Below are positions 1-64,000 of a stretch of 64,000 nucleotides of DNA, in pieces. The notes under the pieces were generated by a model. The model saw only the letters and a program-made list of their open reading frames with translations. It did no database searches and was not told the origin of the DNA. Within the stretch, counting starts at the first letter, position 1. Every line of letters starts with the position of its first letter. Made by a program: the position numbers and the translations under genes. Source of the stretch: Sphaerisporangium rubeum (GTDB lineage: Bacteria > Actinomycetota > Actinomycetes > Streptosporangiales > Streptosporangiaceae); assembly GCF_014207705.1 (NCBI RefSeq), contig NZ_JACHIU010000001.1, positions 6,068,501 to 6,132,500 of the forward strand, written 5' to 3'.

Positions 1-1
1 C

Positions 2-403
2 CTGCCCTGGTACGAGCCGTTCGGCATGGTGGCCCTCGAGGCGATGGCGTGCGGCCTGCCGGTGGTGGCGTCCGCGGTCGGCGGCCACCAGGAGACCGTG
101 ATCGACGGCGTGACCGGCACGCTGGTCCCGCCGCGTGACCCCGAGGCGGTCGCGGCGGCGGTCAACGACCTGCTCGGCGACCCGATGCGCCTGACCGCGT
201 ACGGCATGGCCGCCGGTGAGCGTGCGCGGACACGGTACAACTGGCCACGGATCACGGCGGAGACCTGCGCCGTCTACGAGGAAGTGCTGCGGCAACGGCA
301 TGGCGTGACGCCGCGCAGGCCCGTCGAGGTCCTGGAGGAGCGGCGCAGGCCGGCGGCGCTCCGACCGGCCGCGGGTCACCGTCCTCGTGTCGCGAGGCGA
401 TGA
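2..403 (+). CDS. Glycosyltransferase family 4, C-terminal part (5' end outside window)
   Basis: This is the C-terminal part of a GT-B fold retaining glycosyltransferase that uses a nucleotide-sugar donor. The frame is open from the first bases of the window, so the gene starts upstream. The first residues form the GT4 donor-binding signature EPFGMVALEAMACGLPVV, with the two spaced glutamates (E-x7-E) that contact the nucleotide sugar. GGHQETVIDGVTGTLVPPRDPEAVA follows, as is typical of PimB/trehalose-synthase-like GT4 enzymes. The Arg/Pro-rich tail of about 35 residues is not part of the fold. The stop codon overlaps the next start as ATGA, so it is translationally coupled to the GT9 gene, which points to a cell-surface glycan or glycolipid pathway. 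The acceptor cannot be told from this fragment. Confidence 0.9.
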   Translation: MPWYEPFGMVALEAMACGLPVVASAVGGHQETVIDGVTGTLVPPRDPEAVAAAVNDLLGDPMRLTAYGMAAGERARTRYNWPRITAETCAVYEEVLRQRHGVTPRRPVEVLEERRRPAALRPAAGHRPRVARR

Positions 404-1275
404 CCGCCGCGCTGGTTCTCCGCGCACCGGGGGTCGGCGAACTGCTCACCGCCGTCCCCGCGCTGCGCGCGCTGTACGCCGGCGGCCTGCGCGTGGTGCT
501 GGCCGTTCCCGAGGAACTGACCGAGCTGGCCGACCTGACCGGCGCGGTCCGTGCCGTGCTCCCCACCCGTGGCCTGGACCGCCTCGCCTGGGGTGGCCAC
601 CGCCCCACCGTCGCGATCGACATGTACGGCCCGGGACCTGAGAGCCATCTGCGCCTCATGGACCTGCGGCCCCAGCGATTATGGGCCTTCGCGCACCCGG
701 TGTTCCCACGGTTGAAGGGCCCCCCATGGCGGGACGACGAGCACGATGTGGAGCGGTGCTGCCGCCTCATCGAGTGGTACGGCGCCAGGACCGACCCCGC
801 CGACCTGCGGCTGCCGCCACCACCGGGTCACCCGCCTCCTGCCTCCGGCACCGCGCTGATCCACCCCGGCGCCGCCGACCCCGCGTACCGATGGCCACCT
901 GAGCGGTTCGCCGAGGTGGCGCGGGCCCTGGTCGCCGACGGCATGCGGGTGGTCGTGACGGGGAACCGCAGGGAACGGCCCCTCGGGCTGCTGGTCGCGG
1001 GCCTCGCCGGTCTGCCGCCGGAGAGCGTGCTGGCCGGCCGGTCGTCGCTGATGGACCTGTGCGCGGCCGTGTCAGGCGCCTCCTTGCTGGTGAGCGCGCA
1101 CTGCGGAGCCGCGCACCTCGCACCCGCCTACGGCGTGCCGTCGGTGACGGTCGCGGGTGGCGAGCCGTCCGGCCCGTGGGGGCCGCCGCCGTACCTGGCC
1201 GGGAACCGGGTGCTCGGCGGTGACGCCGGCGTGCCTGCGGTGCTCAACGCGATCAAGCAGGTGCTGTCCAGGTGA
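400..1275 (+). CDS. Glycosyltransferase family 9 (heptosyltransferase-like)
   Basis: The 291-residue product resembles the ADP-heptose/GT9 family of GT-B inverting glycosyltransferases. The N-terminus LVLRAPGVGELLTAVPALRAL matches the family's opening strand and helix, which binds the acceptor. The C-terminal half has the donor-site pattern ALIHPGAADPAYRWPPERFAEV, then DLCAAVSGASLLVSAHCGAAHLA and AYGVPSVTV. The length is slightly short for the family (about 330). The ATG overlaps the preceding GT4 stop by 4 nt, so the two are co-translated. In actinobacteria, which lack LPS, GT9 enzymes are usually found in glycan or secondary-metabolite glycosylation loci. The sugar is unknown. Confidence 0.85.
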   Translation: MTAALVLRAPGVGELLTAVPALRALYAGGLRVVLAVPEELTELADLTGAVRAVLPTRGLDRLAWGGHRPTVAIDMYGPGPESHLRLMDLRPQRLWAFAHPVFPRLKGPPWRDDEHDVERCCRLIEWYGARTDPADLRLPPPPGHPPPASGTALIHPGAADPAYRWPPERFAEVARALVADGMRVVVTGNRRERPLGLLVAGLAGLPPESVLAGRSSLMDLCAAVSGASLLVSAHCGAAHLAPAYGVPSVTVAGGEPSGPWGPPPYLAGNRVLGGDAGVPAVLNAIKQVLSR

Positions 1276-1339
1276 CCTGCGGGGTTTGGAAGCCGATGAG
1301 AACGGTAGCTGACCCTGATAAGGGAAAGGGGGCCGGAAA

Positions 1340-1594
1340 GTGAGTGAAACTCCAGAACAGCGGTCCGAGACGGGTAAGCCCATGGTGCGGTCGACGCCGC
1401 GGGACGTGGTGCACATCCGGCTGGGCTCCTTCGCGATCTTCCTTGCGGTGGCGCTGGGGGTGCTCGCGTTCGTCGCGGGCTTCACCGTGGCGGGCATCGT
1501 GCTCGCCGTCCTCGCCGTGGCGGCGGCGGTCGACGTCGTCCTCGCGGTACGGCGGCAGCGCCGCCTCGGCGGCGGAACCCAGTCCATGACCTGA
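1340..1594 (+). CDS. Small two-helix membrane protein (possibly DUF6343-like)
   Basis: The 84-residue product has a charged N-terminus, then about 45 hydrophobic residues (from LGSFAIFLAVALGVL to VLAVAAAVDVVLAV) that can form two membrane segments, then a basic RRQRRL tail expected on the cytoplasmic side. The GTG start is chosen because a purine-rich AAAGGGGG lies about 8 nt upstream. Size and layout resemble actinobacterial DUF6343-type proteins, but I cannot confirm the family. It lies only 11 nt ahead of the SDR gene and is probably in the same transcript. Function unknown. Confidence 0.7.
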   Translation: MSETPEQRSETGKPMVRSTPRDVVHIRLGSFAIFLAVALGVLAFVAGFTVAGIVLAVLAVAAAVDVVLAVRRQRRLGGGTQSMT

Positions 1595-1605
1595 GGGGAG
1601 ACGTC

Positions 1606-2604
1606 GTGCTCGAAGGAAAGGTCGTCGTCGTCACCGGCGCCAGCGGCGGCGTCGGCCGTGCGGTCGTACGCCTGCTCGGTGAGAAAGGAGCCAAGGTCGC
1701 GCTCGTCGCGCGCGGCGAGACGGGTCTCGCGACCGCGGCGACGGAGGTCGGCACCCTCGGCGGCACCGCCAAGGTCTACCCGGCCGACGTCGCCGACCAC
1801 GAGCAGGTGGAGGCCGCGGCCGACAGCGTCGAGCGGGACCTCGGGCCGATCGACATCTGGATCAACGTGGCGTTCTCCTCGGTTTTCGCCAGGTTCCAGG
1901 ACATCGAACCCGAGGAGTTCGAGCGCACCACCGCCGTGACGTACCTCGGCTACGTCTGGGGGACCCGTGCGGCGCTACGGCGCATGCGGCCGAGGGGCCG
2001 CGGCGTCATCGTGCAGACCGGGTCGGCGCTCGCCTACCGCGGCATCCCGCTGCAGTCGGCGTACTGCGGCGCCAAGCACGCCATCAAGGGCTTCACCGAG
2101 TCGGTGCGCACCGAACTGCTCGACGAGGGCAGCGACATCAAGGTCACCATGGTCCATCTGCCGGCGCTCAACACGCCGCAGTTCGACTGGGTCCTGTCGC
2201 GGCTGCGCAAGCACCCGCAGCCGGTGCCGCCGATCTACCAGCCGGAGGTCGCGGCACGGGCCATCGTGTACGCCGCCGAGCACCCGTCCCGGCGCGAGTA
2301 CTGGGTGGGTGGCAGCACCGTCGGCACCATCCTCGGCGAACGGCTCATCCCCGGCCTGCTCGACAGGTATCTCGGCGCGTTCGGGGTGAAGTCGCAGCTC
2401 ACCGACGAGAAACCGAGCGGGGTGTCCAACCTCTGGAGTCCCGCGGACGAGGACACCGACTACGGCGCGCACGGCGAGTTCGACGCCGAGGCCAAGACGC
2501 GCAGCCCTCAGGTGTGGCTGTCGCAGCATCGCAACCACCTGCTGGCGGCCGGGGCCGGCGGCATCGCCGCGGCGGCCGTGGCCGCGCTCGGCCGGCGTCG
2601 CTGA
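1606..2604 (+). CDS. Short-chain dehydrogenase/reductase with C-terminal membrane anchor
   Basis: The 332-residue NAD(P)-dependent oxidoreductase of the classical SDR fold has the cofactor motif TGASGGVGR (residues 10-18). ADV appears at the adenine-binding position, followed by INVAF (a variant of NNAG), the catalytic serine in QTGSALAYRG and the active-site YCGAK (Y-x3-K). After the catalytic domain (about 250 residues) there is an extension with a short hydrophobic, alanine-rich helix near the end (LLAAGAGGIAAAAVAALG) that may attach it to the membrane. Similar extended SDRs are common in actinobacteria, with unknown substrates. The GTG start has GAGGGGAG just upstream. Two terminator hairpins follow it. 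Confidence 0.88.
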   Translation: MLEGKVVVVTGASGGVGRAVVRLLGEKGAKVALVARGETGLATAATEVGTLGGTAKVYPADVADHEQVEAAADSVERDLGPIDIWINVAFSSVFARFQDIEPEEFERTTAVTYLGYVWGTRAALRRMRPRGRGVIVQTGSALAYRGIPLQSAYCGAKHAIKGFTESVRTELLDEGSDIKVTMVHLPALNTPQFDWVLSRLRKHPQPVPPIYQPEVAARAIVYAAEHPSRREYWVGGSTVGTILGERLIPGLLDRYLGAFGVKSQLTDEKPSGVSNLWSPADEDTDYGAHGEFDAEAKTRSPQVWLSQHRNHLLAAGAGGIAAAAVAALGRRR

Positions 2605-2640
2605 GCACCTCCGCACAGCCGCCACCGACACGTCCGTACA

Positions 2641-2673
2641 AGGCCCGTCCCGCTCGCCGGGATGGGCCTTTCC
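2641..2673 (+). terminator. Rho-independent terminator after the SDR gene
   Basis: An 11-bp stem (AGGCCCGTCCC at 2641-2651 pairing with GGGATGGGCCT at 2659-2669, one G-U pair) has a 7-nt loop and a short T-run. It lies 37 nt past the SDR stop codon. Confidence 0.75.
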
Positions 2674-2696
2674 CATAACCGTTCCTGACGCCGCGA

Positions 2697-2739
2697 AAAG
2701 GGGCGGGTGGCGGTCCCTCTCTCCGCCACCCGCCCCTTT
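2697..2739. terminator. Bidirectional terminator between convergent genes
   Basis: A perfect 17-bp inverted repeat (AAAGGGGCGGGTGGCGG at 2697-2713, complement at 2723-2739) has a 9-nt loop. A-run and T-run ends on both sides allow termination in both directions, between the SDR gene (+) and the DUF4235 gene (-). Confidence 0.85.
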
Positions 2740-2774
2740 CGCGTCGCCGTCCGGCGACCCCCAGCGGTGTCCGT

Positions 2775-3038
2775 CTACGCGTCGGGGTACGTTCCCGTGT
2801 TGTCCTCGATCGACTGAGCGGTGGCCCGGTCGAGTGCCGCCCTCACCACCCCGAAGATCGCGCCGTGTACGGCCGCCGCCACCAGCACCTCGCCCCAGCC
2901 GTACTCGCGGGACCTGGCCTCCGGCGCGTCGTCCTTACCCGACACGAGCTTCCACACCTGCTTGAAGATCACGCCGGACAGGTAGCCGCCGGTGATACCG
3001 GTCAGCGCGGACACACCCCTGTAGGCGAGCTTCTTCAC
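2775..3038 (-). CDS. DUF4235 family membrane protein
   Basis: The 87-residue product starts MKKLAYRGVSALTGITGGYLSGVIFKQVWKLV and continues with a second amphipathic or hydrophobic segment, VLVAAAVHGAIFGVVRAALDR. This matches actinobacterial DUF4235 proteins: two short membrane helices around a KQVWKxVSGKDxAP motif. The GTG at 3038 is chosen because it overlaps the upstream gene's TGA as GTGA; longer N-terminal readings add only non-conserved residues. It is translationally coupled to the AGDKAG-repeat protein, and such pairs are thought to act in the envelope or in stress. No biochemical role is known. Confidence 0.8.
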   Translation of the reverse strand: MKKLAYRGVSALTGITGGYLSGVIFKQVWKLVSGKDDAPEARSREYGWGEVLVAAAVHGAIFGVVRAALDRATAQSIEDNTGTYPDA

Positions 3039-3472
3039 GACGTCTTCTTCCTCCGCGCGATGCGCCACAACAACAGGACACCGGCCACCACACCGGCCGT
3101 CACCCACGGACGGTTCTTGGCCTGGGCCACGACCTTGTCCGCGGTGTCCTTGACCTCCGGCGGCATGTTCGTCTTGGCCCGGTCCGCCAGCTCACCGGCC
3201 TTGCCCGCCAGCTCACCGGCCTTGTCGCCGGCGAGCGAGACGATCACGCCGGCCTTGTCCCCGGCCTTGTGCGCGAGCTCACCGGCCTTGTCGCCGGCCT
3301 TGGCGGCCAGGTCCCCGGCCTTCTCCCCCGCCACGGCGGCGAGATCGCCGGCCTTGGCCTGTGCCTTGGAGGCCAGTTCGCCGGCCTTCTCGCCGGCCAC
3401 GGAACCGAGGTCCGCCGCGTTTCTCCTGACGCCGTTCACGGCGTCCTGGGTGTTGTCCTTGATATCCGCCAT
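3035..3472 (-). CDS. Repeat-containing amphipathic helical protein with C-terminal TM helix
   Basis: The 145-residue product has a central region (about residues 24-100) made of nearly regular 7- and 11-residue units of the type AGEKAGEL / AGDKAGDLAA. These would form a long amphipathic alpha-helix like LEA, apolipoprotein or phasin proteins. After ADRAKTNMPPEVKDTADKVVAQAKNRP there is one transmembrane helix (WVTAGVVAGVLLLWRIA) and a basic RRKK tail. The likely topology is a helical rod anchored in the membrane. The gene is followed by DUF4235 with a 4-nt overlap. Low complexity makes homology hard to assign; a role in desiccation or osmotic stress or in membrane shaping is inference from composition only. 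Confidence 0.75.
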   Translation of the reverse strand: MADIKDNTQDAVNGVRRNAADLGSVAGEKAGELASKAQAKAGDLAAVAGEKAGDLAAKAGDKAGELAHKAGDKAGVIVSLAGDKAGELAGKAGELADRAKTNMPPEVKDTADKVVAQAKNRPWVTAGVVAGVLLLWRIARRKKTS

Positions 3473-3557
3473 CGTTGTCCTCCTTCACCTTGGACCTTCC
3501 GCTACCCCAGGTAGAAGGGATCTAACGACCCGCCACGCAGGGTTTCGCACACGAAAA

Positions 3558-3592
3558 CCCGCGGGTGGCGCGGTTCGCGCGCCACCCGCGGG
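3558..3592 (-). terminator. Intrinsic terminator of the ChaB-like gene
   Basis: A perfect 15-bp stem (CCCGCGGGTGGCGCG at 3558-3572 with its complement at 3578-3592) has a 5-nt loop. On the - strand it is followed by TTTT. It lies 16 nt past the ChaB-like stop. Confidence 0.85.
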
Positions 3593-3607
3593 CTGATGAC
3601 GGTGACC

Positions 3608-4000
3608 TCAGCGGGCCTTGGCCGTGGCCCTGCGGTTGGCCTTCATGATGGCTTCGACCAGCTCGCTCTTACCCATCTTGGAGCGACCGGGGATGTCGAG
3701 CTTGGCCGCGACCTCGTAGAGGTGCTTCTTGGAGGCGTTGGCGTCCACGCCTTCAGCGGTCTTGCCGGGCTTCGGGGTGCTGCGGGCCGCCTGCTTGTCG
3801 GACGGTCCCTTGCGTCCCTTGGGCTCCCAGTGGTCGCCGACCTTCTCGAACGAGTGCTTCAGCGCGGAGAACGCCGTGCGGTGCGCGCGCTGTCCCTCGC
3901 CGTACGTCTCCACCGCGGAGTCGTGCGCCTTGATCCAGGTCTCCTGGGCTTTCTTCGGCGAGCGCTCCAGCGTCGAGGGGAGTTCCTGCTTCCCAGGCAT
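3608..4000 (-). CDS. ChaB-family protein with C-terminal Rho-N/SAP-like domain
   Basis: The 130-residue product has an N-terminal half, PSTLERSPKKAQETWIKAHDSAVETYGEGQRAHRTAFSALKHSFEK, that is the ChaB fold (PF06150): L-x-R-S-xx-KAQ-x-x-(W/F)-x-x-A-H-xx-A. A lysine-rich linker follows, and the last about 45 residues (SKKHLYEVAAKLDIPGRSKMGKSELVEAIMKANRRA) form a Rho N-terminal/SAP-like helix-extended-helix, usually nucleic-acid binding. This two-domain form is common in actinobacteria. ChaB was first named as a regulator of ChaA cation transport in E. coli, but its role here is unknown. An AGGAGGTAAG-like Shine-Dalgarno precedes the ATG. Confidence 0.85.
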   Translation of the reverse strand: MPGKQELPSTLERSPKKAQETWIKAHDSAVETYGEGQRAHRTAFSALKHSFEKVGDHWEPKGRKGPSDKQAARSTPKPGKTAEGVDANASKKHLYEVAAKLDIPGRSKMGKSELVEAIMKANRRATAKAR

Positions 4001-4115
4001 GCTTACCTCCTTCGAACCGCCGGCCTTATACGTTCAGCGTGGCAGTTATCCGACGCGACCTGCCAGAACGTTGACGAAGCCTGTCACTACGGCCGACTGT
4101 GTCGTGACTTCGGCG

Positions 4116-4397
4116 TCACACGATCGGGTCGTCGTACCGGCGCTCTTCGTAGACGCGGGTCGTCGTCCGGTCCACGGGGGTCACCGGGGTGGCGTAGGCC
4201 TCAGGCGTCGTGGTGCTGCGGGTGACGGTGCGGCGTGCGTTGGTGAGGCGCCAGATGCCGAACAGCAGGCCCGCGATACCGCCGAGCATGAGAATCACGC
4301 CGACGACGTTGATGTCGACACCGGCGAGATCGAACTCGACGGCCCAGGTGAGGATGGCACCCAGCATGATCAGGAAAATGCTTCCGGCTATGGTCAT
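4116..4397 (-). CDS. DUF6458 family small membrane protein
   Basis: The 93-residue product has two transmembrane helices (TIAGSIFLIMLGAILTWAVEF and INVVGVILMLGGIAGLLFGIW) separated by the short conserved loop DLAGVDINVVG. It ends in a Thr/Arg-rich cytoplasmic tail with YEERRYDDP. This matches the widespread actinobacterial DUF6458. GGAGGCAAATCAA precedes the ATG as a strong ribosome site. No function is established. Confidence 0.8.
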   Translation of the reverse strand: MTIAGSIFLIMLGAILTWAVEFDLAGVDINVVGVILMLGGIAGLLFGIWRLTNARRTVTRSTTTPEAYATPVTPVDRTTTRVYEERRYDDPIV

Positions 4398-4489
4398 TTG
4401 ATTTGCCTCCTTCGCTCCTCGCCCCCCTCTCTTTCCCTGGTACGAATCTCAAACGTGCCAGGTCCAGGCGACTTCTGGACGAAGGCGCA

Positions 4490-5158
4490 TCAGGCCGCCT
4501 CGGCAGGGGCCTCACGCAACGGCTCGTACATGGCCGACCACTGGTTGTAGACCCCGGTCGGCACGAGGTAGATGTTGACCGCGACCTGCATGAGGATCAT
4601 GAACACGGCGTACTGCGCCGCGTTGAGCCCCGGCACCACATCCACCGGCAAGGTGACCGCCATGACGATCCGCACGACGGAGTCGAGCAGCAGCCCCACC
4701 CCCCAGATGACGGTCGCTCCCCGCCAGGCGCGCCGGAACCGGGGCAGCCTCTCCCACAGCTCGTCCCACGGCGGCCGGCCCGGCCCGAGCCTGCCGTCCA
4801 GCATCATGCGGGTGAACACCGTGACCAGCGGCCGGGGCCCGCGGAGGCTGAGCAGCATCCACGCGCCGAACACCGCCGTGCAGACGCCGTCCCTGGCCAG
4901 CAGCACCCGCGCGTTGTCGCTGATCAGCGCGATCGCCGCGGCGAGCAGCACGATCGTGATCATGAAAACCGTCATGGTGTTGGGCCGGCCGTTCCTGCGC
5001 ACCTCGACGGCCGTGCTGACCCCCGGCGCCAGCGAGCTGACCAGCAGCGCCGCCTCGTACCCCACCCCGCACAGCCGTAACAGGTAGTAGAACCCCACCG
5101 AGACGGCGATGTCGACCAGGAACACCACCCCGTCCCGCCGTCCCGCGTACCGCGTCAT
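4490..5158 (-). CDS. VC0807-like integral membrane protein
   Basis: The 222-residue polytopic protein has about six hydrophobic segments, including VVFLVDIAVSVGFYYLLRL, TVFMITIVLLAAAIALI, ATVIWGVGLLLDSVVRIVMAV and QYAVFMILMQVAVNIYLV. The arrangement of DG/ARD loops and the RGPRPLVTVFTR segment fits the VC0807 family of unknown function that is often paired with TetR regulators. Its ATG overlaps the stop of the TetR gene (ATGA), so regulator and target are one operon. Export or sensing of a small hydrophobic compound is inference. Confidence 0.75.
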   Translation of the reverse strand: MTRYAGRRDGVVFLVDIAVSVGFYYLLRLCGVGYEAALLVSSLAPGVSTAVEVRRNGRPNTMTVFMITIVLLAAAIALISDNARVLLARDGVCTAVFGAWMLLSLRGPRPLVTVFTRMMLDGRLGPGRPPWDELWERLPRFRRAWRGATVIWGVGLLLDSVVRIVMAVTLPVDVVPGLNAAQYAVFMILMQVAVNIYLVPTGVYNQWSAMYEPLREAPAEAA

Positions 5159-5772
5159 CGCGCGCTCCCCGTGGCCAGCCGGAACGTCGTCACCAGCTCG
5201 TCGGCGTACCCACCGAGGTCACGCTCCGGCTCGGCCTCCAGCAGGAACGGCAACCCGTCCAGCGACCGCTGGACGACGACGGCCATCACCCGTACGTCGA
5301 ACTCCCGGAACTCCCCGTTCCGCTGCCCCCACCGCAGGATCTCCTCGACATGCCTCAGCACCCCGAGATCCATCACGGGCCCGTAGCCCCCCTCCCCCCG
5401 GAAGTTCAGAAAGATCTCCATCAGGGCCCGCATCTCCGCACGATGCGACCCGATGAACTCCACCAGCCCCCTGACGTAGGCCTCCAGCGCCTCCCCCGCC
5501 GACCCTGCCCCGCGCACCCGCTCGGCCATGAACTCCCCCATGACCCGGTACACCTCGCCGAGCACCTGCGTGATCAGCTCGTCCTTCCCCTCGAAGTGGT
5601 AGGAGATCAGCCGGGTGCTCGACACCCCGGCCCGCTCCGCGATCCGCACGAACGACGCCTGGCTGTACCCCACCTCGGCGATCACCTCGATCGCCGCCGC
5701 CACGATCTGCGCTCTGCGCGCCGCCCCCGCGACCGTGCTCCTGCGTCCACCGCGCTCCCCCGTTACTCGCAT
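5155..5772 (-). CDS. TetR/AcrR family transcriptional regulator
   Basis: The 205-residue product has an N-terminal helix-turn-helix from RRAQIVAAAIEVIAEVGYSQASFVRIAERAGVSSTRLISYHFEGKDEL, the classical TetR DNA-binding signature with the YHF recognition-helix end. The C-terminal part (about 60-205) is the ligand-binding and dimerisation domain. It is the first gene of a two-gene operon with the VC0807-like membrane protein. Two TTAC...GTAA inverted repeats overlap and precede its start codon, so autoregulation is likely. The ligand is unknown. Confidence 0.9.
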   Translation of the reverse strand: MRVTGERGGRRSTVAGAARRAQIVAAAIEVIAEVGYSQASFVRIAERAGVSSTRLISYHFEGKDELITQVLGEVYRVMGEFMAERVRGAGSAGEALEAYVRGLVEFIGSHRAEMRALMEIFLNFRGEGGYGPVMDLGVLRHVEEILRWGQRNGEFREFDVRVMAVVVQRSLDGLPFLLEAEPERDLGGYADELVTTFRLATGSAR

Positions 5773-5798
5773 GAGTAAAAATTACCTCAGCCAAGTAA
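5763..5798 (-). promoter_or_regulatory. Two operator-like inverted repeats at the TetR gene start
   Basis: Site 1 (5763-5778) has arms TTACTC and GAGTAA around GCAT and contains the ATG of the regulator. Site 2 (5782-5798) has arms TTAC and GTAA around a 9-nt core. Position and symmetry fit binding sites for the TetR product. Confidence 0.6.
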
Positions 5799-5842
5799 CT
5801 CCGGCAAGGTTCGACACCGGCCGCTCGTCCGGACGGTGACCG

Positions 5843-6907
5843 TCAGGGAAGCGCGGCGTAGGCGGTCTCGATGGCCTCGGGGACGCCGGTGGGGAAGGTC
5901 GTGAAGGGGGTGGGGGTGATGGTGCGGGATTTGGTGCGGACCGTCTGTTTCCAGGTGCCGACGATGCGGCCGGCGGCGACGACGGTGGGACGGAAGATGC
6001 CGTTGCCGCCGGGGACGATGTGGGTGGCGAACTCCGGGTCCAGGACGGCGGAGCGGTCCTGGTAGCCGAGGACGTACTCGTCGAAGCCGGGGAGGAGGTG
6101 GACGGCCTCGGCGTGGTCGCGGTGCGCGGACAGGCGGTCCTCGGTCTCGGGGGACAGGAAGTACTCGGTGGTGTCCGACCTCAGGTGGGCCAGGTGGGGA
6201 CGGGCCAGGGTGAGAGCGGTTCTGGCGTCCTTCATGGGGAGGTGGGTCCAGCGTGCGAAGTCCTTGAGGGTGGCGGGGCCGTGGCTGCGGAAGTAGCGGA
6301 GGGCCAGCTCGGCCAGGGACTCGTCGCGGTCAAGGTGGCGGGGGGCCGTGATCCATTCCTCGGCCAGGACGAGGGCCTGGTCGCCGCCGTCCAGGGTGGG
6401 GCCGAAACAGATGACGCCGGTCTGCGCGAAGTGGCCGATCAGGTGGTAGCCACGGTGGCTGTCGACCTCCACGCCGCCACGCCGCCAGGTGTCCAGCAGG
6501 CCGGCCCGGCTCAGGCGGCCGCCGGTGAGCGCCTGCTCGGCGAGGTCACGGGCCTTGCGCAGCGTGGCGTCGTCGATGCCGAGCACGGCGCGGCGGGCCG
6601 CGGAGGCGGCGGTCACGCGGGGGGTGGTGAGCGGCAGGAACCAGGGGAGATCCTCGGCGGCGATCAGGTGGAGGGTGCCGCGCATGGGCCAGGTCTTGAC
6701 GATCTCTCCGGCGTCGTAGGCGGCCTTCACGGCCTGCCGGGTGCCGCCTTCGGTGCGCAGCGCGACCGACGTGAGGGCTCCGGCGGGGTCCTGCGCCTGC
6801 ATGGCGCCGAGCATGCGGACCACGGCCGCGGGGGTGGCCTCGCCGGGGCCGGCGATGCGCTGGGCCACGAGGCGCAGCAGGCCGATCTCGCGTGAGGTGA
6901 TCGTCAT
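5843..6907 (-). CDS. Winged helix DNA-binding domain protein (HTH_42/YcaQ family)
   Basis: The 354-residue product begins LLRLVAQRIAGPGEATPAAVVRMLGAMQAQDP, the family's opening that ends in the conserved MQAQD. TWPMRGTLHLIAAEDLPWFLPL, RRGGVEVDSHRGYHLIGHFAQTGVICFGP and LLPGFDEYVLGYQDRSAVLDPEF follow. These blocks identify PF06224 (HTH_42), which includes the YcaQ/AlkX-type DNA glycosylases that repair interstrand crosslinks. This member follows the actinobacterial branch, where activity has mostly not been tested. It overlaps an upstream small proline-rich gene by 4 nt (ATGA). Confidence 0.85.
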   Translation of the reverse strand: MTITSREIGLLRLVAQRIAGPGEATPAAVVRMLGAMQAQDPAGALTSVALRTEGGTRQAVKAAYDAGEIVKTWPMRGTLHLIAAEDLPWFLPLTTPRVTAASAARRAVLGIDDATLRKARDLAEQALTGGRLSRAGLLDTWRRGGVEVDSHRGYHLIGHFAQTGVICFGPTLDGGDQALVLAEEWITAPRHLDRDESLAELALRYFRSHGPATLKDFARWTHLPMKDARTALTLARPHLAHLRSDTTEYFLSPETEDRLSAHRDHAEAVHLLPGFDEYVLGYQDRSAVLDPEFATHIVPGGNGIFRPTVVAAGRIVGTWKQTVRTKSRTITPTPFTTFPTGVPEAIETAYAALP

Positions 6908-7068
6908 GCCTGCTTGGGTGGGGTGGTGGGGCCGGGGGTCAGCGGGGACGGCGGCTTGATCGGCGGTGGGGCGATCGGGCCGGGGGTGAGGGGGGACGGG
7001 GGTTTGACGGGGGGTGGGGTGATGGGGCCTGCGCTCGGGGTGCCGCGTACGGCGGTGGGTGACGTCAA
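6904..7068 (-). CDS. Tiny proline-rich protein, coupled to the HTH_42 gene
   Basis: A 54-residue gene is read from TTG at 7068. AAGGGGAGAA lies 5 nt upstream as a good ribosome site, and its TGA overlaps the next gene's ATG (ATGA). The product is about 40% proline and contains two copies of a 15-residue unit, KPPSPLTPGP followed by two variable residues and PPP or PP. It has no hydrophobic segment and no recognisable domain. It may be a translational leader for the HTH_42 gene or a short disordered protein. Longer upstream readings of this frame lack a ribosome site and are not supported. Confidence 0.5.
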   Translation of the reverse strand: MTSPTAVRGTPSAGPITPPPVKPPSPLTPGPIAPPPIKPPSPLTPGPTTPPKQA

Positions 7069-7295
7069 GGTTCTCCCCTTTCCGGCCGGGGTCCGGTGGT
7101 GACCGGTTTGGAGTCTAGGCCCGGAACGCGGCGGGTGAGCGGGGACGCGGCAGGTTCCCCTGCGGATCGACGGCGGACGCCGAGCGGCGCTTTCATCGCG
7201 GGGATACGCGTCTGAGGCGGGGGCCGGGTGGCGCTCTCCCGCGTGCCGGAGGTGATGGGTCAGGAGCGGACGTCGAGCGGATCCCGTCGGGTGGG

Positions 7296-8315
7296 TCAGG
7301 GACGGACGGCGCCTACGAAGCGGCTGGTGCCGTAGGAGGAGAGGGTGACGATCTTGACGACGTCGCCGGTGCGGGGCGCGTGGACCATCTTGCCGTCGCC
7401 GGCGTAGATGCCCATGTGGCCGAGGCCGTTGCTGAAGATGAGGTCGCCGGGTTCCAGCGCGTTCATGGAGACGCGGCGGGAGGCTCCCCAGGCCCACTGC
7501 TGGTAGGTCGTGCGGGGGAGTTTCACGCCGGCGGCGGCCCAGGAGGCCTGCGCGAAACCCGAGCAGTCGTAGGCGCCGGGGCCGGTGGCGCCGTAGCGGT
7601 ACGGTTTGCCGACCTGCGCGTAGGCGAACTGGAGCGCTTTGCGTGCGCTGCCGGAGGCGGGGCCGTCGTAGGTCACGCCTTTGCTGCTGGGGTTGCCGGG
7701 GTTGAACTGGTTGAGGCGGCGCAGCAGGGCCTCCTGCTCCCCCACGAGCTTCTCGACCTTCTTCTTCTCCTTGGCGACGTCGCCGAGCAGGTCGCCGAGC
7801 TCGTCGTACGCGGTCTTGGCGTTCGCGCGGCGCACCCGCAGGCCCTTGGTGGCCTTGTCGAAGTCGGTCAGGGTCTGCGCCTGGCCGGCCGACACCTGGC
7901 CGGCCACGGCGAGGCCGGCGAGCAGGCCGTCCGGGTCGGCGTCCGACACGATGCCGACGACTGACGACAGGCCGTTGTACTGGTACATGCCGGATGCGGC
8001 GGACACCACGCTCTCCCGCAGATCGTCCACCTTGGCCTGTTCCGCGGCGTATTCCTGGTTCAGGCGCTCGTACTTCTTCTTGGACGCCTTGTACTTCTCA
8101 CTGATGGCGTTGAACCGCTCGACCGTGGCGTCGGCCTTGTCGTTCAGCTGAGCGAGCCTCGCGCGCGCCTGCGCCACGGTGGGACGCGGGTCGGCGGCGG
8201 CACCCGCCTGGAACACGAGCAGCAGCGCGGCGGCCAGCCCGGCCGCCGCCGGGATCCGCCTGTTCCTGACGTCGAACACGAACAGAGGTACGCGGCACGT
8301 GGCGCGCCGGTTCAA
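7296..8315 (-). CDS. Secreted NlpC/P60 peptidoglycan endopeptidase (C40)
   Basis: The product has up to 339 residues. After a basic start comes a signal peptide (IPAAAGLAAALLLVFQAGAAA). A coiled coil follows (about 50-200: ARARLAQLNDKADATVERFN, KKKYERLNQEYAAEQAKVDDL, KEKKKVEKLVGEQEALLRRL), and then the C-terminal NlpC/P60 domain with the catalytic Cys in YDCSGF, His in GHMGIY and a third polar residue at HAPRTGD. This RipA-like layout cleaves D-Glu-DAP bonds in stem peptides, with the coiled coil acting as autoinhibition or targeting. The start is uncertain: TTG at 8315 is the longest form, and GTG at 8282 is possible. It diverges from the SpoOM-like gene. Confidence 0.88.
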   Translation of the reverse strand: MNRRATCRVPLFVFDVRNRRIPAAAGLAAALLLVFQAGAAADPRPTVAQARARLAQLNDKADATVERFNAISEKYKASKKKYERLNQEYAAEQAKVDDLRESVVSAASGMYQYNGLSSVVGIVSDADPDGLLAGLAVAGQVSAGQAQTLTDFDKATKGLRVRRANAKTAYDELGDLLGDVAKEKKKVEKLVGEQEALLRRLNQFNPGNPSSKGVTYDGPASGSARKALQFAYAQVGKPYRYGATGPGAYDCSGFAQASWAAAGVKLPRTTYQQWAWGASRRVSMNALEPGDLIFSNGLGHMGIYAGDGKMVHAPRTGDVVKIVTLSSYGTSRFVGAVRP

Positions 8316-8441
8316 CCCCGGAACCAGGAAATTCCCGTGTCAGAAAAAGGCGCGCCGAGCCGCCGTGGAACGGGAACCGCCGCCGGATGCCGCTCGTTCC
8401 AGGAGCGATTCCCAGCACCCTCGACACGAGAAAGAGGAACC

Positions 8442-9416
8442 GTGGTCTTCAAACGCATGCTGAGCGCCTTCGGCGTCGGCGCCCCCTCGGTGGACACCGT
8501 GCTCGCCACCACGCGAGTACGGCCGGGTGGGACGCTGAGCGGTGAGGTGCGGCTCAAAGGCGGCGACGTGGACGCCGAGATCGAGCACATCACGCTCGGC
8601 CTGGTGAGCCGCGTCGAGGCCGAGCACGGCGCGGACGAGCAGGTCGGCGTGGTGGAGTTCTTCCGCGGCCAGGTCTCGGGGCCGTTCACGCTGCGCGAAG
8701 GCGAGGACCGCATGCTGCCGTTCGAGCTGCACGTGCCGTGGGAGACGCCGGTCACCGAGGTGATGGGACAGCACCTGCGCGGCATGTCGCTCGGGGTGCG
8801 GACCGAGCTGGCCATCGCCAAGGCCGTCGACAAGGGTGACCTCGACGTGTTCCAGGTGGAGCCGCTGCCGGCGCAGGAGGCCGTGCTGCAGGGGTTCGGC
8901 CGGCTCGGGTTCGCCTTCAGGAGCGCCGACCTGGAGGTGGGGCAGATCTTCGGGGTGAGCCAGCAGTTGCCGTTCTACCAGGAGATCGAGTTCTATCCCC
9001 CTCCTGCCTACCAGGGTCAGGTCAACGAGGTCGAGCTGACGTTCGTCGCCGGTCCAGGCGGCATGGACGTCATCGTGGAGGCCGACCGGCGCGGCGGCGC
9101 GTTCGGCGGCGGCGACGCGACAGCTCGCTGGCAGACCACCCACGCGGACGCCGAGGGCCGCGACTGGGCCGCCGAGATCAACGCCTGGCTCGGCGGGCTG
9201 CGGCAGAACTCACACGGCGGCCACCACTCGTACCAGGACAACCACCCCTACCAGGGACACGACGGGTACCACGACCCGCACCACCATGGTCACCACGGCG
9301 GGCCGGGGGTCGGCGGTGTCGTCGCCGCGGGTGCGGCCGGGGTGGCCGGCGGGTTCCTCGCCGCCGAGGCCGTCGACGAGATCGGTGACTTCTTCGAAGG
9401 CGAGGAGGAGGACTGA
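8442..9416 (+). CDS. SpoOM-like sporulation control protein (arrestin fold)
   Basis: The 324-residue product begins MVFKRMLSAFGVGAPSVDTVLATTRVRPGGTLSGEVRLKGGDVDAEI, the hallmark of Spo0M/SpoOM (PF07070). The two-lobed arrestin-like body runs to about residue 230 (LPFELHVPWETPVTEV, AVLQGFGRLGFAFRSADLEVG). A His/Gly-rich linker (about 255-285, with HHSYQDNHPYQGHDGYHDPHHHGHH-like content) may bind metal, and a Gly/Ala segment and acidic tail follow. GTG at 8442 is chosen because AGAGGA lies just upstream and the family starts there. In Bacillus it influences entry into sporulation; in actinomycetes the role is not settled. Confidence 0.85.
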   Translation: MVFKRMLSAFGVGAPSVDTVLATTRVRPGGTLSGEVRLKGGDVDAEIEHITLGLVSRVEAEHGADEQVGVVEFFRGQVSGPFTLREGEDRMLPFELHVPWETPVTEVMGQHLRGMSLGVRTELAIAKAVDKGDLDVFQVEPLPAQEAVLQGFGRLGFAFRSADLEVGQIFGVSQQLPFYQEIEFYPPPAYQGQVNEVELTFVAGPGGMDVIVEADRRGGAFGGGDATARWQTTHADAEGRDWAAEINAWLGGLRQNSHGGHHSYQDNHPYQGHDGYHDPHHHGHHGGPGVGGVVAAGAAGVAGGFLAAEAVDEIGDFFEGEEED

Positions 9417-9536
9417 CCCGAGGGTCGCGCGGGCCGGCCGCCATGCGAGGTGGCCGGCCTGGCCGGTGTGGCGGATCGGCTGCCGTGGCCAGGTGGCCGG
9501 TGTGACGGGTCAGGTGGGTCAGGCCGGGGTGGCGGG

Positions 9537-11183
9537 TCAGGCCGGGGTGACCTCGGTGACGGTCCCCGCGTCGACGCGGATGTGGCGGGTCGTGTGGACG
9601 GCCTTGAGCATGCGGCGGTCGTGGGTCACCAGCAGCAGAGTGCCCTCGTAGGTGCCGAGGGCCGCTTCGAGCTGTTCGATGGCGGCCAGGTCCAGGTGGT
9701 TGGTGGGCTCGTCGAGCACCAGGAGGTTCACGCCTCTGGCCTGGAGCAGGGCCAGGGCCGCACGGGTGCGCTCGCCTGGGGAGAGCGTGGCGGCGGGACG
9801 CAGGACGTGCGCGGCGCGCAGCGCGAACTTGGCGAGCAGTGTGCGGACGTCCGCGGGGGTGAGGTCCGGCACGTGGCTCGCGAAGGCGTCGAGCAGCGGG
9901 GTGTCGTCCAGGAACAGCGCACGGGTCTGGTCGATCTCACCGACCGTCACCCCGGCGCCGAGTGCGGCGGCGCCGCCGGTCAGCGGGGTGCGGCCGAGCA
10001 ACGCCGACAGCAGCGTGGTCTTGCCTGAGCCGTTGGCGCCGGTGACGGCCACCCGGTCGGCCCAGGAGATCTGGAGGTTCACCGGGCCGAGCGTGAAGGA
10101 CCCGCGGGTCACCACGGCGTCGCGGAGGGTCGCGACCATGGCCCCGGAGCGGGGTGCCATGGCGATCTGCATGCGCAGTTCCCACTCCTTGCGGGGTTCC
10201 TCCACCGTGTCGAGGCGTTCGATCATGCGCTCGGTCTGCCGCGCCTTGGCGGCCTGCTTCTCGGTGGACTCGGTGCGGAAGCGTTTGCCGACCTTGTCGT
10301 TGTCGGGGGCCTTGCGGCGCGCGTTCTTGACGCCTTTCTCCATCCAGGCACGCTGGGTGCGGGCCCTGGCCTCCAGGGACGCGCGGGTCTCGGCGTACTC
10401 GTCGTACTCGGCGCGCGCGTGCCTGCGGGCCACCTCGCGCTCGGTCAGGTAGGACTCGTAGCCGCCGCCGTACACGTTGATCTGCTGCTGGGGAAGGTCG
10501 ATCTCCACGACGGAGTTGACGGTCCGCGCGAGGAACTCGCGGTCGTGACTGACCACGACCGTGCCGGGACGCAAGGTCGAGACGAACCGTTCCAGGCGTT
10601 CCAGCCCCTCCAGGTCGAGGTCGTTGGTCGGCTCGTCGAGCAGGAACACGTCGTACCGGCTGAGCAGCAGCGACGCGAGGCCCGCGCGGGCCGCCTGGCC
10701 GCCGGACAGCGCGGTCATCGGCCGGTCGAGGCCGACGTCCAGGCCGATCTCCTCGGTGACCTGCGCGGCGCGCTCGGCGAGGTCGGCGCCGCCGAGGGCC
10801 AGCCAGCGCTCCAGAGCGACCGAGTACGCGTCGTCGGCGCCGGGGGTGCCGGCCACGAGGCCCTCGGTGGCGGCGTCCAGGTCGCGCTGCGCGGCGGTGA
10901 CCCCGGTGCGGCGGCCGAGGAACGCCTCGACGGTCTCCCCCGGACGGCGGTCGGGCTCCTGCGGCAGGTAGCCGACGACGGCCGTGGCGGGGGTCAGTCG
11001 CACGGTGCCGTGCTCCGGCGCGGCCAGGCCCGCCAGCATGCGCAGCAGCGTGGACTTGCCGGCGCCGTTCACTCCGACCAGGCCGATCACGTCCCCGGGT
11101 GCGACGACGAGATCGAGCCCGGAGAACAGGGACCGGTCGCCGTGGCCCGCGGCGAGTTCCTTGGCGACGAGGGTGGCGCTCAT
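9537..11183 (-). CDS. ABC-F family ATPase (ribosome-associated / antibiotic resistance type)
   Basis: The 548-residue soluble protein has two ABC ATPase domains and no membrane segments. Domain 1 has Walker A GVNGAGKST, signature LSGGQAARAGLASLLL and Walker B VFLLDEPTNDLD. Domain 2 has Walker A GANGSGKTT, signature LSPGERTRAALALLQ and Walker B LLVLDEPTNHLD. Between them is the charged ABC-F linker (about 240-330, with the RTQRAWMEKGVKNARRKAPDNDKVGKRFR region). Such proteins act on the ribosomal E-site; some protect against macrolides, lincosamides and related drugs. ATG 11183 is chosen because MSATLVAKELAAGHG starts the ABC fold and longer readings are unrelated. The linker alone does not show whether it gives drug resistance. 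Confidence 0.88.
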   Translation of the reverse strand: MSATLVAKELAAGHGDRSLFSGLDLVVAPGDVIGLVGVNGAGKSTLLRMLAGLAAPEHGTVRLTPATAVVGYLPQEPDRRPGETVEAFLGRRTGVTAAQRDLDAATEGLVAGTPGADDAYSVALERWLALGGADLAERAAQVTEEIGLDVGLDRPMTALSGGQAARAGLASLLLSRYDVFLLDEPTNDLDLEGLERLERFVSTLRPGTVVVSHDREFLARTVNSVVEIDLPQQQINVYGGGYESYLTEREVARRHARAEYDEYAETRASLEARARTQRAWMEKGVKNARRKAPDNDKVGKRFRTESTEKQAAKARQTERMIERLDTVEEPRKEWELRMQIAMAPRSGAMVATLRDAVVTRGSFTLGPVNLQISWADRVAVTGANGSGKTTLLSALLGRTPLTGGAAALGAGVTVGEIDQTRALFLDDTPLLDAFASHVPDLTPADVRTLLAKFALRAAHVLRPAATLSPGERTRAALALLQARGVNLLVLDEPTNHLDLAAIEQLEAALGTYEGTLLLVTHDRRMLKAVHTTRHIRVDAGTVTEVTPA

Positions 11184-11257
11184 GTGCAAACGGTATCCGG
11201 CCGCACCGGTTCCAGGGCTCGTACCCATGGCCGTCCCGGCGCGGTTACGATCGCCGT

Positions 11258-12121
11258 GTGACGATCGGCGGACGGGCAAGCGGACGGCTGATGGCGATCA
11301 GCGACCTTCATGTGGCCTATCCGGAGAACCGCGAGATCGTGCAGGGGTTGCGTCCCGAGTCCGAGGACGACTGGCTCATCGTCGCCGGGGACGTCGGGGA
11401 GTTCTTCGCCGACATCGAGTGGGCTCTGCGGTTGCTGGCGGAACGGTTCGCCAAGGTCATCTGGTCGCCTGGCAACCACGAGTTGTGGACGGTGCGCGAC
11501 GATCCGGTGCGTGCGCGCGGTGTGGAGCGGTACCGCATGCTGGTCGACATGTGCCGGAGCATCGGCGTGGTCACCCCCGAGGACCCCTACGTGGTGTACG
11601 ACGGCCCCGGGGGCCCGGTGACGGTCGCGCCGCTGTTCACCCTGTACGACTACACGTTCCGGCCGCCTGACCTCTCCAAGGAGGAGGCCATGGCGTGGGC
11701 CCAGGAGACCGGCATCGTGTGCACCGACGAGTTCGTGCTCCACCCCGACCCGCACCCCACCAGGGACGCCTGGTGCCGGGCCCGGCTGCGGGAGACCGAG
11801 ATCCGGCTCGACTCGCGCGACCCCGATCTCCCCACGGTCCTGATCAACCATTGGCCGCTCACCCGCCACCCCACCGAGGTGCTGCGTTATCCGCAGTTCG
11901 CGCAGTGGTGCGGCTCGGTCGAGACCGCCGACTGGCACGTGCGGTACAACGCCGCCGCCGTCGTGTACGGCCACCTGCACATCCCGCGCACCACGTGGCA
12001 CGACGGCGTGCGGTTCGAGGAGGTCTCGCTGGGTTACCCGAGGGAGCGGCGCATGTACGGCTTCGACGGCGCCAAGGCGCTGCGCTGCGTCCTCCCCGCC
12101 GCCGACGGAGGCCGCGCGTGA
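11258..12121 (+). CDS. Metallophosphoesterase, PptH-like (phosphopantetheinyl hydrolase candidate)
   Basis: The 287-residue product has calcineurin-like metal-binding motifs in order: ISDLHVAYPENREI (D-x-H), VAGDVGEFFADIEW (GD-x-(G/V)), SPGNHELW (GNHE), LINHWPL and VYGHLHIPR (GH-x-H). The GTG at 11258 is the first plausible start after a divergent promoter region. It overlaps the downstream phosphopantetheinyl transferase gene by 4 nt (GTGA). This pair matches Mycobacterium tuberculosis PptH-PptT (Rv2795c-Rv2794c), where PptH removes 4'-phosphopantetheine that PptT adds to carrier proteins. By that analogy it would counter-balance carrier-protein activation. Substrate here is inference from gene order. 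Confidence 0.85.
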   Translation: MTIGGRASGRLMAISDLHVAYPENREIVQGLRPESEDDWLIVAGDVGEFFADIEWALRLLAERFAKVIWSPGNHELWTVRDDPVRARGVERYRMLVDMCRSIGVVTPEDPYVVYDGPGGPVTVAPLFTLYDYTFRPPDLSKEEAMAWAQETGIVCTDEFVLHPDPHPTRDAWCRARLRETEIRLDSRDPDLPTVLINHWPLTRHPTEVLRYPQFAQWCGSVETADWHVRYNAAAVVYGHLHIPRTTWHDGVRFEEVSLGYPRERRMYGFDGAKALRCVLPAADGGRA

Positions 12122-12780
12122 TCGACGCCATCCTCCCCCCGGCCGTCGTCGCGGCCGAGTCGTTCGACGATCCGCCGGCCGAGTTGTTCCCCGAGGAGGA
12201 GGCCGCGATCAGCCGCGCCGTGGACAAGCGGCGCAAGGAGTTCGCGACGGCGCGCCTGTGCGCGCGGCGTGCCATGGCGGCGCTCGGGGTGCCGGCGGCG
12301 CCGGTGCTGCCGGGGCCGCGCGGCGCGCCACAGTGGCCGGCCGGCGTGGTGGGGAGCATGACCCACTGCGACGGTTACCGCGCCGCGGTGCTCGGCCGCG
12401 CCGAGCACGTGACGTCCGTCGGCATCGACGCCGAGCCGGACGGCCCGCTTCCTCCCGGTGTCCTCGGCGAGATCGCGCTCCCCGAGGAGCAGGAGCACCT
12501 GCGTGCGCTGGCCGCGTCCCGGCCCGGCGTCCACTGGGACCGCATGCTGTTCAGCGCCAAGGAGTCGGTCTACAAGACGTGGTTCCCCTTGACGGGCCGC
12601 TGGCTCGGTTTCGAGGAGGCCGTGGTGGCGCTCGACCCCGCCGCGGGGTCGTTCGAGGCGCGGTTGCTGGTCCCCGGACCCGTGGTGGACGGCACCAAGG
12701 TCACCGGGTTCGCGGGCCGCTGGCTGGCCGAGCGGGGCCTTGTGGTCACCGCGATCGTCCTGCCGTCCGCCGGTCCCTGA
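12118..12780 (+). CDS. 4'-phosphopantetheinyl transferase, PptT/EntD type
   Basis: The 220-residue product transfers phosphopantetheine from CoA to the serine of acyl, peptidyl or aryl carrier proteins. The motifs are KRRKEFATARLCARRAMAALG (N-terminal substrate-binding helix), GSMTHCDGYRAAVL (around residues 80-91), VGIDAE (Mg-binding Asp104 and Glu106) and FSAKESVYKTW (catalytic Glu and Lys). Length and motifs put it in the EntD/PptT branch rather than AcpS. It starts at GTG overlapping the PptH-like stop. It is a good candidate to activate the ACP at 59.0-59.3 kb and the unseen NRPS, although it lies 47 kb away and could also be the general enzyme of the cell. Confidence 0.92.
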   Translation: MIDAILPPAVVAAESFDDPPAELFPEEEAAISRAVDKRRKEFATARLCARRAMAALGVPAAPVLPGPRGAPQWPAGVVGSMTHCDGYRAAVLGRAEHVTSVGIDAEPDGPLPPGVLGEIALPEEQEHLRALAASRPGVHWDRMLFSAKESVYKTWFPLTGRWLGFEEAVVALDPAAGSFEARLLVPGPVVDGTKVTGFAGRWLAERGLVVTAIVLPSAGP

Positions 12781-12883
12781 GCGCGGCCCATCAGCCTGCG
12801 GTCATAAATCATCCAATTTCGCTTTTGTCAGCGTTCGTCCGATCAGCGCGACGGGTACTCCAGCATCCGAGGGGTGATCGTCC

Positions 12884-13198
12884 ATGGTGACCGTCGGCCT
12901 GCTGGTGCGTATCCACGCACGGCCCGGCAAGGAACACGAGATCGAGGAACTGCTGCGGGACGAGATCGGCCTCATCGAGGACGAGTCCGCGTGCGCGGCA
13001 TGGTTCACGTTGCGCATCGACAGTGGGACCTTCGGCCTGTTCGACACCTTCGACAGCGACGACGGACGCCGCTGCTACCTGCTCGGCAAGATCCAGTCCG
13101 CGCTGCTGCACCGCGCGGACGAGCTTTTCACCCGTCCCCCGACGATCGAGAAGGTCGACCTGCTGGCCGCGAAACTGCCGGAGCCCATGGCCCGGTGA
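12884..13198 (+). CDS. Antibiotic biosynthesis monooxygenase (ABM) domain protein
   Basis: The 104-residue single-domain dimeric alpha/beta-barrel protein begins VTVGLLVRIHARPGKEHEIEELLRDEIGLIEDESACAAWFTLRID, with the family's typical IHARPGKE start. GTFGLFDTFDSDDGRRCYLLGKI follows. ABM proteins include cofactor-free quinone-forming oxygenases, haem-degrading enzymes and proteins without activity. No special catalytic residues stand out, so the reaction is open. It stands alone between the PptT gene and a convergent esterase gene, with a terminator after it. Confidence 0.8.
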   Translation: MVTVGLLVRIHARPGKEHEIEELLRDEIGLIEDESACAAWFTLRIDSGTFGLFDTFDSDDGRRCYLLGKIQSALLHRADELFTRPPTIEKVDLLAAKLPEPMAR

Positions 13199-13200
13199 CC

Positions 13201-13236
13201 CGCCGTCCGTGCGCCGTGCCACGAGCACGGACGGCG
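13201..13236. terminator. Terminator between convergent ABM and esterase genes
   Basis: A perfect 12-bp stem (CGCCGTCCGTGC at 13201-13212, complement at 13225-13236) has a 12-nt loop and sits between two convergent stop codons. There is no long T-run. Confidence 0.6.
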
Positions 13237-13244
13237 TGGCGCCG

Positions 13245-14273
13245 TCAGGCGGACAGGCGTTCGGCCAGCCACGCCAGGGAGAGCGGGTAGCGGTAGTCGA
13301 TGGCGCCGTGTCCGGCGTCGAAGAGCTCGAAGTGGACGGCGTCCTCGCCGACCCCGTGGGCCAGCAGGGCCTTGTGGAAGGCCTGCGCGCCGAGGTCCAG
13401 GTAGAACTCGTCGCGTTTGCCGGCGTCGATCCAGATGGCGCGCATGGAGCGCAGGGCCTCGGCGTGCTCGGGGACCATGCGCACGGGGTCCCAGTCGAGC
13501 CACCGCTGCCAGGCCTGCGGACGCAGCGCGCCGGTCTCGGGATCGAACGGCAGTTCCGGGACGCCGTCCGGGCCGGGTGAGAAGGCGGCCGAACAGCCGA
13601 GCACGATCAGCAGGACCTCGTCGGCGGGGTCGGTGAAGGCCACACGGGACCGGAACCCCTCCCACCAGCGCCGGATGTCGCCGCCGTACTCACGCAGGTG
13701 CCGGGTGGCCTTGGCGAACTCCGGCAGGTAGCAGTACTCGTACAGCGTGTCCCCCGCGTGGGTGGCGAGCCCGCCGAACAGGTCGGGCCGGAGCATCGGG
13801 GTGATCATGGCGCCGAAGCCGCCGCTGGACTTGCCGGTGATGCCGCGGTGGTCGCGGCCGGCCAGTGTGCGGTAGTGCTCGTCCACCCATGGCACGACCT
13901 CGTCGCACAGATACGAGTGGTACGGCCCCGTGCCGGCCGAGTCGACGAACTGGCTGCCGCCGTAGGCGGTCCAGGCGTCCACGTAGACCACGATCGCCGG
14001 AGGCGCGGACCCGCCGGCGAACACCTGGTCGGCCGTCTCGATGAACGGCCGCCGGTACGGCGAGCGGTTGCGCCACATCGCGAGGTGACCCGTGTACCCC
14101 TGGATGACGTAGATCGACGGGTAGCGCCGGCCGGGCTCGTCGTCGTACCCCGGCGGCACGTACACCCACAGCGGCCGTTCGTGCGGGTCACCCAGGGGGT
14201 TGCCGCGCAGCAGCGCGCTGTCGATCACGTGCTCGTCGAGGCGTCCTTCGAGGTCGGCCCGCCAGGGAAGCAT
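13245..14273 (-). CDS. Alpha/beta hydrolase, esterase D / enterochelin-esterase-like
   Basis: The 342-residue cytoplasmic hydrolase has an N-terminus with the PLWVYVPPGYDDEPGRRYPSIYVIQGYTG pattern of the putative esterase family (PF00756). The nucleophile elbow is GITGKSSGGFGAM (G-K-S-S-G). An acid in the IWIDAGKRDEFYLD region and a histidine in LFDAGHGAIDYRYP complete a likely Ser-Asp-His triad. No signal peptide is seen. ATG 14273 is chosen because GGAGG lies 4 nt upstream and longer readings lack family similarity. Members act on short acyl esters, S-formylglutathione or siderophore esters; the substrate cannot be read from the sequence. Confidence 0.85.
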   Translation of the reverse strand: MLPWRADLEGRLDEHVIDSALLRGNPLGDPHERPLWVYVPPGYDDEPGRRYPSIYVIQGYTGHLAMWRNRSPYRRPFIETADQVFAGGSAPPAIVVYVDAWTAYGGSQFVDSAGTGPYHSYLCDEVVPWVDEHYRTLAGRDHRGITGKSSGGFGAMITPMLRPDLFGGLATHAGDTLYEYCYLPEFAKATRHLREYGGDIRRWWEGFRSRVAFTDPADEVLLIVLGCSAAFSPGPDGVPELPFDPETGALRPQAWQRWLDWDPVRMVPEHAEALRSMRAIWIDAGKRDEFYLDLGAQAFHKALLAHGVGEDAVHFELFDAGHGAIDYRYPLSLAWLAERLSA

Positions 14274-14347
14274 GAGTCCTCCATCCGCCGATGTTCCGTC
14301 AAAGATCCCCGAGGCATTCTGCCGTTCCTCGTGCCGCGGCGGGACCC

Positions 14348-14686
14348 TCAAGGCATCGTGGGGAGCCCGGAGCCGTTGGCGCCGGCGGGATCCCAGCCGA
14401 GCAGGGACATCAGGCGGCGCACGTGGACCGGGACGTTGTGCAGCCGGGCCGGGCCTTCCGCCGCGGAGGAATCGGGCTGGACGAGGGACCGCAGGCCCGA
14501 CAGGTCGACGAAACGCAGGCCCGCGACGTCGACGTCCAGCGGGCCGTGCAGCGCGGAGAGGCGGGTGAGCGCGGCGCCGAACGCGGCGCTGTTGGACAGG
14601 TCGACCTCGCCGGTGACACGCACCCAGCCGTCCGACGTCCGGGTGACACGCAGGTGAGCATCCTCATAGAGCACGTCCACCGCCAT
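14348..14686 (-). CDS. STAS-domain protein (anti-sigma factor antagonist-like)
   Basis: The 112-residue product has the STAS fold pattern: VRVTGEVDLSNSAAFGAAL (beta-strand then helix 1), PLDVDVAGLRFVDLSGLRSLVQ with the conserved D-x-S-G-L that carries the regulatory serine in SpoIIAA-type proteins, and a C-terminal strand-helix RLHNVPVHVRRLMSLLG. Partner-switching of sigma factors through kinase/phosphatase pairs is the family role. The GAF-PP2C phosphatase at 51.4 kb is one possible partner, but this is inference. ATG 14686 starts the domain. It is divergent from the wHTH gene. Confidence 0.8.
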   Translation of the reverse strand: MAVDVLYEDAHLRVTRTSDGWVRVTGEVDLSNSAAFGAALTRLSALHGPLDVDVAGLRFVDLSGLRSLVQPDSSAAEGPARLHNVPVHVRRLMSLLGWDPAGANGSGLPTMP

Positions 14687-14858
14687 TGCTCCCGCCGTAA
14701 GCTCGTTGGTCCACTCGGCCGGATCTCGGCGCAGCGTCCGGAAGCCCCTGCCGCCGCCCACACAAAGGTATTATGATACCTGAATTGCGATTCGCCTATC
14801 TGACAGCCAAGATAGCGTGTCGACCCCGCACTTCTCTTCGCGTAGAGAGAAAACTGTG

Positions 14859-15203
14859 ATGCAGGATCCGAAGGACACGGTGAAGGCGCGCGAGGAGCCG
14901 GCCGGCGGGAGCCGCTGGACCTTCCTCACCAACCACGCGCGCATCTTGCTGGAGGTCGCCAGGAACCCGCAGGCCAGGCTACGTGACATGGCGGAGCGGG
15001 CCGGCATCACCGAGCGCTCGGCACAGCTCATCGTGAACGATCTGGAGGCCGCGGGTTACCTCCAGCGCACCCGGGTCGGCCGCCGCAACCACTACACCGT
15101 CGACCCGAGCCGCCGCCTGCGCCACCCCGCCGAGGCCGACCACCGCGTCGAGGGCCTGCTGGCCCTGTTCACCCAGCACGAGGACTCCGAGCCGTCCACC
15201 TGA
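14859..15203 (+). CDS. Winged helix-turn-helix (ArsR/MarR-like) regulator
   Basis: The 114-residue product is built around WTFLTNHARILLEVARNPQARLRDMAERAGITERSAQLIVNDLEAAGYLQRTRVGRRNHYTVDPSRRLRHP, a winged HTH with a basic wing. This pattern is frequent in streptomycete and related small regulators. A start at GTG 14817 is possible and would add 14 residues; ATG 14859 is preferred because GTAGAGAG lies upstream. There is no ligand domain beyond a short C-terminal helix (VEGLLALFTQHED). It is transcribed divergently from the STAS gene. Confidence 0.75.
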   Translation: MQDPKDTVKAREEPAGGSRWTFLTNHARILLEVARNPQARLRDMAERAGITERSAQLIVNDLEAAGYLQRTRVGRRNHYTVDPSRRLRHPAEADHRVEGLLALFTQHEDSEPST

Positions 15204-15223
15204 CCCCCGCGAGACACGGCGCA

Positions 15224-15255
15224 CGCCCGCGATGCCTTCCAGGCGGTCGCGGGCG
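15224..15255. terminator. Hairpin between convergent wHTH and SPW genes
   Basis: A 9-bp perfect stem (CGCCCGCGA at 15224-15232, TCGCGGGCG at 15247-15255) with a 14-nt loop lies just after the wHTH stop. Confidence 0.5.
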
Positions 15256-15269
15256 CCGGTGCCGGCCGC

Positions 15270-15728
15270 TCAGCGGTGGCCGTCGCCGCCGAACCTCTGC
15301 GGCTTGCGGCGCATCATCCCGAAGGCCATGGCGCCGAGGCCGAGCAGCAAGATGATCGTCCCGATGACCACGTTGCTCCACACCGTCGAGGCGCTGACGG
15401 AACGCAGCACGAACGGCGCGATGATCGTCCAGAGTCCGATGACCGGCGCGATCCAGCTCAGCCCGTAGGTGCGGCCGTAGGCCGAGGCGAACCCCATGGC
15501 GAGGACGGCGAGCGCCAGCCCGGTGATGAGGTTGTTGACCGCCAGGCGGGAGAACCCGCTGAAACCGACGATCCACGGCGAGATGGCCAGGTAGAGACCG
15601 GACACGATGTTGAGTCCCTCGGTCACCTGTGCCACGGGCATCGAGCCCGCGCGCTCGCGTGTCGCGCGCATCTCCTGGATGTCGGGATGCCGTTCCATGC
15701 CCGTGGGCCTGACCATGGCTTCCACCAC
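15270..15728 (-). CDS. SPW-repeat membrane protein
   Basis: The 152-residue product has four transmembrane helices. Two SPW-repeat units (PF03779) are visible: GLYLAISPWIVGFSGFSRLAVNNLITGLALAVLAMG (with SPW) and WIAPVIGLWTIIAPFVLRSVSASTVWSNVVIGTIILLLG (a degenerate WTIIAPF copy). A charged N-terminal region of about 35 residues (RHPDIQEMRATRERA) faces the cytoplasm, as in most actinobacterial members. The function of SPW proteins is unknown; they are linked with acid-resistance type membrane proteins by similarity only. The start could be GTG 15728 or ATG 15716. Confidence 0.8.
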   Translation of the reverse strand: MVEAMVRPTGMERHPDIQEMRATRERAGSMPVAQVTEGLNIVSGLYLAISPWIVGFSGFSRLAVNNLITGLALAVLAMGFASAYGRTYGLSWIAPVIGLWTIIAPFVLRSVSASTVWSNVVIGTIILLLGLGAMAFGMMRRKPQRFGGDGHR

Positions 15729-15848
15729 CCTTCCGACTGGCGATTCCTACCTATTCCCGACATACCCCTGCAAAACAGGCAGACCACCATAAACGTCGTA
15801 ATGTTTACGTCTGCTGGACATAGCGCCAGACCCGTCGGTACAGGCCGG

Positions 15849-16499
15849 TCAGTGCTTGTCGACGGTGATGCCGAGCAGGTCGGCCATCGCGGGGGCCAGG
15901 TCCAGGAGTTGGAGCCTGGTGATGGTGGCGCCGCGCAGGGACGCGACGCCGTCGGTGAGACCGAGTTCGCGTGCGCCGCGCAGGTCGACGTTCTTGAGTT
16001 CGGCGCGGCCGAGGCGGGTCTCGTTGAGCACGCAGTCGTCGAACGTCACGTCGGTGAGGGTGGCCTCGGCGAAATCGGCGGCGCGCAGGACGCAGCCGGT
16101 GAAGGTGACCTCGCGCAACTTGGCGGCGCGGAAGTTGACCGAGTCGAACTTGCAGCCCTGGAAGACGACCTGGCGCAGGAGCGCGCCGTCCAGGCGCACC
16201 CCGGAGAGCGCTCCGCCGTCCACGTCGGTGTGCAGCCACTCGGTCTCGCCGAGATCGGAGCCGACCCAGCGGACCGAGCGCATCCACACGTCGTTGAACC
16301 GTGTGCGACGGTAACGGCCCGCCTCGAACGTCACGGAGGTCAGCGCGCTCTCCAGGAACCGGCCGTTCCCGGCGTCGACGTCGCCGAACTCCACATCCCG
16401 CACATGGACGGTGTCGTAGTCGCCCTCCCGCGTGAGCGGGCCGGAGAAATCCTCCAGGTACCGCGCGTACGGCAGGTCGTCGAACTCACGGACCGCCAT
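15849..16499 (-). CDS. Pentapeptide repeat protein
   Basis: The 216-residue product is dominated from about residue 60 to 190 by A(D/N)LXX-type pentapeptides, seen in GALLRQVVFQGCKFDSVNFRAAKLREVTFTGCVLRAADFAEATLTDVTFDDCVLNETRLGRAELKNVDLRGA. These coil into a right-handed quadrilateral beta-helix. Some members (Qnr, MfpA) mimic DNA and protect gyrase; others have no known role. The C-terminal end LLDLAPAMADLLGITVD is helical, like the dimer-forming cap in several members. No signal peptide is seen. It stands alone upstream of the divergent peptide locus, with the start at ATG 16499. Confidence 0.88.
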   Translation of the reverse strand: MAVREFDDLPYARYLEDFSGPLTREGDYDTVHVRDVEFGDVDAGNGRFLESALTSVTFEAGRYRRTRFNDVWMRSVRWVGSDLGETEWLHTDVDGGALSGVRLDGALLRQVVFQGCKFDSVNFRAAKLREVTFTGCVLRAADFAEATLTDVTFDDCVLNETRLGRAELKNVDLRGARELGLTDGVASLRGATITRLQLLDLAPAMADLLGITVDKH

Positions 16500-16642
16500 G
16501 ACGGCACCTCCCCCGTTCCCGCTTCCCCGGTGGCCCGACCCTACCGCTCGCCGGCCGCTTGACCCATTGCTGGAGCGTCTTGTCGGGAAGTTGGTGATCT
16601 GTCAGAGTCGGCAGGGATTCGCCGTGGACGGACGGGGGTCAC

Positions 16643-17854
16643 GTGTCGCTGACGTCAGGTGAGCTTGAGGACGTGCTGGTGGCGGTCACCGGCCAGGAGG
16701 TGGAGACGCCAGGGGAGATCCTGCACGTCACCCGGCGGGAACAGCCGTCGTTCCTCGCCACGCTGCTGAGCGCGTGGGAACGCGACGGACGCGACATCGG
16801 GCCCGGCCTGACGTACGAGCTCACGCAGCTGCGGCGGCGCACGGAGTTCTACCAGGAGGTCCGGGGCCGGCTGGCGCGGGAGTGGGATGATCCGGTCTCG
16901 CTGAAGGGACTGGAGGTCGCCGACCGGTACCCGGCGCCGCTGTTGCGGTACATGAACGACCTGGACTACTGGGTGCCGGAGCAGGAGCGGCTCTGGGGGA
17001 TGGCACGCCGGCTGGTCGACGACGGATGGGCCGTGCACAGCGCGACGTTCCTGCGGTACGACGGCGAGCTGCACGTCATCGTGAGCATGCGGCGGTTCCC
17101 CGAGGATCCCTACGCGCTGTCGTACGGCGTGGAGATCGGCACCCCCGCGTTGCTCGGCGACCGGCTCGGGGTGCCGACGCGGATGCGGCTGCCGGCGCCG
17201 TGCGCCGATCCGGTCGCCAAGAACCTGGTGGCGATGCTGATGGAGCGGTTCGAGCAGCCGTTCCGGGCCCGTGACCTGGTGGACGCCTCGGTGCTGCTCG
17301 GCGACGCGCCGCCGGCGTCGGTGAAGTCCTGCGCGCTCGCGGTGCACGAGCTCGGGTTGTGGCCCGAGTACGCGGAGCTGGTGGAGTTGCTCGGCCGCAC
17401 GCCGCTCGAGGTGCCGCGCCTGCCGGGTGACCTGCGCACGCTGAGCGTCGCGGCGCGCGCCAGGCGGCGGGCCACGACGGCCGGAGCGCTGCGCCGGCCG
17501 CTCGACTTCGCGCTCAAGGGCCTGCAGAACCACATGATGACCGGCGGCTCCGGCCTGCTGTCCCGGCGTGCCTGGGGCCTGGCCGAGCGCAGGCTGGACG
17601 CGCGCGCCGCGCTGAAGGCGGGCCTGCTGCTGTTCGCGCTGCCGGTGGACACCGGCCGGCGGGCTCCGCGCGCCGAGCTGTACGACCGCGGCGGCACGCT
17701 GTGGGCCGACACGCCGGTCGGCAGCTTCGTCCTGGTGCACGGCGACGAGATCGACGAGGACGCGCTCGACGGCGCCAAGGCCACCGGTGACGTCGGGGAC
17801 TCCGAGGAGGCGAGGGCCGCCAGAGGCGCCACGGACGGTGAGGAGGACCGATGA
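16643..17854 (+). CDS. Nucleotidyltransferase-like protein (NTP_transf_5 type), first gene of peptide-array operon
   Basis: The 403-residue product contains LAREWDDPVSLKGLEVADRYPAPLLRYMNDLDYWVPEQERLW, which matches the PF14907 pattern: a K-G at the end of a strand, a Y-P-x-P-x-x-R segment, and an acidic D-L-D pair that would bind Mg-NTP. VHSATFLRYDGELHVIVSMRRF continues the NTase fold, and the C-terminal half is helical. Family members occur in several RiPP loci, where the substrate is usually unknown; AMP or another nucleotide transfer to a peptide is inference. GTG 16643 follows GGGGGTCAC. Its TGA overlaps the M16 peptidase ATG (ATGA). The acidic tail (EEARAARGATDGEEDR) is unlikely to be catalytic. 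Confidence 0.7.
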   Translation: MSLTSGELEDVLVAVTGQEVETPGEILHVTRREQPSFLATLLSAWERDGRDIGPGLTYELTQLRRRTEFYQEVRGRLAREWDDPVSLKGLEVADRYPAPLLRYMNDLDYWVPEQERLWGMARRLVDDGWAVHSATFLRYDGELHVIVSMRRFPEDPYALSYGVEIGTPALLGDRLGVPTRMRLPAPCADPVAKNLVAMLMERFEQPFRARDLVDASVLLGDAPPASVKSCALAVHELGLWPEYAELVELLGRTPLEVPRLPGDLRTLSVAARARRRATTAGALRRPLDFALKGLQNHMMTGGSGLLSRRAWGLAERRLDARAALKAGLLLFALPVDTGRRAPRAELYDRGGTLWADTPVGSFVLVHGDEIDEDALDGAKATGDVGDSEEARAARGATDGEEDR

Positions 17855-19071
17855 GGGAGCCCGAGCGGGCCGCGCTGGACAACGGGGTGCCGGTGTGGGT
17901 GCTCAGGAGGCCGGGGGCCACCGCCACGTCGGTGACGACGTGGCTGCTCACCGGGTCGCGGTACGAGCCGGAGCGGGTGGCGGGTGGCACGCACCTGCTC
18001 GAGCACATCCTGATGCAGGCGCCGCTGCCGGAAGGCCGGCCGGTGGACCTGCTCGAAGGGCTCGGCGGCGAGGCCAACGCCATCACCAGTCGCGACCACC
18101 TGGTGCTGTACGCGCGGGTGCCGTCGCCTGAGGCGCCGGCCGCGCTGGAGATCCTCGGCCGCGCGCTCGCCACCCCGTCGCTCACCGAGGACGTGCTGGA
18201 GGCCGAGCGCAAGGTCGTGCAGGAGGAGCTGCGGCTCGCGGCGGGTGACCCGTTCGACATCGTGCACGACGTGTTCTACGACGTGGCGTTCTCCGGCCAC
18301 CCGCTGGCGAGGCCGGTCGGCGGTACCGCGGAGAGCGTGGAGAACGTCGGTCTGGCCGACCTGCGTGCCTTCCATGAGCAGTGGGTGCGCGCCGGGTCCG
18401 CCGGGGTGATCGTGTGCGGCGACATGACGACCGAGGCGGTGCTCGCGGTGCTGTCGGCGGGGCCGCTCGCCTCACTTCCCCCCGCCGCCGCGGCCGCCGG
18501 TCACGGCACACCGCGGGTGTCGGGTGGCCGGCGCGATCTGGCGCTCAACAACGACTCGGCCGGGGTGGTGCTCGGCGGGCCCGCCGTGCCGTACGGACAT
18601 CCGCTGCTGCCGGCGTGGCAGGTGCTGATGGACCTCGTCGCGGGGGCCAGCTCGGCGCTGCTGTTCGAGGAGATCAGGAACCGCAGGGGCCTGGCGTACG
18701 AGATGTGGGGTTTCACCAACGCCTACCGCGACACCGGTGTGTGGCGCGCGTTCGTCGCCACCGCGCCTGAGCACGCCGAGGAGGTCGTGGCGCTCGGCAC
18801 GTCGCTGCTGCGGGAACGGGCCGAGCGCGGCTGGAGCGCCGAGGAGGTCGAGGTCGCCACCCGGCGTACGGCGGGGCTGCTGCAGCTGGAGACCGAGCAG
18901 TCGCTCGAGGAGGCGCTGCTCTACGGCCGCTACGGCCTGATCCCCGGTCACCCCTCGTGGACCCTGGCCGGACAGGTGGCCGCGATCCGCGCGGTGACGG
19001 CGGACGACGTGCTGTCCTGCCTGCGCATGGCGATCGACCCGATGATCGTGTCGGTGGCCGGAGTCGAATGA
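17851..19071 (+). CDS. M16-family zinc peptidase (PqqF/insulinase-like)
   Basis: The 406-residue product has the inverted zinc motif H-x-x-E-H in GGTHLLEHILM (about residues 46-54), with the third ligand glutamate about 75 residues later in LEAERKVVQEELRLAAGDP. The second, inactive-fold half has EEIRNRRGLAYEMWGF, which carries the R/Y pair that closes the M16 chamber. One polypeptide of this length is the M16B type, which usually forms dimers and cuts short, often basic, peptides. It lies directly before an array of small basic peptide genes and is translationally coupled to the nucleotidyltransferase. Processing of those peptides is the obvious hypothesis. No signal peptide is seen. Confidence 0.88.
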   Translation: MREPERAALDNGVPVWVLRRPGATATSVTTWLLTGSRYEPERVAGGTHLLEHILMQAPLPEGRPVDLLEGLGGEANAITSRDHLVLYARVPSPEAPAALEILGRALATPSLTEDVLEAERKVVQEELRLAAGDPFDIVHDVFYDVAFSGHPLARPVGGTAESVENVGLADLRAFHEQWVRAGSAGVIVCGDMTTEAVLAVLSAGPLASLPPAAAAAGHGTPRVSGGRRDLALNNDSAGVVLGGPAVPYGHPLLPAWQVLMDLVAGASSALLFEEIRNRRGLAYEMWGFTNAYRDTGVWRAFVATAPEHAEEVVALGTSLLRERAERGWSAEEVEVATRRTAGLLQLETEQSLEEALLYGRYGLIPGHPSWTLAGQVAAIRAVTADDVLSCLRMAIDPMIVSVAGVE

Positions 19072-19158
19072 TGCGGCGCCAGCCATTGACTAATGCGCCA
19101 CCATCCCCGAAAACTCAGTAAATAGCGCCATTCGCCAGGTTTCATGAATGGTGGTCCT

Positions 19159-19191
19159 CGCCGAGCCCATGGGTGACCGCGGGTCTCGGCG
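19159..19191 (+). promoter_or_regulatory. Hairpin ahead of the mini-peptide array
   Basis: A 10-bp stem (CGCCGAGCCC at 19159-19168 with GGGTCTCGGCG at 19181-19191, one bulged base) has a 12-nt loop, 24 nt before the first mini-gene. It has no T-run, so it could be an RNA-processing or stabilising element as readily as an attenuator. The 144 nt between the M16 stop and the array hold no other clear feature. Confidence 0.35.
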
Positions 19192-19215
19192 TACGGGTTC
19201 ACGCAGGGGGTGAGC

Positions 19216-19272
19216 ATGGACCGTCACAAGAAGGCACTGCGCCGTCCGAAGATCAACGGAAAGAAGGGCTGA
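19216..19272 (+). CDS. Mini-peptide 1 of tandem array (18 aa)
   Basis: Product: MDRHKKALRRPKINGKKG. CAGGGGG lies 6 nt before the ATG. It carries the array consensus M-D-R at the start, A-L-R-R-P in the centre and K-K-G at the end. Net charge is about +7. The KKG codons (AAGAAGGGC) double as a ribosome site for the next mini-gene, which starts 3 nt after the TGA. Not recognised as any known peptide family. Confidence 0.75.
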   Translation: MDRHKKALRRPKINGKKG

Positions 19273-19275
19273 GAA

Positions 19276-19335
19276 ATGGACCGTCACGCGCTCGCATCGC
19301 GCCGTCCGAAAACCAGGAAGACCAAGAAAGGCTGA
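19276..19335 (+). CDS. Mini-peptide 2 of tandem array (19 aa)
   Basis: Product: MDRHALASRRPKTRKTKKG. It starts 3 nt after mini-gene 1 stops. The conserved MDR, RRP and KKG blocks are present with different residues between them, as expected for separately selected peptides rather than a copy error. It ends AAGAAAGGC TGA, two bases before the next ATG. Confidence 0.78.
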   Translation: MDRHALASRRPKTRKTKKG

Positions 19336-19337
19336 CC

Positions 19338-19397
19338 ATGGACCGCGGCTATGTCCAGTTACGCCGTCCGAAAATACGTAAGTCCAAAAAGGGCTGA
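19338..19397 (+). CDS. Mini-peptide 3 of tandem array (19 aa)
   Basis: Product: MDRGYVQLRRPKIRKSKKG. It starts 2 nt after mini-gene 2 (TGACCATG junction). This is the only member with an aromatic residue (Tyr5). MDR, LRRP and KKG are kept. A 37-nt gap separates it from mini-gene 4. Confidence 0.78.
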   Translation: MDRGYVQLRRPKIRKSKKG

Positions 19398-19434
19398 GCA
19401 GCGCCGGCCCCGCGACGTCGCAAGGAAGTGACCC

Positions 19435-19491
19435 ATGGACCGAGACCACCGCAACAGCCGCCGGCCACGAGTGAGGAAGGGCCGCTCATGA
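19435..19491 (+). CDS. Mini-peptide 4 of tandem array (18 aa, divergent tail)
   Basis: Product: MDRDHRNSRRPRVRKGRS. It has its own ribosome site (AAGGAAG, 7 nt upstream). The core RRPRVRKG is conserved but the end is RKGRS instead of KKG. Its TGA overlaps the ATG of mini-gene 5 (ATGA), so these two are directly coupled. Confidence 0.72.
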   Translation: MDRDHRNSRRPRVRKGRS

Positions 19492-19544
19492 ACCGTGCAC
19501 GTGTCGCACTTCGCCGTCCCCGTACCCGCACGAAGAAGGGCTGA
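19488..19544 (+). CDS. Mini-peptide 5 of tandem array (18 aa)
   Basis: Product: MNRARVALRRPRTRTKKG. Except for Asn2 it is identical in amino acids to mini-peptide 6. The two genes form adjacent 59-bp direct repeats (19488-19546 and 19547-19605) that differ at a few, mainly synonymous, positions. This indicates a recent tandem duplication with selection on the protein. Confidence 0.78.
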   Translation: MNRARVALRRPRTRTKKG

Positions 19545-19546
19545 CC

Positions 19547-19603
19547 ATGGACCGCGCACGAGTCGCACTTCGCCGTCCCCGTACCCGCACGAAGAAGGGC
19601 TGA
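19547..19603 (+). CDS. Mini-peptide 6 of tandem array (18 aa)
   Basis: Product: MDRARVALRRPRTRTKKG. It starts 2 nt after mini-gene 5 at a TGACCATG junction, with AGAAGGGC of the previous gene acting as the ribosome site. It is the closest of all to the array consensus. Confidence 0.8.
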   Translation: MDRARVALRRPRTRTKKG

Positions 19604-19605
19604 CC

Positions 19606-19659
19606 ATGGACCGCGCACGCCGACTGCTCCGCCGTCCCACAGTGCGCAAGCCCAAGTAG
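19606..19659 (+). CDS. Mini-peptide 7 of tandem array (17 aa)
   Basis: Product: MDRARRLLRRPTVRKPK. It begins with the same MDRAR as its neighbours, keeps LLRRP, but ends RKPK with a TAG stop and no final glycine. It starts 2 nt after mini-gene 6. Confidence 0.75.
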   Translation: MDRARRLLRRPTVRKPK

Positions 19660-19664
19660 GGACG

Positions 19665-19715
19665 ATGGACCGTAAAGGCAAGGCGGCCCGCAGGCCGCGC
19701 GTCCGCAAAGGCTGA
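19665..19715 (+). CDS. Mini-peptide 8 of tandem array (16 aa)
   Basis: Product: MDRKGKAARRPRVRKG. It is the shortest member, with AAGTAGGGACG before the ATG. MDR, ARRPRVRKG and the terminal glycine are kept. It is followed by 37 nt holding AGGAG, the ribosome site of the NDP-kinase-like gene. Confidence 0.75.
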   Translation: MDRKGKAARRPRVRKG

Positions 19716-19752
19716 CCGCCGCGCGGGACCGACCGAACGACAGGAGCGATGA

Positions 19753-20610
19753 GTGACGACGATCGACTGGCAGCGGACCGCTCTCATGCTGTTGCCGCCT
19801 GACGCGCTCGAACGTCACCTCTGCTCCCCCGTCCTGGACATGCTGGACCGGCACGGCTTCACGCCGGTCCGCCACGAGGTGCTGTGGCACCGGCCCCCCG
19901 GCCAGGACGCATGGCAGGAACGCAACATCACTTCCGTGTGGAAGGCCTACTTCTACCGGCAGGTCGATCTGGTCTTCGACCTCGGGCCGACCATCGCCCT
20001 GCTGGTAGAGGACAGGCGGCCGTCCGGCGCCACCCACGAGCGCCTGCGCGCGCTCAAGGGGGCCAGCGATCCCGCCGAGGCGGCCCCCGGCACGATCCGC
20101 CGGGACCTGCGCGGCATCAACGTGATGCTCGACATCGTGCACACCTCCGACAGCCCCGAGGACTCCGAGCACGAGGCCTCGGTGTTCTTCGGCCCCGGCC
20201 TCGGCAGGCCGCTGGACGGCGGCCTGGCCGAGCTGCGCGACCTCGTGGGCCTGCTGGAGGCCGGCGTCCCGAAGGAGACCCGCGAGTACGACGACGTCCG
20301 CGTCGGGCTGCGCGCCAAGATCGTCGCGGCGCTGTGGCCCGAGCTCGGGGAGCTCGGCCGCAAGCTCGCGCCTGGCCTGGTCGCCGACCCGCGGCCCGGC
20401 GCCGGAGCCGAGCTGGCCGCACTGCTCCCCGGAGGCGACGCGCATCCGCTGGCGGAGATCGTGGCCTGCGAGTTCCTCCCCGATCACCCCAGGGTCGACC
20501 TGAAGCGCGCGGCGGCGAAGCTCGCCGTCCACGGCCTGCCTCTGGACCGCTGGGAGAACGTCGTCCTGCAGACCTCCATGCTCTTCCCGCCGCTGCGCCG
20601 CTCCACCTAG
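19753..20610 (+). CDS. NDP-kinase-like protein with a changed active site, last gene of peptide-array operon
   Basis: The 285-residue product contains HERLRALKGASDPAEAAPGTIRRDLRGINVMLDIVHTSDSPEDSEHEASVFFG, which follows the nucleoside diphosphate kinase core (canonical GATnPxeAxPGTIRxD ... NxVHgSDSxExAxxEIxxFF). The phospho-accepting histidine is kept (His130), as is the GTIR arginine. The N-terminal KPD lysine of NDP kinases is replaced (LLPPDALE), and the asparagine before the His motif is Asp. The C-terminal about 130 residues are an extra domain I do not recognise. GTG 19753 is chosen because AGGAG lies 6 nt upstream. It could phosphorylate or bind a nucleotide or nucleotidyl-peptide; this is inference. 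Confidence 0.68.
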   Translation: MTTIDWQRTALMLLPPDALERHLCSPVLDMLDRHGFTPVRHEVLWHRPPGQDAWQERNITSVWKAYFYRQVDLVFDLGPTIALLVEDRRPSGATHERLRALKGASDPAEAAPGTIRRDLRGINVMLDIVHTSDSPEDSEHEASVFFGPGLGRPLDGGLAELRDLVGLLEAGVPKETREYDDVRVGLRAKIVAALWPELGELGRKLAPGLVADPRPGAGAELAALLPGGDAHPLAEIVACEFLPDHPRVDLKRAAAKLAVHGLPLDRWENVVLQTSMLFPPLRRST

Positions 20611-20613
20611 GCC

Positions 20614-21726
20614 CTAGGCCAGCCGGGTCGTCCGCGCGCTCTCGGTCACCGCGGGAGCGAGGCGGCCGTCCAGCGGCAGGATCCAGCCCGGCAGCTCGGT
20701 CGCCGTGCAGCCCCTCGCGGTCTTGGCCTCCGTGCTTCCCTGGCCGTAGTGGAGGCGGCGGACACCGGCGCCGTACGCGAGACGCGCGGGTTCGTAGAAG
20801 ACGGTGGCGAAGTAGGCATGGCGCGCGTCGGGACGCGTGTAGTCCATACCGGTGCTCACGCAGTACCAGACGCCGCCGTGCGTGACGAACAGCGCGTAGC
20901 CGACGAGAGCACCGGCGATCTCGGCGCGGAACAGCAGAGCGCCGCCGGCGCACAGACCTTCGAGGCGCGCACGGATCCCCTCACGGCCGGAGGGGACGCC
21001 GTTGTACTTGGCCGAGTGGCCGCGCTTGAGCTCCACCACGTCCTGCGGCGGCTGGGTCACCTCGGCGGCCCGCACGGTCATGCCGGCCTCGGCGAGCCGC
21101 CGCAGTTCGCGCCGCGCCTCGGTGCGGCGCTTGCGCGGCAGGGACGCCAGGTAGTCCTCGAACCGGTCCCCCAGCGGCGCCAGCTCGCAGGTGTACGCCA
21201 GGGGGACCCGCAGGAAGCCGCGGGCCGCCAGCTCGCCTTGAAGCGCGCCGGCCGACGGCGGGGTGTACAGGAACGCCACGGCCCGCAGCGACCGTTCCCC
21301 GGCCCACGCCACGATCGCGTCGCACAGCTCCCCGAGCGCCGCGGGGTCGCCGGCCAGCGGGCCGAGCGGGTGGCACTCGTAGCCGGGGAGCATGACGACC
21401 AGGTAGGGGTGCCAGGCGGCGTCGGGTGGCGCGCCTGCGAGGGGACGCAGCGCGCGGGTGGCGGCGGCCAGCGGCAGCTCCACCGGGTCGCCGGTGAGGA
21501 TGTACGGAAGGCTGAACACCTCGCGGCGGCCTCCGGCGTCCGGCACCGTGCCGTACAGAGCGAGGACCGGGGTGCCGGAGTCGTGGAGCGTGAAGGTGTA
21601 CGCGGCGCCGGGGATCCGGCCGCGCATGGCGGCAAGCCAGCGTTCGGTGGCGAAGAGCGGACCGCCTTCGGCGAGCGCGGCCCACTCGGGGGGACGGCCG
21701 GGGTGCGCCGTGAAGCGCCGCGTCAC
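20614..21726 (-). CDS. FemAB-like / GNAT-fold transferase A
   Basis: The 370-residue product belongs to the FemAB_like/peptidoglycan-type GNAT superfamily (PF04339-like). GPLFATERWLAAMRGRIPGAAYTFTLHD is the usual start, FEDYLASLPRKRRTEARRELRRLAEAGMTVRAAE the central basic helix region, and ALVGYALFVTHGGVWYCVSTGMDY and AYFATVFYEPARLAYGAGVRRLHYGQGSTEAKTARG the C-terminal acyltransferase half. Related enzymes (Fem ligases, PacB) pass an amino acid from aminoacyl-tRNA to a peptide or amine, while others use acyl-CoA. It starts at GTG overlapping the upstream FemAB-like gene stop (GTGA) and converges on the mini-peptide operon, with only 3 nt between the stops. Role in peptide decoration is inference. 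Confidence 0.75.
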   Translation of the reverse strand: MTRRFTAHPGRPPEWAALAEGGPLFATERWLAAMRGRIPGAAYTFTLHDSGTPVLALYGTVPDAGGRREVFSLPYILTGDPVELPLAAATRALRPLAGAPPDAAWHPYLVVMLPGYECHPLGPLAGDPAALGELCDAIVAWAGERSLRAVAFLYTPPSAGALQGELAARGFLRVPLAYTCELAPLGDRFEDYLASLPRKRRTEARRELRRLAEAGMTVRAAEVTQPPQDVVELKRGHSAKYNGVPSGREGIRARLEGLCAGGALLFRAEIAGALVGYALFVTHGGVWYCVSTGMDYTRPDARHAYFATVFYEPARLAYGAGVRRLHYGQGSTEAKTARGCTATELPGWILPLDGRLAPAVTESARTTRLA

Positions 21727-22748
21727 CTGGCCGGACGCGCGGGAAGCAGGCAGGCGTCGAGCGCCAGCGGCGTGAGGCCGTGCCGGCGTTTGAAGACGTG
21801 GTTGCCGCGACCGCCTTCCAGGGTGTCGCGGCCCTCGGCGAGCGCCTGGGCCACCGAGGTGGTGTACAGCAGCGGGTAGGGGCTGTAGTTGCCGCCGACG
21901 TCGTAGTGGACGCCGCAGGCCCAGGCGTGGAACCGGGTGCGGTCGCGCAACGAGACGGCCACCCCGACCAGGCGTTCCTCCTCATGGATCTCGATGACGC
22001 AGGCGGCGTCGCCGAGCGCGGTGACGAACCCGGTGAACAGCTCCTCTGGGTAGTAGCCGCCGGTGCCGTGCCGCTTGGAGGTGGCGGCGCACAGCGCGGT
22101 GACCGCCGCCAGGTCCACGTCCCGCGGCGGCGCCACCCGGACGCGCACCCCGGCGTCGGCGGCGCGGCGTCCGTTGCGGCGGTAGTTCTTGCGGCCGGTG
22201 GGCCGCGCGCCGGCGATGAAGTCGTCCACCCGCGTCATCCCCCGCAGGTCCACCTGGTAGCGGTCCTCGATGTGGTGCGCGGGAAAGCCTTCGGCGAGCA
22301 GGGCCTCGCGCAGCCACGACCCGGCCGGCACGTTGACGAAGCCGTACCAGGCGGCGCCGAGGTCGCGCGCGAGGTCACACATGGCGCCGGTCACCGCGGC
22401 GACGTGCGCCGGTGTGGACGCGCCGGGGATCCAGGCGTCGTAGCAGTGCCACACGTGGCTGAGCAGGCCGCGTTCCTCACCGGTCACGGGGTAGCGCGCG
22501 CGGAGCTGGCGCAGCGGGTCCAGGCCGCGCAGCAGGGAAACGGGGAGCACCGCGACGGCACGGCCCCGGTCGCGGACCACGAAATAGGAGAAGGACTCGA
22601 TGTCGGTCAGCGGAAAACGCTCATAGGTACGCAAATAGTGCGCCTGATAAAAAACCGGCGCTCCCGCCTCAGATACAACATCATCCCATTCGGTCAAGTC
22701 AACGGCATCGATGGACTTGTGAACGTCGACCGTCAAAGCTGAGCTCAA
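21723..22748 (-). CDS. FemAB-like / GNAT-fold transferase B
   Basis: The 341-residue product is a second FemAB-like protein, only distantly similar to its neighbour. VFYQAHYLRTYERFP and SYFVVRDRGRAVAVLPVSLL form the first lobe. The basic joint DDFIAGARPTGRKNYRRNGRRAADAGVRVRVA has the family's characteristic (R/K)-N-x-R-R pattern. CVIEIHEEERLVGVAVSLRDRTRFHAWACGVHYD and EGRDTLEGGRGNHVFKRRHG form the catalytic lobe. TTG 22748 is taken as start because GGGGG lies upstream; ATG 22823 would add 25 unconserved residues and has no ribosome site. It diverges from the ThiS/ATPase gene, and the 114-nt gap between them probably holds both promoters. Confidence 0.72.
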   Translation of the reverse strand: MSSALTVDVHKSIDAVDLTEWDDVVSEAGAPVFYQAHYLRTYERFPLTDIESFSYFVVRDRGRAVAVLPVSLLRGLDPLRQLRARYPVTGEERGLLSHVWHCYDAWIPGASTPAHVAAVTGAMCDLARDLGAAWYGFVNVPAGSWLREALLAEGFPAHHIEDRYQVDLRGMTRVDDFIAGARPTGRKNYRRNGRRAADAGVRVRVAPPRDVDLAAVTALCAATSKRHGTGGYYPEELFTGFVTALGDAACVIEIHEEERLVGVAVSLRDRTRFHAWACGVHYDVGGNYSPYPLLYTTSVAQALAEGRDTLEGGRGNHVFKRRHGLTPLALDACLLPARPAR

Positions 22749-22862
22749 CGCGTACCCCCGAGATTCACGTGGCCGAAGTGCACGCCTGTCAACGCTTGAC
22801 GCGAATGCCGTAAATGACCCCATACTAAGCCGAAGTCGCCGCCCTAGCGAGGGAGAAAAGTC

Positions 22863-24068
22863 GTGGCTCACGTGGTCTTCCACAACAAAGTCGGTGGATC
22901 CGAGACACTGGACGCGACACCGGGACGGCCACTCACCGAGGTGCTCACCGCGCACGGCATCCCGGTCAACGCCGTACTCACCACGGTCAACGGCAAGATC
23001 GCACCTGAGGAGACCACGACCGTCGGCCCCGACGACGTCATCGAGATCCGCCAGGTGCGCCACTACGACATGGACGTCACCCGGCGTCCCGCGCGCACCG
23101 TCTACGGCACCTCCGACCCGATCTACGCCAAGACCGTGCTCTTCGACATCTCGGGACGGCTGGAGCAACGCGTCGAGCAGTTCGACGCCGAAGGCTTCGT
23201 GCGGTACGTCGAGGAGGCGTTCGTGCAGAGCGTGCTCAGCCACGGTGTGCTGCGCGCCGGGGACTCGGTCGTCATCGGCCTGTCCGGCGGACGCGACAGC
23301 GTGGCGTTCCTCAAACTGCTCGAACGCACCGGCAGCCGCTTACCGGACTTCTCCATGACGTCGGTCACCATCACCGGCCTGCCGGACTGGGAGGAACCCG
23401 CGACGTTCGCCGCGGCCCGCGCGTCGGCCGCCGGGCTCGGCATCGACCAGGTCATCGTGACCGCCACGGACATCGAGCGCGTGTTCCGGCTGCGCAAGCC
23501 GTTCGTCGAGGCCATGAACAGCGTCGTGTCCGGCGAGAACCGGCACCTCAACATGGTCGTCGGCCACCAGGTGCTGCGGCGCATGCTGGAGAACCACGCG
23601 CAGGAGATCGGCGCCGGCACCGTGGCGTTCGGCTTCAACGCCGACGACCTGGTGGCGAGCATGGTGACGTGGCTGACCAGCGGGTACCGCATGGGTGGCA
23701 TCCCGGTGCGCGAGCTCGGCGGGCTGCGGTACATCTTCCCGCTGTACCGCATCACCAAGAAGGAGCTGATGCTGTACCTGGAGCTGGTGGCCCCCGAGCT
23801 GAACCGCCAGGGGACACCGGGCCGGTTCACCACGGGGCCGCAGGAGCGGTCGATGGCGTACGCCATGGCCGACCACCTGTACGGCCTGTGGCCCGGCATC
23901 GACTACTACCTGTTCGAGTCGTTCGCCACCATGCAGCGGTACATGTTCCCGCTGGTCGAGCAGAAGTGCCGGGTGTGCGAAGGGGTCTACATCCTGCAGG
24001 AAGGCGTGCCGAACCCGGCCGACCTCTGCGACGTGTGCGACTTCTTCGGCCGCCAGGAATTCTCGTGA
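22863..24068 (+). CDS. ThiS-like domain fused to PP-loop ATPase (TtcA/AANH-like thiolation enzyme)
   Basis: The 401-residue product starts with a beta-grasp domain (about 1-68: VVFHNKVGGSETLDATPGRPLTEVL ... INGKIAPEET-like turn ... DVIEIRQV) resembling ThiS/MoaD sulfur carriers. The PP-loop ATP pyrophosphatase domain follows, with SGGRDS at 141-146. Its C-terminal zinc-type cysteines, CRVC and CDVC, resemble those of TtcA/Ncs6 tRNA-thiolating enzymes. These adenylate a carbonyl-type oxygen and replace it with sulfur. Fusion to a carrier domain suggests a self-contained sulfur transfer enzyme, possibly making a thio group on a peptide or small molecule rather than tRNA. It is the first gene of a four-gene operon joined by GTGA overlaps. 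Confidence 0.78.
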   Translation: MAHVVFHNKVGGSETLDATPGRPLTEVLTAHGIPVNAVLTTVNGKIAPEETTTVGPDDVIEIRQVRHYDMDVTRRPARTVYGTSDPIYAKTVLFDISGRLEQRVEQFDAEGFVRYVEEAFVQSVLSHGVLRAGDSVVIGLSGGRDSVAFLKLLERTGSRLPDFSMTSVTITGLPDWEEPATFAAARASAAGLGIDQVIVTATDIERVFRLRKPFVEAMNSVVSGENRHLNMVVGHQVLRRMLENHAQEIGAGTVAFGFNADDLVASMVTWLTSGYRMGGIPVRELGGLRYIFPLYRITKKELMLYLELVAPELNRQGTPGRFTTGPQERSMAYAMADHLYGLWPGIDYYLFESFATMQRYMFPLVEQKCRVCEGVYILQEGVPNPADLCDVCDFFGRQEFS

Positions 24069-25966
24069 CCCGTTGGTACGCCGACTACTTCACCGCCGAC
24101 TACTGGAGCTTCGCACGGCACGAGTACACCGCGGAGCGCACCGCCGGCGAGGTCGCGTACCTGCTCAAGACCCTCGCGGAACACGCGCCTGGCCGCCGGG
24201 TGCTCGACCTCGGCTGCGGCGTCGGACGGCACGCGGTGCCGCTCGCCGAGCACGGCCACGACGTGACCGGCGTGGACGTGTGCCGCTGGGCCCTGGACCA
24301 GGCAGGCGCGGCGGCGGGCCGCGCCGGGGTGCCGCTGCGGCTGGTGGAGGCCGACCTGCTCGGCGGGGGGCCGCTGCCTGAGGCCGACGCGGTGATCTGC
24401 CTGCAGGCGTTCGGCTGGGGGGACGACGGCGAGCAGCTCCGGATGCTGCGCCGGGTGCGGGACGCGCTGGCGCCTGGCGGGCTGCTCGTGCTGGACCACT
24501 CCAACGTGGACGCGATCCTGCGGCACTACCGGCCGACGGCGCGGTTCGAGGCCGAGGGGACGGTGTTCGACTTCTTCCGTTCCTACGACACCTTGTCCGG
24601 CCGGAGCCGGGGAGAGCTGCGGGTGACGTACGCCGGCGGGAAGGTGGCGCGACTGCTGGACGACGTGCGGCTGTACCGGCCCCCTGAAGTGGCCGGGCTG
24701 CTGGCCGCCGCCGGTTTCGACGTGCTGCGCGCCGACGCCGCCTTCACCTCCGGCGCCGCCGTGGACCTCGACACCCGCTACGTGCAGTTCGTGGCCCGGC
24801 GCCGCGAGGTCCCCCGGCCCGCCGTTCTCGACCACCGGTCCCCGGCCTCCGGCACGCTCGACCTGCGCTCGGCACCGGACGAGGTGGAGTACGTCCAGGA
24901 CGTCCTCACCGAGGTCTGGTCCGGACTCGGCACCGGCGCGTCCCCTGCGCTGCCTTTTCCGGCGACCGCCGCGTCCCCGGCCGCGCTTCTTCCGCCGACC
25001 GCCGCATCGGTAGCCGCTGCCGCGCCTTCTTCGGCGGCCACGCCTGTGTCCTCCGCCGGAAGCGCGGTCGGCGGGGATCTGCTCGACCTCTCCAGGGACT
25101 ACGCGTTGCGCGACCCCTACGGCGGGGAACGCGCGGCCCCCGTGCTTTCGCGGCATTTCGGGACCGAGATCACCCCTGACCGGGTTGTCGCGGGGGCCGG
25201 TACCACCGGACTGCTCGCCGCGCTGAGCGCGCTCGCGGCGCCTGGCACCGTGTTGTGCACCCCGTACGCGCACCCCGACCTCCTCGGCTGGGCCGCCACG
25301 CACGGCGCGGAACTGCGTGTCTTCGACCCGGCCGCCGGCGACGCCGCCGAGGTCGTCGCCGCGGCCCGGCCGTCCCTGATCGTGGTGGAACGGCCAGGGG
25401 TGCTCGGCGACCTGCTGCCTGCCGAGCGGGTCGCGGCGCTGGCCGAGGCCGCCGCCGAGGCGGGGTCCCTGCTCGTGCTCGACGAGGCCTGCGCCGCCTA
25501 CGCGGGACCGGAGGCGAGCGCCGTCCCCCTGACGTCCCGCCTCCCGGGCCTCGTGGTGCTGCGCAGCCTCTCCAAGGGGTACTGCTGCGGCGGCCTGCGC
25601 GCCGGTTTCGCCGTCTGCTCCGCCGGCGCGGCACCGGCCCTGCGCCGGGTCGCGCCGCCGCTCGCGGTCGCGTCGCTCTCCTTACGGTTCGCGCTGCGCC
25701 TGCTGTCCCGTGGCGACCTGCTCACCCCCCTGCGCACCGCGCTCGCCACCGCCAAACCGGCCCTCGTGGACGGCCTGCGCGACCTCGGCGCCACGGTCGT
25801 CCCCGGTCATCCGGCACTCCCCTGGGTCGTCGTCGAAGGCACGCCGCCGGACGGCGTCACCGGCAAGCCCGTCCGTCCCCTGACCGGCGGCCCCGCTGTG
25901 ACGAGGGTGAGCGTGCCGCTGTCGGCGGAGCGGCGCGCGGCGTTCTCCCGCCTGGTGGGCCGGTGA
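24065..25966 (+). CDS. Methyltransferase-aminotransferase fusion protein
   Basis: The 633-residue product has two catalytic domains. Residues 1-245 are a class I SAM methyltransferase (VLDLGCGVGRHAVPLAEHGHDVTGVD, ADAVICLQAFGWGDDGEQLRMLRRVRDALAPGGLLVLD). After an Ala/Pro/Ser-rich linker (about 290-345), residues 350-633 are a class I/II PLP aminotransferase with VVAGAGTTGLLAALSAL, the LVLDEACAAYAG Asp/Tyr and the Schiff-base lysine in LRSLSKGYCCGGLRAGF. The aminotransferase resembles the histidinol-phosphate/threonine-phosphate decarboxylase group in length. The GTG start overlaps the previous stop. It would make both an N/O/C-methylation and a transamination or decarboxylation in the same pathway; the substrate is unknown. 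Confidence 0.8.
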   Translation: MTRWYADYFTADYWSFARHEYTAERTAGEVAYLLKTLAEHAPGRRVLDLGCGVGRHAVPLAEHGHDVTGVDVCRWALDQAGAAAGRAGVPLRLVEADLLGGGPLPEADAVICLQAFGWGDDGEQLRMLRRVRDALAPGGLLVLDHSNVDAILRHYRPTARFEAEGTVFDFFRSYDTLSGRSRGELRVTYAGGKVARLLDDVRLYRPPEVAGLLAAAGFDVLRADAAFTSGAAVDLDTRYVQFVARRREVPRPAVLDHRSPASGTLDLRSAPDEVEYVQDVLTEVWSGLGTGASPALPFPATAASPAALLPPTAASVAAAAPSSAATPVSSAGSAVGGDLLDLSRDYALRDPYGGERAAPVLSRHFGTEITPDRVVAGAGTTGLLAALSALAAPGTVLCTPYAHPDLLGWAATHGAELRVFDPAAGDAAEVVAAARPSLIVVERPGVLGDLLPAERVAALAEAAAEAGSLLVLDEACAAYAGPEASAVPLTSRLPGLVVLRSLSKGYCCGGLRAGFAVCSAGAAPALRRVAPPLAVASLSLRFALRLLSRGDLLTPLRTALATAKPALVDGLRDLGATVVPGHPALPWVVVEGTPPDGVTGKPVRPLTGGPAVTRVSVPLSAERRAAFSRLVGR

Positions 25967-27819
25967 ACGTCCGGGAGGTCGTGCGGGACCTGTCCGCCGG
26001 GTTCGGCGCCGAGGCGGCCATGGCGGACGTCGCGGCGTTGTGCGGGTCCGACCGGTACCAGGCGTCCGACGGCATCGCCGAGGCCGCGCGGTACGTCGCG
26101 GCGCGGGCCGAGGAGGCGGGGCTGCGCGACGTGCGGGTCCACGAGTTCCCGGCCGACGGGGCGCGGCGGTGGTGGTCGTTCCGCGCGCCGGTGGGGTGGA
26201 GCCCGGTCTCCGGGGTGCTGCAAGGCGGCGGGGTGACGGTCCGGTACCCCGAGGAGCCGTTCACGCTCGCGGCGTACTCAGGTGGTGGCGGCGGCGAACT
26301 CGCCGTGTACGGGGTGGCGGATGTCGCGGAGGCGCGCGGCGCGGTGGTGCTGCACGACGACGTGGCGGTGCCGCTGAGCGAGGTGCTCGGCCTCGCGGAG
26401 CGGCACGGTGCCGCCGGGGTGGTCACCGAGCAGGTCTCCCCCGGCGGGGGGATCGGCCGGGTCGAGCTGCGGGCCGGGGGGTCGTCGTTCGCGTTCAGCG
26501 TGCCGCGTGGCGCGGTGCGGCGGCTGGCCGAAGCGGGACGGGTGCGGGTGGCCGTCGCGGTGGAGCGAGGTGCGGCCATGCCGGTGGTGACCGGGGTGCT
26601 GCCGGGGGACGGCGGCGAGATCCTGCTGTACGCGCATCTGTGCCACCCCCGGCCGAGCGCCAACGACAACGCCACGGGGGTGGCGGCGCTGCTCGGGGCC
26701 GCGCGGGTGCTGGCGGCGCGTGCGCGGCGCAGGCCGGTGCGGTTCGTCTGGGGTCCTGAGTTCACGGGGATGGCGGCGTACCTGCACGACGTGGCGGAGC
26801 AGGCGCCGTTCGCGGCGGTCAACGTGGACATGGCCGGAGAGGACCAGCGGCTGTGCGGGGGGCCGCTCATCGTGGAGCGGTGTCCCGACCACCTGCCGGG
26901 GTTCGTCGGCGCGCTCGCCGAGCACGTGGTGGCCTGTCTGCCGCAGGCGGCGCGCTCGTACGCGGGGACGGTGGAGTGCGACACGTGGGCCTGGCGCGCC
27001 ACACCGTTCGTCGGGGCCTCCGACCACAGCCTGCTGGTGGATCGCTCGGTCGGCACACCGGTCGTGACGCTCGGACACTGGCCGGACCGCTTCAACCACA
27101 GCTCAGGCGACACCCTCGACAAGGTCGACCCGGCCGAGCTGCGCCGCACCGCGACGGTCGCCGCCGCCACCGCCGCCGTGCTCGCCGAGGCGACCCCGCG
27201 TGACCGGCCCGAGCTCGAAGGCATCGCGCTGCGCTGGGCCGCGGCGCGCCTGATGGAGTGCGTCCCCTCCCCCGGGGCCGCGCCGCCGCGGCACCGCACG
27301 GAGGTGGGGCTCGCCGCGCTGCGGCACCGCACGGAGGTGGGGCTCGCCGCGCTCGGCTGGCTGGACGAGGTGTGCGGCGGCCACGGGGACGAGCAGGCGC
27401 GGCGGTGGCTCACCGGCCTCGCCGAGCACGTCGGCACACTGCTGCCGTCCGGCGCGCCGCAGGACGTACCGGCGGGCCCGCCGGTACGCCGGTGCTGGCC
27501 GGGGCCGTTCAACGTGCGCGGCTTCGCCGAGGCGGCGGGGGACGCGGGCCGGGCCTGGGTGGACGCGCGGCTCACCGCCGACCGCGCCGGAGGCTACACG
27601 CGCATGCTGGCCCTGGCGCACGCCGTCGACGACGTGCGCGACCGCGCACAGGTGGCCGGGTACGCCACACTGGCCTCCGGCCTTCCGATCGGCGACGGCT
27701 TCGCCGGCGAGTTCATCGACCTGCTGGTGGCCGCCGGCTGGGCCGAGGAGGACGGGACCACGTCCCCTGCGGCGGTCGCGCCTGCCGTACGACCCCCGAC
27801 ACCGAAGGAGGGCCCGTGA
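25963..27819 (+). CDS. M28-type aminopeptidase-like protein (DUF4910-like)
   Basis: The 618-residue product carries zinc-site motifs of the co-catalytic M28 fold: LLYAHLCHPRPSANDNATG (His and bridging Asp), WGPEFTGM (catalytic/ligand Glu), VNVDMAGED (Asp) and FNHSSGDTLDKV (His). A protease-associated insert lies at about 90-200 (AAYSGGGGGELAVYGVAD, HDDVAVPLSEVLGLAERHGAAGVV). The C-terminal about 180 residues contain a perfect 11-residue tandem duplication (RHRTEVGLAAL twice) and a helical domain. No signal peptide is visible, so it acts inside the cell. In its operon it could trim a modified peptide, or hydrolyse an amide. GTG start overlaps the fusion gene stop. Confidence 0.75.
   Translation: MNVREVVRDLSAGFGAEAAMADVAALCGSDRYQASDGIAEAARYVAARAEEAGLRDVRVHEFPADGARRWWSFRAPVGWSPVSGVLQGGGVTVRYPEEPFTLAAYSGGGGGELAVYGVADVAEARGAVVLHDDVAVPLSEVLGLAERHGAAGVVTEQVSPGGGIGRVELRAGGSSFAFSVPRGAVRRLAEAGRVRVAVAVERGAAMPVVTGVLPGDGGEILLYAHLCHPRPSANDNATGVAALLGAARVLAARARRRPVRFVWGPEFTGMAAYLHDVAEQAPFAAVNVDMAGEDQRLCGGPLIVERCPDHLPGFVGALAEHVVACLPQAARSYAGTVECDTWAWRATPFVGASDHSLLVDRSVGTPVVTLGHWPDRFNHSSGDTLDKVDPAELRRTATVAAATAAVLAEATPRDRPELEGIALRWAAARLMECVPSPGAAPPRHRTEVGLAALRHRTEVGLAALGWLDEVCGGHGDEQARRWLTGLAEHVGTLLPSGAPQDVPAGPPVRRCWPGPFNVRGFAEAAGDAGRAWVDARLTADRAGGYTRMLALAHAVDDVRDRAQVAGYATLASGLPIGDGFAGEFIDLLVAAGWAEEDGTTSPAAVAPAVRPPTPKEGP
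27289..27354 (+). repeat. 33-bp perfect tandem duplication in the M28 gene
   Basis: Two adjacent 33-bp copies (27289-27321, 27322-27354) differ only in the last base and add RHRTEVGLAAL twice in frame. A short recent slippage event, outside the catalytic site. Confidence 0.85.
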
Positions 27820-29060
27820 CGTCCGCGACACCGGCCACACCCAAGGACAGCGCGGCACGGCCGATGCGACGGCTGATGCGTGACCGCCGGTTCGTGCTGC
27901 TGTTCGCCGGCCAGGCGATCAACATGTTCGGCGACCGCGCGTTGCTGATCGTCCTCGCCATCTGGGTGAAGGAGCTGACCGGCTCGGACGCGCTGGCCGG
28001 TGTGATCTTCGTGCTGCTGGCGGTGCCGTCGCTGCTGGCCCCGGTGACCGGCCTGATCGTGGACCGGTTCCCGCGCCGCGCGACGCTCATCGTGAACGAC
28101 CTGGTGGCGGCGGCCCTCGTGCTGTGCCTGCTGCTGGTGCGCGGCCCCGGGGACATCTGGATCGTGTTCGCGGTCACCCTCGGGTACGGCATCTCGAACG
28201 CGATCTTCAACGCGGCGCGCGGCGGCCTGCTGCACTCCATGGTCCCCGCCGAGCTGCTCGGCGACGCCAACGGCCTGTTCGGCTCGCTCGCGCAGGGCCT
28301 GCGCATCCTCGGCCCGCTGCTCGGCGCGGGCCTGTTCGTGGCGCTCGGGCTCGGCGCGGTGGCGATCCTCGACGCCGGCACGTTCCTGCTGTCGGTGGTG
28401 GTCCTGCTGCTGCTGCGCCGCACCCCCGACCTGGTGCGGTCCGGCGACGGTGAGAAGGGCCACCTGTGGCGTGACCTGACCGCCGGGGTGCGGCACATCA
28501 TCGGGGACCGGGAACTGCGTGGCGCGGTCGTCGCGCTCGGGCTGGCGCTCGGCGCGGCCGGTCTGATCAACCCGGCGATGTTCGCGGCCGTGGACCAGGG
28601 CCTGAACCGTTCGTCGGCGTTCATCGGGGTCGTCGCGGCGTTCCAGGGAGCGGGGTCCATCGCGGGGGGTCTCATGGTCGGCACGCTGATCCGCCGGTTC
28701 GGCGAGCGGCGCACGGCCGCGATCGGGTTCCTGTTCAGCACGGTCGGCCTGGTGCTGGTCATCCCCACGAGCGAGGCCGGCATGTGCGCCGCCGGGGTGC
28801 TCGTCGGGGTGTCCATCCCGGTCTTCATGGTGGCGACGACGACGCTGGTGCAGCGCAGCACGGCCAAGGAACTCCAGGGACGGGCTCTCACCGCGATGGA
28901 CGCGCTGATCGACATCCCGTTCGTCGGGTCCCTGGCGCTCGGGTCGTTCATCATCCAGTTCGTGGAGTACCGCCTGGTGTACGCGTTCAGCGCGCTGGCG
29001 TTCGCGGTGGTCGCGCTGTTCGTGCTGCTGCCGCGCCGCGACCGGGCCGCGGTGGTCTAG
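27816..29060 (+). CDS. MFS transporter (EntS/MFS_3-type exporter)
   Basis: The 414-residue product has 12 predicted transmembrane helices. It starts RRLMRDRRFVLLFAGQAINMFGDRALLIVLAIWV, typical for MFS_3 exporters, with the VDRFPRRATLI loop (motif A-like) between helices 2 and 3. The charged middle loop (RRTPDLVRSGDGEKGHLWRD) divides two six-helix halves. The GTG start overlaps the M28 gene stop (GTGA), so it belongs to the same operon and most likely exports the product. Its TAG shares the CTAG bases with the convergent phosphodiesterase gene. Confidence 0.85.
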   Translation: MTSATPATPKDSAARPMRRLMRDRRFVLLFAGQAINMFGDRALLIVLAIWVKELTGSDALAGVIFVLLAVPSLLAPVTGLIVDRFPRRATLIVNDLVAAALVLCLLLVRGPGDIWIVFAVTLGYGISNAIFNAARGGLLHSMVPAELLGDANGLFGSLAQGLRILGPLLGAGLFVALGLGAVAILDAGTFLLSVVVLLLLRRTPDLVRSGDGEKGHLWRDLTAGVRHIIGDRELRGAVVALGLALGAAGLINPAMFAAVDQGLNRSSAFIGVVAAFQGAGSIAGGLMVGTLIRRFGERRTAAIGFLFSTVGLVLVIPTSEAGMCAAGVLVGVSIPVFMVATTTLVQRSTAKELQGRALTAMDALIDIPFVGSLALGSFIIQFVEYRLVYAFSALAFAVVALFVLLPRRDRAAVV

Positions 29061-30172
29061 CCCCAGGTGGCGAGCGGCACGGCCGTCTCGTCCTCGGTGC
29101 GGCCCCCGTGCTCGTACGCGAAGCCCGGCACCGGCAGCGGGAAGCGCGGGGAGGTGGCGACGGCGACGACGCCGCCGAGGCGTTCGCGTACGGCCGGGGT
29201 GAGGTCCATGAGGCCGAGCGACGGCAGTTCCTCGGCGTCCACGACGAGCGCGTGGTCCCCGAGCGCGTCACGCAGCCGGTCGGCGGCCTCGGCCCGCCGT
29301 TCCTCCCGTGGGTACAGCCACCGGACCCGGCCGGCGCCTCCCGCCGGCAGCGCGCACAGCTCGGGGGTGTCCACCCGGGCCCACGCCTCTTCGAGCGCGG
29401 TGTCGCGTACGCAGCGGACGTGGCCGTGGTCGGAGTGCGCGAGCACCGTCCAGCCGCGCTCGACCCAGCCGAGCGCGTGGCGTTCCAGCGCGCGCAGCGC
29501 GTCGAGCGCGCGGGTGTCGTACCCGTGGCGGTGCAGGTGGAGGTCGAGGTTGACGTAGATCCACAGCAGCAGCGGCCGGTCGTCGCGGTGCGCGGCGAGC
29601 GCACGGCCGACGTCGCGGCCGACGGCGGCGGCCAGCGAGGCCGGGTCGCCGGCCTCGGCGTCCAGTGCCTGCGGATCGGGTTTCGGCCCGCGTTCCGCGC
29701 CGCGCAGCAGAGCGGTCACCCAGGGGCCGGTGAGCGTGTCCAGCTCGCGTCCGGCGACGACGACGCGTGCGCGGGACGCCGCGGCCTCGAAGACCGTGGG
29801 GAGCGCGCGCAGCGTGTCGAGGGGACGTGGCGCGGCGGCCAGCGGATCGCCGGTGATGACGTCGACGAGGACGTCCTCGGCGGGTGACCGGTAGACGGCG
29901 CCGACGACGAGGTGGCCGTGCACCGCCGCGCCGGTGACGGCGGTCATCCACGCCGTGGCGGAGGTGCTGGGGAAGGTGGACGTCAGGACGACGGTCTCGG
30001 CGGCCGTCCAGGTCTCGGCCGCGGCGCGCGCGGAGAGGCCGTCCACCGCGAGGACGACGACCCCCCGGCCGGCGCGTTCGAGCGTCCCGAGGATGTGGCC
30101 GGGGACGGCGCGCAATGATAGCCGGGGATGCGGGTGGTCAGCACCCCCGGACACCATCCTGTGGTTTTTCAC
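29057..30172 (-). CDS. Type I phosphodiesterase / nucleotide pyrophosphatase-like protein
   Basis: The 371-residue product belongs to the alkaline phosphatase superfamily (PF01663-like). VVVLAVDGLSARAA gives the first metal Asp. TSTFPSTSATAWMTAVTGAAVHG gives the nucleophile region (Thr/Ser of the T-F-P-S-x-T loop). LLLWIYVNLDLHLHRHG and VLAHSDHGHVRCVRD give the remaining Asp/His ligands (canonical D-x-D-x-x-x-H and S-D-H-G). No signal peptide is seen. Such enzymes split phosphodiesters or remove nucleotide or phosphate groups. Because a small peptide gene lies 92 nt upstream in the same direction, it may act on that product. The start may be GTG 30172 or ATG 30157; neither has a strong ribosome site. 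Confidence 0.78.
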   Translation of the reverse strand: MKNHRMVSGGADHPHPRLSLRAVPGHILGTLERAGRGVVVLAVDGLSARAAAETWTAAETVVLTSTFPSTSATAWMTAVTGAAVHGHLVVGAVYRSPAEDVLVDVITGDPLAAAPRPLDTLRALPTVFEAAASRARVVVAGRELDTLTGPWVTALLRGAERGPKPDPQALDAEAGDPASLAAAVGRDVGRALAAHRDDRPLLLWIYVNLDLHLHRHGYDTRALDALRALERHALGWVERGWTVLAHSDHGHVRCVRDTALEEAWARVDTPELCALPAGGAGRVRWLYPREERRAEAADRLRDALGDHALVVDAEELPSLGLMDLTPAVRERLGGVVAVATSPRFPLPVPGFAYEHGGRTEDETAVPLATWG

Positions 30173-30264
30173 CCGCTACACCACAAGAGTCCCTTAACTC
30201 CGATTTCGGCTTGGCACCGAAACCGGTTTCGAACCGGTACGGGACGTTTCCGGCTGATTTCCGG

Positions 30265-30408
30265 TCAGTAGTTCGGCACGCAGTCGGTGCAGGTGGTACG
30301 GAACTTCATCACCTGGACCGCCTGACGCGCGGTGAGCATCTTCTGGACCAGATCCGGAGTGAGCATAACGGGGGTTTCGGTCGTGGTCCTCGTCAGTTCG
30401 GGTGTCAT
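30265..30408 (-). CDS. 47-residue peptide with Cys-containing tail (candidate RiPP precursor)
   Basis: It is read from ATG 30408 with a perfect AGGAGG 6 nt upstream; this is the best ribosome site I saw in the window. The leader-like part (about 1-33) is polar and helical (TPELTRTTTETPV, then MLTPDLVQKMLTARQAVQVM). The tail is MKFRTTCTDCVPNY with two cysteines, three threonines and a C-terminal Tyr. No signal peptide, no TM segment and no known family. An AT-rich region (GTAAAATATGCCTAGAT at 30464-30480) upstream could be its promoter. The length, leader/core layout and place beside a thiolation-type ATPase, peptidase and exporter fit a RiPP precursor; modification is not demonstrated. Confidence 0.7.
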   Translation of the reverse strand: MTPELTRTTTETPVMLTPDLVQKMLTARQAVQVMKFRTTCTDCVPNY

Positions 30409-30879
30409 CACGAGCCTCCTGTCGCGGGAATTCACAACGCCGCTAGCGAAACGCTCACACAGCGTAAAATATGCCTAGATAGCCGTCAACCAGTAACGAA
30501 CCAGACAATGACCTGCGGATATCCGTCAGGCCGCGACCCGTGCGCACATACCCGCAGGTGGCAGCGCCGGCCGGCCGCCACCCTCGCGCCGAGAAAAAAG
30601 ATCCGGCCTGCTCGTTCCCCGGCCCGCTCGTTCGCGAGCGGCGTACGCGTGCCTGGCGCGGAAACAATTCACGCGGAGCCGTCCGGTGACACCTCCCGCA
30701 CCATGAAGACCTGTTCAAGCGCGACGCATATCCATGGCCAGGCGACAACCCTTTCCTACCCGGACTCAGGTGGATCTTGCCGTGATTCCCGCGAAGAACC
30801 AGGGTAAATCCGGATAGCGCACGGCGACGGCGGCCATGCCGGCCGCTCATCCTGATACTTCGCCTTTCGGGGGACACCA
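30409..30879. other. Intergenic region between the peptide gene and a small membrane protein gene
   Basis: 471 nt without a convincing gene. The first 70 nt are AT-rich for this genome (30455-30480) and likely hold the - strand promoter of the peptide gene. The remainder has inverted repeats such as GCTCGTT...CGAGC around 30600-30640. Reading frames here have no ribosome site and no similarity. Confidence 0.5.
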
Positions 30880-31134
30880 GTGGACAAACGACTCCCACGC
30901 ATCCTGACCGACCGCACGGCACTCGTCCTGTACGCGACTCTCGCCGTCCCCCACGCCGTCGGGTCCCCGCTCACCGGCACGTCCATCCAACGGGCCGGCA
31001 TCCTGATCACCGCCGTGTCCCTGACCCTGCTGACCGGCGGGATCCTCCTGCGCATGACCGCCTGGAGAAAACGCCGCACCCGCGCCGGCCGGTCCGGGAG
31101 GACCGGACGCACCGGCCCGCCTCCGGCCGCGTGA
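30880..31134 (+). CDS. Small hydrophobic protein, two TM helices
   Basis: The 84-residue product reads from GTG with GGGGGAC 7 nt upstream. There are two hydrophobic segments (ALVLYATLAVPHAVGSPLTG and AGILITAVSLTLLTGGILLRM) and a strongly basic tail (RKRRTRAGRSGRTGR). Not recognised. It could be a membrane protein of unknown role; the gene ends 13 nt from the convergent MBL-fold gene. Confidence 0.55.
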   Translation: MDKRLPRILTDRTALVLYATLAVPHAVGSPLTGTSIQRAGILITAVSLTLLTGGILLRMTAWRKRRTRAGRSGRTGRTGPPPAA

Positions 31135-31147
31135 GCGCCGCTGGAAG

Positions 31148-32269
31148 CTACGAGCGCGTGACCCCCAGCGCCTGCCACCACCCGTCCACCTGCGGCGCGG
31201 CGTGCGGATCGACCGTCTCCCCCGGCCGCGGCACCACGATCCGCACGTCCCGGGCCTTGGCCTCGCGCCACAGCCGGTCCGGTGGCTCCCCCCAGGGATG
31301 CAGGGCCAGCGTGAACGTCCCCCAGTGCACCGGCAGCAACGTGCGGCCCCCGAGGTCGAGGTGCGCGTTCACCGCCTCCTCCGGGTTCATGTGGATGTCC
31401 GGCCACGCGGGGCTGTAGGCCCCGATCGGCAGGATCGTCAGGTCGAACGGCCCGTGCGCCGCGCCGATCCCCGCGTACCCCTCGAAATAGCCCGAGTCCC
31501 CCGCGTAGAACACCCGCCGCCGCTCCCCCGCGACCACCCAGGACCCCCAGAGTGTGTCGTTCCTGGTGAGCGTCCTCCCCGAGAAGTGCCGTGCCGCCGT
31601 GGCCGTGAACCGCAACCCGGCGACCTCGGCCTCCTCCTCCCAGTCCAGCTCGATCACCCGCTCCGGCGGCACCCCCCACCGCTCCAGATGAGCGCCGATG
31701 CCGAGCGGCACGAGGAACGGCGCCTCGGAGATCCGCGTCAGCACCCGCACCGTGGCCATGTCCAGGTGGTCGTAGTGATCGTGTGAGATCACCACCGCGT
31801 CGACGGCAGGCAACTCCGCAAGGCCCACCGGCACCGGATGCAACCGCTTCGGCCCCGCGAACGCCACCGGCGAGACGCGCCTGCTCCACACCGGATCGAA
31901 CAACACGACCCGTCCCTCGATCTCCGCCAGCGTCGTCGCGTGTCCCAGCCACACGGCCCGCAGGTCCCCCGCCGCACCCCCGGCAGGCACCCCGAGCGGC
32001 ACCACCCCACCCGGCCGCCGGACCTCCCGGCCGGTGAGCAGATCCCGGAGGAACCGGGCCGGCGGCCCACTCGGCGCCACGGTGCTCCCCGGCATCGGAT
32101 TCACGAACCCGGTCCCGTCGAACAGCGCCGACCTCCGCATCCGCTCGGCCCGCGACCCCCCGGCCGTCAACGGCCGCACCCCCAGCTCGGCCCGCACCTG
32201 CCGTACCCCCCACCCCGCCGCCGCGAGCACCCCACCCGCCAGCAAGCCCCGCACCAGCCGACTCCCCAC
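31148..32269 (-). CDS. MBL-fold metallo-hydrolase (UlaG / NAPE-PLD-like)
   Basis: The 373-residue product has an N-terminal hydrophobic stretch (LVRGLLAGGVLAAAGWGV) that may anchor it in the membrane. The metallo-beta-lactamase fold follows, with VWLGHATTLAEIEGRVVLFDPVW, the zinc motif ISHDHYDHLD (H-x-H-x-D-H), then FYAGDSGYFEGY and LLPVHWGTFTLALHPW. The layout matches the bacterial NAPE-phospholipase D-like/UlaG branch, which hydrolyses phosphodiester or lactone bonds. GTG 32269 is favoured by GGGAG upstream; a longer form from 32317 is possible. The substrate is not predictable. Confidence 0.82.
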   Translation of the reverse strand: MGSRLVRGLLAGGVLAAAGWGVRQVRAELGVRPLTAGGSRAERMRRSALFDGTGFVNPMPGSTVAPSGPPARFLRDLLTGREVRRPGGVVPLGVPAGGAAGDLRAVWLGHATTLAEIEGRVVLFDPVWSRRVSPVAFAGPKRLHPVPVGLAELPAVDAVVISHDHYDHLDMATVRVLTRISEAPFLVPLGIGAHLERWGVPPERVIELDWEEEAEVAGLRFTATAARHFSGRTLTRNDTLWGSWVVAGERRRVFYAGDSGYFEGYAGIGAAHGPFDLTILPIGAYSPAWPDIHMNPEEAVNAHLDLGGRTLLPVHWGTFTLALHPWGEPPDRLWREAKARDVRIVVPRPGETVDPHAAPQVDGWWQALGVTRS

Positions 32270-32519
32270 GGTCTCCCACCTCTCCCCGATCGGCCACCGG
32301 CCCGTACGGACCACCACCCGGATGAGTGATCTCCACCGGAGGACACATCAGACGATATATCGCGGCTTAGCGGTCCGCGCGGCACGGCCGTCGCGCCGGC
32401 CGCCGAAGAGGAAGTCACCGTTCACTGCCGCCGGGTCCGGGGTTCAGTGCCGGTCAAGTCCGCATTCGTAGCTTGGGTCGGCGGGGAACGAACCCAGGCC
32501 GAGCCACCAGGAGCATCGA

Positions 32520-33026
32520 ATGCCGACTCGCGTGAACAGGCAGACCGTCGATCTGTCCGCCTATCCCGATCTCATCGTCCTCTACCTCGGCATGCGGGTG
32601 AACCACCTGTACGGGATCCGGACCTTCTTCAGCTTCGGCCGCAAGATCAACGCGTCGGTCGCGGACCGGCCGGACGGGCTGCTGCTGCACGAGCCCGTGT
32701 ACTACTCGATCTTCCCGATGAACATGGGGATGCGCCAGTACTGGCGTGACCTGCCGTCGCTGCTCGAATACGCGCGGTCGGAGCCCCATCGCGACTGGTG
32801 GCTGAGCTTCCTGCGGGACTCGGGTGGCACCGGCTTCTGGCACGAGACGTACTCGATGCGAGGTGGCATGGAGGCCGTCTACGACGACGTGCCGGAACCG
32901 CTCGGCTTCGGCCGGATCACCGGCCTCCAGCGCGCTCGCGGACCCATGTTCGGCTCCGCGTCCCGCCTCGGACGTTCCGACACCGGCAGACCCGCGCTGA
33001 GCGAGACGGACCTCTACAAGTCCTGA
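32520..33026 (+). CDS. DUF4188 family protein (monooxygenase-like)
   Basis: The 168-residue product covers the whole DUF4188 family: TVDLSAYPDLIVLYLGMRVNHLYGIRTFFSFGRKI, MNMGMRQYWRDLPSLLEYARSEPHRDWWLSFLRDSGGTGFWHETYSMRGGMEAVYDD. It is a ferredoxin-like alpha/beta-barrel related to haem-containing aldoxime dehydratases, and the conserved GFWHETY histidine may bind haem. Its function is unknown. It has a clear AGGAGCATCGA-like ribosome site and converges on the flavoprotein gene. Confidence 0.8.
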   Translation: MPTRVNRQTVDLSAYPDLIVLYLGMRVNHLYGIRTFFSFGRKINASVADRPDGLLLHEPVYYSIFPMNMGMRQYWRDLPSLLEYARSEPHRDWWLSFLRDSGGTGFWHETYSMRGGMEAVYDDVPEPLGFGRITGLQRARGPMFGSASRLGRSDTGRPALSETDLYKS

Positions 33027-33053
33027 CCGGCAGTCCTCCCGCCGGTGGCCGCG

Positions 33054-34673
33054 TCAGTCGCGGCCGAGGGCCACGTGCACGGAAGAGATCGCGCTCGCGC
33101 CGTCCCCGACGGCCGTGGCCACGCGTTTCACCGAACCCGAGCGGAGGTCCCCGACCGCGAAGACCCGCGGAGCGCTCGTCTGGAACGGAAGGCGCGTGCC
33201 GGACGCGTCGGCGGGGAGCAGGCCGTCGGTGAGGACGAAGCCGTCGCCGGCCTTGGCGACGCCGGACAGCCAGCCCGACACCGGGTCGGCGCCGATGAAG
33301 CAGAACAGCGCGTACGAGGCCAGCCGTTGCCGCCGTCCGTCCCGCCTCTCGACGAGGATCGACGTGAGGGTGTCGTCCCCGGCCAGTTCGCGGACCGTGG
33401 TGCCGGTGTGGACCCCGATCCGGGGATGGGACCGAACCCGGTCGGTCAGGTAGGACGACATCGCGGCCCCGAGATCGTCGCCGCGGACGACCAGGTCCAC
33501 CGTCGCGCCGGCCGCGGCGAGGGACAGCGCGGCCTGGCCCGCGGAGTTGGCCCCGCCGACGACCGTCACCGGCCGGTTCTCGTACCCGGCGACGTCGAGC
33601 CGGGTCGCGGCGTACCGGACGCAGCCGGAGTTCTCGAACCTCGTCCACCGCGGGATGTCGAGACGCCGGTACCGGGCCCCGGTGGCGGCGATCACCGCGC
33701 GGCACGGGATGCGCACGCCGTCCTGCAGCAGCACCACCGGACGTCGCGGGTCGGACAGGTCGAGACCGGTCACCGCGCACGGCGAGTGGAACCGCACGCC
33801 GAACTTGAGTGCCTGGACCATCGCCAGGCGGGTCAGGTCGGAGCCGCTGACCCCGTGCGGGAAGCCCAGGTAGTTCTCGATCCGCGCGCTCTTGGCCGCC
33901 TGGCCGCCGAGCCCGCTCCGGTCCAGCAGCACGGTGACGAGGCCCTCCGACGCGCCGTACACGGCGGCGGCCAGCCCCGCCGGACCGGCCCCCACCACGA
34001 CCAGATCGACCGGAAGGTCGCCGGCCCGGTACGTGAGGCCGAGCGTCTCCGCGACCGTCGCCGGTGTCGCGCGCCGCAGCACCGAGCCGCCGGCGATCGC
34101 GGCGGGAAGGTCGTCCGCCGTGAGCCCGGCCGCCGTCATCAGCGAACGTCCCCCGGGTGAGGTGGCGTCGTGCCAGGTGTGCGGCAGGAGCAACTGTGTC
34201 GCGTAGGCGCGCAGGTCCAGGGTCTGCGCGCTCTCCGGCCGGCCGACGAGTTCGAGGACGGCGCCGGCGGCCGCGCGGATGACCTCACGCCGTTCCCGGA
34301 ACGCCGCCAGCACCAGGTCGGCGATGTCGTCCTGTTCCGCGAGGGCCCGGCGCAGCTTCGCCTCACCGATCCGCACGACCGTGCCGGCGGACACCACCCG
34401 AGCGGTCAGGTACACGTACTGTCCGGTCAGCAGATTGAGCTCGCCGAGGAAGTCACCGGGGCCGCCATGGAAGATCAGCCGCTCCGGCTCGACGGCCGTC
34501 GCGTCCCGCACGATGTCCACGGCCGCCGTCCGGAGCAGGAAGAAGTCGTAGGCGTCGTCACCGGACACGTACAGATCACGGCCGGCCTCGGCGTGTTCCA
34601 CCTCCCCGTACGCGGCGAGCCTGCGGAACTGCTCCTCGCTCAGGACCGGCCCGCGCGGCATGCCGTCGGTCAC
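33054..34673 (-). CDS. Cyclic-nucleotide-binding domain fused to thioredoxin-reductase-like flavoprotein
   Basis: The 539-residue product has two parts. The N-terminal part (about 1-140) is a CRP-like cNMP-binding domain (FHGGPGDFLGELNLLTGQYVYLTARVV, with the GELNLL phosphate cassette). After a linker, residues 235-539 form a TrxR-type FAD/NAD(P)H reductase with GAGPAGLAAAVYGASEGL, GGQAAKSARIENYLGFP, VVGGANSAGQAALSLA and VFAVGDLRSGSVKRVATAVGDG. The redox CxxC of thioredoxin reductases is absent; the site reads GCVRYA, with a single Cys. So the disulfide relay is probably lost and it may act as a ferredoxin/quinone-type or signalling reductase. It starts at GTG overlapping the MFS stop. Confidence 0.82.
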   Translation of the reverse strand: MTDGMPRGPVLSEEQFRRLAAYGEVEHAEAGRDLYVSGDDAYDFFLLRTAAVDIVRDATAVEPERLIFHGGPGDFLGELNLLTGQYVYLTARVVSAGTVVRIGEAKLRRALAEQDDIADLVLAAFRERREVIRAAAGAVLELVGRPESAQTLDLRAYATQLLLPHTWHDATSPGGRSLMTAAGLTADDLPAAIAGGSVLRRATPATVAETLGLTYRAGDLPVDLVVVGAGPAGLAAAVYGASEGLVTVLLDRSGLGGQAAKSARIENYLGFPHGVSGSDLTRLAMVQALKFGVRFHSPCAVTGLDLSDPRRPVVLLQDGVRIPCRAVIAATGARYRRLDIPRWTRFENSGCVRYAATRLDVAGYENRPVTVVGGANSAGQAALSLAAAGATVDLVVRGDDLGAAMSSYLTDRVRSHPRIGVHTGTTVRELAGDDTLTSILVERRDGRRQRLASYALFCFIGADPVSGWLSGVAKAGDGFVLTDGLLPADASGTRLPFQTSAPRVFAVGDLRSGSVKRVATAVGDGASAISSVHVALGRD

Positions 34674-35947
34674 GTGGTGCCTCCGTCGGAACGGGCCGGC
34701 ACAGCCGGCCGGAGATCGGGCCCGGCCGCCGGACTCCGCCTGGCGACGGTGACGAGGTACAGCAGGAGGCCGGCGGCGGTGAGGACGAAGCCGGCCCACA
34801 CGGTGGACAGGGTTCCCCAGCCGGCCTCGATGGTGACCGCGCCGCCGATCGCGCCGAGCGAGTTGGCCAGGTTGAGCGCGGCAAGGTTGAGCGCACCCAT
34901 CAGGGTCGGCGCGTCCGGCGCGAGGCCGGTCAGCCGCACCTGGATGGTGGGGATCGCGAACATCATGGTCGCGCCGACGCCGAACAGGCACGGCAGCAGC
35001 ACCCTGATGTCGTCGCCGGCCACGCCGATCAGCACCAGGAACACCAGCACCCCGCCGTAACCCCACGTCAGCCCGCGGTGCTCGTACCGGTCCGAGACAC
35101 GTCCGCCGAGCTGGTTGCCGACCAGCATGCCGAGACCGAAGACGGCCAGCGCGATCGGGATGAGGGATGCGTCCCGCTGCGCGGAGTCGGTGACGAAGGG
35201 GCCGATGAACGTGTACACGGCGAAGATGCTGGAGATGCCGAGCGCCGCGACGACGACCATCACCCACACGCCGAGCCGCCGGAGGGCACGCAGCTCGCTC
35301 ATGACGGGGCCGCCGCGCAGGTCACCGGTGCGAGGCAGCCAGACCAGCAGTGCGACGCCGGCGAGCAGGCCGATGCCGACCACGGACCAGTACATGGCGC
35401 GCCACCCGGCGTGCTGAGCGATCAAGGCGCCGAGCGGCGACCCGGCGATGGTGGCGACGGTCAGGCCACCCATCACGGTGGCGAACGCCTTGCCGCCTTT
35501 CCCCGGGCCGTACAGGTACGCGGCGACGACGGCCCCGGCGCCGAAGTACGCACCCTGCACACTGCCGGCGAGGAACCGGAAGACGACGAGCGGCCCGATG
35601 TCCGTCGCCAGCGCCGACAGCGCGTTGCCGGCGAGGAACAACCCGATCAGTCCGAGCAGCAGAGTGCGCCGGTTGACGCGGGCCGCGAGCAGGGTGATCG
35701 CCGGGGAGCCGATCACCACCCCCAAGGCGTACGCGGTGATCGCGTGGGTCGCGACGGGGATCGACACCCCGAGGTCGGACGCGAACAACTGGATGACGCC
35801 GTTGCTGCCGAACTCGCCGGTGCCGATCGCGAAGGTGCCGAGCGCCAGCGCGAAAAGCACCGGCCTCGGGTTCCGGACCGGTGACTTCGCCGAGGAGTGC
35901 CGGTCCTCTTCGGCGAGGCACTGGGGCTCGTACGCACGCTGGTGCAT
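34670..35947 (-). CDS. MFS transporter, AraJ/Cmx-type drug exporter
   Basis: The 425-residue product has 12 predicted membrane helices. It starts VLFALALGTFAIGTGEFGSNGVIQLFASDLGVSIPVATHAITAYALGVVIGSPAITLL, typical of the DHA1 (AraJ/CmlA/Cmx) group, with the motif A-like AARVNRRTLL and motif C-like GGLTVATIAGSPLGALI. This group exports chloramphenicol, arabinose and similar compounds; substrate unknown. It is co-translated (GTGA) with the cNMP-binding flavoprotein, an arrangement that suggests joint expression. The about 28 hydrophilic residues at the N-terminus include cysteine C10. Confidence 0.85.
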   Translation of the reverse strand: MHQRAYEPQCLAEEDRHSSAKSPVRNPRPVLFALALGTFAIGTGEFGSNGVIQLFASDLGVSIPVATHAITAYALGVVIGSPAITLLAARVNRRTLLLGLIGLFLAGNALSALATDIGPLVVFRFLAGSVQGAYFGAGAVVAAYLYGPGKGGKAFATVMGGLTVATIAGSPLGALIAQHAGWRAMYWSVVGIGLLAGVALLVWLPRTGDLRGGPVMSELRALRRLGVWVMVVVAALGISSIFAVYTFIGPFVTDSAQRDASLIPIALAVFGLGMLVGNQLGGRVSDRYEHRGLTWGYGGVLVFLVLIGVAGDDIRVLLPCLFGVGATMMFAIPTIQVRLTGLAPDAPTLMGALNLAALNLANSLGAIGGAVTIEAGWGTLSTVWAGFVLTAAGLLLYLVTVARRSPAAGPDLRPAVPARSDGGTT

Positions 35948-35986
35948 CGTCTCTCTCGTCCTTCCAGACGATCGGCCGCCGGGACG

Positions 35987-36784
35987 TCAGCGCGCGGCCT
36001 GCTTGATGAGGTCGGCCGCCGCGGCGGGCTGCGAGATCATCGCGACGTGTGAGGCGTCGACCTCGCGGACCGTCGAACCGGCACGTCGCGCCATGAACCG
36101 CTGCGCCGCCGCCGGCAGCACCCGGTCGTTCCTGGCGACGAGGTAGTAGGAGGGGATGGTCTTCCACGCCGGCGCGCCGGACGGTTCCCCGAGCGTGCGC
36201 GCGTCGGCGGGACGCTGGCCGGCGTGCATCAGGTCGGTCGTCGGCCTCGGGACGTCCTGCGCGAAGACGTCGTGGAACACGTCCTTCTTGATGTATCCGT
36301 CGACGAGGCCCTCGGCGTAGGGACGGAAATCCAGTGCCGCCTCGTTGAGCCTGCTTCCGGGGAACTTCGTCTGCAGGCCCAGCAGCGACTCTCCCTCGTC
36401 GGGGACGAACGCGGCCACGTAGACCAGCGCCTTCACGTCCGGGTTTCCTGCCGCGGCGTTCGTCACGACGATCCCGCCGTAGGAGTGCGCGGCGATGACG
36501 ATCGGGCCGCTGAGCGTGGCGAGGACGGAGGCCAGATAGGCCGAATCGCCGGCCACGCTGCGTAGAGGGTTCGCCGGTGCGATCACCGGATAGTTCTCGC
36601 GGACGAGTTTGGCGATGACGTCGTTCCAGCCGGAGGCGTCGGCGAAGGCGCCGTGCACGAGCACCACGGTGGGTTTGGGCCCGGTCTTCGGCCGGGGGCT
36701 CGCCTGCGCCGCGGTCGCTCCGAGCACGGCGGTGGTCACTGCGGCGGCGGAGCCGGCCAGCACCGCTCTGCGGGTCGTCGTCAT
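35987..36784 (-). CDS. Secreted alpha/beta hydrolase (Tat signal)
   Basis: The 265-residue product starts with a twin-arginine signal (MTTTRRAVLAGSAAAVTTAVLGATAAQA). The hydrolase fold follows with VVLVHGAFADASGWN (oxyanion loop), the nucleophile elbow AAHSYGG (G-x-S-x-G variant A-H-S-Y-G) and SYYLVARNDRVLPAAAQRFMARR, the family strand with acid Asp. The final His is in VDASHVAMIS. It resembles the EstC/salicylate-esterase-like actinobacterial hydrolases that sit beside MFS exporters. The next gene downstream in the same direction (39 nt) is the MFS exporter, so they may be co-transcribed. Confidence 0.85.
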   Translation of the reverse strand: MTTTRRAVLAGSAAAVTTAVLGATAAQASPRPKTGPKPTVVLVHGAFADASGWNDVIAKLVRENYPVIAPANPLRSVAGDSAYLASVLATLSGPIVIAAHSYGGIVVTNAAAGNPDVKALVYVAAFVPDEGESLLGLQTKFPGSRLNEAALDFRPYAEGLVDGYIKKDVFHDVFAQDVPRPTTDLMHAGQRPADARTLGEPSGAPAWKTIPSYYLVARNDRVLPAAAQRFMARRAGSTVREVDASHVAMISQPAAAADLIKQAAR

Positions 36785-36904
36785 ATCGGGGTCCTCTCGA
36801 CGTCAAGGCCGGAAACTTCGAGGTCACCGTAGATTCCGGCTGCTTGACGTTCGCTGAACCCGGCGATTCAGTCTTCAGGAACTGCGCCGATCTAACGTGC
36901 GGCC

Positions 36905-37120
36905 ATGACGACAAACATGAGCGAGGCGGCCCGTAAGTGGGGTCTGTGGATTCACGCGCTGTTCTATGTCCTGTCCAATGTCGCGCAGGTCGTGGTGTGG
37001 GCCGTCTACGACTCCGCACACCACTTCTGGCCGATCTGGTCGATCGTCTTCTGGGGCATCGGACTGGGCTTCCACGCCTGGAGCGTCTACTCGCCGGCCC
37101 GATCGAGCACCGCGTCCTGA
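36905..37120 (+). CDS. 2TM domain protein
   Basis: The 71-residue product has two transmembrane helices (WGLWIHALFYVLSNVAQVVVWAVYD and WPIWSIVFWGIGLGFHAWSVY) of the PF13239 2TM pattern: a basic start, H-x-x-x-Y, and a W-P-x-W core. Such modules are found alone or attached to histidine kinases. Alone it is of unknown function. Confidence 0.8.
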   Translation: MTTNMSEAARKWGLWIHALFYVLSNVAQVVVWAVYDSAHHFWPIWSIVFWGIGLGFHAWSVYSPARSSTAS

Positions 37121-37384
37121 ACCCGCGCCGTCCCTCCGAGGCCTCTCCGGCACCGCGGTGGACGGCGAGCCGATCCGGCGACGTCACCCGCGCCACGGCC
37201 TCTTCTGGCGGCGAACCCGGACCAGTACACTCGATGCGCGTCGCCGGTCCGGCACGGACCGCGCGGGTACATCTGTCATGCGCATCCGGGAGTCGACGTT
37301 TCTGGGCCAGCACCTCCCGTCCGGCCCGACGGCGAAGGGCCGCCGACCGGCACCGGTTCGCTGCGTCTGCAGGTCCTCGGCCCG

Positions 37385-40300
37385 TTGCGGCTGTGGCGCG
37401 ACGGCATCGAGATCGATCCCGGCCCTCGGCAGCAGGCGCAACTGCTGGCTCTGCTCCTGGCGCGCGCGGGCCATCCGGTCAGCACCAGAGAACTGATCGA
37501 CCTCATGTGGGCCGACGACGCCCCCGCCAGCGCGCTCAATCTCATCCAGAAGTACGTCGGGGGGTTACGCCGAGTGCTCGAACCCGAGGTCCCGGCCCGC
37601 GCGTCCGGCACGCATCTGCACCGCCGCGGCAACGCGTACGTGTTCGACGCCGGTGCCGGCACCCTGGACCTCGTCACGTTCCGGCAGCTCGTCGCGGCGG
37701 CCGAGGCGGCTCTCACCCGGCAGGACCCAGAGGCGGCGCTCGGCCACTACGTCGAGGCGCTCGGCCTCTGGCGCGGCCCCGCCGGGGACGGATTGTCCTT
37801 CGAGTCCCCCGCGACGCCGATCCTCGCCGCTCTCGACGACGAGTTCTACGCCGCCTGCGTGGCGGCGGCCGAGCTGGCCGTGTCGTCACGCCGGCCCGAG
37901 CGCGTGCTCCCGCCGTTGCACCTGGCCGCGTCGATGGCGCCGTTCCACGAACCCGTGCACGCCGGCCTCATCGCCTGCCTCGGCGCCGCGGGACGGCAGG
38001 CGGAGGCGCTGTCGGCGTTCCACCTGGTCCGTGACCGCCTCACCGAGGAGCTCGGCATCGACCCCGGACCGGCGTTGCGGGCCGCGCACCTGCGCGTTCT
38101 GACGCAGGCCCCGGCCTCGCCGCCGGTGCCGAGCATGGAAGGCGACAGTGGCCGTGCACCCGTGCGGCCGGCGGCCGGCCTCGTCGGCCGGGACGACGAG
38201 GCCGGTGTGCTGCGGCAGGCCGTCGAGGCGGCGGTCACCGGCCGCAGCGGGCTCGTCATCGTGGAAGGCGAACCGGGGTCGGGGAAGACGCGCCTGCTGG
38301 AGGAGTCCGCCGCCGTCGCCGACCGGCGTGGCGCGCTCGTCGCCTGGGCCTCCTGCATGGAAGGCGACGGGACACCGTCGATGTGGCCGTGGGAGCAGGC
38401 GCTCACCGTCGTCCTCGACAGCCTGCGCGCGCCGGCCCGCGAGAAGTGGCTGAGCGGTGAACTCGGCCGCATCATCGAGTCCCGGGACGACGCCGCCGCG
38501 CCACCGGTCTCCGGCGGCCGTGCGCAGTTCCGCCTGTTCGAGCAGGTCGTCACCTTCATCGGCCAGGCTTCGGCCGAACGTCCGACGCTGCTCGTCATGG
38601 ACGATCTCCAGTGGATCGACGCCACCTCGTTGCAGCTGTTGAACCACCTGGTGGGCCGGCTCCCCGCCGGCACCGCGATCATCGCCGCTCTCCGCGACAG
38701 AGCCCCCACACCCGGCCCCGACCTTTCCCGGGTGCTGGCCACCGCCAGCCGGCGGCCGGCCCACCGCAGGATCCGGCTCGGCCCGCTGAGCCCGGTCGAC
38801 GTGGCCGAGCTCATCCGCCGCGAGACCGGCCAGGAACCCGGCGCGGACATCACCCGCGACATCCACGCGCGCACCGCCGGCAATCCTTTCTTCGTCCGCG
38901 AACTGTCGCGGCTCCTGAGCGACCGCGGCGCGCTCGGCGACGCCGGCACATCGGCGCCGGCCGGGGTGCCGTCCACCGTGCGGGACGTCGTCCGCGATCG
39001 GATGGCGGGCCTCGACACCGACGCTCGCGATCTGCTGCGGGTCGCCGCGCTGATCGGCCGCGACGTCGATCTCGGCCTGTTGGCCCGCGCCGCCGGTGTC
39101 GAGGTCGCGAACTGCCTCGAACGCCTCGAACCGCTGCGTGCGCTCGGCCTGCTCGAAACAGCGCCGGAGGACCCGTTCTCGTGGCGGTTCGCGCACGACC
39201 TGGTCCGTGAATCGATCATGGAGACGACGGAGCAGCTCCTGGCGGTACGGCTGCACCTGCGTGTCGCGGACGCGCTCGAAGCAACCCAGGCGGACGACGA
39301 GTCCGTCACAGAACGCCTCGCCTTCCACCTGAGTGCCGCAGGACCGCTGGCCGACCCGGTCCGCACCGTGGAGGCGCTGAAGCGCGCCGGCCGGCGCGCG
39401 ATGACCAAGCTCGCGTTCGCCGCCGCCGACCGGCACCTGGAGTCGGCCGCGCGGATCGCGCGGACCGCCGGTCTCCCGGAGCTGGAGCTCTCCGCTCTGT
39501 CACTGATCGCCGTCGCGCCGCGCCGGCAGGCCGGGTTCGGCGGCACGACGGCCGATCTGCTGGAGCGCGCCGAACACCTGGCACGTCAGCTCGGCCGCGA
39601 GGTCGAGGCCGCCGGTCTGCTGTTCGCGCGCCTGTTCGGGGCCTACACCTTCCTGGAGTGGAACCGCTTCGGCCTGGTCCGCCGGTTGTACGAACAAGGC
39701 GAGGCGTCCGCCGATCCGGTGGTCCGGGTGTACGGCCGGCAGGCCTGGGGCCTGCACCAGTGGGACATCGGCGCCATCGGCGAGGCGTACCGCGTCTTCG
39801 TCGCCAACGACCCGGCCCTTCTCGACGGGGTCGTCGCCTCGCACAGCGAGAGCGCCATCCGGCGTGACGTCTCCGGCGAGTGGCCCGGCTGGCGGGCCGT
39901 CATGACGGCGATGCACGGTGACGTCGAGGCGGCACGCGCCATGATCGACGAGTGGAACGGCTCCGACGACGCGTTCGCGATCTCGACCTGGGCCTACTAC
40001 ACCTCGATCATCGCTTCGAAGGCCGGTGACGCGGACTGGGTGCTGCGCACGATCGACCGGTGGATGACCGTCGGCACCGGCCGCACCGCCGTCCAGCAGG
40101 AGCACTACGTACGACTGATCTGGTCGTGGGCCAGGGCCCTCACCGGCGACGACCCCGCCGGTGTCACGGCGGAGGCCGAGCGCCTTCTCGACGGCACGCT
40201 GGCCGACCCGCCGCGATGGGGGGTCGCCTACCACCACGCGCTGATCGCCGAGATGTGGCTGGCCGCCGGCATGCCGGACAAGGCGGCCGCCGCTCTCGGC

Positions 40301-40516
40301 CGAGCGGACAAGGCCATGGAGTCCCACGGCCAGCGTTACGCGGAAGGACTCGTCCTGCTGCTGCACGCGTGCCTGCTCCAGGCGCGCGGCGAACCGGCCG
40401 AAGCCGTACGAGCCGCCGCGGAGAGGGCCCGCGACCGATCCGCCGCACATGGGTCCCACCTCTTCGCCGGCCGCGCCGAAAGGCTCCTCGCCGACCTGGA
40501 GCACCCGGACACCTGA
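37385..40516 (+). CDS. Large BTAD/AAA transcriptional regulator (SARP-like, AfsR-type layout)
   Basis: About 1043 residues. The N-terminal about 90 residues form an OmpR-like winged helix (LRLWRDGIEIDPGPRQQAQLLALLLARAGHPVSTRELIDLMW). A BTAD TPR domain (about 95-250, AEAALTRQDPEAALGHYVEALGLWRG) follows. The AAA ATPase is at about 270-600 (Walker A GEPGSGKTRL, Walker B LLVMDDLQW). The C-terminus is made of TPR-like helices. It lacks the LuxR HTH of LAL regulators. Such regulators activate secondary-metabolite clusters. The start is uncertain: TTG 37385 is the first usable in-frame start codon, but the conserved first strand (LQVLGP) lies just upstream in frame with no ATG/GTG, so a frameshift or rare start codon near 37278-37361 is possible. 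Confidence 0.8.
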   Translation: MRLWRDGIEIDPGPRQQAQLLALLLARAGHPVSTRELIDLMWADDAPASALNLIQKYVGGLRRVLEPEVPARASGTHLHRRGNAYVFDAGAGTLDLVTFRQLVAAAEAALTRQDPEAALGHYVEALGLWRGPAGDGLSFESPATPILAALDDEFYAACVAAAELAVSSRRPERVLPPLHLAASMAPFHEPVHAGLIACLGAAGRQAEALSAFHLVRDRLTEELGIDPGPALRAAHLRVLTQAPASPPVPSMEGDSGRAPVRPAAGLVGRDDEAGVLRQAVEAAVTGRSGLVIVEGEPGSGKTRLLEESAAVADRRGALVAWASCMEGDGTPSMWPWEQALTVVLDSLRAPAREKWLSGELGRIIESRDDAAAPPVSGGRAQFRLFEQVVTFIGQASAERPTLLVMDDLQWIDATSLQLLNHLVGRLPAGTAIIAALRDRAPTPGPDLSRVLATASRRPAHRRIRLGPLSPVDVAELIRRETGQEPGADITRDIHARTAGNPFFVRELSRLLSDRGALGDAGTSAPAGVPSTVRDVVRDRMAGLDTDARDLLRVAALIGRDVDLGLLARAAGVEVANCLERLEPLRALGLLETAPEDPFSWRFAHDLVRESIMETTEQLLAVRLHLRVADALEATQADDESVTERLAFHLSAAGPLADPVRTVEALKRAGRRAMTKLAFAAADRHLESAARIARTAGLPELELSALSLIAVAPRRQAGFGGTTADLLERAEHLARQLGREVEAAGLLFARLFGAYTFLEWNRFGLVRRLYEQGEASADPVVRVYGRQAWGLHQWDIGAIGEAYRVFVANDPALLDGVVASHSESAIRRDVSGEWPGWRAVMTAMHGDVEAARAMIDEWNGSDDAFAISTWAYYTSIIASKAGDADWVLRTIDRWMTVGTGRTAVQQEHYVRLIWSWARALTGDDPAGVTAEAERLLDGTLADPPRWGVAYHHALIAEMWLAAGMPDKAAAALGRADKAMESHGQRYAEGLVLLLHACLLQARGEPAEAVRAAAERARDRSAAHGSHLFAGRAERLLADLEHPDT

Positions 40517-40594
40517 TCGCGGCCGGACCGGTGGCAGCGTCCTGACGCCGTGATCGACGCGAAGCCCGGACCCGTCAGAACGGCCCGGCGCCGG

Positions 40595-41479
40595 TCAGGG
40601 GGTCGCGCTCACCCGGGCCCGTCGGCCGATCAACCAGCCGAACCCGGTCGCGGTGAAGAACATGACGATGCCGTACACCGCACCGGGGACCGCGATCTCG
40701 GGACTGTTCAGCAGCGTCGGGCTCAACGCGACCGTGATGGCGAGCCCGGTGTTGTGGATGCCGATCTCGAACCCGGCCGCCGTGGCCCCACGGTGGTCCA
40801 CACCGGTCAGGCGCGGCACGCCGTACCCGGCCAGCAGGCTCACGATGTTGAACGCCAGCACGGCCGACCCGACCGCGACGAAGTAGCCGACCAGGTTCTC
40901 CCGCTCCCCGTACAGCACGGCGTAGATGACCGTGACCAGGACCACGATCGAGAAGACCCGGACGGGGATGTTGAGCCGCCGCGTCAGCTCAGGCGCGCGC
41001 GAACGCACGAACATCCCGACCGCGACCGGCACGATCACCATCAGGAAGACCTGCGCCGTCTTGCCGAACTGCAACCCGACCGCCGCCTCGCCGGCCAGGA
41101 AGTACCCGGCCGAGAGGTTCACCACGACCGGCAGCGTGACCACCGCCAGCACCGAGTTGATCGCGGTGAGCGTGACGTTCAGCGCGACGTCCCCCCCGAA
41201 CAGATGACTGAACAGGTTGGCCGTCGGCCCACCAGGCGCCGCCGCCACCAGCAGCAACCCGACCGCCGCCTCCGCCGGCAGCCGGAACACGAGCACCAGA
41301 CCGAAGCAGATCACCGGCAGCAGCACGATCTGGCACAGCAGCGCGACCACGACCGCCTTCGGATACCGTCCCACCCGCCGGAAGTCGTCCAGGGTCAGGC
41401 TGAGCCCCAGGCCGAGCATGACCACACCGATGGCGAAAGGCAGACTGGCCAAGATCAACGGGGAGCCCATGACGGACAT
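40595..41479 (-). CDS. Bile acid:sodium symporter (BASS) family transporter
   Basis: The 294-residue product has 8-10 membrane helices. LPFAIGVVMLGLGLSLTLDDFRRVGRYPKAVVVALLCQIVLLPVICFGLVLVF is the start pattern, and GLLLVAAAPGGPTANLFSHLFGGDVALNVTLTAINSVLAVVTLPVVV contains the conserved AAxPGG and xSxxN-T family motif. ATAAGFEIGIHNTGLAITVALS is the second-repeat sodium site (EIGIxNTGLA). It is likely a sodium-coupled carrier of an organic anion. Not a bile-acid transporter by necessity: bacterial members carry pantoate and other acids. It stands alone. Confidence 0.85.
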   Translation of the reverse strand: MSVMGSPLILASLPFAIGVVMLGLGLSLTLDDFRRVGRYPKAVVVALLCQIVLLPVICFGLVLVFRLPAEAAVGLLLVAAAPGGPTANLFSHLFGGDVALNVTLTAINSVLAVVTLPVVVNLSAGYFLAGEAAVGLQFGKTAQVFLMVIVPVAVGMFVRSRAPELTRRLNIPVRVFSIVVLVTVIYAVLYGERENLVGYFVAVGSAVLAFNIVSLLAGYGVPRLTGVDHRGATAAGFEIGIHNTGLAITVALSPTLLNSPEIAVPGAVYGIVMFFTATGFGWLIGRRARVSATP

Positions 41480-41655
41480 TCTCTACCACATTCTTCCAGC
41501 CCTGGTAATACTTCAGGAGCCGACCGTCATCGATCAAGGTGCCTATCACGGTCTCCGTCGTCACGGCTGATCAGCTCACCTGCCAATGGCCGGGGCCGGC
41601 ACCTGAACCGCACGCGGCCACAGAAGATTCGCTTCCCTCGCGTGCCGCGCTCCCC

Positions 41656-43320
41656 TCATTCCGTGTCGATATCCGCCTCGCCCACGACATCGACACCGGC
41701 CGTCAACCCGAGCGTGGCCATGAACGCACGTTCGCGTGCCGCCAGCGTCGTCCTTCTCATCTCGACGAAACCCTCGTCGTCGTTCACTCGTAGCAGTTCC
41801 CATGCCTGAAGAGGGATCCCGTGACTGGCGAGGACAACGTCTCTGAGGTGATCGGGAAGGTTCAACAGAGTGTTGCGTACTGAGACTCGGGGGGCGGTCG
41901 GCATGATCAGCCGGTTCGCAGGACTGGACACCGCCGGCGCTCCACGTTTCGTGACGACGTGCCGGTACGCCGCGTTGGCCGCACGCGCCAGCACTTCGAC
42001 GGCGGGAATCCTCGCTCCTTCTGCCGTCAGCCGCTCCGGGAATTCCTGGAGTTCCCAGATGATGAAGGCACGGACGCGAGCACTGCGCAGGTCGAAGCGG
42101 TCGGGGAACGGCCGCGACCGCTCACCCGCGACAGACAAGGATCTCCTCCCACCAGCGAATTCCTTCATCTCCTGCAGGGCCTGCCTGATCTGCGTGGTAT
42201 TGGCTCCGGCGAAATATCCCGACCAGGATGTCACCCAGAACCACCGGGTGAGTCGATCGATCTGCTTGGTATCCGGAACAGGGCAGTTGTGGAAGAAGGT
42301 AGCCAGCAGCATCAGTTGCGCGTCATACGGGATAAGACGCGCGAGCGGCACGCCGATCTGATCGCGAATGAACAGGACGGCTCGCACCAGTGCGACTTCC
42401 GTGGCGTCAACTGCGTCCTGAAGCTGGTTCTGCACTCTGCGGGCCAGCACATCCCAGCGGGCCTCCTGGACGTTTTCCTCTCCCGCGATGGCCAGGACAG
42501 CACGGAACACAGCGTCCGAAGAGATCTCACCGAATCCGGTATCCGCGACGAGCTCGACCATCTCATCGATTCGGTCAGACAGACTCGGCTGATCACTAGT
42601 CCGGTATGTCAGCGCCGAGACCATTTGAGCCGGCCGCATGGGCTGACCCGTACTGTTGACGCGGGAGAAGACCTCTACTGCGACGTCAAGGGAGCCTCCT
42701 ACCAGCCGAACCACGGCAAGCTTGTAGGACTTGATCCGCTGGCTCACGAGTTCCGCTTCGCTGATGAGCCTGTCGACATCCATATCCGGGGTCGCCTTTG
42801 CCGCCAGTTCCCTGGCGAACGCCAGGAAGTCTATGGTTCGCAGCACCGAGCGCATGGGGAGATAGTGTGGAGGTGGCGCTTCCGCACGCTTCCAGTGCCG
42901 GTACCGACTACCACCATCGTCCACGTCTCCTAGAACACGATATGGCCACCACATCCAGTCGCTCTGTTCTGTGGAACGGCGTGCGGTCGCGGGTCGGCGT
43001 AGCGTTCCGAAGAGTGCGGAGAGTCGCTGGTGACCGTCTAGGACATACGCCACCGGCCGTCCCTCACCAGGCCGAGGCACAGGCAGGTCCCCGATATAGT
43101 CCAGGCTGGCAAGGCTCAGTGAGGTTTCCCAGAACAGAAGACTTCCGATCGGATATCCCCGCTCGATGCTGTCGAACAGATCCAGGATCTGCTCCGGCCG
43201 CCACACGAACGGCCGCTGGAACTTCGGTATACGGAGCTCACCGGCGGCGAGGGGGGTCAGGACCTGCTCCATCAGCTGGATCTCAGGCTTGACGTCGATG
43301 TCATAACTGTCCGCGGTCAC
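41656..43320 (-). CDS. DUF262 family protein (GmrSD-type N-terminal domain)
   Basis: About 554 residues. N-terminal LTPLAAGELRIPKFQRPFVWRPEQILDLFDSIERGYPIGSLLFWE and YVLDGHQRLSALFG are the DUF262 (PF03235) hallmarks: the P-x-F-Q-R-x-(F/Y)-V-W and DGHQR motif of a ParB-like nucleotide-binding/hydrolysing fold. The rest is helical (for example AVEVFSRVNSTGQPMRPAQMVSALTY). The partner domain DUF1524 (HNH nuclease) is not visible here. The start is either GTG 43320 (GGGGTGG before it) or GTG 43332. It is the last gene of a three-gene operon with lower GC than its neighbours. Confidence 0.82.
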   Translation of the reverse strand: MTADSYDIDVKPEIQLMEQVLTPLAAGELRIPKFQRPFVWRPEQILDLFDSIERGYPIGSLLFWETSLSLASLDYIGDLPVPRPGEGRPVAYVLDGHQRLSALFGTLRRPATARRSTEQSDWMWWPYRVLGDVDDGGSRYRHWKRAEAPPPHYLPMRSVLRTIDFLAFARELAAKATPDMDVDRLISEAELVSQRIKSYKLAVVRLVGGSLDVAVEVFSRVNSTGQPMRPAQMVSALTYRTSDQPSLSDRIDEMVELVADTGFGEISSDAVFRAVLAIAGEENVQEARWDVLARRVQNQLQDAVDATEVALVRAVLFIRDQIGVPLARLIPYDAQLMLLATFFHNCPVPDTKQIDRLTRWFWVTSWSGYFAGANTTQIRQALQEMKEFAGGRRSLSVAGERSRPFPDRFDLRSARVRAFIIWELQEFPERLTAEGARIPAVEVLARAANAAYRHVVTKRGAPAVSSPANRLIMPTAPRVSVRNTLLNLPDHLRDVVLASHGIPLQAWELLRVNDDEGFVEMRRTTLAARERAFMATLGLTAGVDVVGEADIDTE

Positions 43321-43334
43321 ACGACCACCCACCC

Positions 43335-44279
43335 CTAAACGATCTTCCGCAGCATGGCGACGATGCCACGCAGCTCATCAGGCACACCCGTACCCACGTC
43401 ATTCTCGAAGTCGGCATCCGTCAGCGTCTTGGCCGCATCCTCCTCGAAGAGCCTGATGACGTCCCTGCCGAAGCCGTTCGTCAGCCCGGCTATGGTCCTT
43501 GGAGACACCCCGTCGTAGAGCGCCTCCTGGGTCACAGGCACACCATTCGGTCCGAAGCCGTTCTTCATGTCGAAGTGACCACGCTGGTCGAAAGATAACC
43601 GCTTGAGGAAGTCGATGCGGGTGGAGGATTCCCGGTAAGGCCTCGCGCAGCGAAGGAGCTTGTTCGGAAGGTAGTTCTCCGCCTCACGTAGCCGTAGGAC
43701 ATGCACATGCGGAACGCGTTTCCGCACTTGTTCGATGCGTGCGGCGTTCTTCACCGGATCGCCGGGTGACATGCGGTCACTGTCGAACACCACCGCCACC
43801 CGGTCGAGGCGCCGGAACCTGCTGTGCTCCTCTTCGGCTCTGCGATAGGTGTCACCGCCACCTCCATGACCGACGATGAGCCAGTTCTCGTCCATCGCCT
43901 TGAGCAGCTCCCGTCCTCCGAACAGCGAGAACAGAGCTTTGAGGAAACTCCCGTCGGAGCCACTGTTTTCCACCACCACGACCGCTGGAAGCTCCAGGTC
44001 CGCGACGTGATCGTCCAAATCGTCCGGCGAGACCCTGACCGGAGGCGATGCATCGTCCACCGCATAGGCGCCGAACTGGACGGCACTCAACCGGGCCAGG
44101 TCTCTGTATGAATCCGCGAGGCAGGGGACTTGACGATCTAGGAACACGTCCAGTACGGGGACGTCGCGGGGATCCACCGCCCAGACGTGGCGGCCGCGCA
44201 CGAAGAGTGCGAGGAGTCGCAGAGCACCATGCGCGTGATCGTCTCCAACGAAGATCGCCGCAGCGATTTCAACGCGCAT
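43335..44279 (-). CDS. TOPRIM-like protein (DUF4435/OLD-TOPRIM-like) of defence module
   Basis: The 314-residue product has VVVVENSGSDGSFLKALFSLF (the first acidic motif), VGHGGGGDTYRRAEEEHSRF, VAVVFDSDRMSP (a D-x-D-type metal site) and VLRLREAENYLPNKLL (a third acidic site). Order and spacing resemble the TOPRIM fold of OLD/DUF4435 nucleases, where the acidic triad binds Mg. It starts with MRVEIAAAIFVGDDHAHGALRLLALF, an N-terminal region I do not recognise. The ATG lies inside the end of the AAA ATPase gene (11-nt overlap), the usual coupling of ATPase-TOPRIM pairs such as PARIS AriA-AriB. Not identical to a described family by eye. Confidence 0.65.
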   Translation of the reverse strand: MRVEIAAAIFVGDDHAHGALRLLALFVRGRHVWAVDPRDVPVLDVFLDRQVPCLADSYRDLARLSAVQFGAYAVDDASPPVRVSPDDLDDHVADLELPAVVVVENSGSDGSFLKALFSLFGGRELLKAMDENWLIVGHGGGGDTYRRAEEEHSRFRRLDRVAVVFDSDRMSPGDPVKNAARIEQVRKRVPHVHVLRLREAENYLPNKLLRCARPYRESSTRIDFLKRLSFDQRGHFDMKNGFGPNGVPVTQEALYDGVSPRTIAGLTNGFGRDVIRLFEEDAAKTLTDADFENDVGTGVPDELRGIVAMLRKIV

Positions 44280-45540
44280 TCGGACCCTGGCGGTCGAGTT
44301 GGGCCGCGAGGAGCGCTCTTGTCTCCTCGAAGTCCTCGGCGAAGATGCCCTGCGGCCAGTAGTCGACATTGCCGAGTGAATCAACGTTGATGCGACGGGC
44401 CGTCGCCGTGTCTCCCGTACTCTCCACGAAGTACAGGGCCAGCATGCCGGGATCAAGTCCTCCCTCGGCCACTCTTCGCCGGAGGCGCAGCAGAAAGGTC
44501 TCACTGTGCGTTTCGATCAAAAAACGGACGGAGGTCTTCTTAGCGGCGGCGAGATAGAGATCCGCCAGCGATGCCTGGGCCGAGGGATGCAAGTGGAGTT
44601 CCGGCTCTTCCACGATCTCCAGGATGTCCCGGCCCGGAGGATCAAGTTCGTCCTGTGCTCTGCGCACAAGGATGGGAAGCACCTGCGCCACTCCGGTTCC
44701 GGTGTCCGTGGCAGGCACCCACAATCCCCGGGTCACGGTCGATTTCAACCCCACCGAGTAGGCGTCGTAGCGGGGAACCACCTCCAGTTCCCAGCCAGGG
44801 AGGTGCGCACTGAGGTACTCGTTGACCTTAGCGAGGAGCCGGCCACCTCGGCGGACATGGTCATGAATCAACGTGGCCGCCGTGTTCCTCCCCAACTCGC
44901 CGTCTTCCTCCGGAGCCCTGGCAGGGACTCTGCCGAACCGGCTCGGGCGGACGCGGAACGGTCCCATCAGGCGAATCTGATCGAAACCCGCACGAATGCG
45001 GTCCATTCCGATGCGGAACGTTCGCCATTCGGGCCCCGCGACGTCCGGGAACAGGCCTTCGAATCTTTGCATGACCACCTGCTCGGCGATGCCGGGGAGC
45101 GTAAGCCGATAAACCTGCCCGTCGGGGTCCGCGAACGCCTCGTTTGAAAGCCATTCGAGCTCCGCCGTGGTGTCTCCCACGCGGAGATGCCAGCGGCTGA
45201 CCAGTTGTGTATGCCATTCGGCGATGTTCTGAACGGTCACCTGGAGCCTGACCGGCGGCTCAGACCCGACGACGAACTCGTAACTCAGCGTCACATTGCC
45301 ATGTTCCAGACGCCTGTGGACGAGATCGACGAACTCTGGCGCGTCATCGCCGAGCATGCCAAGGTCCAGCGGAAGCGTCGACTCACCCCGGATGCCGGTG
45401 GACAGCACCAATGGTGCGCGCACCAAGGCGCTTTTCCCTGAATTGTTCTTGCCGAGCACCACTGTGATAGACGGTAGCTCCAGTTCCTGCCGCTTGGAGA
45501 AGCAGCGGTAGTTCTCGACGGAGAGTCGCACCAAGGGCAT
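44269..45540 (-). CDS. AAA15-type ATPase with DUF3696-like C-terminus (defence module)
   Basis: The 423-residue product has VRLSVENYRCFSKRQELELPSITVVLGKNNSGKSALVRA, which contains the Walker A (GKNNSGKS) of SMC/OLD-like AAA15 ATPases. A long insert follows, then TDTGTGVAQVLPILVRRAQ (signature-like), ILEIVEEPELHLHPSAQASLADLYLAAA (Walker B with the catalytic Glu) and RFLIETHSETFLLRLRRRV (D/H-loop). The end NVDYWPQGIFAEDFEETRALL is the DUF3696-type tail. Such ATPases sense phage proteins or DNA ends and release a linked nuclease. ATG 45540 (MPLVRLSVENYRCF) is the natural start of the family. It overlaps the TOPRIM-like gene. Confidence 0.82.
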   Translation of the reverse strand: MPLVRLSVENYRCFSKRQELELPSITVVLGKNNSGKSALVRAPLVLSTGIRGESTLPLDLGMLGDDAPEFVDLVHRRLEHGNVTLSYEFVVGSEPPVRLQVTVQNIAEWHTQLVSRWHLRVGDTTAELEWLSNEAFADPDGQVYRLTLPGIAEQVVMQRFEGLFPDVAGPEWRTFRIGMDRIRAGFDQIRLMGPFRVRPSRFGRVPARAPEEDGELGRNTAATLIHDHVRRGGRLLAKVNEYLSAHLPGWELEVVPRYDAYSVGLKSTVTRGLWVPATDTGTGVAQVLPILVRRAQDELDPPGRDILEIVEEPELHLHPSAQASLADLYLAAAKKTSVRFLIETHSETFLLRLRRRVAEGGLDPGMLALYFVESTGDTATARRINVDSLGNVDYWPQGIFAEDFEETRALLAAQLDRQGPNAR

Positions 45541-45640
45541 GGCGCTCAGCTTAGTCAGAGCTGCCTGACGACGTACGGATGACTCGATCACCACGCACGT
45601 CACCTGCCGACCAAGCGCGATGACCCGCTCCGGTGGTCGC

Positions 45641-46612
45641 TCAAGCCCGGGGGTTGATGAGATCGTCGCCGAGTGACGTGCGGTAATAGAGGACCGAACG
45701 GCCGGAGCGGCGGCGGTGGAGCAGTCGTGCGGCCAGGAGGATTCCCAGGTGGCCGCTCACCGAGCCGAGGCTGTGGCCGGTGAGCGCGGCCAGTTGGGTC
45801 GTGGTGCGTGGTTCGCCGAGGCGCGCGAGGATGTCGGCGCGGACGGGGCCGATCAGAGCGCTCACCGCGGCGGGGGGATCGGCTGCCGCGTGCGGGGTGG
45901 GGTCGGCCAGGAGGCCGGTGGCGGGGTAGACGACGGCGTAGCGGTGCGGGATGTCCCAGGTGACCCAGCCGGAGGTCGTGACGGTGGGGATGAACATGAG
46001 GCGGGCCTCGGGGTGCAGGTCCCTCGGGGGGTTGTCGTAGGCGTTGATGCGCAGGCGGCCGTCGCCGAGCCAGCGCAGGCCGGGTCGCAGGCCGGCGAGT
46101 GCGGCGGTCCAGCCGCCGGTGCTGAGGCGGCCGGTACGGGAGAGGATGTCGGCTTCGAAGACCTGGCGCAGGCGGGGCCACTCCGGTTCGACGGTCTCGG
46201 TCCAGACCCATTCCAGCAGGACGGCGGCGCGGTCCGGCAGGTCGGGGACGCGCAGTTCCGGTGGCAGTGGCGCTCCGGCGGCTGTGGTGAGGTCCGCCGT
46301 GACCACGTCGGCCGGGGTCCGCCTGACGCGCCGTACCTCGTCGTGGAACGTACGGTCGTCGTCGTGCGGCGGCGTGACGAGGAAGTCCGCCAGCCATCGG
46401 GGCCGCAGCGCGGCCCGGACCAGCAGCGCCGCCACCCGGTCCCCGGCGAGCCGTTCGCGGTACGCCGGACCGTGCCGCCGCAGCCACTCCTCCCGTCCCG
46501 GACCGGCGTGGCCCTGGTGCAGCGCGTTCAGGGCCGCCACGGTCTGCGTCAGCGGCGACACCGCGAACCGGCCGCGCGCCAGCACGTCCGGCCCGATCCG
46601 CCAGATCCCCAT
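45641..46612 (-). CDS. DUF5937/ArsR-type transcriptional regulator
   Basis: The 323-residue product has an N-terminal about 230 residues that match the actinobacterial DUF5937 module (RFAVSPLTQTVAALNALHQGHAGPGREEWLRRHGPAYRERL, ...GRLRINAYDNPPRDLHPEARLMFIPTVTTSGWVTWD). The C-terminal part is a winged HTH: VRADILARLGEPRTTTQLAALTGHSLGSVSGHLGILLAARLLHRRRSGRSVLYYRT. This is a common regulator of drug-type genes in streptomycetes. Ligand unknown. It reads toward the defence module and is separated from it by 100 nt. Confidence 0.85.
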   Translation of the reverse strand: MGIWRIGPDVLARGRFAVSPLTQTVAALNALHQGHAGPGREEWLRRHGPAYRERLAGDRVAALLVRAALRPRWLADFLVTPPHDDDRTFHDEVRRVRRTPADVVTADLTTAAGAPLPPELRVPDLPDRAAVLLEWVWTETVEPEWPRLRQVFEADILSRTGRLSTGGWTAALAGLRPGLRWLGDGRLRINAYDNPPRDLHPEARLMFIPTVTTSGWVTWDIPHRYAVVYPATGLLADPTPHAAADPPAAVSALIGPVRADILARLGEPRTTTQLAALTGHSLGSVSGHLGILLAARLLHRRRSGRSVLYYRTSLGDDLINPRA

Positions 46613-46685
46613 GTCACGCTCCCCTTTCCCGCCGGGCCGACGCTACGCCTCCTGGTGCGGACCGACCTCGACGGACGTGAGGTGA

Positions 46686-47183
46686 TCAGCCGTCGGCGAG
46701 GTCCACCCAGGCCGTCACCTCGTCACCGCCGTCACAGGCCGGCTCGGCGCCGAGTTCGGCGAGCAGCCGCCGAACGGCCATGTTGCCGGCGGTCGTGCTC
46801 GCGAACAGCCGCTCGGCGCCGCCGGCGCGAGCAAGGTCCACAAGCCCCCTGAGCACCGCACGGCCGACTCCACCACCGCGGTACGAACGTCCGATCCACA
46901 CACCCGCCTCGACCGCGCGCCGCGCGTCGGTGAGAGGGAACAGCCGAGCGGCCCCCACCACAGTCTCCCCCACGACGACGGCGTACGTGCTCTCCACCGG
47001 TTCGGCGCACAACGACCGCGACCGGTGGAACCGCAGGAACGCCTCCCGGCGTTCGTCCGTCCAGCCCCCGGGCCCGGCCACCGGCGGCATCACCTCCACG
47101 GGGTCCGCGTCGGCGGCGGCGGCCGCCAGCAGTTCCTGCAGCAGATTCTCGTCCAGTGGCCGCAGTGAGACATCAGAACGCAT
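46686..47183 (-). CDS. GNAT family N-acetyltransferase
   Basis: The 165-residue product has strand and helix elements of the GNAT fold, from YAVVVGETVVGAARLFPLTDARRAVEAGVWIGRSYRGGGVGRAVLRGLVDLARAGGAERLFASTTAGNMAVRRLLAELG. The R-G-x-G-V-G-R loop (Q/R-x-x-G-x-G/A) binds acetyl-CoA pyrophosphate, and the N-M-A-V-R helix completes motif A. ATG 47183 is chosen because MRSDVSLRPL starts the first strand. The acceptor (amine, amino acid or drug) is unknown. It is divergent from the MFS gene at 47.3 kb. Confidence 0.82.
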   Translation of the reverse strand: MRSDVSLRPLDENLLQELLAAAAADADPVEVMPPVAGPGGWTDERREAFLRFHRSRSLCAEPVESTYAVVVGETVVGAARLFPLTDARRAVEAGVWIGRSYRGGGVGRAVLRGLVDLARAGGAERLFASTTAGNMAVRRLLAELGAEPACDGGDEVTAWVDLADG

Positions 47184-47220
47184 GGACGCAGCCTGCCTTC
47201 GGGGCCGCGTGGGTTCAAAA

Positions 47221-47276
47221 GGGTTTTCCACCACGCCGGCCGGCCTGGATTCCGAAGGGTTTCCGTCACGCCGGCC
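47221..47276. repeat. Two copies of a 20-21 bp direct repeat upstream of the MFS gene
   Basis: Near-identical copies at 47221-47241 and 47257-47276 (pattern GGGTTTYCCNNCACGCCGGCC) lie 36 bp apart in the gap between the divergent GNAT and MFS genes. The spacing is about 3.5 DNA turns, so binding sites for a regulator are possible. Confidence 0.4.
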
Positions 47277-47348
47277 CGTCGGCGGGCTCAGGTTTCGGCT
47301 GGGGCCGAAACTGTGGCCGAGTGGTGGGGGACGCCGGAGACTTCCCGC

Positions 47349-48530
47349 ATGCGTACCTATCGGGAGCTGTTCCGCGCGCCTGAGTTCACTCCGTTGTTCG
47401 CCGGTGCGTCGGCGCAGGTGGCCGCGTCCACGGTCGCGGGGCTGGCGCTCGGGTCGCTGGTGTACGCGAGCACCGGGTCGCCGCTGTTGTCGGCGCTCAG
47501 TATGTTCGGACCGTCGTTCGCGCAGGTGGCGGGGGCGATGGTGTTCCTGTCCACGGCGGACAGGGTGGCGCCTCGGGCCATGCTGGCGGGGCTCGCCTCG
47601 ATGTTCGCGGTGGGGACGCTGGTGATGACGCTGCCGGGGATGCCGGTCTGGGGGATGTTCGGTGTGATCGTCGTCATGGGGCTGGCGCAGGCGGCGGGGA
47701 GCGGGGTGCGGTGGGGGTTGCTGACGGAGATCCTGCCGGAAGGGGGGTACATCCTCGGCCGGTCGGTGTTCAACATGTCGGTCGGGGTGATGCAGATCCT
47801 GGGGTTCGGGATCGGGGGGACGCTGGTGGCGGTGCTGTCGCCGCGGGTGGCGCTGGTCGTCGCGGCGGGGCTGGACGTGGTGGCGGCGCTCGTCCTGCGG
47901 TTCGGGTTGAGCAGGCGTGCGCCTCGGGCCGCGGGGAGGCCGTCGCTGCGGGAGACGTGGCGGGGGAACGCGCGGCTGCTGGCGTCGGCGGAGCGGAGGC
48001 GGGTGTACTTCGCGATGTGGGTGCCGAACGGGCTGGTCGTGGGGTGTGAGGCGTTGTTCGTCCCGTACGCGCCTGAGGCGGCGGGGGTGCTGTTCATGGC
48101 GGCGGCGTTCGGGATGCTGGCGGGGGACACGCTGGTGGGACGGTTCCTGCCGGGCCGGTGGCGGGGACGGCTGACCATGCCGTTGCGGGTGCTGCTGGCG
48201 GTGCCGTACCTGTTGTTCGCGCTGCCGTTGCCGCTGCCGGTGGCGGCGACGGCCTCCGCGGTGGCCTCGGTGGGGTTCGGGGCCGGGTTGCTGCTGCAGG
48301 AGCGGCTGGTCGCGCTGACGCCGGAGGAACTGCGGGGACAGGCGCTCGGGTTGCAGTCCTCGGGGATGATGACGATGCAGGCGGTCGGTGCGGCGATCGC
48401 GGGGCTGGTCGCGCAGCACGTGGCGACCGGGGTCGCGATGGCCGTGATGGCGGTGCTGTCGCTGCTCACCACGACGTCCCTGGTACCGCGCCGCGCCAAG
48501 GTCGCGGCGGTCGCGGGGACGGCGGATTGA
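47349..48530 (+). CDS. MFS transporter (putative exporter)
   Basis: The 393-residue product has about 11-12 membrane helices. TYRELFRAPEFTPLFAGASAQVAASTVAGLALGSLVYASTGSPLLSALSMF, then AGAMVFLSTADRVAPRAMLAGLASM (motif A-like loop) and a basic central loop RRAPRAAGRPSLRETWRGNARLLASAERRR separating the halves. ATG 47349 is used because MRTYRELF matches the family start. Substrate unknown. It ends in a 48-bp tandem duplication that contains the stop codon. Confidence 0.85.
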   Translation: MRTYRELFRAPEFTPLFAGASAQVAASTVAGLALGSLVYASTGSPLLSALSMFGPSFAQVAGAMVFLSTADRVAPRAMLAGLASMFAVGTLVMTLPGMPVWGMFGVIVVMGLAQAAGSGVRWGLLTEILPEGGYILGRSVFNMSVGVMQILGFGIGGTLVAVLSPRVALVVAAGLDVVAALVLRFGLSRRAPRAAGRPSLRETWRGNARLLASAERRRVYFAMWVPNGLVVGCEALFVPYAPEAAGVLFMAAAFGMLAGDTLVGRFLPGRWRGRLTMPLRVLLAVPYLLFALPLPLPVAATASAVASVGFGAGLLLQERLVALTPEELRGQALGLQSSGMMTMQAVGAAIAGLVAQHVATGVAMAVMAVLSLLTTTSLVPRRAKVAAVAGTAD

Positions 48531-48611
48531 CGCCGGTGCGGCGCGCGGGTCGCCGCTGGCGTGGGGACGGCGGATTGACGCCGGTGCCGCGCGCGGGGTC
48601 GCCGCTGGCGT
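48515..48611 (+). repeat. 48-49 bp tandem duplication covering the MFS gene end
   Basis: Copy 1 at 48515-48562 and copy 2 at 48563-48611 (one insertion difference). The first copy contains the MFS stop codon, so the gene's 3' end has been duplicated into the intergenic space without affecting the protein. Confidence 0.75.
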
Positions 48612-48673
48612 GGCGGTGCCGGATTGGCCGGAGAGGACTGCGGGACGGGTGATTCAGGCGCTATGTTCGCTCG

Positions 48674-50377
48674 GTGACCATGACGCCTTCGCCGCGTGTC
48701 TTGATAGGCCGTTACCGGCTTGTCGCTCCCCTCGGCCGGGGTGGGATGGGGACCGTGTGGCGGGCCGCCGACGAGTTGCTGCGGCAGGACGTGGCGATCA
48801 AAGAGGTGCGGCTGCCGCCTGATCTGGACGAGGCGGCACGGACCGAGCTGCGCGAGCGGTCGCTGCGGGAGGCCAGGGCCGCGGCCCGGTTGCGGGCCCA
48901 TCCGTCGATCGTGACGGTGCACGACGTGGTCGTGGACGACGGCCGGCCGTGGATCGTCATGGAGCTGGTGCACGGGGACTCGCTGCATCAGGTGGTGCGG
49001 GACCGGGGGCCGCTGCCGCCGCACGAGGTCGCGCGTATCGGGCTCAGCCTGCTGGACGCGCTCGCGGCGGCGCACCAGGCCGGGATCCTGCATCGCGACG
49101 TGAAGCCGGCGAACGTGCTGCTGACCGGGGACGGTCGCGTGGTGCTCACCGACTTCGGCATCGCGAGCCTCGCCGGTGACGTGGTGCTGACGCAGAACGG
49201 CGCGGTGGCGGGGTCTCCCGGGTACATCGCGCCTGAGCGGCTGCGCGGCGAGGACGACCGGCCCGAGTCCGACCTGTGGTCGCTCGGGGCCACCTTGTAC
49301 ACGGCTGTGGAGGGACGTTCGCCGTACTCGCGTGAGCAGCCCGCGGCGATGTTCGCGGCCGTGCTGCTGCGTGATCCCGACCCGATGCGCCTCGCGGGTC
49401 CGTTGACTCCGGTGCTCGGCGGGCTTCTCGCCAGGGAACCCGCGCACCGCATGCCGGCCGCGGAGGCCGCCTGGCACCTGCGTGCTCTGCTGTCCCCGGA
49501 CGGCGCGGGGCCGCGCCTCGCCGGCCGCGCTCCGTCGGCGGTGCCGGGAGGATCGGCGACCGGCCCCGGCGGTCCGGCGGCACCGTTCGCCGCCTCCGCG
49601 CACCCCGGGAACCGTGCCTCCGCGCACCCCGGGAACCGTGCCTCCGCGCACCCCGGGAACCGTCCCACGGACCCCGCCGCGCCTGCCGGCGGGTCGCACC
49701 AGGCTCCTACGGGTCCCGCCGGGGTGCGCGGGAAGAACAAGGCGCCGGTGATCATCGGTACGTCGTTGGCGGCGCTGCTGGTCACGGTGACCGGGGTGGC
49801 CGTGTGGAAGTACGGACAGCGGGACGGGCCGGTGGACGGCGGCGGGCCGGCCACGGGTGCGCCGGCGACGGTGGCCACGGCGCGCGGAGCGACTCCGGCG
49901 GCGTCGGGTGGCACGCAGGCGCCGGCGGCGAGGAAGTTGTTCGCCGAGGAGCCGCGGGCCTGTTCGCTGGTCACCGACCGTCAGGCGGCGCTGCTTCTCG
50001 GCGGCGCGGCCAAGCGTCAGTTCATGACGCGCGGGTCCTGCATGTGGCAGCGCACCGACGGGTCGTTCTTCAGTGTGCAGATCGCGAAGTTCAACGACGT
50101 CGCCATCTCCCGTCTGGCTTTCAAGCAGATGCGCGCCACCACCGAGGAGGAGCCGGAACGCAGCCCCGGCACCTATCTGCGCAACGGCCCCGACGTCGGC
50201 GACGAGGCGATCAGCTACACCCGCAAGGAGCCGGAGATCGGGGTGCACCGCACCTCGATCCTGTTCCGCGAGGACAATCTGACGGTCAACGTCTACTTCA
50301 CTCTGCGCTCCCCCGGATTCACCCGCGCCGACCAGGCCGCCGCGCTGATCGACCGCGCGCTCGAAACCTTCCGCTGA
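48674..50377 (+). CDS. Receptor-type Ser/Thr protein kinase (PknB/Hanks type)
   Basis: The 567-residue product has a kinase domain (about 10-275): RYRLVAPLGRGGMGTVWRAADELLRQDVAIKEV (Gly loop and Lys), HRDVKPANVLL (catalytic Asp), TDFGIASL (DFG) and AGSPGYIAPERL (activation loop to APE). A Pro/Ala-rich juxtamembrane part contains three perfect ASAHPGNR repeats. One transmembrane helix (VIIGTSLAALLVTVTGVAVW) leads to an extracellular domain of about 175 residues with two cysteines (CSLVTDRQAALLLGG, GSCMWQRTDGSFFSVQIAKF), a DUF3558-like sensor rather than PASTA repeats. It would signal from the envelope to cytoplasmic targets. GTG start. Confidence 0.9.
   Translation: MTMTPSPRVLIGRYRLVAPLGRGGMGTVWRAADELLRQDVAIKEVRLPPDLDEAARTELRERSLREARAAARLRAHPSIVTVHDVVVDDGRPWIVMELVHGDSLHQVVRDRGPLPPHEVARIGLSLLDALAAAHQAGILHRDVKPANVLLTGDGRVVLTDFGIASLAGDVVLTQNGAVAGSPGYIAPERLRGEDDRPESDLWSLGATLYTAVEGRSPYSREQPAAMFAAVLLRDPDPMRLAGPLTPVLGGLLAREPAHRMPAAEAAWHLRALLSPDGAGPRLAGRAPSAVPGGSATGPGGPAAPFAASAHPGNRASAHPGNRASAHPGNRPTDPAAPAGGSHQAPTGPAGVRGKNKAPVIIGTSLAALLVTVTGVAVWKYGQRDGPVDGGGPATGAPATVATARGATPAASGGTQAPAARKLFAEEPRACSLVTDRQAALLLGGAAKRQFMTRGSCMWQRTDGSFFSVQIAKFNDVAISRLAFKQMRATTEEEPERSPGTYLRNGPDVGDEAISYTRKEPEIGVHRTSILFREDNLTVNVYFTLRSPGFTRADQAAALIDRALETFR
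49592..49663 (+). repeat. 24-bp x 3 minisatellite in the kinase gene
   Basis: Three identical 24-bp units encode ASAHPGNR in the juxtamembrane linker (49592-49615, 49616-49639, 49640-49663). Being a multiple of 3, copy number changes would alter linker length without breaking the frame. Confidence 0.9.
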
Positions 50378-50385
50378 CCTGGCGT

Positions 50386-50420
50386 GGAAGTGATTTTAAA
50401 AGAGGCGAGAATCACCTTCC
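50386..50420 (+). terminator. Hairpin with AT-rich centre after the kinase gene
   Basis: Arms GGAAGTGATT (50386-50395) and AATCACCTTCC (50410-50420) pair with one bulged base around TTAAAAGAGGCGAG. It may end kinase transcription. The half-site AGTGATTTTAAAA also occurs in a palindrome at 59561-59586, so it could instead be a regulator site. It lies 105 nt before the type II thioesterase gene. Confidence 0.5.
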
Positions 50421-50524
50421 TCGGCGGGACTTTCGCGTATCGGCGTGACCGGCGGGCCCCTGCTAGGCTGGCGAACCTCCGTACGCACCGGCCTGTCTCG
50501 ATGTGTCTCGATGTGTGAGGTTCC

Positions 50525-51265
50525 GTGAACAGAGGAAACCCGTGGGTCATGAGGTGGGCCGCGCGGCCCACGGCGCGGTTACGCCTTTTCTGTTTCCCCT
50601 ACGCGGGTGGCGGCGCCTCTGTTTACCGCACGTGGCACGAGCAGCTTCCCGAGCACATCGAGGTGTTCGCGGTGCAGCCGCCGGGCCGTGAGACGCGGAT
50701 GGCCGAGAAGCCGTTCACGCGGATGGCGGACCTGGTGCCGCCGCTCGCCGACGGGCTCGCGCCGCTGCTCGACAAGCCGTACGCGGTGTTCGGCCACAGT
50801 CTCGGGGCCGGCGTCGCGTTCGAGCTGACGCGCCATCTGCGGCGCACAGGGGGTGAGCTGCCGGTTCACCTGTTCGTCTCCGGCCGGCAGGCGCCGCATC
50901 TGCCGTCGCGCGAGGAGCGTATCCACGACATGCCGGACGACGTGTTCCTCGCGGGGGTGCGCAAGCTGGACGGCATCAGCCCCGAGTTGTTCGACCATCC
51001 CGAGCTGCTGGAACTGCTGCTGCCGTTGCTGCGTGCCGACTTCACGATGAGCGAGGACCACACCTACCGGCCCGAGCACAAGCTCGACATGCCGATCACG
51101 GCGTTCCACGGCGCCGACGACCCGACGACCCGCGAGGCGGAGATGGCGGCGTGGGCCGCGCACACCAGTGCGCCGTTCGCGTTGCGTGTGCTGCCGGGGG
51201 ACCACTTCTTCCTTCGCGCGGAGCAGCGGCGGCTACTGTCCGATATCGCCGGGTGCCTTGGCTGA
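50525..51265 (+). CDS. Type II thioesterase (editing thioesterase, GrsT-like)
   Basis: The 246-residue alpha/beta hydrolase of the NRPS/PKS TEII family has RLFCFPYAGGGASVYRTWHEQLP (family start), VFGHSLGAGVAFEL (nucleophile Ser92), ITAFHGADDPTT (Asp) and VLPGDHFFLRAEQ (His). TEII enzymes free blocked carrier domains by hydrolysing wrong acyl groups from the phosphopantetheine arm. The gene stands alone, 8.4 kb from the hydroxyphenylglycine genes, so it may be part of the same NRPS cluster. The start is GTG 50525; a CGTGAACAGAGG-like start region shows no strong ribosome site. Confidence 0.9.
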   Translation: MNRGNPWVMRWAARPTARLRLFCFPYAGGGASVYRTWHEQLPEHIEVFAVQPPGRETRMAEKPFTRMADLVPPLADGLAPLLDKPYAVFGHSLGAGVAFELTRHLRRTGGELPVHLFVSGRQAPHLPSREERIHDMPDDVFLAGVRKLDGISPELFDHPELLELLLPLLRADFTMSEDHTYRPEHKLDMPITAFHGADDPTTREAEMAAWAAHTSAPFALRVLPGDHFFLRAEQRRLLSDIAGCLG

Positions 51266-51366
51266 TGTCGGACCCGTTAGTTCCACCAGTCCGCATTTAT
51301 CGCCACAATCGCTATTAAAACGGCGTTCACTTATGCTGTACGTCCAGAGCGGCTTATATTCGTGAC

Positions 51367-52764
51367 GTGGCCAGCGATGCTTCACGGTTATCGACAGGAC
51401 GGCGTCCATTGACTCGCGCGTTCATCGTGAAAGATTTTCGCGGCCGGGCCGAGGCACGGCTGCCCTCCGACGCGACCGTCGAGGATCGCCTGGCGTTCCT
51501 CAACGACGCGAGCGAGCGCATCGGCACCACCCTCGACCTTGAGCAGACCTGCATCGAGGTGGTGGACGTGGCGGTGCCGCGTCTCGCGGACGCCAGCGGC
51601 CTGATGGTCCAGGAAGGGCTGATCACCGACGCCGAGTTCCCCGGCCACCCCACCGACAGCGGCGCGCTGGTGCGCCGCCTCGCGACGGCGACGGCGGTCA
51701 CCAACCCCGACGACTGGGACGTCGCCTTCCCCGCCGGTGAGCTGACGGTCTACCCGCCGTACCTGCCGCAGGCGCAGGCCATGGCGACCGCCAAGACGGT
51801 GTTCTTCCCCCGCCTGGACCAGGCGGTCGCCGAGGAGAACGCGCGTGCCTTCGGCCGTCCCGTCATCGCCAAGGTGCTCAGCGGCTCGTCGTTCCTCGTG
51901 ACCCCGCTGCGTGCGCGCGGCATCGTGCTCGGTTTCCTGGTGCTGGTGCGCCAGTCGTCCAGCGAACCGTTCCAGGAGACCGACGCCGCACTGGCCGAGG
52001 AGCTGGCGAAACGCACGGCCACCTGCATCGACAACGCGCGCCTGTTCCACAAGGAGCGGCGCACGGCGCTGACGTTGCAGAGCAGTCTGCTGCCGGCGCC
52101 GCCGCACCGGAGGCCGGGGCTGGAGGTGGCGCACCGCTACCTGCCGGCCGGCGACCTCGCCGAGGTCGGCGGCGACTGGTACGACGTGATCTCGTTGCCG
52201 CGCGACCGCACGGCGCTGGTGGTCGGCGACGTGATGGGCCACGGCGTCGGCGCCGCCGCCACCATGGGGCAGGTGCGCACCGCGGCGCTGACCCTCGCCA
52301 TGCTCGACCTGGACCCGTCGGAGACGCTGTACCAGCTCGACCGCGTGGTCCACCGGCTGCATCCCGACCACATCGCCACCTGCGCGTACGCGACGTACGA
52401 CCCGGCCACAGGTGTGCTCGCGGTGGCGAGCGCGGGTCACGTGCCGCCGGTGCTCATGCCGGCGGACGGCCCGCCGGTGCCGCTGCCGATCGCGCCGGGC
52501 CCGCCGCTCGGGGTCGGCGGCGGTGAGCGGGTCAGGGTGTGCGAGACCGTCATGAAGCCAGGAGCGACGCTCGCGCTGTACACCGACGGCCTGGTGGAGA
52601 CCAGGGACCGCGGCATCGACGTCGGCATCGGTGTGCTGTGCTCGCTGCTCGGCGGCCCGCGGCGTGACCTCGAGCACCTCTGCGACGCGATCACCGAGTT
52701 GCGCCGCCAGGCCGGCGAGCGCGACGACGTGGCGCTGCTGCTCGCACGCGCCGCCGGCGCCTGA
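51367..52764 (+). CDS. GAF-PP2C (SpoIIE/RsbU-type) protein phosphatase
   Basis: The 465-residue product has a GAF-like sensor (about 40-225, DRLAFLNDASERIGTTLDLEQTCIEVVDVAVPRLADASGL, VTPLRARGIVLGFLVLVR) followed by a PP2C SpoIIE phosphatase domain (about 235-460). Motifs are LQSSLLPAPPHRRPGLEVAHRYLPAGDLAEVGGDWYDVISLPRDRTALVVGDVMGHGVGAAATMGQVR (metal-binding Asp), LAVASAGHVPPVL and TLALYTDGLVE. It would dephosphorylate an anti-sigma factor antagonist, and the STAS protein at 14.3 kb is a formal candidate. GTG start. Confidence 0.87.
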   Translation: MASDASRLSTGRRPLTRAFIVKDFRGRAEARLPSDATVEDRLAFLNDASERIGTTLDLEQTCIEVVDVAVPRLADASGLMVQEGLITDAEFPGHPTDSGALVRRLATATAVTNPDDWDVAFPAGELTVYPPYLPQAQAMATAKTVFFPRLDQAVAEENARAFGRPVIAKVLSGSSFLVTPLRARGIVLGFLVLVRQSSSEPFQETDAALAEELAKRTATCIDNARLFHKERRTALTLQSSLLPAPPHRRPGLEVAHRYLPAGDLAEVGGDWYDVISLPRDRTALVVGDVMGHGVGAAATMGQVRTAALTLAMLDLDPSETLYQLDRVVHRLHPDHIATCAYATYDPATGVLAVASAGHVPPVLMPADGPPVPLPIAPGPPLGVGGGERVRVCETVMKPGATLALYTDGLVETRDRGIDVGIGVLCSLLGGPRRDLEHLCDAITELRRQAGERDDVALLLARAAGA

Positions 52765-52776
52765 AGCCGCTCACGG

Positions 52777-52812
52777 CACGAGCCCGCGCGGCACACGCCT
52801 CGCGGGCTCGTG
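52777..52812. terminator. Terminator between the PP2C gene and the convergent lipopeptide operon
   Basis: A perfect 12-bp stem (CACGAGCCCGCG at 52777-52788, complement 52801-52812) has a 12-nt loop, 13 nt after the phosphatase stop. It is the likely end of both convergent transcripts. Confidence 0.65.
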
Positions 52813-52854
52813 ATGAACGTTGTGCCGGAGGGGGCCCGGCACACCGTCCACGGA

Positions 52855-53367
52855 TCAGCCGACCGTCACGACCTTGAACGGCGTGCCGGGGTCGTCAGGC
52901 GTGCAGTTGATGGTGACCTGGCCGTACACCTGGACGTCACCGGTGACCGTGGCCTTGCCGGGCCGCAGTTCGTAGGTGCCGGGCTTGGTGGGGGTCCACG
53001 TGCCGTTCAGCTGCATGCTGATCAGGTCGCCGCCGGAGAAGTGGCCGCCTTTCGCCTCGGTCGTCACCGTGACGTTCTCCGGTCCTGTGACGTCGATGTC
53101 GATGGCGGCGTGCCAGCTGTTGATGTCCTCAGGCGAGTCGATCGGCGCCTTCACGGCCAGCGCGATCGACGTGGGGGTCCCCACCTTGACCGTGCCGGGG
53201 GTGAGGGTGGTGTAGCCGGTCGTGCTGCCTTCCAGCGGTCCCACGTTCGGGATCTGGCAGGTGTACGGGGCCTTGAACTCGTACCTGAACGCGAGGGCCT
53301 GGCCCGCGATGGCGACCAGCGCGACCACCTGGAGGACGGTCGTGGTCTTCTTGCCGAGGGTGATCAC
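52855..53367 (-). CDS. Secreted/anchored hypothetical protein (DUF6801-like)
   Basis: The 170-residue product has an N-terminal signal or anchor (KKTTTVLQVVALVAIAGQALA). The mature part is beta-rich with two cysteines, one in APYTCQIPNVGPLEG near the start and one in VTINCTPDDPG near the end, which likely form a disulfide; both fit the DUF6801-like actinobacterial surface domain. It is the last gene of the seven-gene - strand operon, 12 nt after the membrane protein gene. Function is unknown; a role in export or assembly of the peptide product is inference. Confidence 0.65.
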   Translation of the reverse strand: MITLGKKTTTVLQVVALVAIAGQALAFRYEFKAPYTCQIPNVGPLEGSTTGYTTLTPGTVKVGTPTSIALAVKAPIDSPEDINSWHAAIDIDVTGPENVTVTTEAKGGHFSGGDLISMQLNGTWTPTKPGTYELRPGKATVTGDVQVYGQVTINCTPDDPGTPFKVVTVG

Positions 53368-53379
53368 CCGGAAAACTCC

Positions 53380-54636
53380 TTACGCCTGCGCCGGCTGGTC
53401 GGTCTGCTCGCGCACCACAGCAGGCGCGGGCTCCGCGGGCTCCTTCTTCTTGTACGGCACCGTGAGCATCAGGACCTGGTGCGTCACCCACTCCAGCGGC
53501 CCGCGTCTGGCCCAGCTGCGCCACATCGTCGAGAAGATCAACCCGAAGAGCAGGAAGCTCACGAACAGGTGGAACGAGAACGGCGGCTCACCGAACGGGA
53601 TCAGGGCCATGAAGTGGCCGACGTAGATGGTGAGCGCGAGGCTGCCGGTGGCGGCGAGCGGCCACAGGATCCGCTGCCAGGGCTGCTTGTCCATGATGAT
53701 GAGGAACGCGCCGAGCAGGAACGACGCGATGCTGATGCTCATCACGACCATGGGGATGCTGAGCGCGTACAGCTGGTGCGGCGGCCCCATGAGCAGCGAG
53801 GCCCACGGCACGGGTCCGCTGTCGGCGGTGCCGGGGGTGCCGGAACCCGGGGGACGCAGCTCGCGCAGCACGCCGAGCGGCGTGGCGACGAACCAGCCCA
53901 CCACGAGCGACGCCGCGATGCCGATGGCGCCGAGCTTCATCATGCGGATGCGCAGCGCGTGCACGTGGAGGTTCATCCGGCCGATCGCGAGACCGGTGAT
54001 CAGCAGCGGCAGCGCGTACAGCATCTGCGGGTGTGTGACGTAGAACAGCAGCAACGCGGGCCAGTCCATGGGGCTGACCAGCACGTCGAAGCCCATCACC
54101 GGCGGGTAGGTGTAGAACTCCCTGGCGAAGCCGCCGGCGTAGTTCAGCACGATGAGCGTGATGATCGGGTTGGTGACCGTCATGACGCCGGCGATGGTCA
54201 GCAGGGTCTTGACGCTGAGCCGCAGCAGCGGGATCAGCATGAGGAACCACACGACGTACCACATCAGGATGGGTTCGCCGATGCCGTCCATGAGCAGCGC
54301 GAACGGCAGCAGCGCGACCGACCGCATGGCGAGCCTGCGCCGCGTGAGCGTCATGTCGCGGCCGGACGGCGGCTTCATGCCGCCGGTCAGCAGCGCCGCC
54401 GACACACCGGCGCAGGTCACGAACAGGCTCATCGGCCGGCTCGGTATGTTCACCGCCAGCCAGCCGAGCACCGGGCCCGGCTCGGCCGGCGGCAGGATCG
54501 GCGTCAGCCAGCCGGTCGGCAGGACGTGGACGTAGACCATGGCGAGGATCGCGATCGCGCGGACGGCATCGAGGCCGAGGAGGCGTCCGAGTGGCCGGAG
54601 CCGGTCCGGCGCTTTGGGGCTGGCTTGTTCAGTCAT
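53380..54636 (-). CDS. Acyltransferase-3/DUF418-like membrane protein
   Basis: The 418-residue product has about 10 membrane helices. GLDAVRAIAILAMVYVHVLPTGWLTP matches the N-terminal D-x-x-R-x-x-A-I-x-x-M-x-x-x-H motif of acyltransferase-3/HGSNAT-type proteins, where Asp, Arg and His form the catalytic centre. Further helices (RSVALLPFALLMDGIGEPILMWYVVWFLMLIPLL, TLTIYVGHFMALIP-like) follow the DUF418 layout. The gene begins 1 nt after the acyl-CoA dehydrogenase stop. It could O- or N-acylate the NRPS product or take part in its export; both are inference. Confidence 0.7.
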   Translation of the reverse strand: MTEQASPKAPDRLRPLGRLLGLDAVRAIAILAMVYVHVLPTGWLTPILPPAEPGPVLGWLAVNIPSRPMSLFVTCAGVSAALLTGGMKPPSGRDMTLTRRRLAMRSVALLPFALLMDGIGEPILMWYVVWFLMLIPLLRLSVKTLLTIAGVMTVTNPIITLIVLNYAGGFAREFYTYPPVMGFDVLVSPMDWPALLLFYVTHPQMLYALPLLITGLAIGRMNLHVHALRIRMMKLGAIGIAASLVVGWFVATPLGVLRELRPPGSGTPGTADSGPVPWASLLMGPPHQLYALSIPMVVMSISIASFLLGAFLIIMDKQPWQRILWPLAATGSLALTIYVGHFMALIPFGEPPFSFHLFVSFLLFGLIFSTMWRSWARRGPLEWVTHQVLMLTVPYKKKEPAEPAPAVVREQTDQPAQA

Positions 54637-54637
54637 G

Positions 54638-55855
54638 TCACCGATCGTCCAGACGTGGCAGATCGCTTGAGCTCAGGCGACCGATGAGGTCATCGACGTG
54701 CGGGTCCTGCCGGTCGATCCCGGAGGCGACCATGTCGGCCAGCACCTCATCGGTCCCGCCACCGAGGCGGGAGAGCCTGGCGTCCCGCCAGAATCGTTCG
54801 AGTGGGAAGTTCTTCGAATATCCCCGCGCGCCGAACACCTGCATCGCCGTGTCGATGATGCGGCAGGAGCTCTCACCCGCGGTGAGCTTGAGTGCGGCGA
54901 TCCCGTGCGCCGGCATGCGGCCGTCGGTGCGCGCGGTCTCGACGAGCTGGGCCAGGCGGCTCTCGAGGTTCCACAGCTCGGCCTGGCAGGCCGCGAGGCG
55001 GTGCCTGATCGCCTGCTTGTCCATGATGCGGTCCTGGCCGAGGCTGCGCCTGCGCGCGTACGCGACGGCGAGGCGCAGCGCGGTGGCGGCCGAGCCGATG
55101 AGCTGCGCGCAGATGGCGAGCCGTTCGAACTGCAGCAGGTGCGTGGCGTACAGCAGGCCGACCCCGTGGTTGCCGAGCAGCGCGTCGGCCGGCAGCTCGG
55201 CGTCGAACGTCACCTGTCCCACGTCGCAGCCGTGCAGGCCCATGGTGTCGAAGAACCCGTCGAGGGTGACACCGGGGTGGTCCAGCGGCAGCAGGAACAG
55301 GCTGAGGTCGCCGACGTGCGCGGGGTTCTCCATCTTGGCGAGCACCAGGATCTGGTCGGCGCGTCCGACGTTGGAGATGTACCGCTTGCAGCCGGTCAGC
55401 CGCCATCCGCCTTCGACGGCGACCGCGGTGGTCCGCAGGCCGGCGAGGCTGGAGCCGCCACGCGGCTCGGTGGAGCCGAAGCAGCCGATGACGCGGCCTT
55501 CGAGCGCGTCCTCCAGCAGGGCCTGCTGCCGCTCACCCTTGGCGAGCCACTGGAGCGCACCGATGAAGATCTCGCTGTGGCCCATCGCGACGAGCGACAG
55601 GCCGCTGCTGACGTCGCAGATCTCCTGGCACATGGCCACGAGCCGCGGCACCCCCCGCTCGGCCCCCTGTTCCCAGCGGCGGCGGAACAGGCCCGCCTCC
55701 CCCAAGGACGCGACGACCTCCTTCGGGATGTGCCGGTCCTGTTCCCAGCGTTCGAAGTCCTTTTCGTCGAAGGCGGAGAGCATGCCGCGGACCTGCTCGC
55801 GAAAGCCGGCCACGTCGTCGCTCTCCGTCCCCGCGTACCCCCGTTGCAGGCTCAT
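54638..55855 (-). CDS. Acyl-CoA dehydrogenase family protein
   Basis: The 405-residue product has the three-domain ACAD fold: helical start (FREQVRGMLSAFDEKDFERWEQDRHIPKEVVASLGEAGLF), middle barrel (IGCFGSTEPRGGSSLAGLRTTAVAVEGGWRLTGCKRYISNVGRADQILVLAK, the FAD-contacting region) and C-terminal bundle (QFERLAICAQLIGSAATALRLAVAYARRR, IDTAMQVFGARGYSKNFPLERFWRDARLSRLGGGTDEVLADMV). Such enzymes add a double bond to acyl chains or oxidise acyl-ACP substrates; in lipopeptide clusters they desaturate the fatty-acid tail. It overlaps the aminotransferase gene by 4 nt (ATGA). Substrate may be ACP-bound rather than CoA. Confidence 0.85.
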   Translation of the reverse strand: MSLQRGYAGTESDDVAGFREQVRGMLSAFDEKDFERWEQDRHIPKEVVASLGEAGLFRRRWEQGAERGVPRLVAMCQEICDVSSGLSLVAMGHSEIFIGALQWLAKGERQQALLEDALEGRVIGCFGSTEPRGGSSLAGLRTTAVAVEGGWRLTGCKRYISNVGRADQILVLAKMENPAHVGDLSLFLLPLDHPGVTLDGFFDTMGLHGCDVGQVTFDAELPADALLGNHGVGLLYATHLLQFERLAICAQLIGSAATALRLAVAYARRRSLGQDRIMDKQAIRHRLAACQAELWNLESRLAQLVETARTDGRMPAHGIAALKLTAGESSCRIIDTAMQVFGARGYSKNFPLERFWRDARLSRLGGGTDEVLADMVASGIDRQDPHVDDLIGRLSSSDLPRLDDR

Positions 55856-56745
55856 TCCACCGGCTCCAGCCATTCCTTGTGGCTCGCGGAGTGCACGGTG
55901 TCGTGCAGGTCCTTGATGAGCGTCGCGGTGACGTCGCCGCGGTCGCCGCCGCCGATGGGACGGCCGTCCACCGAGGACACCGGGACGATCCCGGCGGCGG
56001 TGCCGGTGAGGAACACCTCGTCGGCGAGGTACAGGTCGCTGCGCACCAGGTCGGTCTCGCGTGCCGGGATACCGCGCTCGGCGGCCAGGGTCAGCACCGT
56101 CTCCCGCGTGATGCCGGGCAGCGCGCCGCTGGTGGTCGGCGGGGTCAGCAGCTCGCCGCGGTGCACGGCGAACACGTTGTGGGCCCAGCCGTCGGCGACG
56201 TAGCCGTCCTTGTTGAGCAGTAGCGCCTCGTCGCACCCGGCGGCCCTGGCCTCGGTCTGCGCGAGCATCGCGTTGAGGTACTGGCCGGTGGCCTTGGCGG
56301 CCGGCGGCATCGAGTTGGCGGTGAACCGGTGGAAGCTGGAGATCTTGGCCTTGACGCCGCCGGTGGGAGGCGCACCGACCAGCGGGCCGTGCTGGAACGC
56401 GATCACCGCGGTGTGGAACGGCGCGCGCAGCGGGTCGGCCCCCTGGCCGAGGAACATGATCGGCCGCAGGTAGCAGTCCTCGAAGCCGTTGGCCTTGATG
56501 ACGTCGAACGTCGCCTGCCGCAGCTCGTCCACCGAGTACGGCGCCGGCACGCCGTAGATCGCGGCCGAGCGCCGCAGCCGCTCCAGGTGGTCGGTCAGCC
56601 GGAACACCACCGTCCCCCGGTCCGTGGCGTGGCTGCGGATGCCCTCGAAGAACCCGATGCCGTAGTGCAGGCCCAGGGTGCTGACGTGGACGGTCGCGTC
56701 TTCCCATGCCTTCAGTTCGCCGTCGAACCAGATCTTGCCGCTCAT
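55852..56745 (-). CDS. Class IV aminotransferase (branched-chain/D-amino-acid type)
   Basis: The 297-residue PLP enzyme of fold type IV starts KIWFDGELKAWEDATVHVSTLGLHYGIGFFEGIR (IlvE start). The Schiff-base lysine lies in PPAAKATGQYLNAMLA. It also has ADGWAHNVFAVHRG (the ADC/BCAT family NVF) and TGTAAGIVPVSSVDGR (phosphate-binding T-G-T-A-A). It may make or use a branched amino acid, or act on a beta-keto acyl group to give an amino acyl chain, as some lipopeptides have. ATG 56745 is chosen because GGAGG lies upstream. It overlaps the ACAD gene and follows the AMP-ligase gene. Confidence 0.85.
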   Translation of the reverse strand: MSGKIWFDGELKAWEDATVHVSTLGLHYGIGFFEGIRSHATDRGTVVFRLTDHLERLRRSAAIYGVPAPYSVDELRQATFDVIKANGFEDCYLRPIMFLGQGADPLRAPFHTAVIAFQHGPLVGAPPTGGVKAKISSFHRFTANSMPPAAKATGQYLNAMLAQTEARAAGCDEALLLNKDGYVADGWAHNVFAVHRGELLTPPTTSGALPGITRETVLTLAAERGIPARETDLVRSDLYLADEVFLTGTAAGIVPVSSVDGRPIGGGDRGDVTATLIKDLHDTVHSASHKEWLEPVE

Positions 56746-56783
56746 GTGGGACGCGCCTCCCTTCTCCTTTGTCGGAATTCGAC

Positions 56784-58436
56784 TTACCTCAGCTCGGCCA
56801 GCGTGCGCCGGTCGAGTTCTCCGTCGTCGTGGAGCCGACGGCACTGGGCCCGCTGCACCTTGCCGGACGTGGTGACCGGGATCGAGCCCTTGCGGACGAT
56901 CCGTACCGATGTCAGGCGGGTGCCGAGCAGCTCGGTGACCGTGGCGCGGATCTTGCGCGCGAGCTCGGCGGCGTCCTCGGGTGACGCGGTCAGCGACTTG
57001 CCGCCTTCGACGACCACGGAGAACCGGTGGTCCCCGCCGGAGTCGCGGAACGCCGCGCAGGACGCGACCAGGCCGGCGCCGACGTCGTGGCCGATGGCCT
57101 CGACGTCCTCGGCGAAGATGTTGCGGCCCGCCAGCGAGATGACCTCGTTGCGCCGGCCGAGCACGTACAGCTCGCCGTCGTGGACGAAGCCCGCGTCGCC
57201 GGTGTCCCACCACTCCCCCTGCCGGGGCTGGAAACCTTCGGCGGTCTGGTAGCCGGAGAGCAGCCACTCGCCGCCGAGGTGGATCGGGGTCGGCTCCAGT
57301 CCCGCCTGCACCCGGGCCCGGTTCCCCGGCAGCAGCGGCCCGACCGACACGTGACCCCCCGGCCCGCGTACCGGTCCGTGCAGCAGCGGCCTGCTGGCGC
57401 TGCCGACGATGCCTTCGGCGAGGCCGTAGCTCGGCCGGATGGCCTCCCACCGGAAGCCGAGCGGGCCCGCGACCGCGTGGAAGTCCAGCAGGGTCTGCCA
57501 GTGCAGCCGTTCGCCGCCGCTGAGCGCCACCCGCAGGCGCGACAGGTCGAGCCCGTCGTCGTACGGCACCGACGCGGCGAGCCGGTAGGCGAAGTTCGGC
57601 GCGGCCGTCATGGTGGCCCGGTACTTCGACAGCATGGTCAGCCAGTTGGACGGCTTGCCGGCGAACGTGCTCGGCGCGGCGATGGTCATGTCCACCCGGC
57701 CGTACAGGCCGGTGAGGAACATGGCCACCAGGCCCATGTCGTGGTAGAGCGGCAGCCACGACACCAGCGACTCACCCTCGCCGTCGGTGACCCCCATGCC
57801 GTCGCTGATCATCGCGAGGTGGCCGGCGAGCCGGTCGGCGGGGATGACGACACCCTTCGGTGCGCCGATGCTGCCGGAGGTGAACTGGACCAGCGCGCGG
57901 TCCGGGATCGCGATGTCGGGGACCGTGCGCCGCTCCCCCGGGTCCGCGGTCAGCACGGCCGAGTCGATCGCGACGGCCTTGGCCGGCATCGGCAGGTCGG
58001 CGGGGTCCTCGGCGGAGACGAAGTGACGGCAGTCGATGGTCTCCAGCACCGGGACGAAGTTGCTCCGGTACCACTGGAGCGCCGCGGCGCGCGGCGGCGG
58101 CGGCACCGACACCACGCAGCCGCCGGCCATCCAGACCCCGAGCACCGACAGGATGGACTCCAGGGTGTTGGAGATCGTCATGGCGACCGGTGTGCCCGGC
58201 TCGACCCCCGCCTTGCGCAACCGCTCGGCGGCGGCGGCGGCCCTCGTGGCGAGGTCGGCGTAACCGAGGCGTACCTCGGAATTCCGGTCGACGACGGTCA
58301 GCGATCGCCGTTCCACGGAGAACGGCCGGACGATCTCCTCCAAGGAGAGGTGCCCGCGCGGCGGCGCGGGCGACTCCAGGATCAGCTCCCCGCCGGCCAC
58401 CTGTAGGTGGCCGGCGCTCACCGCCGGGGCCGTCAT
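56784..58436 (-). CDS. Fatty-acyl-AMP ligase-like (FAAL) adenylate-forming enzyme
   Basis: The 550-residue product of the ANL superfamily has FTSGSIGAPKG (P-loop A3), SYGLAEGIVGSA (A5), WWDTGDAGFVHDGELYVLGRRNEVISLAGRNIFAEDVE (A7/A8, with the FAAL-type GRN-x-x-x-E-D-(V/I)-E) and GSIPVTTSGKVQRAQ (A10 catalytic Lys). Motif A8 and the start (LSLEEIVRPFSVERRSLTVVDR) point to a FAAL that activates a fatty acid and transfers it to the ACP of the same operon, instead of to CoA. It overlaps the ferritin-like gene stop (ATGA). The acyl starter of a lipopeptide is the expected substrate. Confidence 0.87.
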   Translation of the reverse strand: MTAPAVSAGHLQVAGGELILESPAPPRGHLSLEEIVRPFSVERRSLTVVDRNSEVRLGYADLATRAAAAAERLRKAGVEPGTPVAMTISNTLESILSVLGVWMAGGCVVSVPPPPRAAALQWYRSNFVPVLETIDCRHFVSAEDPADLPMPAKAVAIDSAVLTADPGERRTVPDIAIPDRALVQFTSGSIGAPKGVVIPADRLAGHLAMISDGMGVTDGEGESLVSWLPLYHDMGLVAMFLTGLYGRVDMTIAAPSTFAGKPSNWLTMLSKYRATMTAAPNFAYRLAASVPYDDGLDLSRLRVALSGGERLHWQTLLDFHAVAGPLGFRWEAIRPSYGLAEGIVGSASRPLLHGPVRGPGGHVSVGPLLPGNRARVQAGLEPTPIHLGGEWLLSGYQTAEGFQPRQGEWWDTGDAGFVHDGELYVLGRRNEVISLAGRNIFAEDVEAIGHDVGAGLVASCAAFRDSGGDHRFSVVVEGGKSLTASPEDAAELARKIRATVTELLGTRLTSVRIVRKGSIPVTTSGKVQRAQCRRLHDDGELDRRTLAELR

Positions 58437-59023
58437 GTCGATCGGACCGCCTCTGCGCCGACGGCCGTCATGTCCTCCATGGCGCGCTGGTCGGCGATCA
58501 GCGCGCGGTCCATGACGTCCTGCACCGCACGGTCGGCGAGGGCCCGGCGCTCCAGCTCCTCCTGGATGTAGGAGACGTGCCAGGTCTCGTCCTTGATGAT
58601 GCCGCGCAGCGTGCGGCGGATGATCGAGGGGATCTCCTGCACGTCCAGGTGCTCGACGTACTGCGCGCAGCCGCGCCGCTCGGAGACCCAGGTCAGCGCC
58701 AGGATCTCCTCCAGCGTGCGCGGGATGCCGAAGTGGTGGCCGAGCCGCGTCTGGTACGGCTCGTCCACCGGCATGATGTCGCCGCCGATGTCGTGGATCG
58801 CCTTGGTCCACAGCCACGCGTGCACGGCCTCGTCCCGCAGGTGGCGGGTGAGGTCGTTCTTGAGCTGCAGGTTGTCGGCGAGCCGGCTGAGGCGCAGGAT
58901 GACCCCCGCGCCGTGCACCTCGGCGGCGCGGTACTGGTTGAGCAGCCACATCGGGTCGTGCTCGTCCGGAGCCGCGTACGCCCCCGGCGTCCCGTACTCC
59001 CGTGTCGTCGTGTTCGTGTTCAC
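58433..59023 (-). CDS. Ferritin-like di-iron protein
   Basis: The 196-residue four-helix-bundle candidate has NQYRAAEVHGAGVILRLSRLADNLQLKNDLTRHLRDEAVHAWLWTKAIHDIGG (E-x-x-H and E-x-x-H), EEILALTWVSERRGCAQYVEHL and RGIIKDETWHVSYIQEEL (a second E-x-x-H pair). These give the carboxylate/histidine ligands of a di-iron centre, as in ferritin-like hydroxylases, N-oxygenases and desaturases. GTG 59023 is preferred because GAGGGGAG lies upstream. It overlaps the ACP gene stop (GTGA). A possible task is oxidation of the ACP-bound acyl group; which reaction cannot be told. Confidence 0.75.
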   Translation of the reverse strand: MNTNTTTREYGTPGAYAAPDEHDPMWLLNQYRAAEVHGAGVILRLSRLADNLQLKNDLTRHLRDEAVHAWLWTKAIHDIGGDIMPVDEPYQTRLGHHFGIPRTLEEILALTWVSERRGCAQYVEHLDVQEIPSIIRRTLRGIIKDETWHVSYIQEELERRALADRAVQDVMDRALIADQRAMEDMTAVGAEAVRST

Positions 59024-59274
59024 GCGTGGCTCCCCTCGTGCACACGAACCAGGACGTCCGCGACGCTCCCCACCGTCTGGAAGTCCTCCATAGAAGTGAA
59101 ATCCAGCTGTTTCCCCGTCTCCATGTGCAGCGCCGCGAGGAGTTCCGCGGCGTCCAGCGAATCCAGCCCGAGATCGTTGACCAGATGAGTGGAGGGGGAT
59201 ATGTCCTTGAGCGCGATGGAACGCCCTCGGCTTATCAGCTTCGAAACGAGCTCGATTGCGTCTGCCTCGGTCAT
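59020..59274 (-). CDS. Acyl carrier protein
   Basis: The 84-residue product has the carrier-protein pattern HLVNDLGLDSLDAAELLAALHMETGKQLD, with the phosphopantetheine serine at residue 39 (LGLDSL) and acidic helix 2. It is short and without another domain, as expected for a stand-alone ACP that takes acyl chains from a FAAL. ATG 59274 has GAGGAAG upstream; longer readings add unrelated residues. It is the first gene of the seven-gene operon and needs a PptT-type enzyme such as the one at 12.1 kb. Confidence 0.9.
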   Translation of the reverse strand: MTEADAIELVSKLISRGRSIALKDISPSTHLVNDLGLDSLDAAELLAALHMETGKQLDFTSMEDFQTVGSVADVLVRVHEGSHA

Positions 59275-59708
59275 GTCCCGACTTCCTCGCATAGAGAAGC
59301 AATTCAGGCACAGAGTTCCATAGCGGAGCGCCACGGGTCAAGCTGGTTTTCCCGCACCGGAGTGATATACATCACAGCCCTGGAGAAAGCGAGATGAAAT
59401 CGTATTGAAAGGGGTTTGCATTACCCTGCGGAACCGCGTTTACCGGACGCATCCAATAAGGATGTCGCGCTGGACCTCAATGCCGTTACATCACGGCCGG
59501 CGAAGCCGGGAGACGATCTTGAAAGCCGTCTACCAGTGCGGATGCCACTGGAGATGCCCGGCGGAGTGATTTTAAAACCACTCCGCACAAGATGAGTCCA
59601 GCTCGGCACAGACCCCGGACAGCACACTGAAAATAGATTGAAAAGTGATCTTCATAGCCTGACGGTCGCAGAGCCAGGTGCACCACAGGACGGAGGCGTA
59701 GACCCGCT
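59275..59708. other. Divergent promoter region between the lipid operon and hmaS
   Basis: 434 nt without a gene separate the - strand ACP operon from the + strand hmaS-hmo-hpgT operon. The GC content is clearly lower than in the genes. It contains the palindrome described at 59561-59586 and several AT-rich stretches (for example 59631-59655), and so probably carries both promoters and their control sites. Confidence 0.6.
59561..59586. promoter_or_regulatory. 26-bp near-perfect palindrome (operator-like)
   Basis: Arms GCGGAGTG (59561-59568) and CACTCCGC (59579-59586) flank ATTTTAAAAC, and the whole 26 bp is symmetrical except for one base pair. It lies 123 nt before hmaS in the divergent region. 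A related AGTGATTTTAAAA half occurs near the thioesterase gene (50386-50420). The binding protein is unknown. Confidence 0.55.
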
Positions 59709-60788
59709 ATGAGAGAAACGCCACACGGTGACGTGGTCGAAGCCGTGAATTTGAATCATGTCGAGTTCTATGTCAGTGACGCGGACGCGTTCGCCGGTGG
59801 CCTCACGGCCCGATACGGCTTCCGGCCCGTGGCGAGCACCGGGGACGGTGAAAGCGTCCGCTCCATCGCGCTGCGGCAGGGTGAAATCACGCTCGTCGTG
59901 ACCTCCGCCGCGTCCGCGGGCCACCCGGTGTCCGAATTCGTGGAAACGCACGGCGACGGCGTCTCCTCGATCGCTTTGCGCGTGGACGACGCCAGAGGCG
60001 CCTTCGACCGCGCCGTGCGGCGCGGCGCGCGGCCGATCGCGGCCCCCGCGCCGCTCGGCGACGGCGTCACCGCCGCCATCCAGGGCTTCGGCGACGTGGC
60101 GCTGCGCTTCGTGCAGCTCCCCGCGGACGCCGGGGACAACCCCGTGCCGTGGCTGCCGGTCGTGGCGGACCCCGGCGGCCACGGCACAGGGCTCAAGGTG
60201 CTCGACCACTTCGCGGTCTGCCTGCCGCCAGGCGGCGTCGACCCGCACGTGCGGTTCTTCGAGAGGGTCCTCGGCTTCACGATGATCTTCAAGGAGCGCA
60301 CCGTCGCCGGCGAGCAGGTCATGGACTCCAAGGTCGTGCAGAACGCCGGCGGCGACGTCACCCTGGTGCTGCTGGAACCCGGCCACACCAGCGGCGAGCC
60401 CGGCCAGATCGACGAGTTCGTCAAGTCCAACGCCGGCCCCGGTGTGCAGCACATGGCCTTCACGTGCGAAGACATCGTGACCACCGCGGCCGCGCTGCAG
60501 GAACGCGGCGTCGAGTTCCTCGACCCGCCTGCCAGCTACTACGAGATGGTCGGCGACCGGGTGCCGGTCCTGCGCGAACACACCCTCGAGGAGCTGGAGC
60601 GGCTCAACATCCTCGCCGACCAGGACCACGACGGGCTGCTGTTCCAGAGCTTCACCCGCTCCACCACGGCGCGCCGCACGTACTTCAACGAGGTCATCGA
60701 GCGCGCCGGCGCCACGACCTTCGGCAGCGGCAACATCAAGGCGCTCTACGAAGCCGTCGAACTCGATCAGTCGCGCGGAAAGTCCTGA
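59709..60788 (+). CDS. hmaS: 4-hydroxymandelate synthase (HmaS)
   Basis: The 359-residue non-haem Fe(II) dioxygenase is of the HPPD family. HmaS turns 4-hydroxyphenylpyruvate into S-4-hydroxymandelate, the first step to 4-hydroxyphenylglycine (Hpg). Metal ligands are seen as LKVLDHFAVCLPP (His), GVQHMAFTCEDI (His) and DHDGLLFQSFT with GATTFGSGNIKALYEAVE (Glu). MDSKVVQNAGGDVTLVLLEPG follows HmaS rather than plant HPPD. Gene order hmaS-hmo-hpgT supports this over a tyrosine-catabolic HPPD. The ATG has GGACGGAGGCG upstream. Hpg is a building block of glycopeptide, ramoplanin, CDA and nocardicin-type peptides. Confidence 0.93.
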   Translation: MRETPHGDVVEAVNLNHVEFYVSDADAFAGGLTARYGFRPVASTGDGESVRSIALRQGEITLVVTSAASAGHPVSEFVETHGDGVSSIALRVDDARGAFDRAVRRGARPIAAPAPLGDGVTAAIQGFGDVALRFVQLPADAGDNPVPWLPVVADPGGHGTGLKVLDHFAVCLPPGGVDPHVRFFERVLGFTMIFKERTVAGEQVMDSKVVQNAGGDVTLVLLEPGHTSGEPGQIDEFVKSNAGPGVQHMAFTCEDIVTTAAALQERGVEFLDPPASYYEMVGDRVPVLREHTLEELERLNILADQDHDGLLFQSFTRSTTARRTYFNEVIERAGATTFGSGNIKALYEAVELDQSRGKS

Positions 60789-60790
60789 CC

Positions 60791-61894
60791 ATGCCGGTGC
60801 GACCACTGACCATCGGTGAGGTCGAGCAGGCCGCCGAGGCGGCGCTGCCGCCGGAGACGTGGGACTTCGTCTCCGGCGGCAGCGACGCCGAGGTGACGCT
60901 GCGCGCCAACCGCGCCGCGTTCGACCGGATCGCGCTGACCCCCCGGGTGCTGACCGGCGTCACCGCACCGGACACGTCGGCACGGCTGGCCGGCACCGAC
61001 TCGACCCTGCCGATGGCGGTCGCGCCGATCGCCTACCACCGGCTGTACCACCCCGACGGCGAGCTGGCCGTGGCCCGCGCAGCCAAGACGCTCGGTGTCC
61101 CGCTGACGGTGGCGACGCTCAGCAGCCACCGGCTGGAGGACATCGCGGCCGTCGGCGGCCCGCTGTGGTTCCAGCTCTACTGGCTGCGCGACCGCGGCCA
61201 GATCGTGGACCTGCTGCGCCGCGCCGAGGCACTGGACTTCCGCTGCGTCATGCTGACCGTGGACTGTCCGCCGTACGGCAGGCGGCTGCGTGACGTGCGC
61301 AACGGGTTCCGTCTGCCGCACGACGTGGTGGCCGCCAACCTCGCCGACCCGCACCGCCACGTGGCGCGCGCCGGCGAGCCGGGTGCGGCCTCCGCCATCG
61401 CCTCCCACACCGACGCGATCATGCATCCGGCGCTGAGCTGGCGCGACGTCGCGTGGGTCCGGGAGAACACGCGGCTCCCCCTGGTGCTCAAAGGCGTGCT
61501 CGACCCGAGGGACGCGGTGCTCGCGGTGGAGCACGGCGCCGACGCCGTCGTGGTGTCCAACCACGGGGGCCGTCAGTTCGACGGCGCGCCGGCCGGTGTC
61601 GCCGCGCTGCCGGCGGTCGCCGAGGCCGTCGCGGGCCGCTGCGAACTGCTCGTGGACGGCGGGGTGCGGCACGGCACCGACGTGCTCAAGGCTCTCGCGC
61701 TCGGCGCGGACGGCGTGCTGCTCGGCCGTCCCGTCATGTGGGGGCTCGCGACGGACGGCGAGCGCGGCGTGGAGACCGTGCTGACGATCCTGCGCGAGGA
61801 GTTCACCCACGCTCTGGCGCTGACCGGCTGCGCCGGCCCGGCGGCGGCACGCGACCTGCGGGTCACGCACGTGCGGGAGGACCGTCCATGCTGA
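60791..61894 (+). CDS. hmo: 4-hydroxymandelate oxidase (Hmo), FMN-dependent
   Basis: The 367-residue alpha-hydroxy acid oxidase/dehydrogenase has FMN-binding barrel motifs: PMAVAPIAYHRLYHPDGELAVARAAKTLG, PLWFQLYWLRDRGQIVDLL, PLVLKGVLDPRDAVLAVEHGADAVVVSNHGGRQFDGA (catalytic His in SNHGGRQ) and LLVDGGVRHGTDVLKALALGADGVLLGRP. It oxidises 4-hydroxymandelate to 4-hydroxybenzoylformate, the second step of Hpg formation. It starts 2 nt after hmaS, and its stop overlaps the hpgT start by 7 nt, so all three are one translational unit. Confidence 0.92.
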   Translation: MPVRPLTIGEVEQAAEAALPPETWDFVSGGSDAEVTLRANRAAFDRIALTPRVLTGVTAPDTSARLAGTDSTLPMAVAPIAYHRLYHPDGELAVARAAKTLGVPLTVATLSSHRLEDIAAVGGPLWFQLYWLRDRGQIVDLLRRAEALDFRCVMLTVDCPPYGRRLRDVRNGFRLPHDVVAANLADPHRHVARAGEPGAASAIASHTDAIMHPALSWRDVAWVRENTRLPLVLKGVLDPRDAVLAVEHGADAVVVSNHGGRQFDGAPAGVAALPAVAEAVAGRCELLVDGGVRHGTDVLKALALGADGVLLGRPVMWGLATDGERGVETVLTILREEFTHALALTGCAGPAAARDLRVTHVREDRPC

Positions 61895-63207
61895 CACCGG
61901 GCCAGGCACCGCTGGCGGACCTGCTGACGGCCGAGCTGCACGCGTCGCTGACCGACCCGGCGCTCGAAGGCATGAACCTGCTCAACGAGCTGGTCATGCG
62001 CTTCCCCGGCGCCATCTCGTTCGCCGCGGGCCGGCCCTTCGAGGGGTTCTTCCGCGTCGAGGACCTGCACCGGCACCTGCGGACGTACTGCGAATACCTC
62101 GCGGACGAACTCGGCCAGACCTCCGAGCAGGTCGTGCGGACCCTGTTCCAGTACGGCAGGACCAAGGGGGTCATCCACGAGTTCATCGCGCGCAACCTCG
62201 CCGTGGACGAAGGCATCAAGGCCGACCCCGAGTCCATCGTGGTCACGGTCGGCTGCCAGGAGGCCATGTACCTGGTGCTGCGCGCGCTGCGCGCCGACGA
62301 GCGCGACGTGCTGCTCGCGGTGTCGCCGATGTACGTCGGCATCACCGGCGCCGCCAAGCTCGTCGACATGCCGGTGCTCGGGGTTGAGGACGCCGAGCAC
62401 CTCACCGACCTCCAGGCGGTGATCGACCGCGCACGGGCCGGCGGCCTGCGGCCACGCGCGCTGTACCTCGTGCCGGACTTCTCCAACCCGTCGGGGTACA
62501 GCCTGTCGGCCGCCACACGGCACCGGCTGCTGGAGATCGCCGAACGCGAGGACCTGCTGCTGCTGGAGGACAACCCGTACGGCCTGTTCTCCCTCGACGA
62601 CGAGCGGCCCCCGACGCTGAAGTCCCTGGACACCCGGCGCCGGGTCGTGTACCTCGGATCGTTCGCCAAGACCTGCTTCCCCGGCGCGCGCGTCGGGTTC
62701 GCGGTGGCCGACCAGTACGTGTGGGACGGCCAGGCGGAACGGCCCGAGCTGTTCGCCGACCAGCTTTCCAAGATCAAGAGCATGCTGACCGTCAACACGC
62801 CGGCGTTCGCGCAGGCACTGGTGGCCGGCAAGCTCATCGAATCGGACTACAGCCTGAACTCCGCCAACGCCGGACTGCGGCAGGTGTACCGCGACAACCT
62901 CCGGCGGCTGCTCGACGGCCTCGCGCGGCGCTTCCCCCCTGGCGGTCCGGTCGAGGTGACGTGGAACACGCCGGGTGGCGGGTTCTTCGTCGTGCTCACG
63001 GTGCCGTTCACCGTGACCGACGAGCACCTCGAACGCTGCGCTCGTGAGCACGGCGTGCTGTGGGTCCCCATGCACCACTTCTACGACGGCCAGACCCCGA
63101 CGCGACAGATACGGCTTTCCTGCAGTGCTCTGGACGCCGCGCTGATCGACGAAGGGCTGGACAGGTTCGCCGAATTCGTGACCGGTGCGATGAACCAGGC
63201 GACCTGA
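61888..63207 (+). CDS. hpgT: Hydroxyphenylglycine aminotransferase (HpgT)
   Basis: The 439-residue class I PLP aminotransferase has VVTVGCQEAMYLVLRAL, LYLVPDFSNPSGYSLS (N-P-x-G), LLLEDNPYGLF and the Schiff-base lysine in GSFAKTCFPGARVGFAVA. HpgT moves the amino group from tyrosine or glutamate to 4-hydroxybenzoylformate, giving Hpg and feeding 4-hydroxyphenylpyruvate back to HmaS when tyrosine is the donor. It lies immediately behind hmo (7-nt overlap). The 207 nt after it hold no gene and lead to the oxygenase. Confidence 0.92.
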   Translation: MLTPGQAPLADLLTAELHASLTDPALEGMNLLNELVMRFPGAISFAAGRPFEGFFRVEDLHRHLRTYCEYLADELGQTSEQVVRTLFQYGRTKGVIHEFIARNLAVDEGIKADPESIVVTVGCQEAMYLVLRALRADERDVLLAVSPMYVGITGAAKLVDMPVLGVEDAEHLTDLQAVIDRARAGGLRPRALYLVPDFSNPSGYSLSAATRHRLLEIAEREDLLLLEDNPYGLFSLDDERPPTLKSLDTRRRVVYLGSFAKTCFPGARVGFAVADQYVWDGQAERPELFADQLSKIKSMLTVNTPAFAQALVAGKLIESDYSLNSANAGLRQVYRDNLRRLLDGLARRFPPGGPVEVTWNTPGGGFFVVLTVPFTVTDEHLERCAREHGVLWVPMHHFYDGQTPTRQIRLSCSALDAALIDEGLDRFAEFVTGAMNQAT

Positions 63208-63414
63208 GAAAAGGAAACCGGGAGGACGGAGGAATTCCACCGGCGAGGGCTTTCAGCCGACGCCGGCCTGTTCAGAGATAAACAACGAGAGAAACCGAGT
63301 GCCCCGCGCGACGAGTGCCGTTCTGGCCGCCGCGGGGCCGGGCAGGTGAAATTCGGCGGTCGAGAGCCTGCTCATTTTTAGAAACATCGGCAGCACTCGA
63401 TATCGGAGACCATG

Positions 63415-64000
63415 ATGACGCCTGCGAACGACCCGATCCACGTCATCTCCGCCGACGAGGCGGACATGATCGAAAACCTGACGCTGAAGCTGGCCCAGCA
63501 GTACAGCGGCCCCGAGGACGAGGAGTTGCTGCGCGAGCTCCCCGTCATCGCCGCCGACCTGCCGGTCGCGCAGCGCAGGTACATCCGCAACTTCGCCCTG
63601 GACGACCACAACGGCTACTGCGTCATCCGGGGCCACAAGATCGACGACGAGCGCATCGGCGACACCCCCGCGCACTGGCGGGGCCGGCCGACGCCGTCCC
63701 CGGAGTTCGCCGAGGAGATCCTGATGCTGCTGCACGGGGCCCTGCTCGGTGAGCCGTTCGCGTGGCGCACCCAGCAGGACGGCAGGCTCGTGCACGACAT
63801 CTTCCCCATCAAGGGGTACGAGACCGAGCAGATGGGGATCGGCAGCACCGAGCTGCTGACCCTGCACACCGAGGACGCCTTCCACCCGTACCGCGCGGAC
63901 TTCCTGCTGCTCGGCTGCCTGCGCAACCTCAAGGGGATCGCGTCCATCGTGGCCGACATCCGTGTCGACCAGCTCTCCGACGAGCACATCGACATCCTGA
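63415..64000 (+). CDS. Amino-acid beta-hydroxylase, clavaminate-synthase-like (AsnO/VioC type), 3' end outside window
   Basis: The first 195 residues of a Fe(II)/2-oxoglutarate oxygenase are visible; the frame continues past the window end. FALDDHNGYCVIRGHKID is typical of the TauD/CAS superfamily. The metal-binding start of the facial triad is in ELLTLHTEDAFHPYRADF (H-x-E, as in AsnO, VioC and KtzO). HGALLGEPFAWRTQQDGRLVHDIFP resembles arginine hydroxylases of the VioC/OrfP group more than AsnO, so the substrate (Asn, Asp or Arg) is open. ATG 63415 is preferred over 63412 because GGAG lies 6 nt upstream. It supplies a beta-hydroxy amino acid to the peptide. Confidence 0.85.
   Translation, partial: MTPANDPIHVISADEADMIENLTLKLAQQYSGPEDEELLRELPVIAADLPVAQRRYIRNFALDDHNGYCVIRGHKIDDERIGDTPAHWRGRPTPSPEFAEEILMLLHGALLGEPFAWRTQQDGRLVHDIFPIKGYETEQMGIGSTELLTLHTEDAFHPYRADFLLLGCLRNLKGIASIVADIRVDQLSDEHIDIL

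Follow-up and report, generated by a model that had tools for sequence, protein, structure and literature searches.

The window analysed here, a 64,000-nucleotide stretch of the Sphaerisporangium rubeum genome, contains at 19216-19715 an array of eight head-to-tail open reading frames of 16-19 codons each (Table 1). All follow the plan M-[DN]-R-X5-R-R-P, and the resulting peptides of 16-19 residues end in KKG, RKG, GRS or KPK; the mini-peptides have a net charge of +6 to +8 (K, R, D and E counted). Successive frames are separated by 3, 2, 37, -4 (an ATGA overlap), 2, 2 and 5 nt, and the array DNA occurs once in the 7.5-Mb single-contig genome. A sequence-only reading that preceded this analysis had described eight tandem minigenes, mostly 2-5 nt apart with one ATGA overlap and one 37-nt gap, and we find all eight frames in place and the same spacing. 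Some of its details need adjusting. The start that it gave, ATG-GAC-CGT/C, holds in general but reads ATG-GAC-CGA in copy 4, and its K-K-G or R-K-G ending applies to most copies but not to copies 4 and 7. Copies 5 and 6, a 59-bp repeat that is 88% identical, had been said to encode the same peptide with mainly synonymous changes; two synonymous changes and one non-synonymous change separate them, and the latter makes residue 2 differ (N/D). Judging from the reading frames, the mini-ORFs are presumably translated.

Table 1. Features of the array and of the surrounding cluster in the window
Feature	Position	Strand	Sequence or remark
NTP5, NTP_transf_5-like (PF14907) nucleotidyltransferase	16643-17854	+	Conserved DxD; PF14907 score below curated cut-off
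M16B metallopeptidase	17851-19071	+	Pfam; HLLEH zinc motif; PDB 3hdi processing protease, E 1.6e-39
Upstream box, predicted array promoter	19085-19130	+	ATTGACTA ... AAAACTC ... ATAG
Mini-ORF 1	19216-19272	+	MDRHKKALRRPKINGKKG
Mini-ORF 2	19276-19335	+	MDRHALASRRPKTRKTKKG
Mini-ORF 3	19338-19397	+	MDRGYVQLRRPKIRKSKKG
Mini-ORF 4	19435-19491	+	MDRDHRNSRRPRVRKGRS; 4-nt overlap with mini-ORF 5
Mini-ORF 5	19488-19544	+	MNRARVALRRPRTRTKKG
Mini-ORF 6	19547-19603	+	MDRARVALRRPRTRTKKG
Mini-ORF 7	19606-19659	+	MDRARRLLRRPTVRKPK
Mini-ORF 8	19665-19715	+	MDRKGKAARRPRVRKG
NDK-like protein with extra C-terminal domain	19753-20610	+	Pfam NDK, E 6e-15; catalytic His conserved
FemAB/GNAT-like protein a	20614-21726	-	Pfam PF13480/PF04339
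FemAB/GNAT-like protein b	21723-22661 (start tentative)	-	Pfam PF13480/PF04339
PP-loop ATPase, tRNA thiolase relative	22863-24068	+	ThiS-like N-terminus by eye
Methyltransferase fused to CobD/HisC-like aminotransferase	24065-25966	+	
M28/DUF4910 peptidase-like protein	25963-27819	+	
MFS transporter	27840-29060 (start tentative)	+	
Type I phosphodiesterase/nucleotide pyrophosphatase-like protein	29057-30115	-	

The array belongs to a gene cluster that spans about 14 kb and is conserved: relatives of its genes keep their order in the other array loci throughout the stretches examined. The end of the array is separated by 37 nt from the NDK-like gene, which follows on the same strand. All 12 M16 proteins checked, the window protein included, have the HxxEH motif, and the M16 peptidase has an NCBIfam match to PqqF that lies far below the cut-off. 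The catalytic His of the NDK-like protein is invariant in both alignments made. A GNAT-fold 'hypothetical' protein resembles FemX and the aminoacyl-tRNA-dependent peptide synthases Sba18/Sbb17, among many acetyltransferases. Foldseek returned no match for NTP5 at E <= 0.001; in a closer fold comparison, MenT-type (tRNA-type toxin) folds ranked first among the matches listed and antibiotic adenylyltransferases were among the nearest, so NTP5 may have an acceptor other than the mini-peptide. A Pfam scan of the ten cluster proteins found no classical RiPP maturase; to our knowledge, RRE domains are not present in all RiPP classes. The PP-loop ATPase is the most conserved cluster gene, with 83-86% identity among array loci, and tblastn suggests that the methyltransferase-aminotransferase fusion is preserved in these loci. 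A role in anti-phage defence was considered and set aside, eight cluster proteins giving no PADLOC match at E <= 0.001. Elsewhere in the window, at 59709-63207, three adjacent genes appear by eye to be dioxygenase-like, FMN oxidase-like and aminotransferase-like, a set that may represent hydroxyphenylglycine biosynthesis.

Parts of this gene set also occur together elsewhere. Two related clusters (L037 in genome G030 and L038 in G018) carry NDK-like, two FemAB-like and NTP_transf_2 genes, and a search of both found no array, NTP5 match, M16 match or RPRLD peptide. Since NDK and FemAB genes are both present in these array-less clusters, they may serve a separate small molecule. L038 additionally has a PEP mutase, and the FemAB/NDK set may thus belong to phosphonopeptide-type pathways.

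Arrays in related genomes and selection on the peptides

Of the 341 family genomes searched, 14 matched a pattern of two mini-ORFs in tandem, the window's own genome among them. Eight of these matches are real arrays; inspection by eye assigns the other six to CRISPR-like repeats, which end in GGGGATGGACCG. As a control, the reversed pattern matched 0/341. The arrays hold 44 copies in all and range from two to ten: eight in the window genome (G000), ten in G006, five each in G007 and G009, six each in G015 and G354, and two each in G100 and G246. By eye, G007 and G009 each have one additional decayed copy. In all eight array genomes (8/341 of the family) the array lies between the M16 peptidase and NDK-like genes, with NTP5 before M16, which supports the earlier view, offered for checking in other actinomycete genomes, of tandem minigenes next to an M16 peptidase/nucleotidyltransferase pair. 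The spacing from start to RRP is eight codons in 41 of the 44 copies, five in two and nine in one.

Comparison of homologous arrays points to constraint on the encoded residues. Between Streptosporangium species S. pseudovulgare and S. sandarakinum, six ORF pairs differ by eight synonymous changes and one non-synonymous change (pS 0.095, pN 0.004), and between G009 and G007, from the window's genus, five ORF pairs differ by eight and three (pS 0.122, pN 0.016). In 33 copies from six of the eight arrays, the conserved Arg is encoded by CGC, CGT, CGG, CGA and AGG and the conserved Pro by CCG, CCC and CCA, so it is the residues that are kept rather than the codons. Together, the excess of synonymous changes and the mixed Arg and Pro codons argue that selection acts on the peptide rather than on the DNA, and they support the view that the mini-peptide family is under peptide-level selection. 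Equal rates of synonymous and non-synonymous change between homologous arrays had been named as the result that would tell against the sequence-only reading; the changes are mostly synonymous, at 8:1 and 8:3, so this test does not tell against it. The five variable residues are largely constant between orthologues, whereas copies within an array differ in them, and every copy therefore seems to persist as a peptide in its own right.

The tails of the mini-ORFs appear to serve another purpose. A Shine-Dalgarno 4-mer precedes 41/44 copies; by comparison, it occurs in 13.9% of 12-mers drawn at random from the cluster and stands before 5/20 internal ATGs. In 30 of the 36 non-last copies, the next ORF's Shine-Dalgarno begins inside the copy's own codons, and by hand count KKG ends 18/36 non-last and 0/8 last copies. 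On both grounds the most likely reading of the K-K-G tail is AAG-AAG-GGC, serving as ribosome-binding site for the ORF that follows. We have accordingly rejected the earlier idea of a conserved peptide motif as its main explanation; the tail for the most part carries the next Shine-Dalgarno. A test based on duplex energy gave no separation between real and shuffled upstream sequence (mean -7.7 vs -6.1; 52% vs 50% at or below -6 kcal/mol).

Upstream of the arrays, ATTGACTA is invariant in 6/6 aligned array loci (two close pairs included) while the flanks diverge; this box was not found upstream of the G100 and G246 arrays. A sigma-70 scan upstream of the array found no standard promoter. Folding, carried out among the arrays for that of the window alone, showed no hairpin behind it.

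Single-copy relatives

Relatives of NTP5 led to mini-genes outside the arrays. Among 296 genomes of the class, four have an NTP5 match at E <= 1e-8 (the window's own genome included), and among 197 genomes of an order nine have a match, two of them already known. Nine records of Streptomyces plasmids contain relatives at 29-34% identity. Beside one plasmid relative lies a mini-ORF encoding MTRNHAVGMRPRLDKIKVRSGK, an identical peptide being present in seven plasmid records, and beside a second lies MRNHKVGLRPRLDKVKVGR. The eight Streptomyces plasmid records with the peptide list no gene at its position, their gene tables being incomplete. Further mini-ORFs encode MTRNHATGLRPRLDKVKVKAAKA (L082 and L096), MNRNHAVGLRPRLDKVVKKG (L084), MERNHVSLLRPRLDKIKVKPVK (L097), MRNHKTGLRPRLDKVKTGR (L098) and MLMQLRPRLDKIGASAKPKDTEKAK (L083), with a weakly similar MSVAFKQVKVRPKPGK at L085. 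The exact array register, M-x-R-x5-x-R-P-R, is kept at L073, L082, L084, L096 and L097; the L075 and L098 peptides have one residue fewer at the start, and L083 keeps the R-P-R-L-D-K part alone.

Under one fixed rule, an RPRLD[KR] mini-ORF preceded by a Shine-Dalgarno, 8/14 NTP5 loci outside arrays pass (L074, L075, L082, L083, L084, L096, L097 and L098). L076 (S. microflavus), L085, whose peptide fails the RPRLD part, and L099-L102 do not, and 3 Mb of simulated sequence gave no match. RP[RK] alone arises by chance about 1.6 times per 20 kb. In a test set of seven further NTP5 loci, the peptide was present in 3/3 with M16 and GNAT genes and 0/4 without (the L101 stretch being 12 kb), and several of these loci have RP[RK] frames of the kind expected by chance, which lack the LDK part. 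An M16 peptidase accompanies 7/8 RPRLD[KR] loci, at L075 about 6 kb from the mini-gene. M16 was not found in the examined stretches of L083 and L085, both of which have a mini-ORF, and L083 speaks against a strict link between peptide and M16. An NDK-like gene was not found at L075, L083 and L098.

At 6/7 single-copy M16 loci (L073, L082, L084, L096, L097 and L098) the mini-ORF directly precedes M16 and shares its strand. At L075 the mini-gene runs in the opposite direction to its neighbours and has its own terminator-like hairpin, and at L085 the mini-ORF is followed by NTP5, not M16. Hairpins of at least 14 pairs follow 9/9 folded single-copy mini-ORFs, L085 included, with z from -2.7 to -6.8 (weakest at L097). 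Judged by their sequences, these genes place the window array in a wider family as its multi-copy form, the other members found here being single genes.

Other genes at these loci deserve mention. L083 and L097 have B12-type and SPASM-type radical SAM genes, which are common in RiPP clusters. At L099, L100 and L102 the NTP5 relatives have a different setting: an AMP-ligase-like gene lies about 6-8 kb from them, and neither an M16 match nor an RPRLD mini-gene was found there. At L084, some 6-12 kb from the mini-gene (13326-19287), NDK-like, P450, dCTP-deaminase-like and LysRS/EpmA-like proteins are encoded, which look like an uncharacterised nucleotide/amino-acid pathway.

Possible functions and comparison with known systems

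RiPP pathways in general are marked by a gene for a short ribosomal precursor next to candidate modifying enzymes and a peptidase, and this is the arrangement that we find, with mini-ORFs that are presumably translated. We consider it probable, with appreciable room for doubt, that the mini-genes encode the precursor peptides of an undescribed RiPP-type pathway whose enzymes are encoded by the surrounding genes. The earlier remark that no described family of this kind was known agrees with the literature searched, in which we found no matching description. A single mRNA from the predicted promoter at about 19085-19130 would span the array, and ribosomes finishing one mini-ORF would re-start on the next by stop-start re-initiation, giving eight peptides per message. 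At single-copy loci, equal dosage might be reached otherwise, via the strong hairpin that follows the mini-gene. The enzymes would recognise the fixed R-P core (register M-x-R-x5-x-R-P), and the products would differ from one another in the five variable residues. NTP5 and the NDK-like protein could add a nucleotide or phosphate, and the FemAB/GNAT-like proteins an aminoacyl or acyl group. Cleavage at the central R-R may fall to the M16 peptidase, whose relatives nardilysin and mitochondrial processing peptidase cut near basic residues. The MFS protein would then export the product, possibly a peptide-nucleotide conjugate or a carrier peptide. A bolder version, which we hold only tentatively, sees the array as a printed peptide library. 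One mRNA would carry a five-residue core in as many as ten variants, each set within an invariant R-P frame, Shine-Dalgarno sequences in the tails would hand the ribosome on, and the nucleotidyltransferase/NDK/FemX-like set would make peptide-nucleotide or aminoacyl-peptide conjugates that M16 excises, amounting to a new class of ribosomal natural product.

Other readings of the array fare differently against this evidence. A neutral repeat that stays open by chance might leave behind the 59-bp repeat of copies 5 and 6 and the decayed copies in G007 and G009, yet the synonymous excess, the differing frames and the conservation across genera make this explanation almost certainly wrong; on the same grounds, the earlier claim that a single duplicated non-coding repeat cannot account for the pattern is supported. 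The position of the array close before the NDK-like gene on the same strand, and of most single-copy mini-ORFs directly before M16, is what regulatory leader ORFs would predict if they sensed charged tRNA-Arg/Pro or ribosome speed and controlled the downstream gene. We nevertheless think such leaders very improbable, given that Arg and Pro codons are mixed while the residues are kept, that strong hairpins, possibly terminators, follow the single-copy mini-ORFs, and that neither the opposite-strand mini-gene of L075 nor the mini-ORF preceding NTP5 at L085 fits. It is scarcely easier to credit that the peptides act directly, as secreted cationic agents or signals trimmed by M16 and otherwise unmodified. 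Their charge and the transporter genes of the clusters would suit this role, but this would not explain why NTP5, NDK-like and GNAT-fold proteins so regularly accompany them.

A more serious contender, although on balance unlikely, is that the mini-peptide is a carrier, a scaffold on which tRNA-dependent or synthetase-like enzymes build amino acids or small molecules that M16 releases, with the peptide absent from the product. The two FemAB-like genes of the window cluster would fit, as would the synthetase-related proteins encoded within about 12 kb of single-copy mini-genes, cluster borders being approximate: HisRS and a HisRS-like protein at L074, a MetRS-like protein at L082 and the LysRS/EpmA-like protein at L084. 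The occurrence of FemAB and NDK genes without an array points the same way. A carrier, however, has no need for eight diversified copies, the mini-peptide C-termini vary, unlike those of PEARL carriers, and the window lacks a LanB-like match.

Should the RiPP-type reading be correct, the family would link PF14907-like nucleotidyltransferases, NDK-like proteins, FemX/GNAT-fold proteins and M16 peptidases to a genetically encoded peptide that can be directly tested and recoded. The array itself is a clear natural example of how ribosomes are predicted to pass from one very short ORF to the next, and in it a peptide's tail is constrained by the ribosome-binding site of the following gene. Because genes of 16-25 codons are easily missed, as in the eight Streptomyces plasmid records where they are unlisted, a whole pathway type can stay unseen.

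PEARL pathways (those to 3-thia amino acids and of ammosamide type) use a ribosomal peptide together with amino-acid ligating enzymes, a combination that the window cluster resembles. The enzymes here are instead FemAB/GNAT or synthetase-like, and the mini-peptide C-termini are not conserved. LanB-like proteins (PF04738) give nine matches in the S. rubeum genome, at about 157-176 kb and at 3.94 Mb, and none in the window. Outside the window, the several clustered matches at 157-176 kb probably mark a separate RiPP cluster. The lasso peptide pseudomycoidin likewise has a nucleotidyltransferase-annotated enzyme, PsmN, in its RiPP cluster; according to the published account, PsmN adds a hexose once the peptide is phosphorylated, and the authors do not decide whether nucleotidylation also takes place (PMC9266682). 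Unlike that cluster, ours has no lasso cyclase among the ten proteins scanned with Pfam. Lexapeptide and cacaoidin are similar in that an M16 enzyme with active and inactive domains is the predicted precursor peptidase, as the lines on these clusters in PMC8068269 have it; unlike these and PqqF systems, the window cluster has no lanthionine or PQQ maturases in the Pfam scan, and its precursors have no long leader.

The closest parallel in gene design is microcin C, as far as the sections of PMC6495379 on its precursor gene describe it. There the precursor is short, usually seven residues ending in Asn, and the seven-codon mccA ORF is read many times by one ribosome (in vitro, 71 rounds at 7 codons, 30 at 11 and 6 at 15), with a terminator between mccA and mccB (PMC6495379). 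Shared with our family are a very short ORF with a strong Shine-Dalgarno, adjoining modifying enzymes and a gene design that raises peptide yield (PMC6495379). As for a hairpin between peptide gene and enzymes, one follows 9/9 folded single-copy relatives and none follows the window array. The mini-peptide family differs in its 16-25 residues, in that 0/8 window peptides end in Asn, in having a PF14907-like enzyme, and in using a tandem array rather than re-reading one seven-codon ORF. ThiF/MccB-type proteins (PF00899) give four matches in the S. rubeum genome at E <= 0.001, the nearest more than 450 kb away and none in the window, for which reason we do not count the cluster as a member. Re-reading would bring little benefit to ORFs of 16-19 codons, and an alternative route to yield would be to line up tandem copies in which the ribosome-binding sites are built in. 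As in microcin C, a nucleotidyl-transfer step is plausible here, and the resemblance between the two systems is a likeness of design, not membership.
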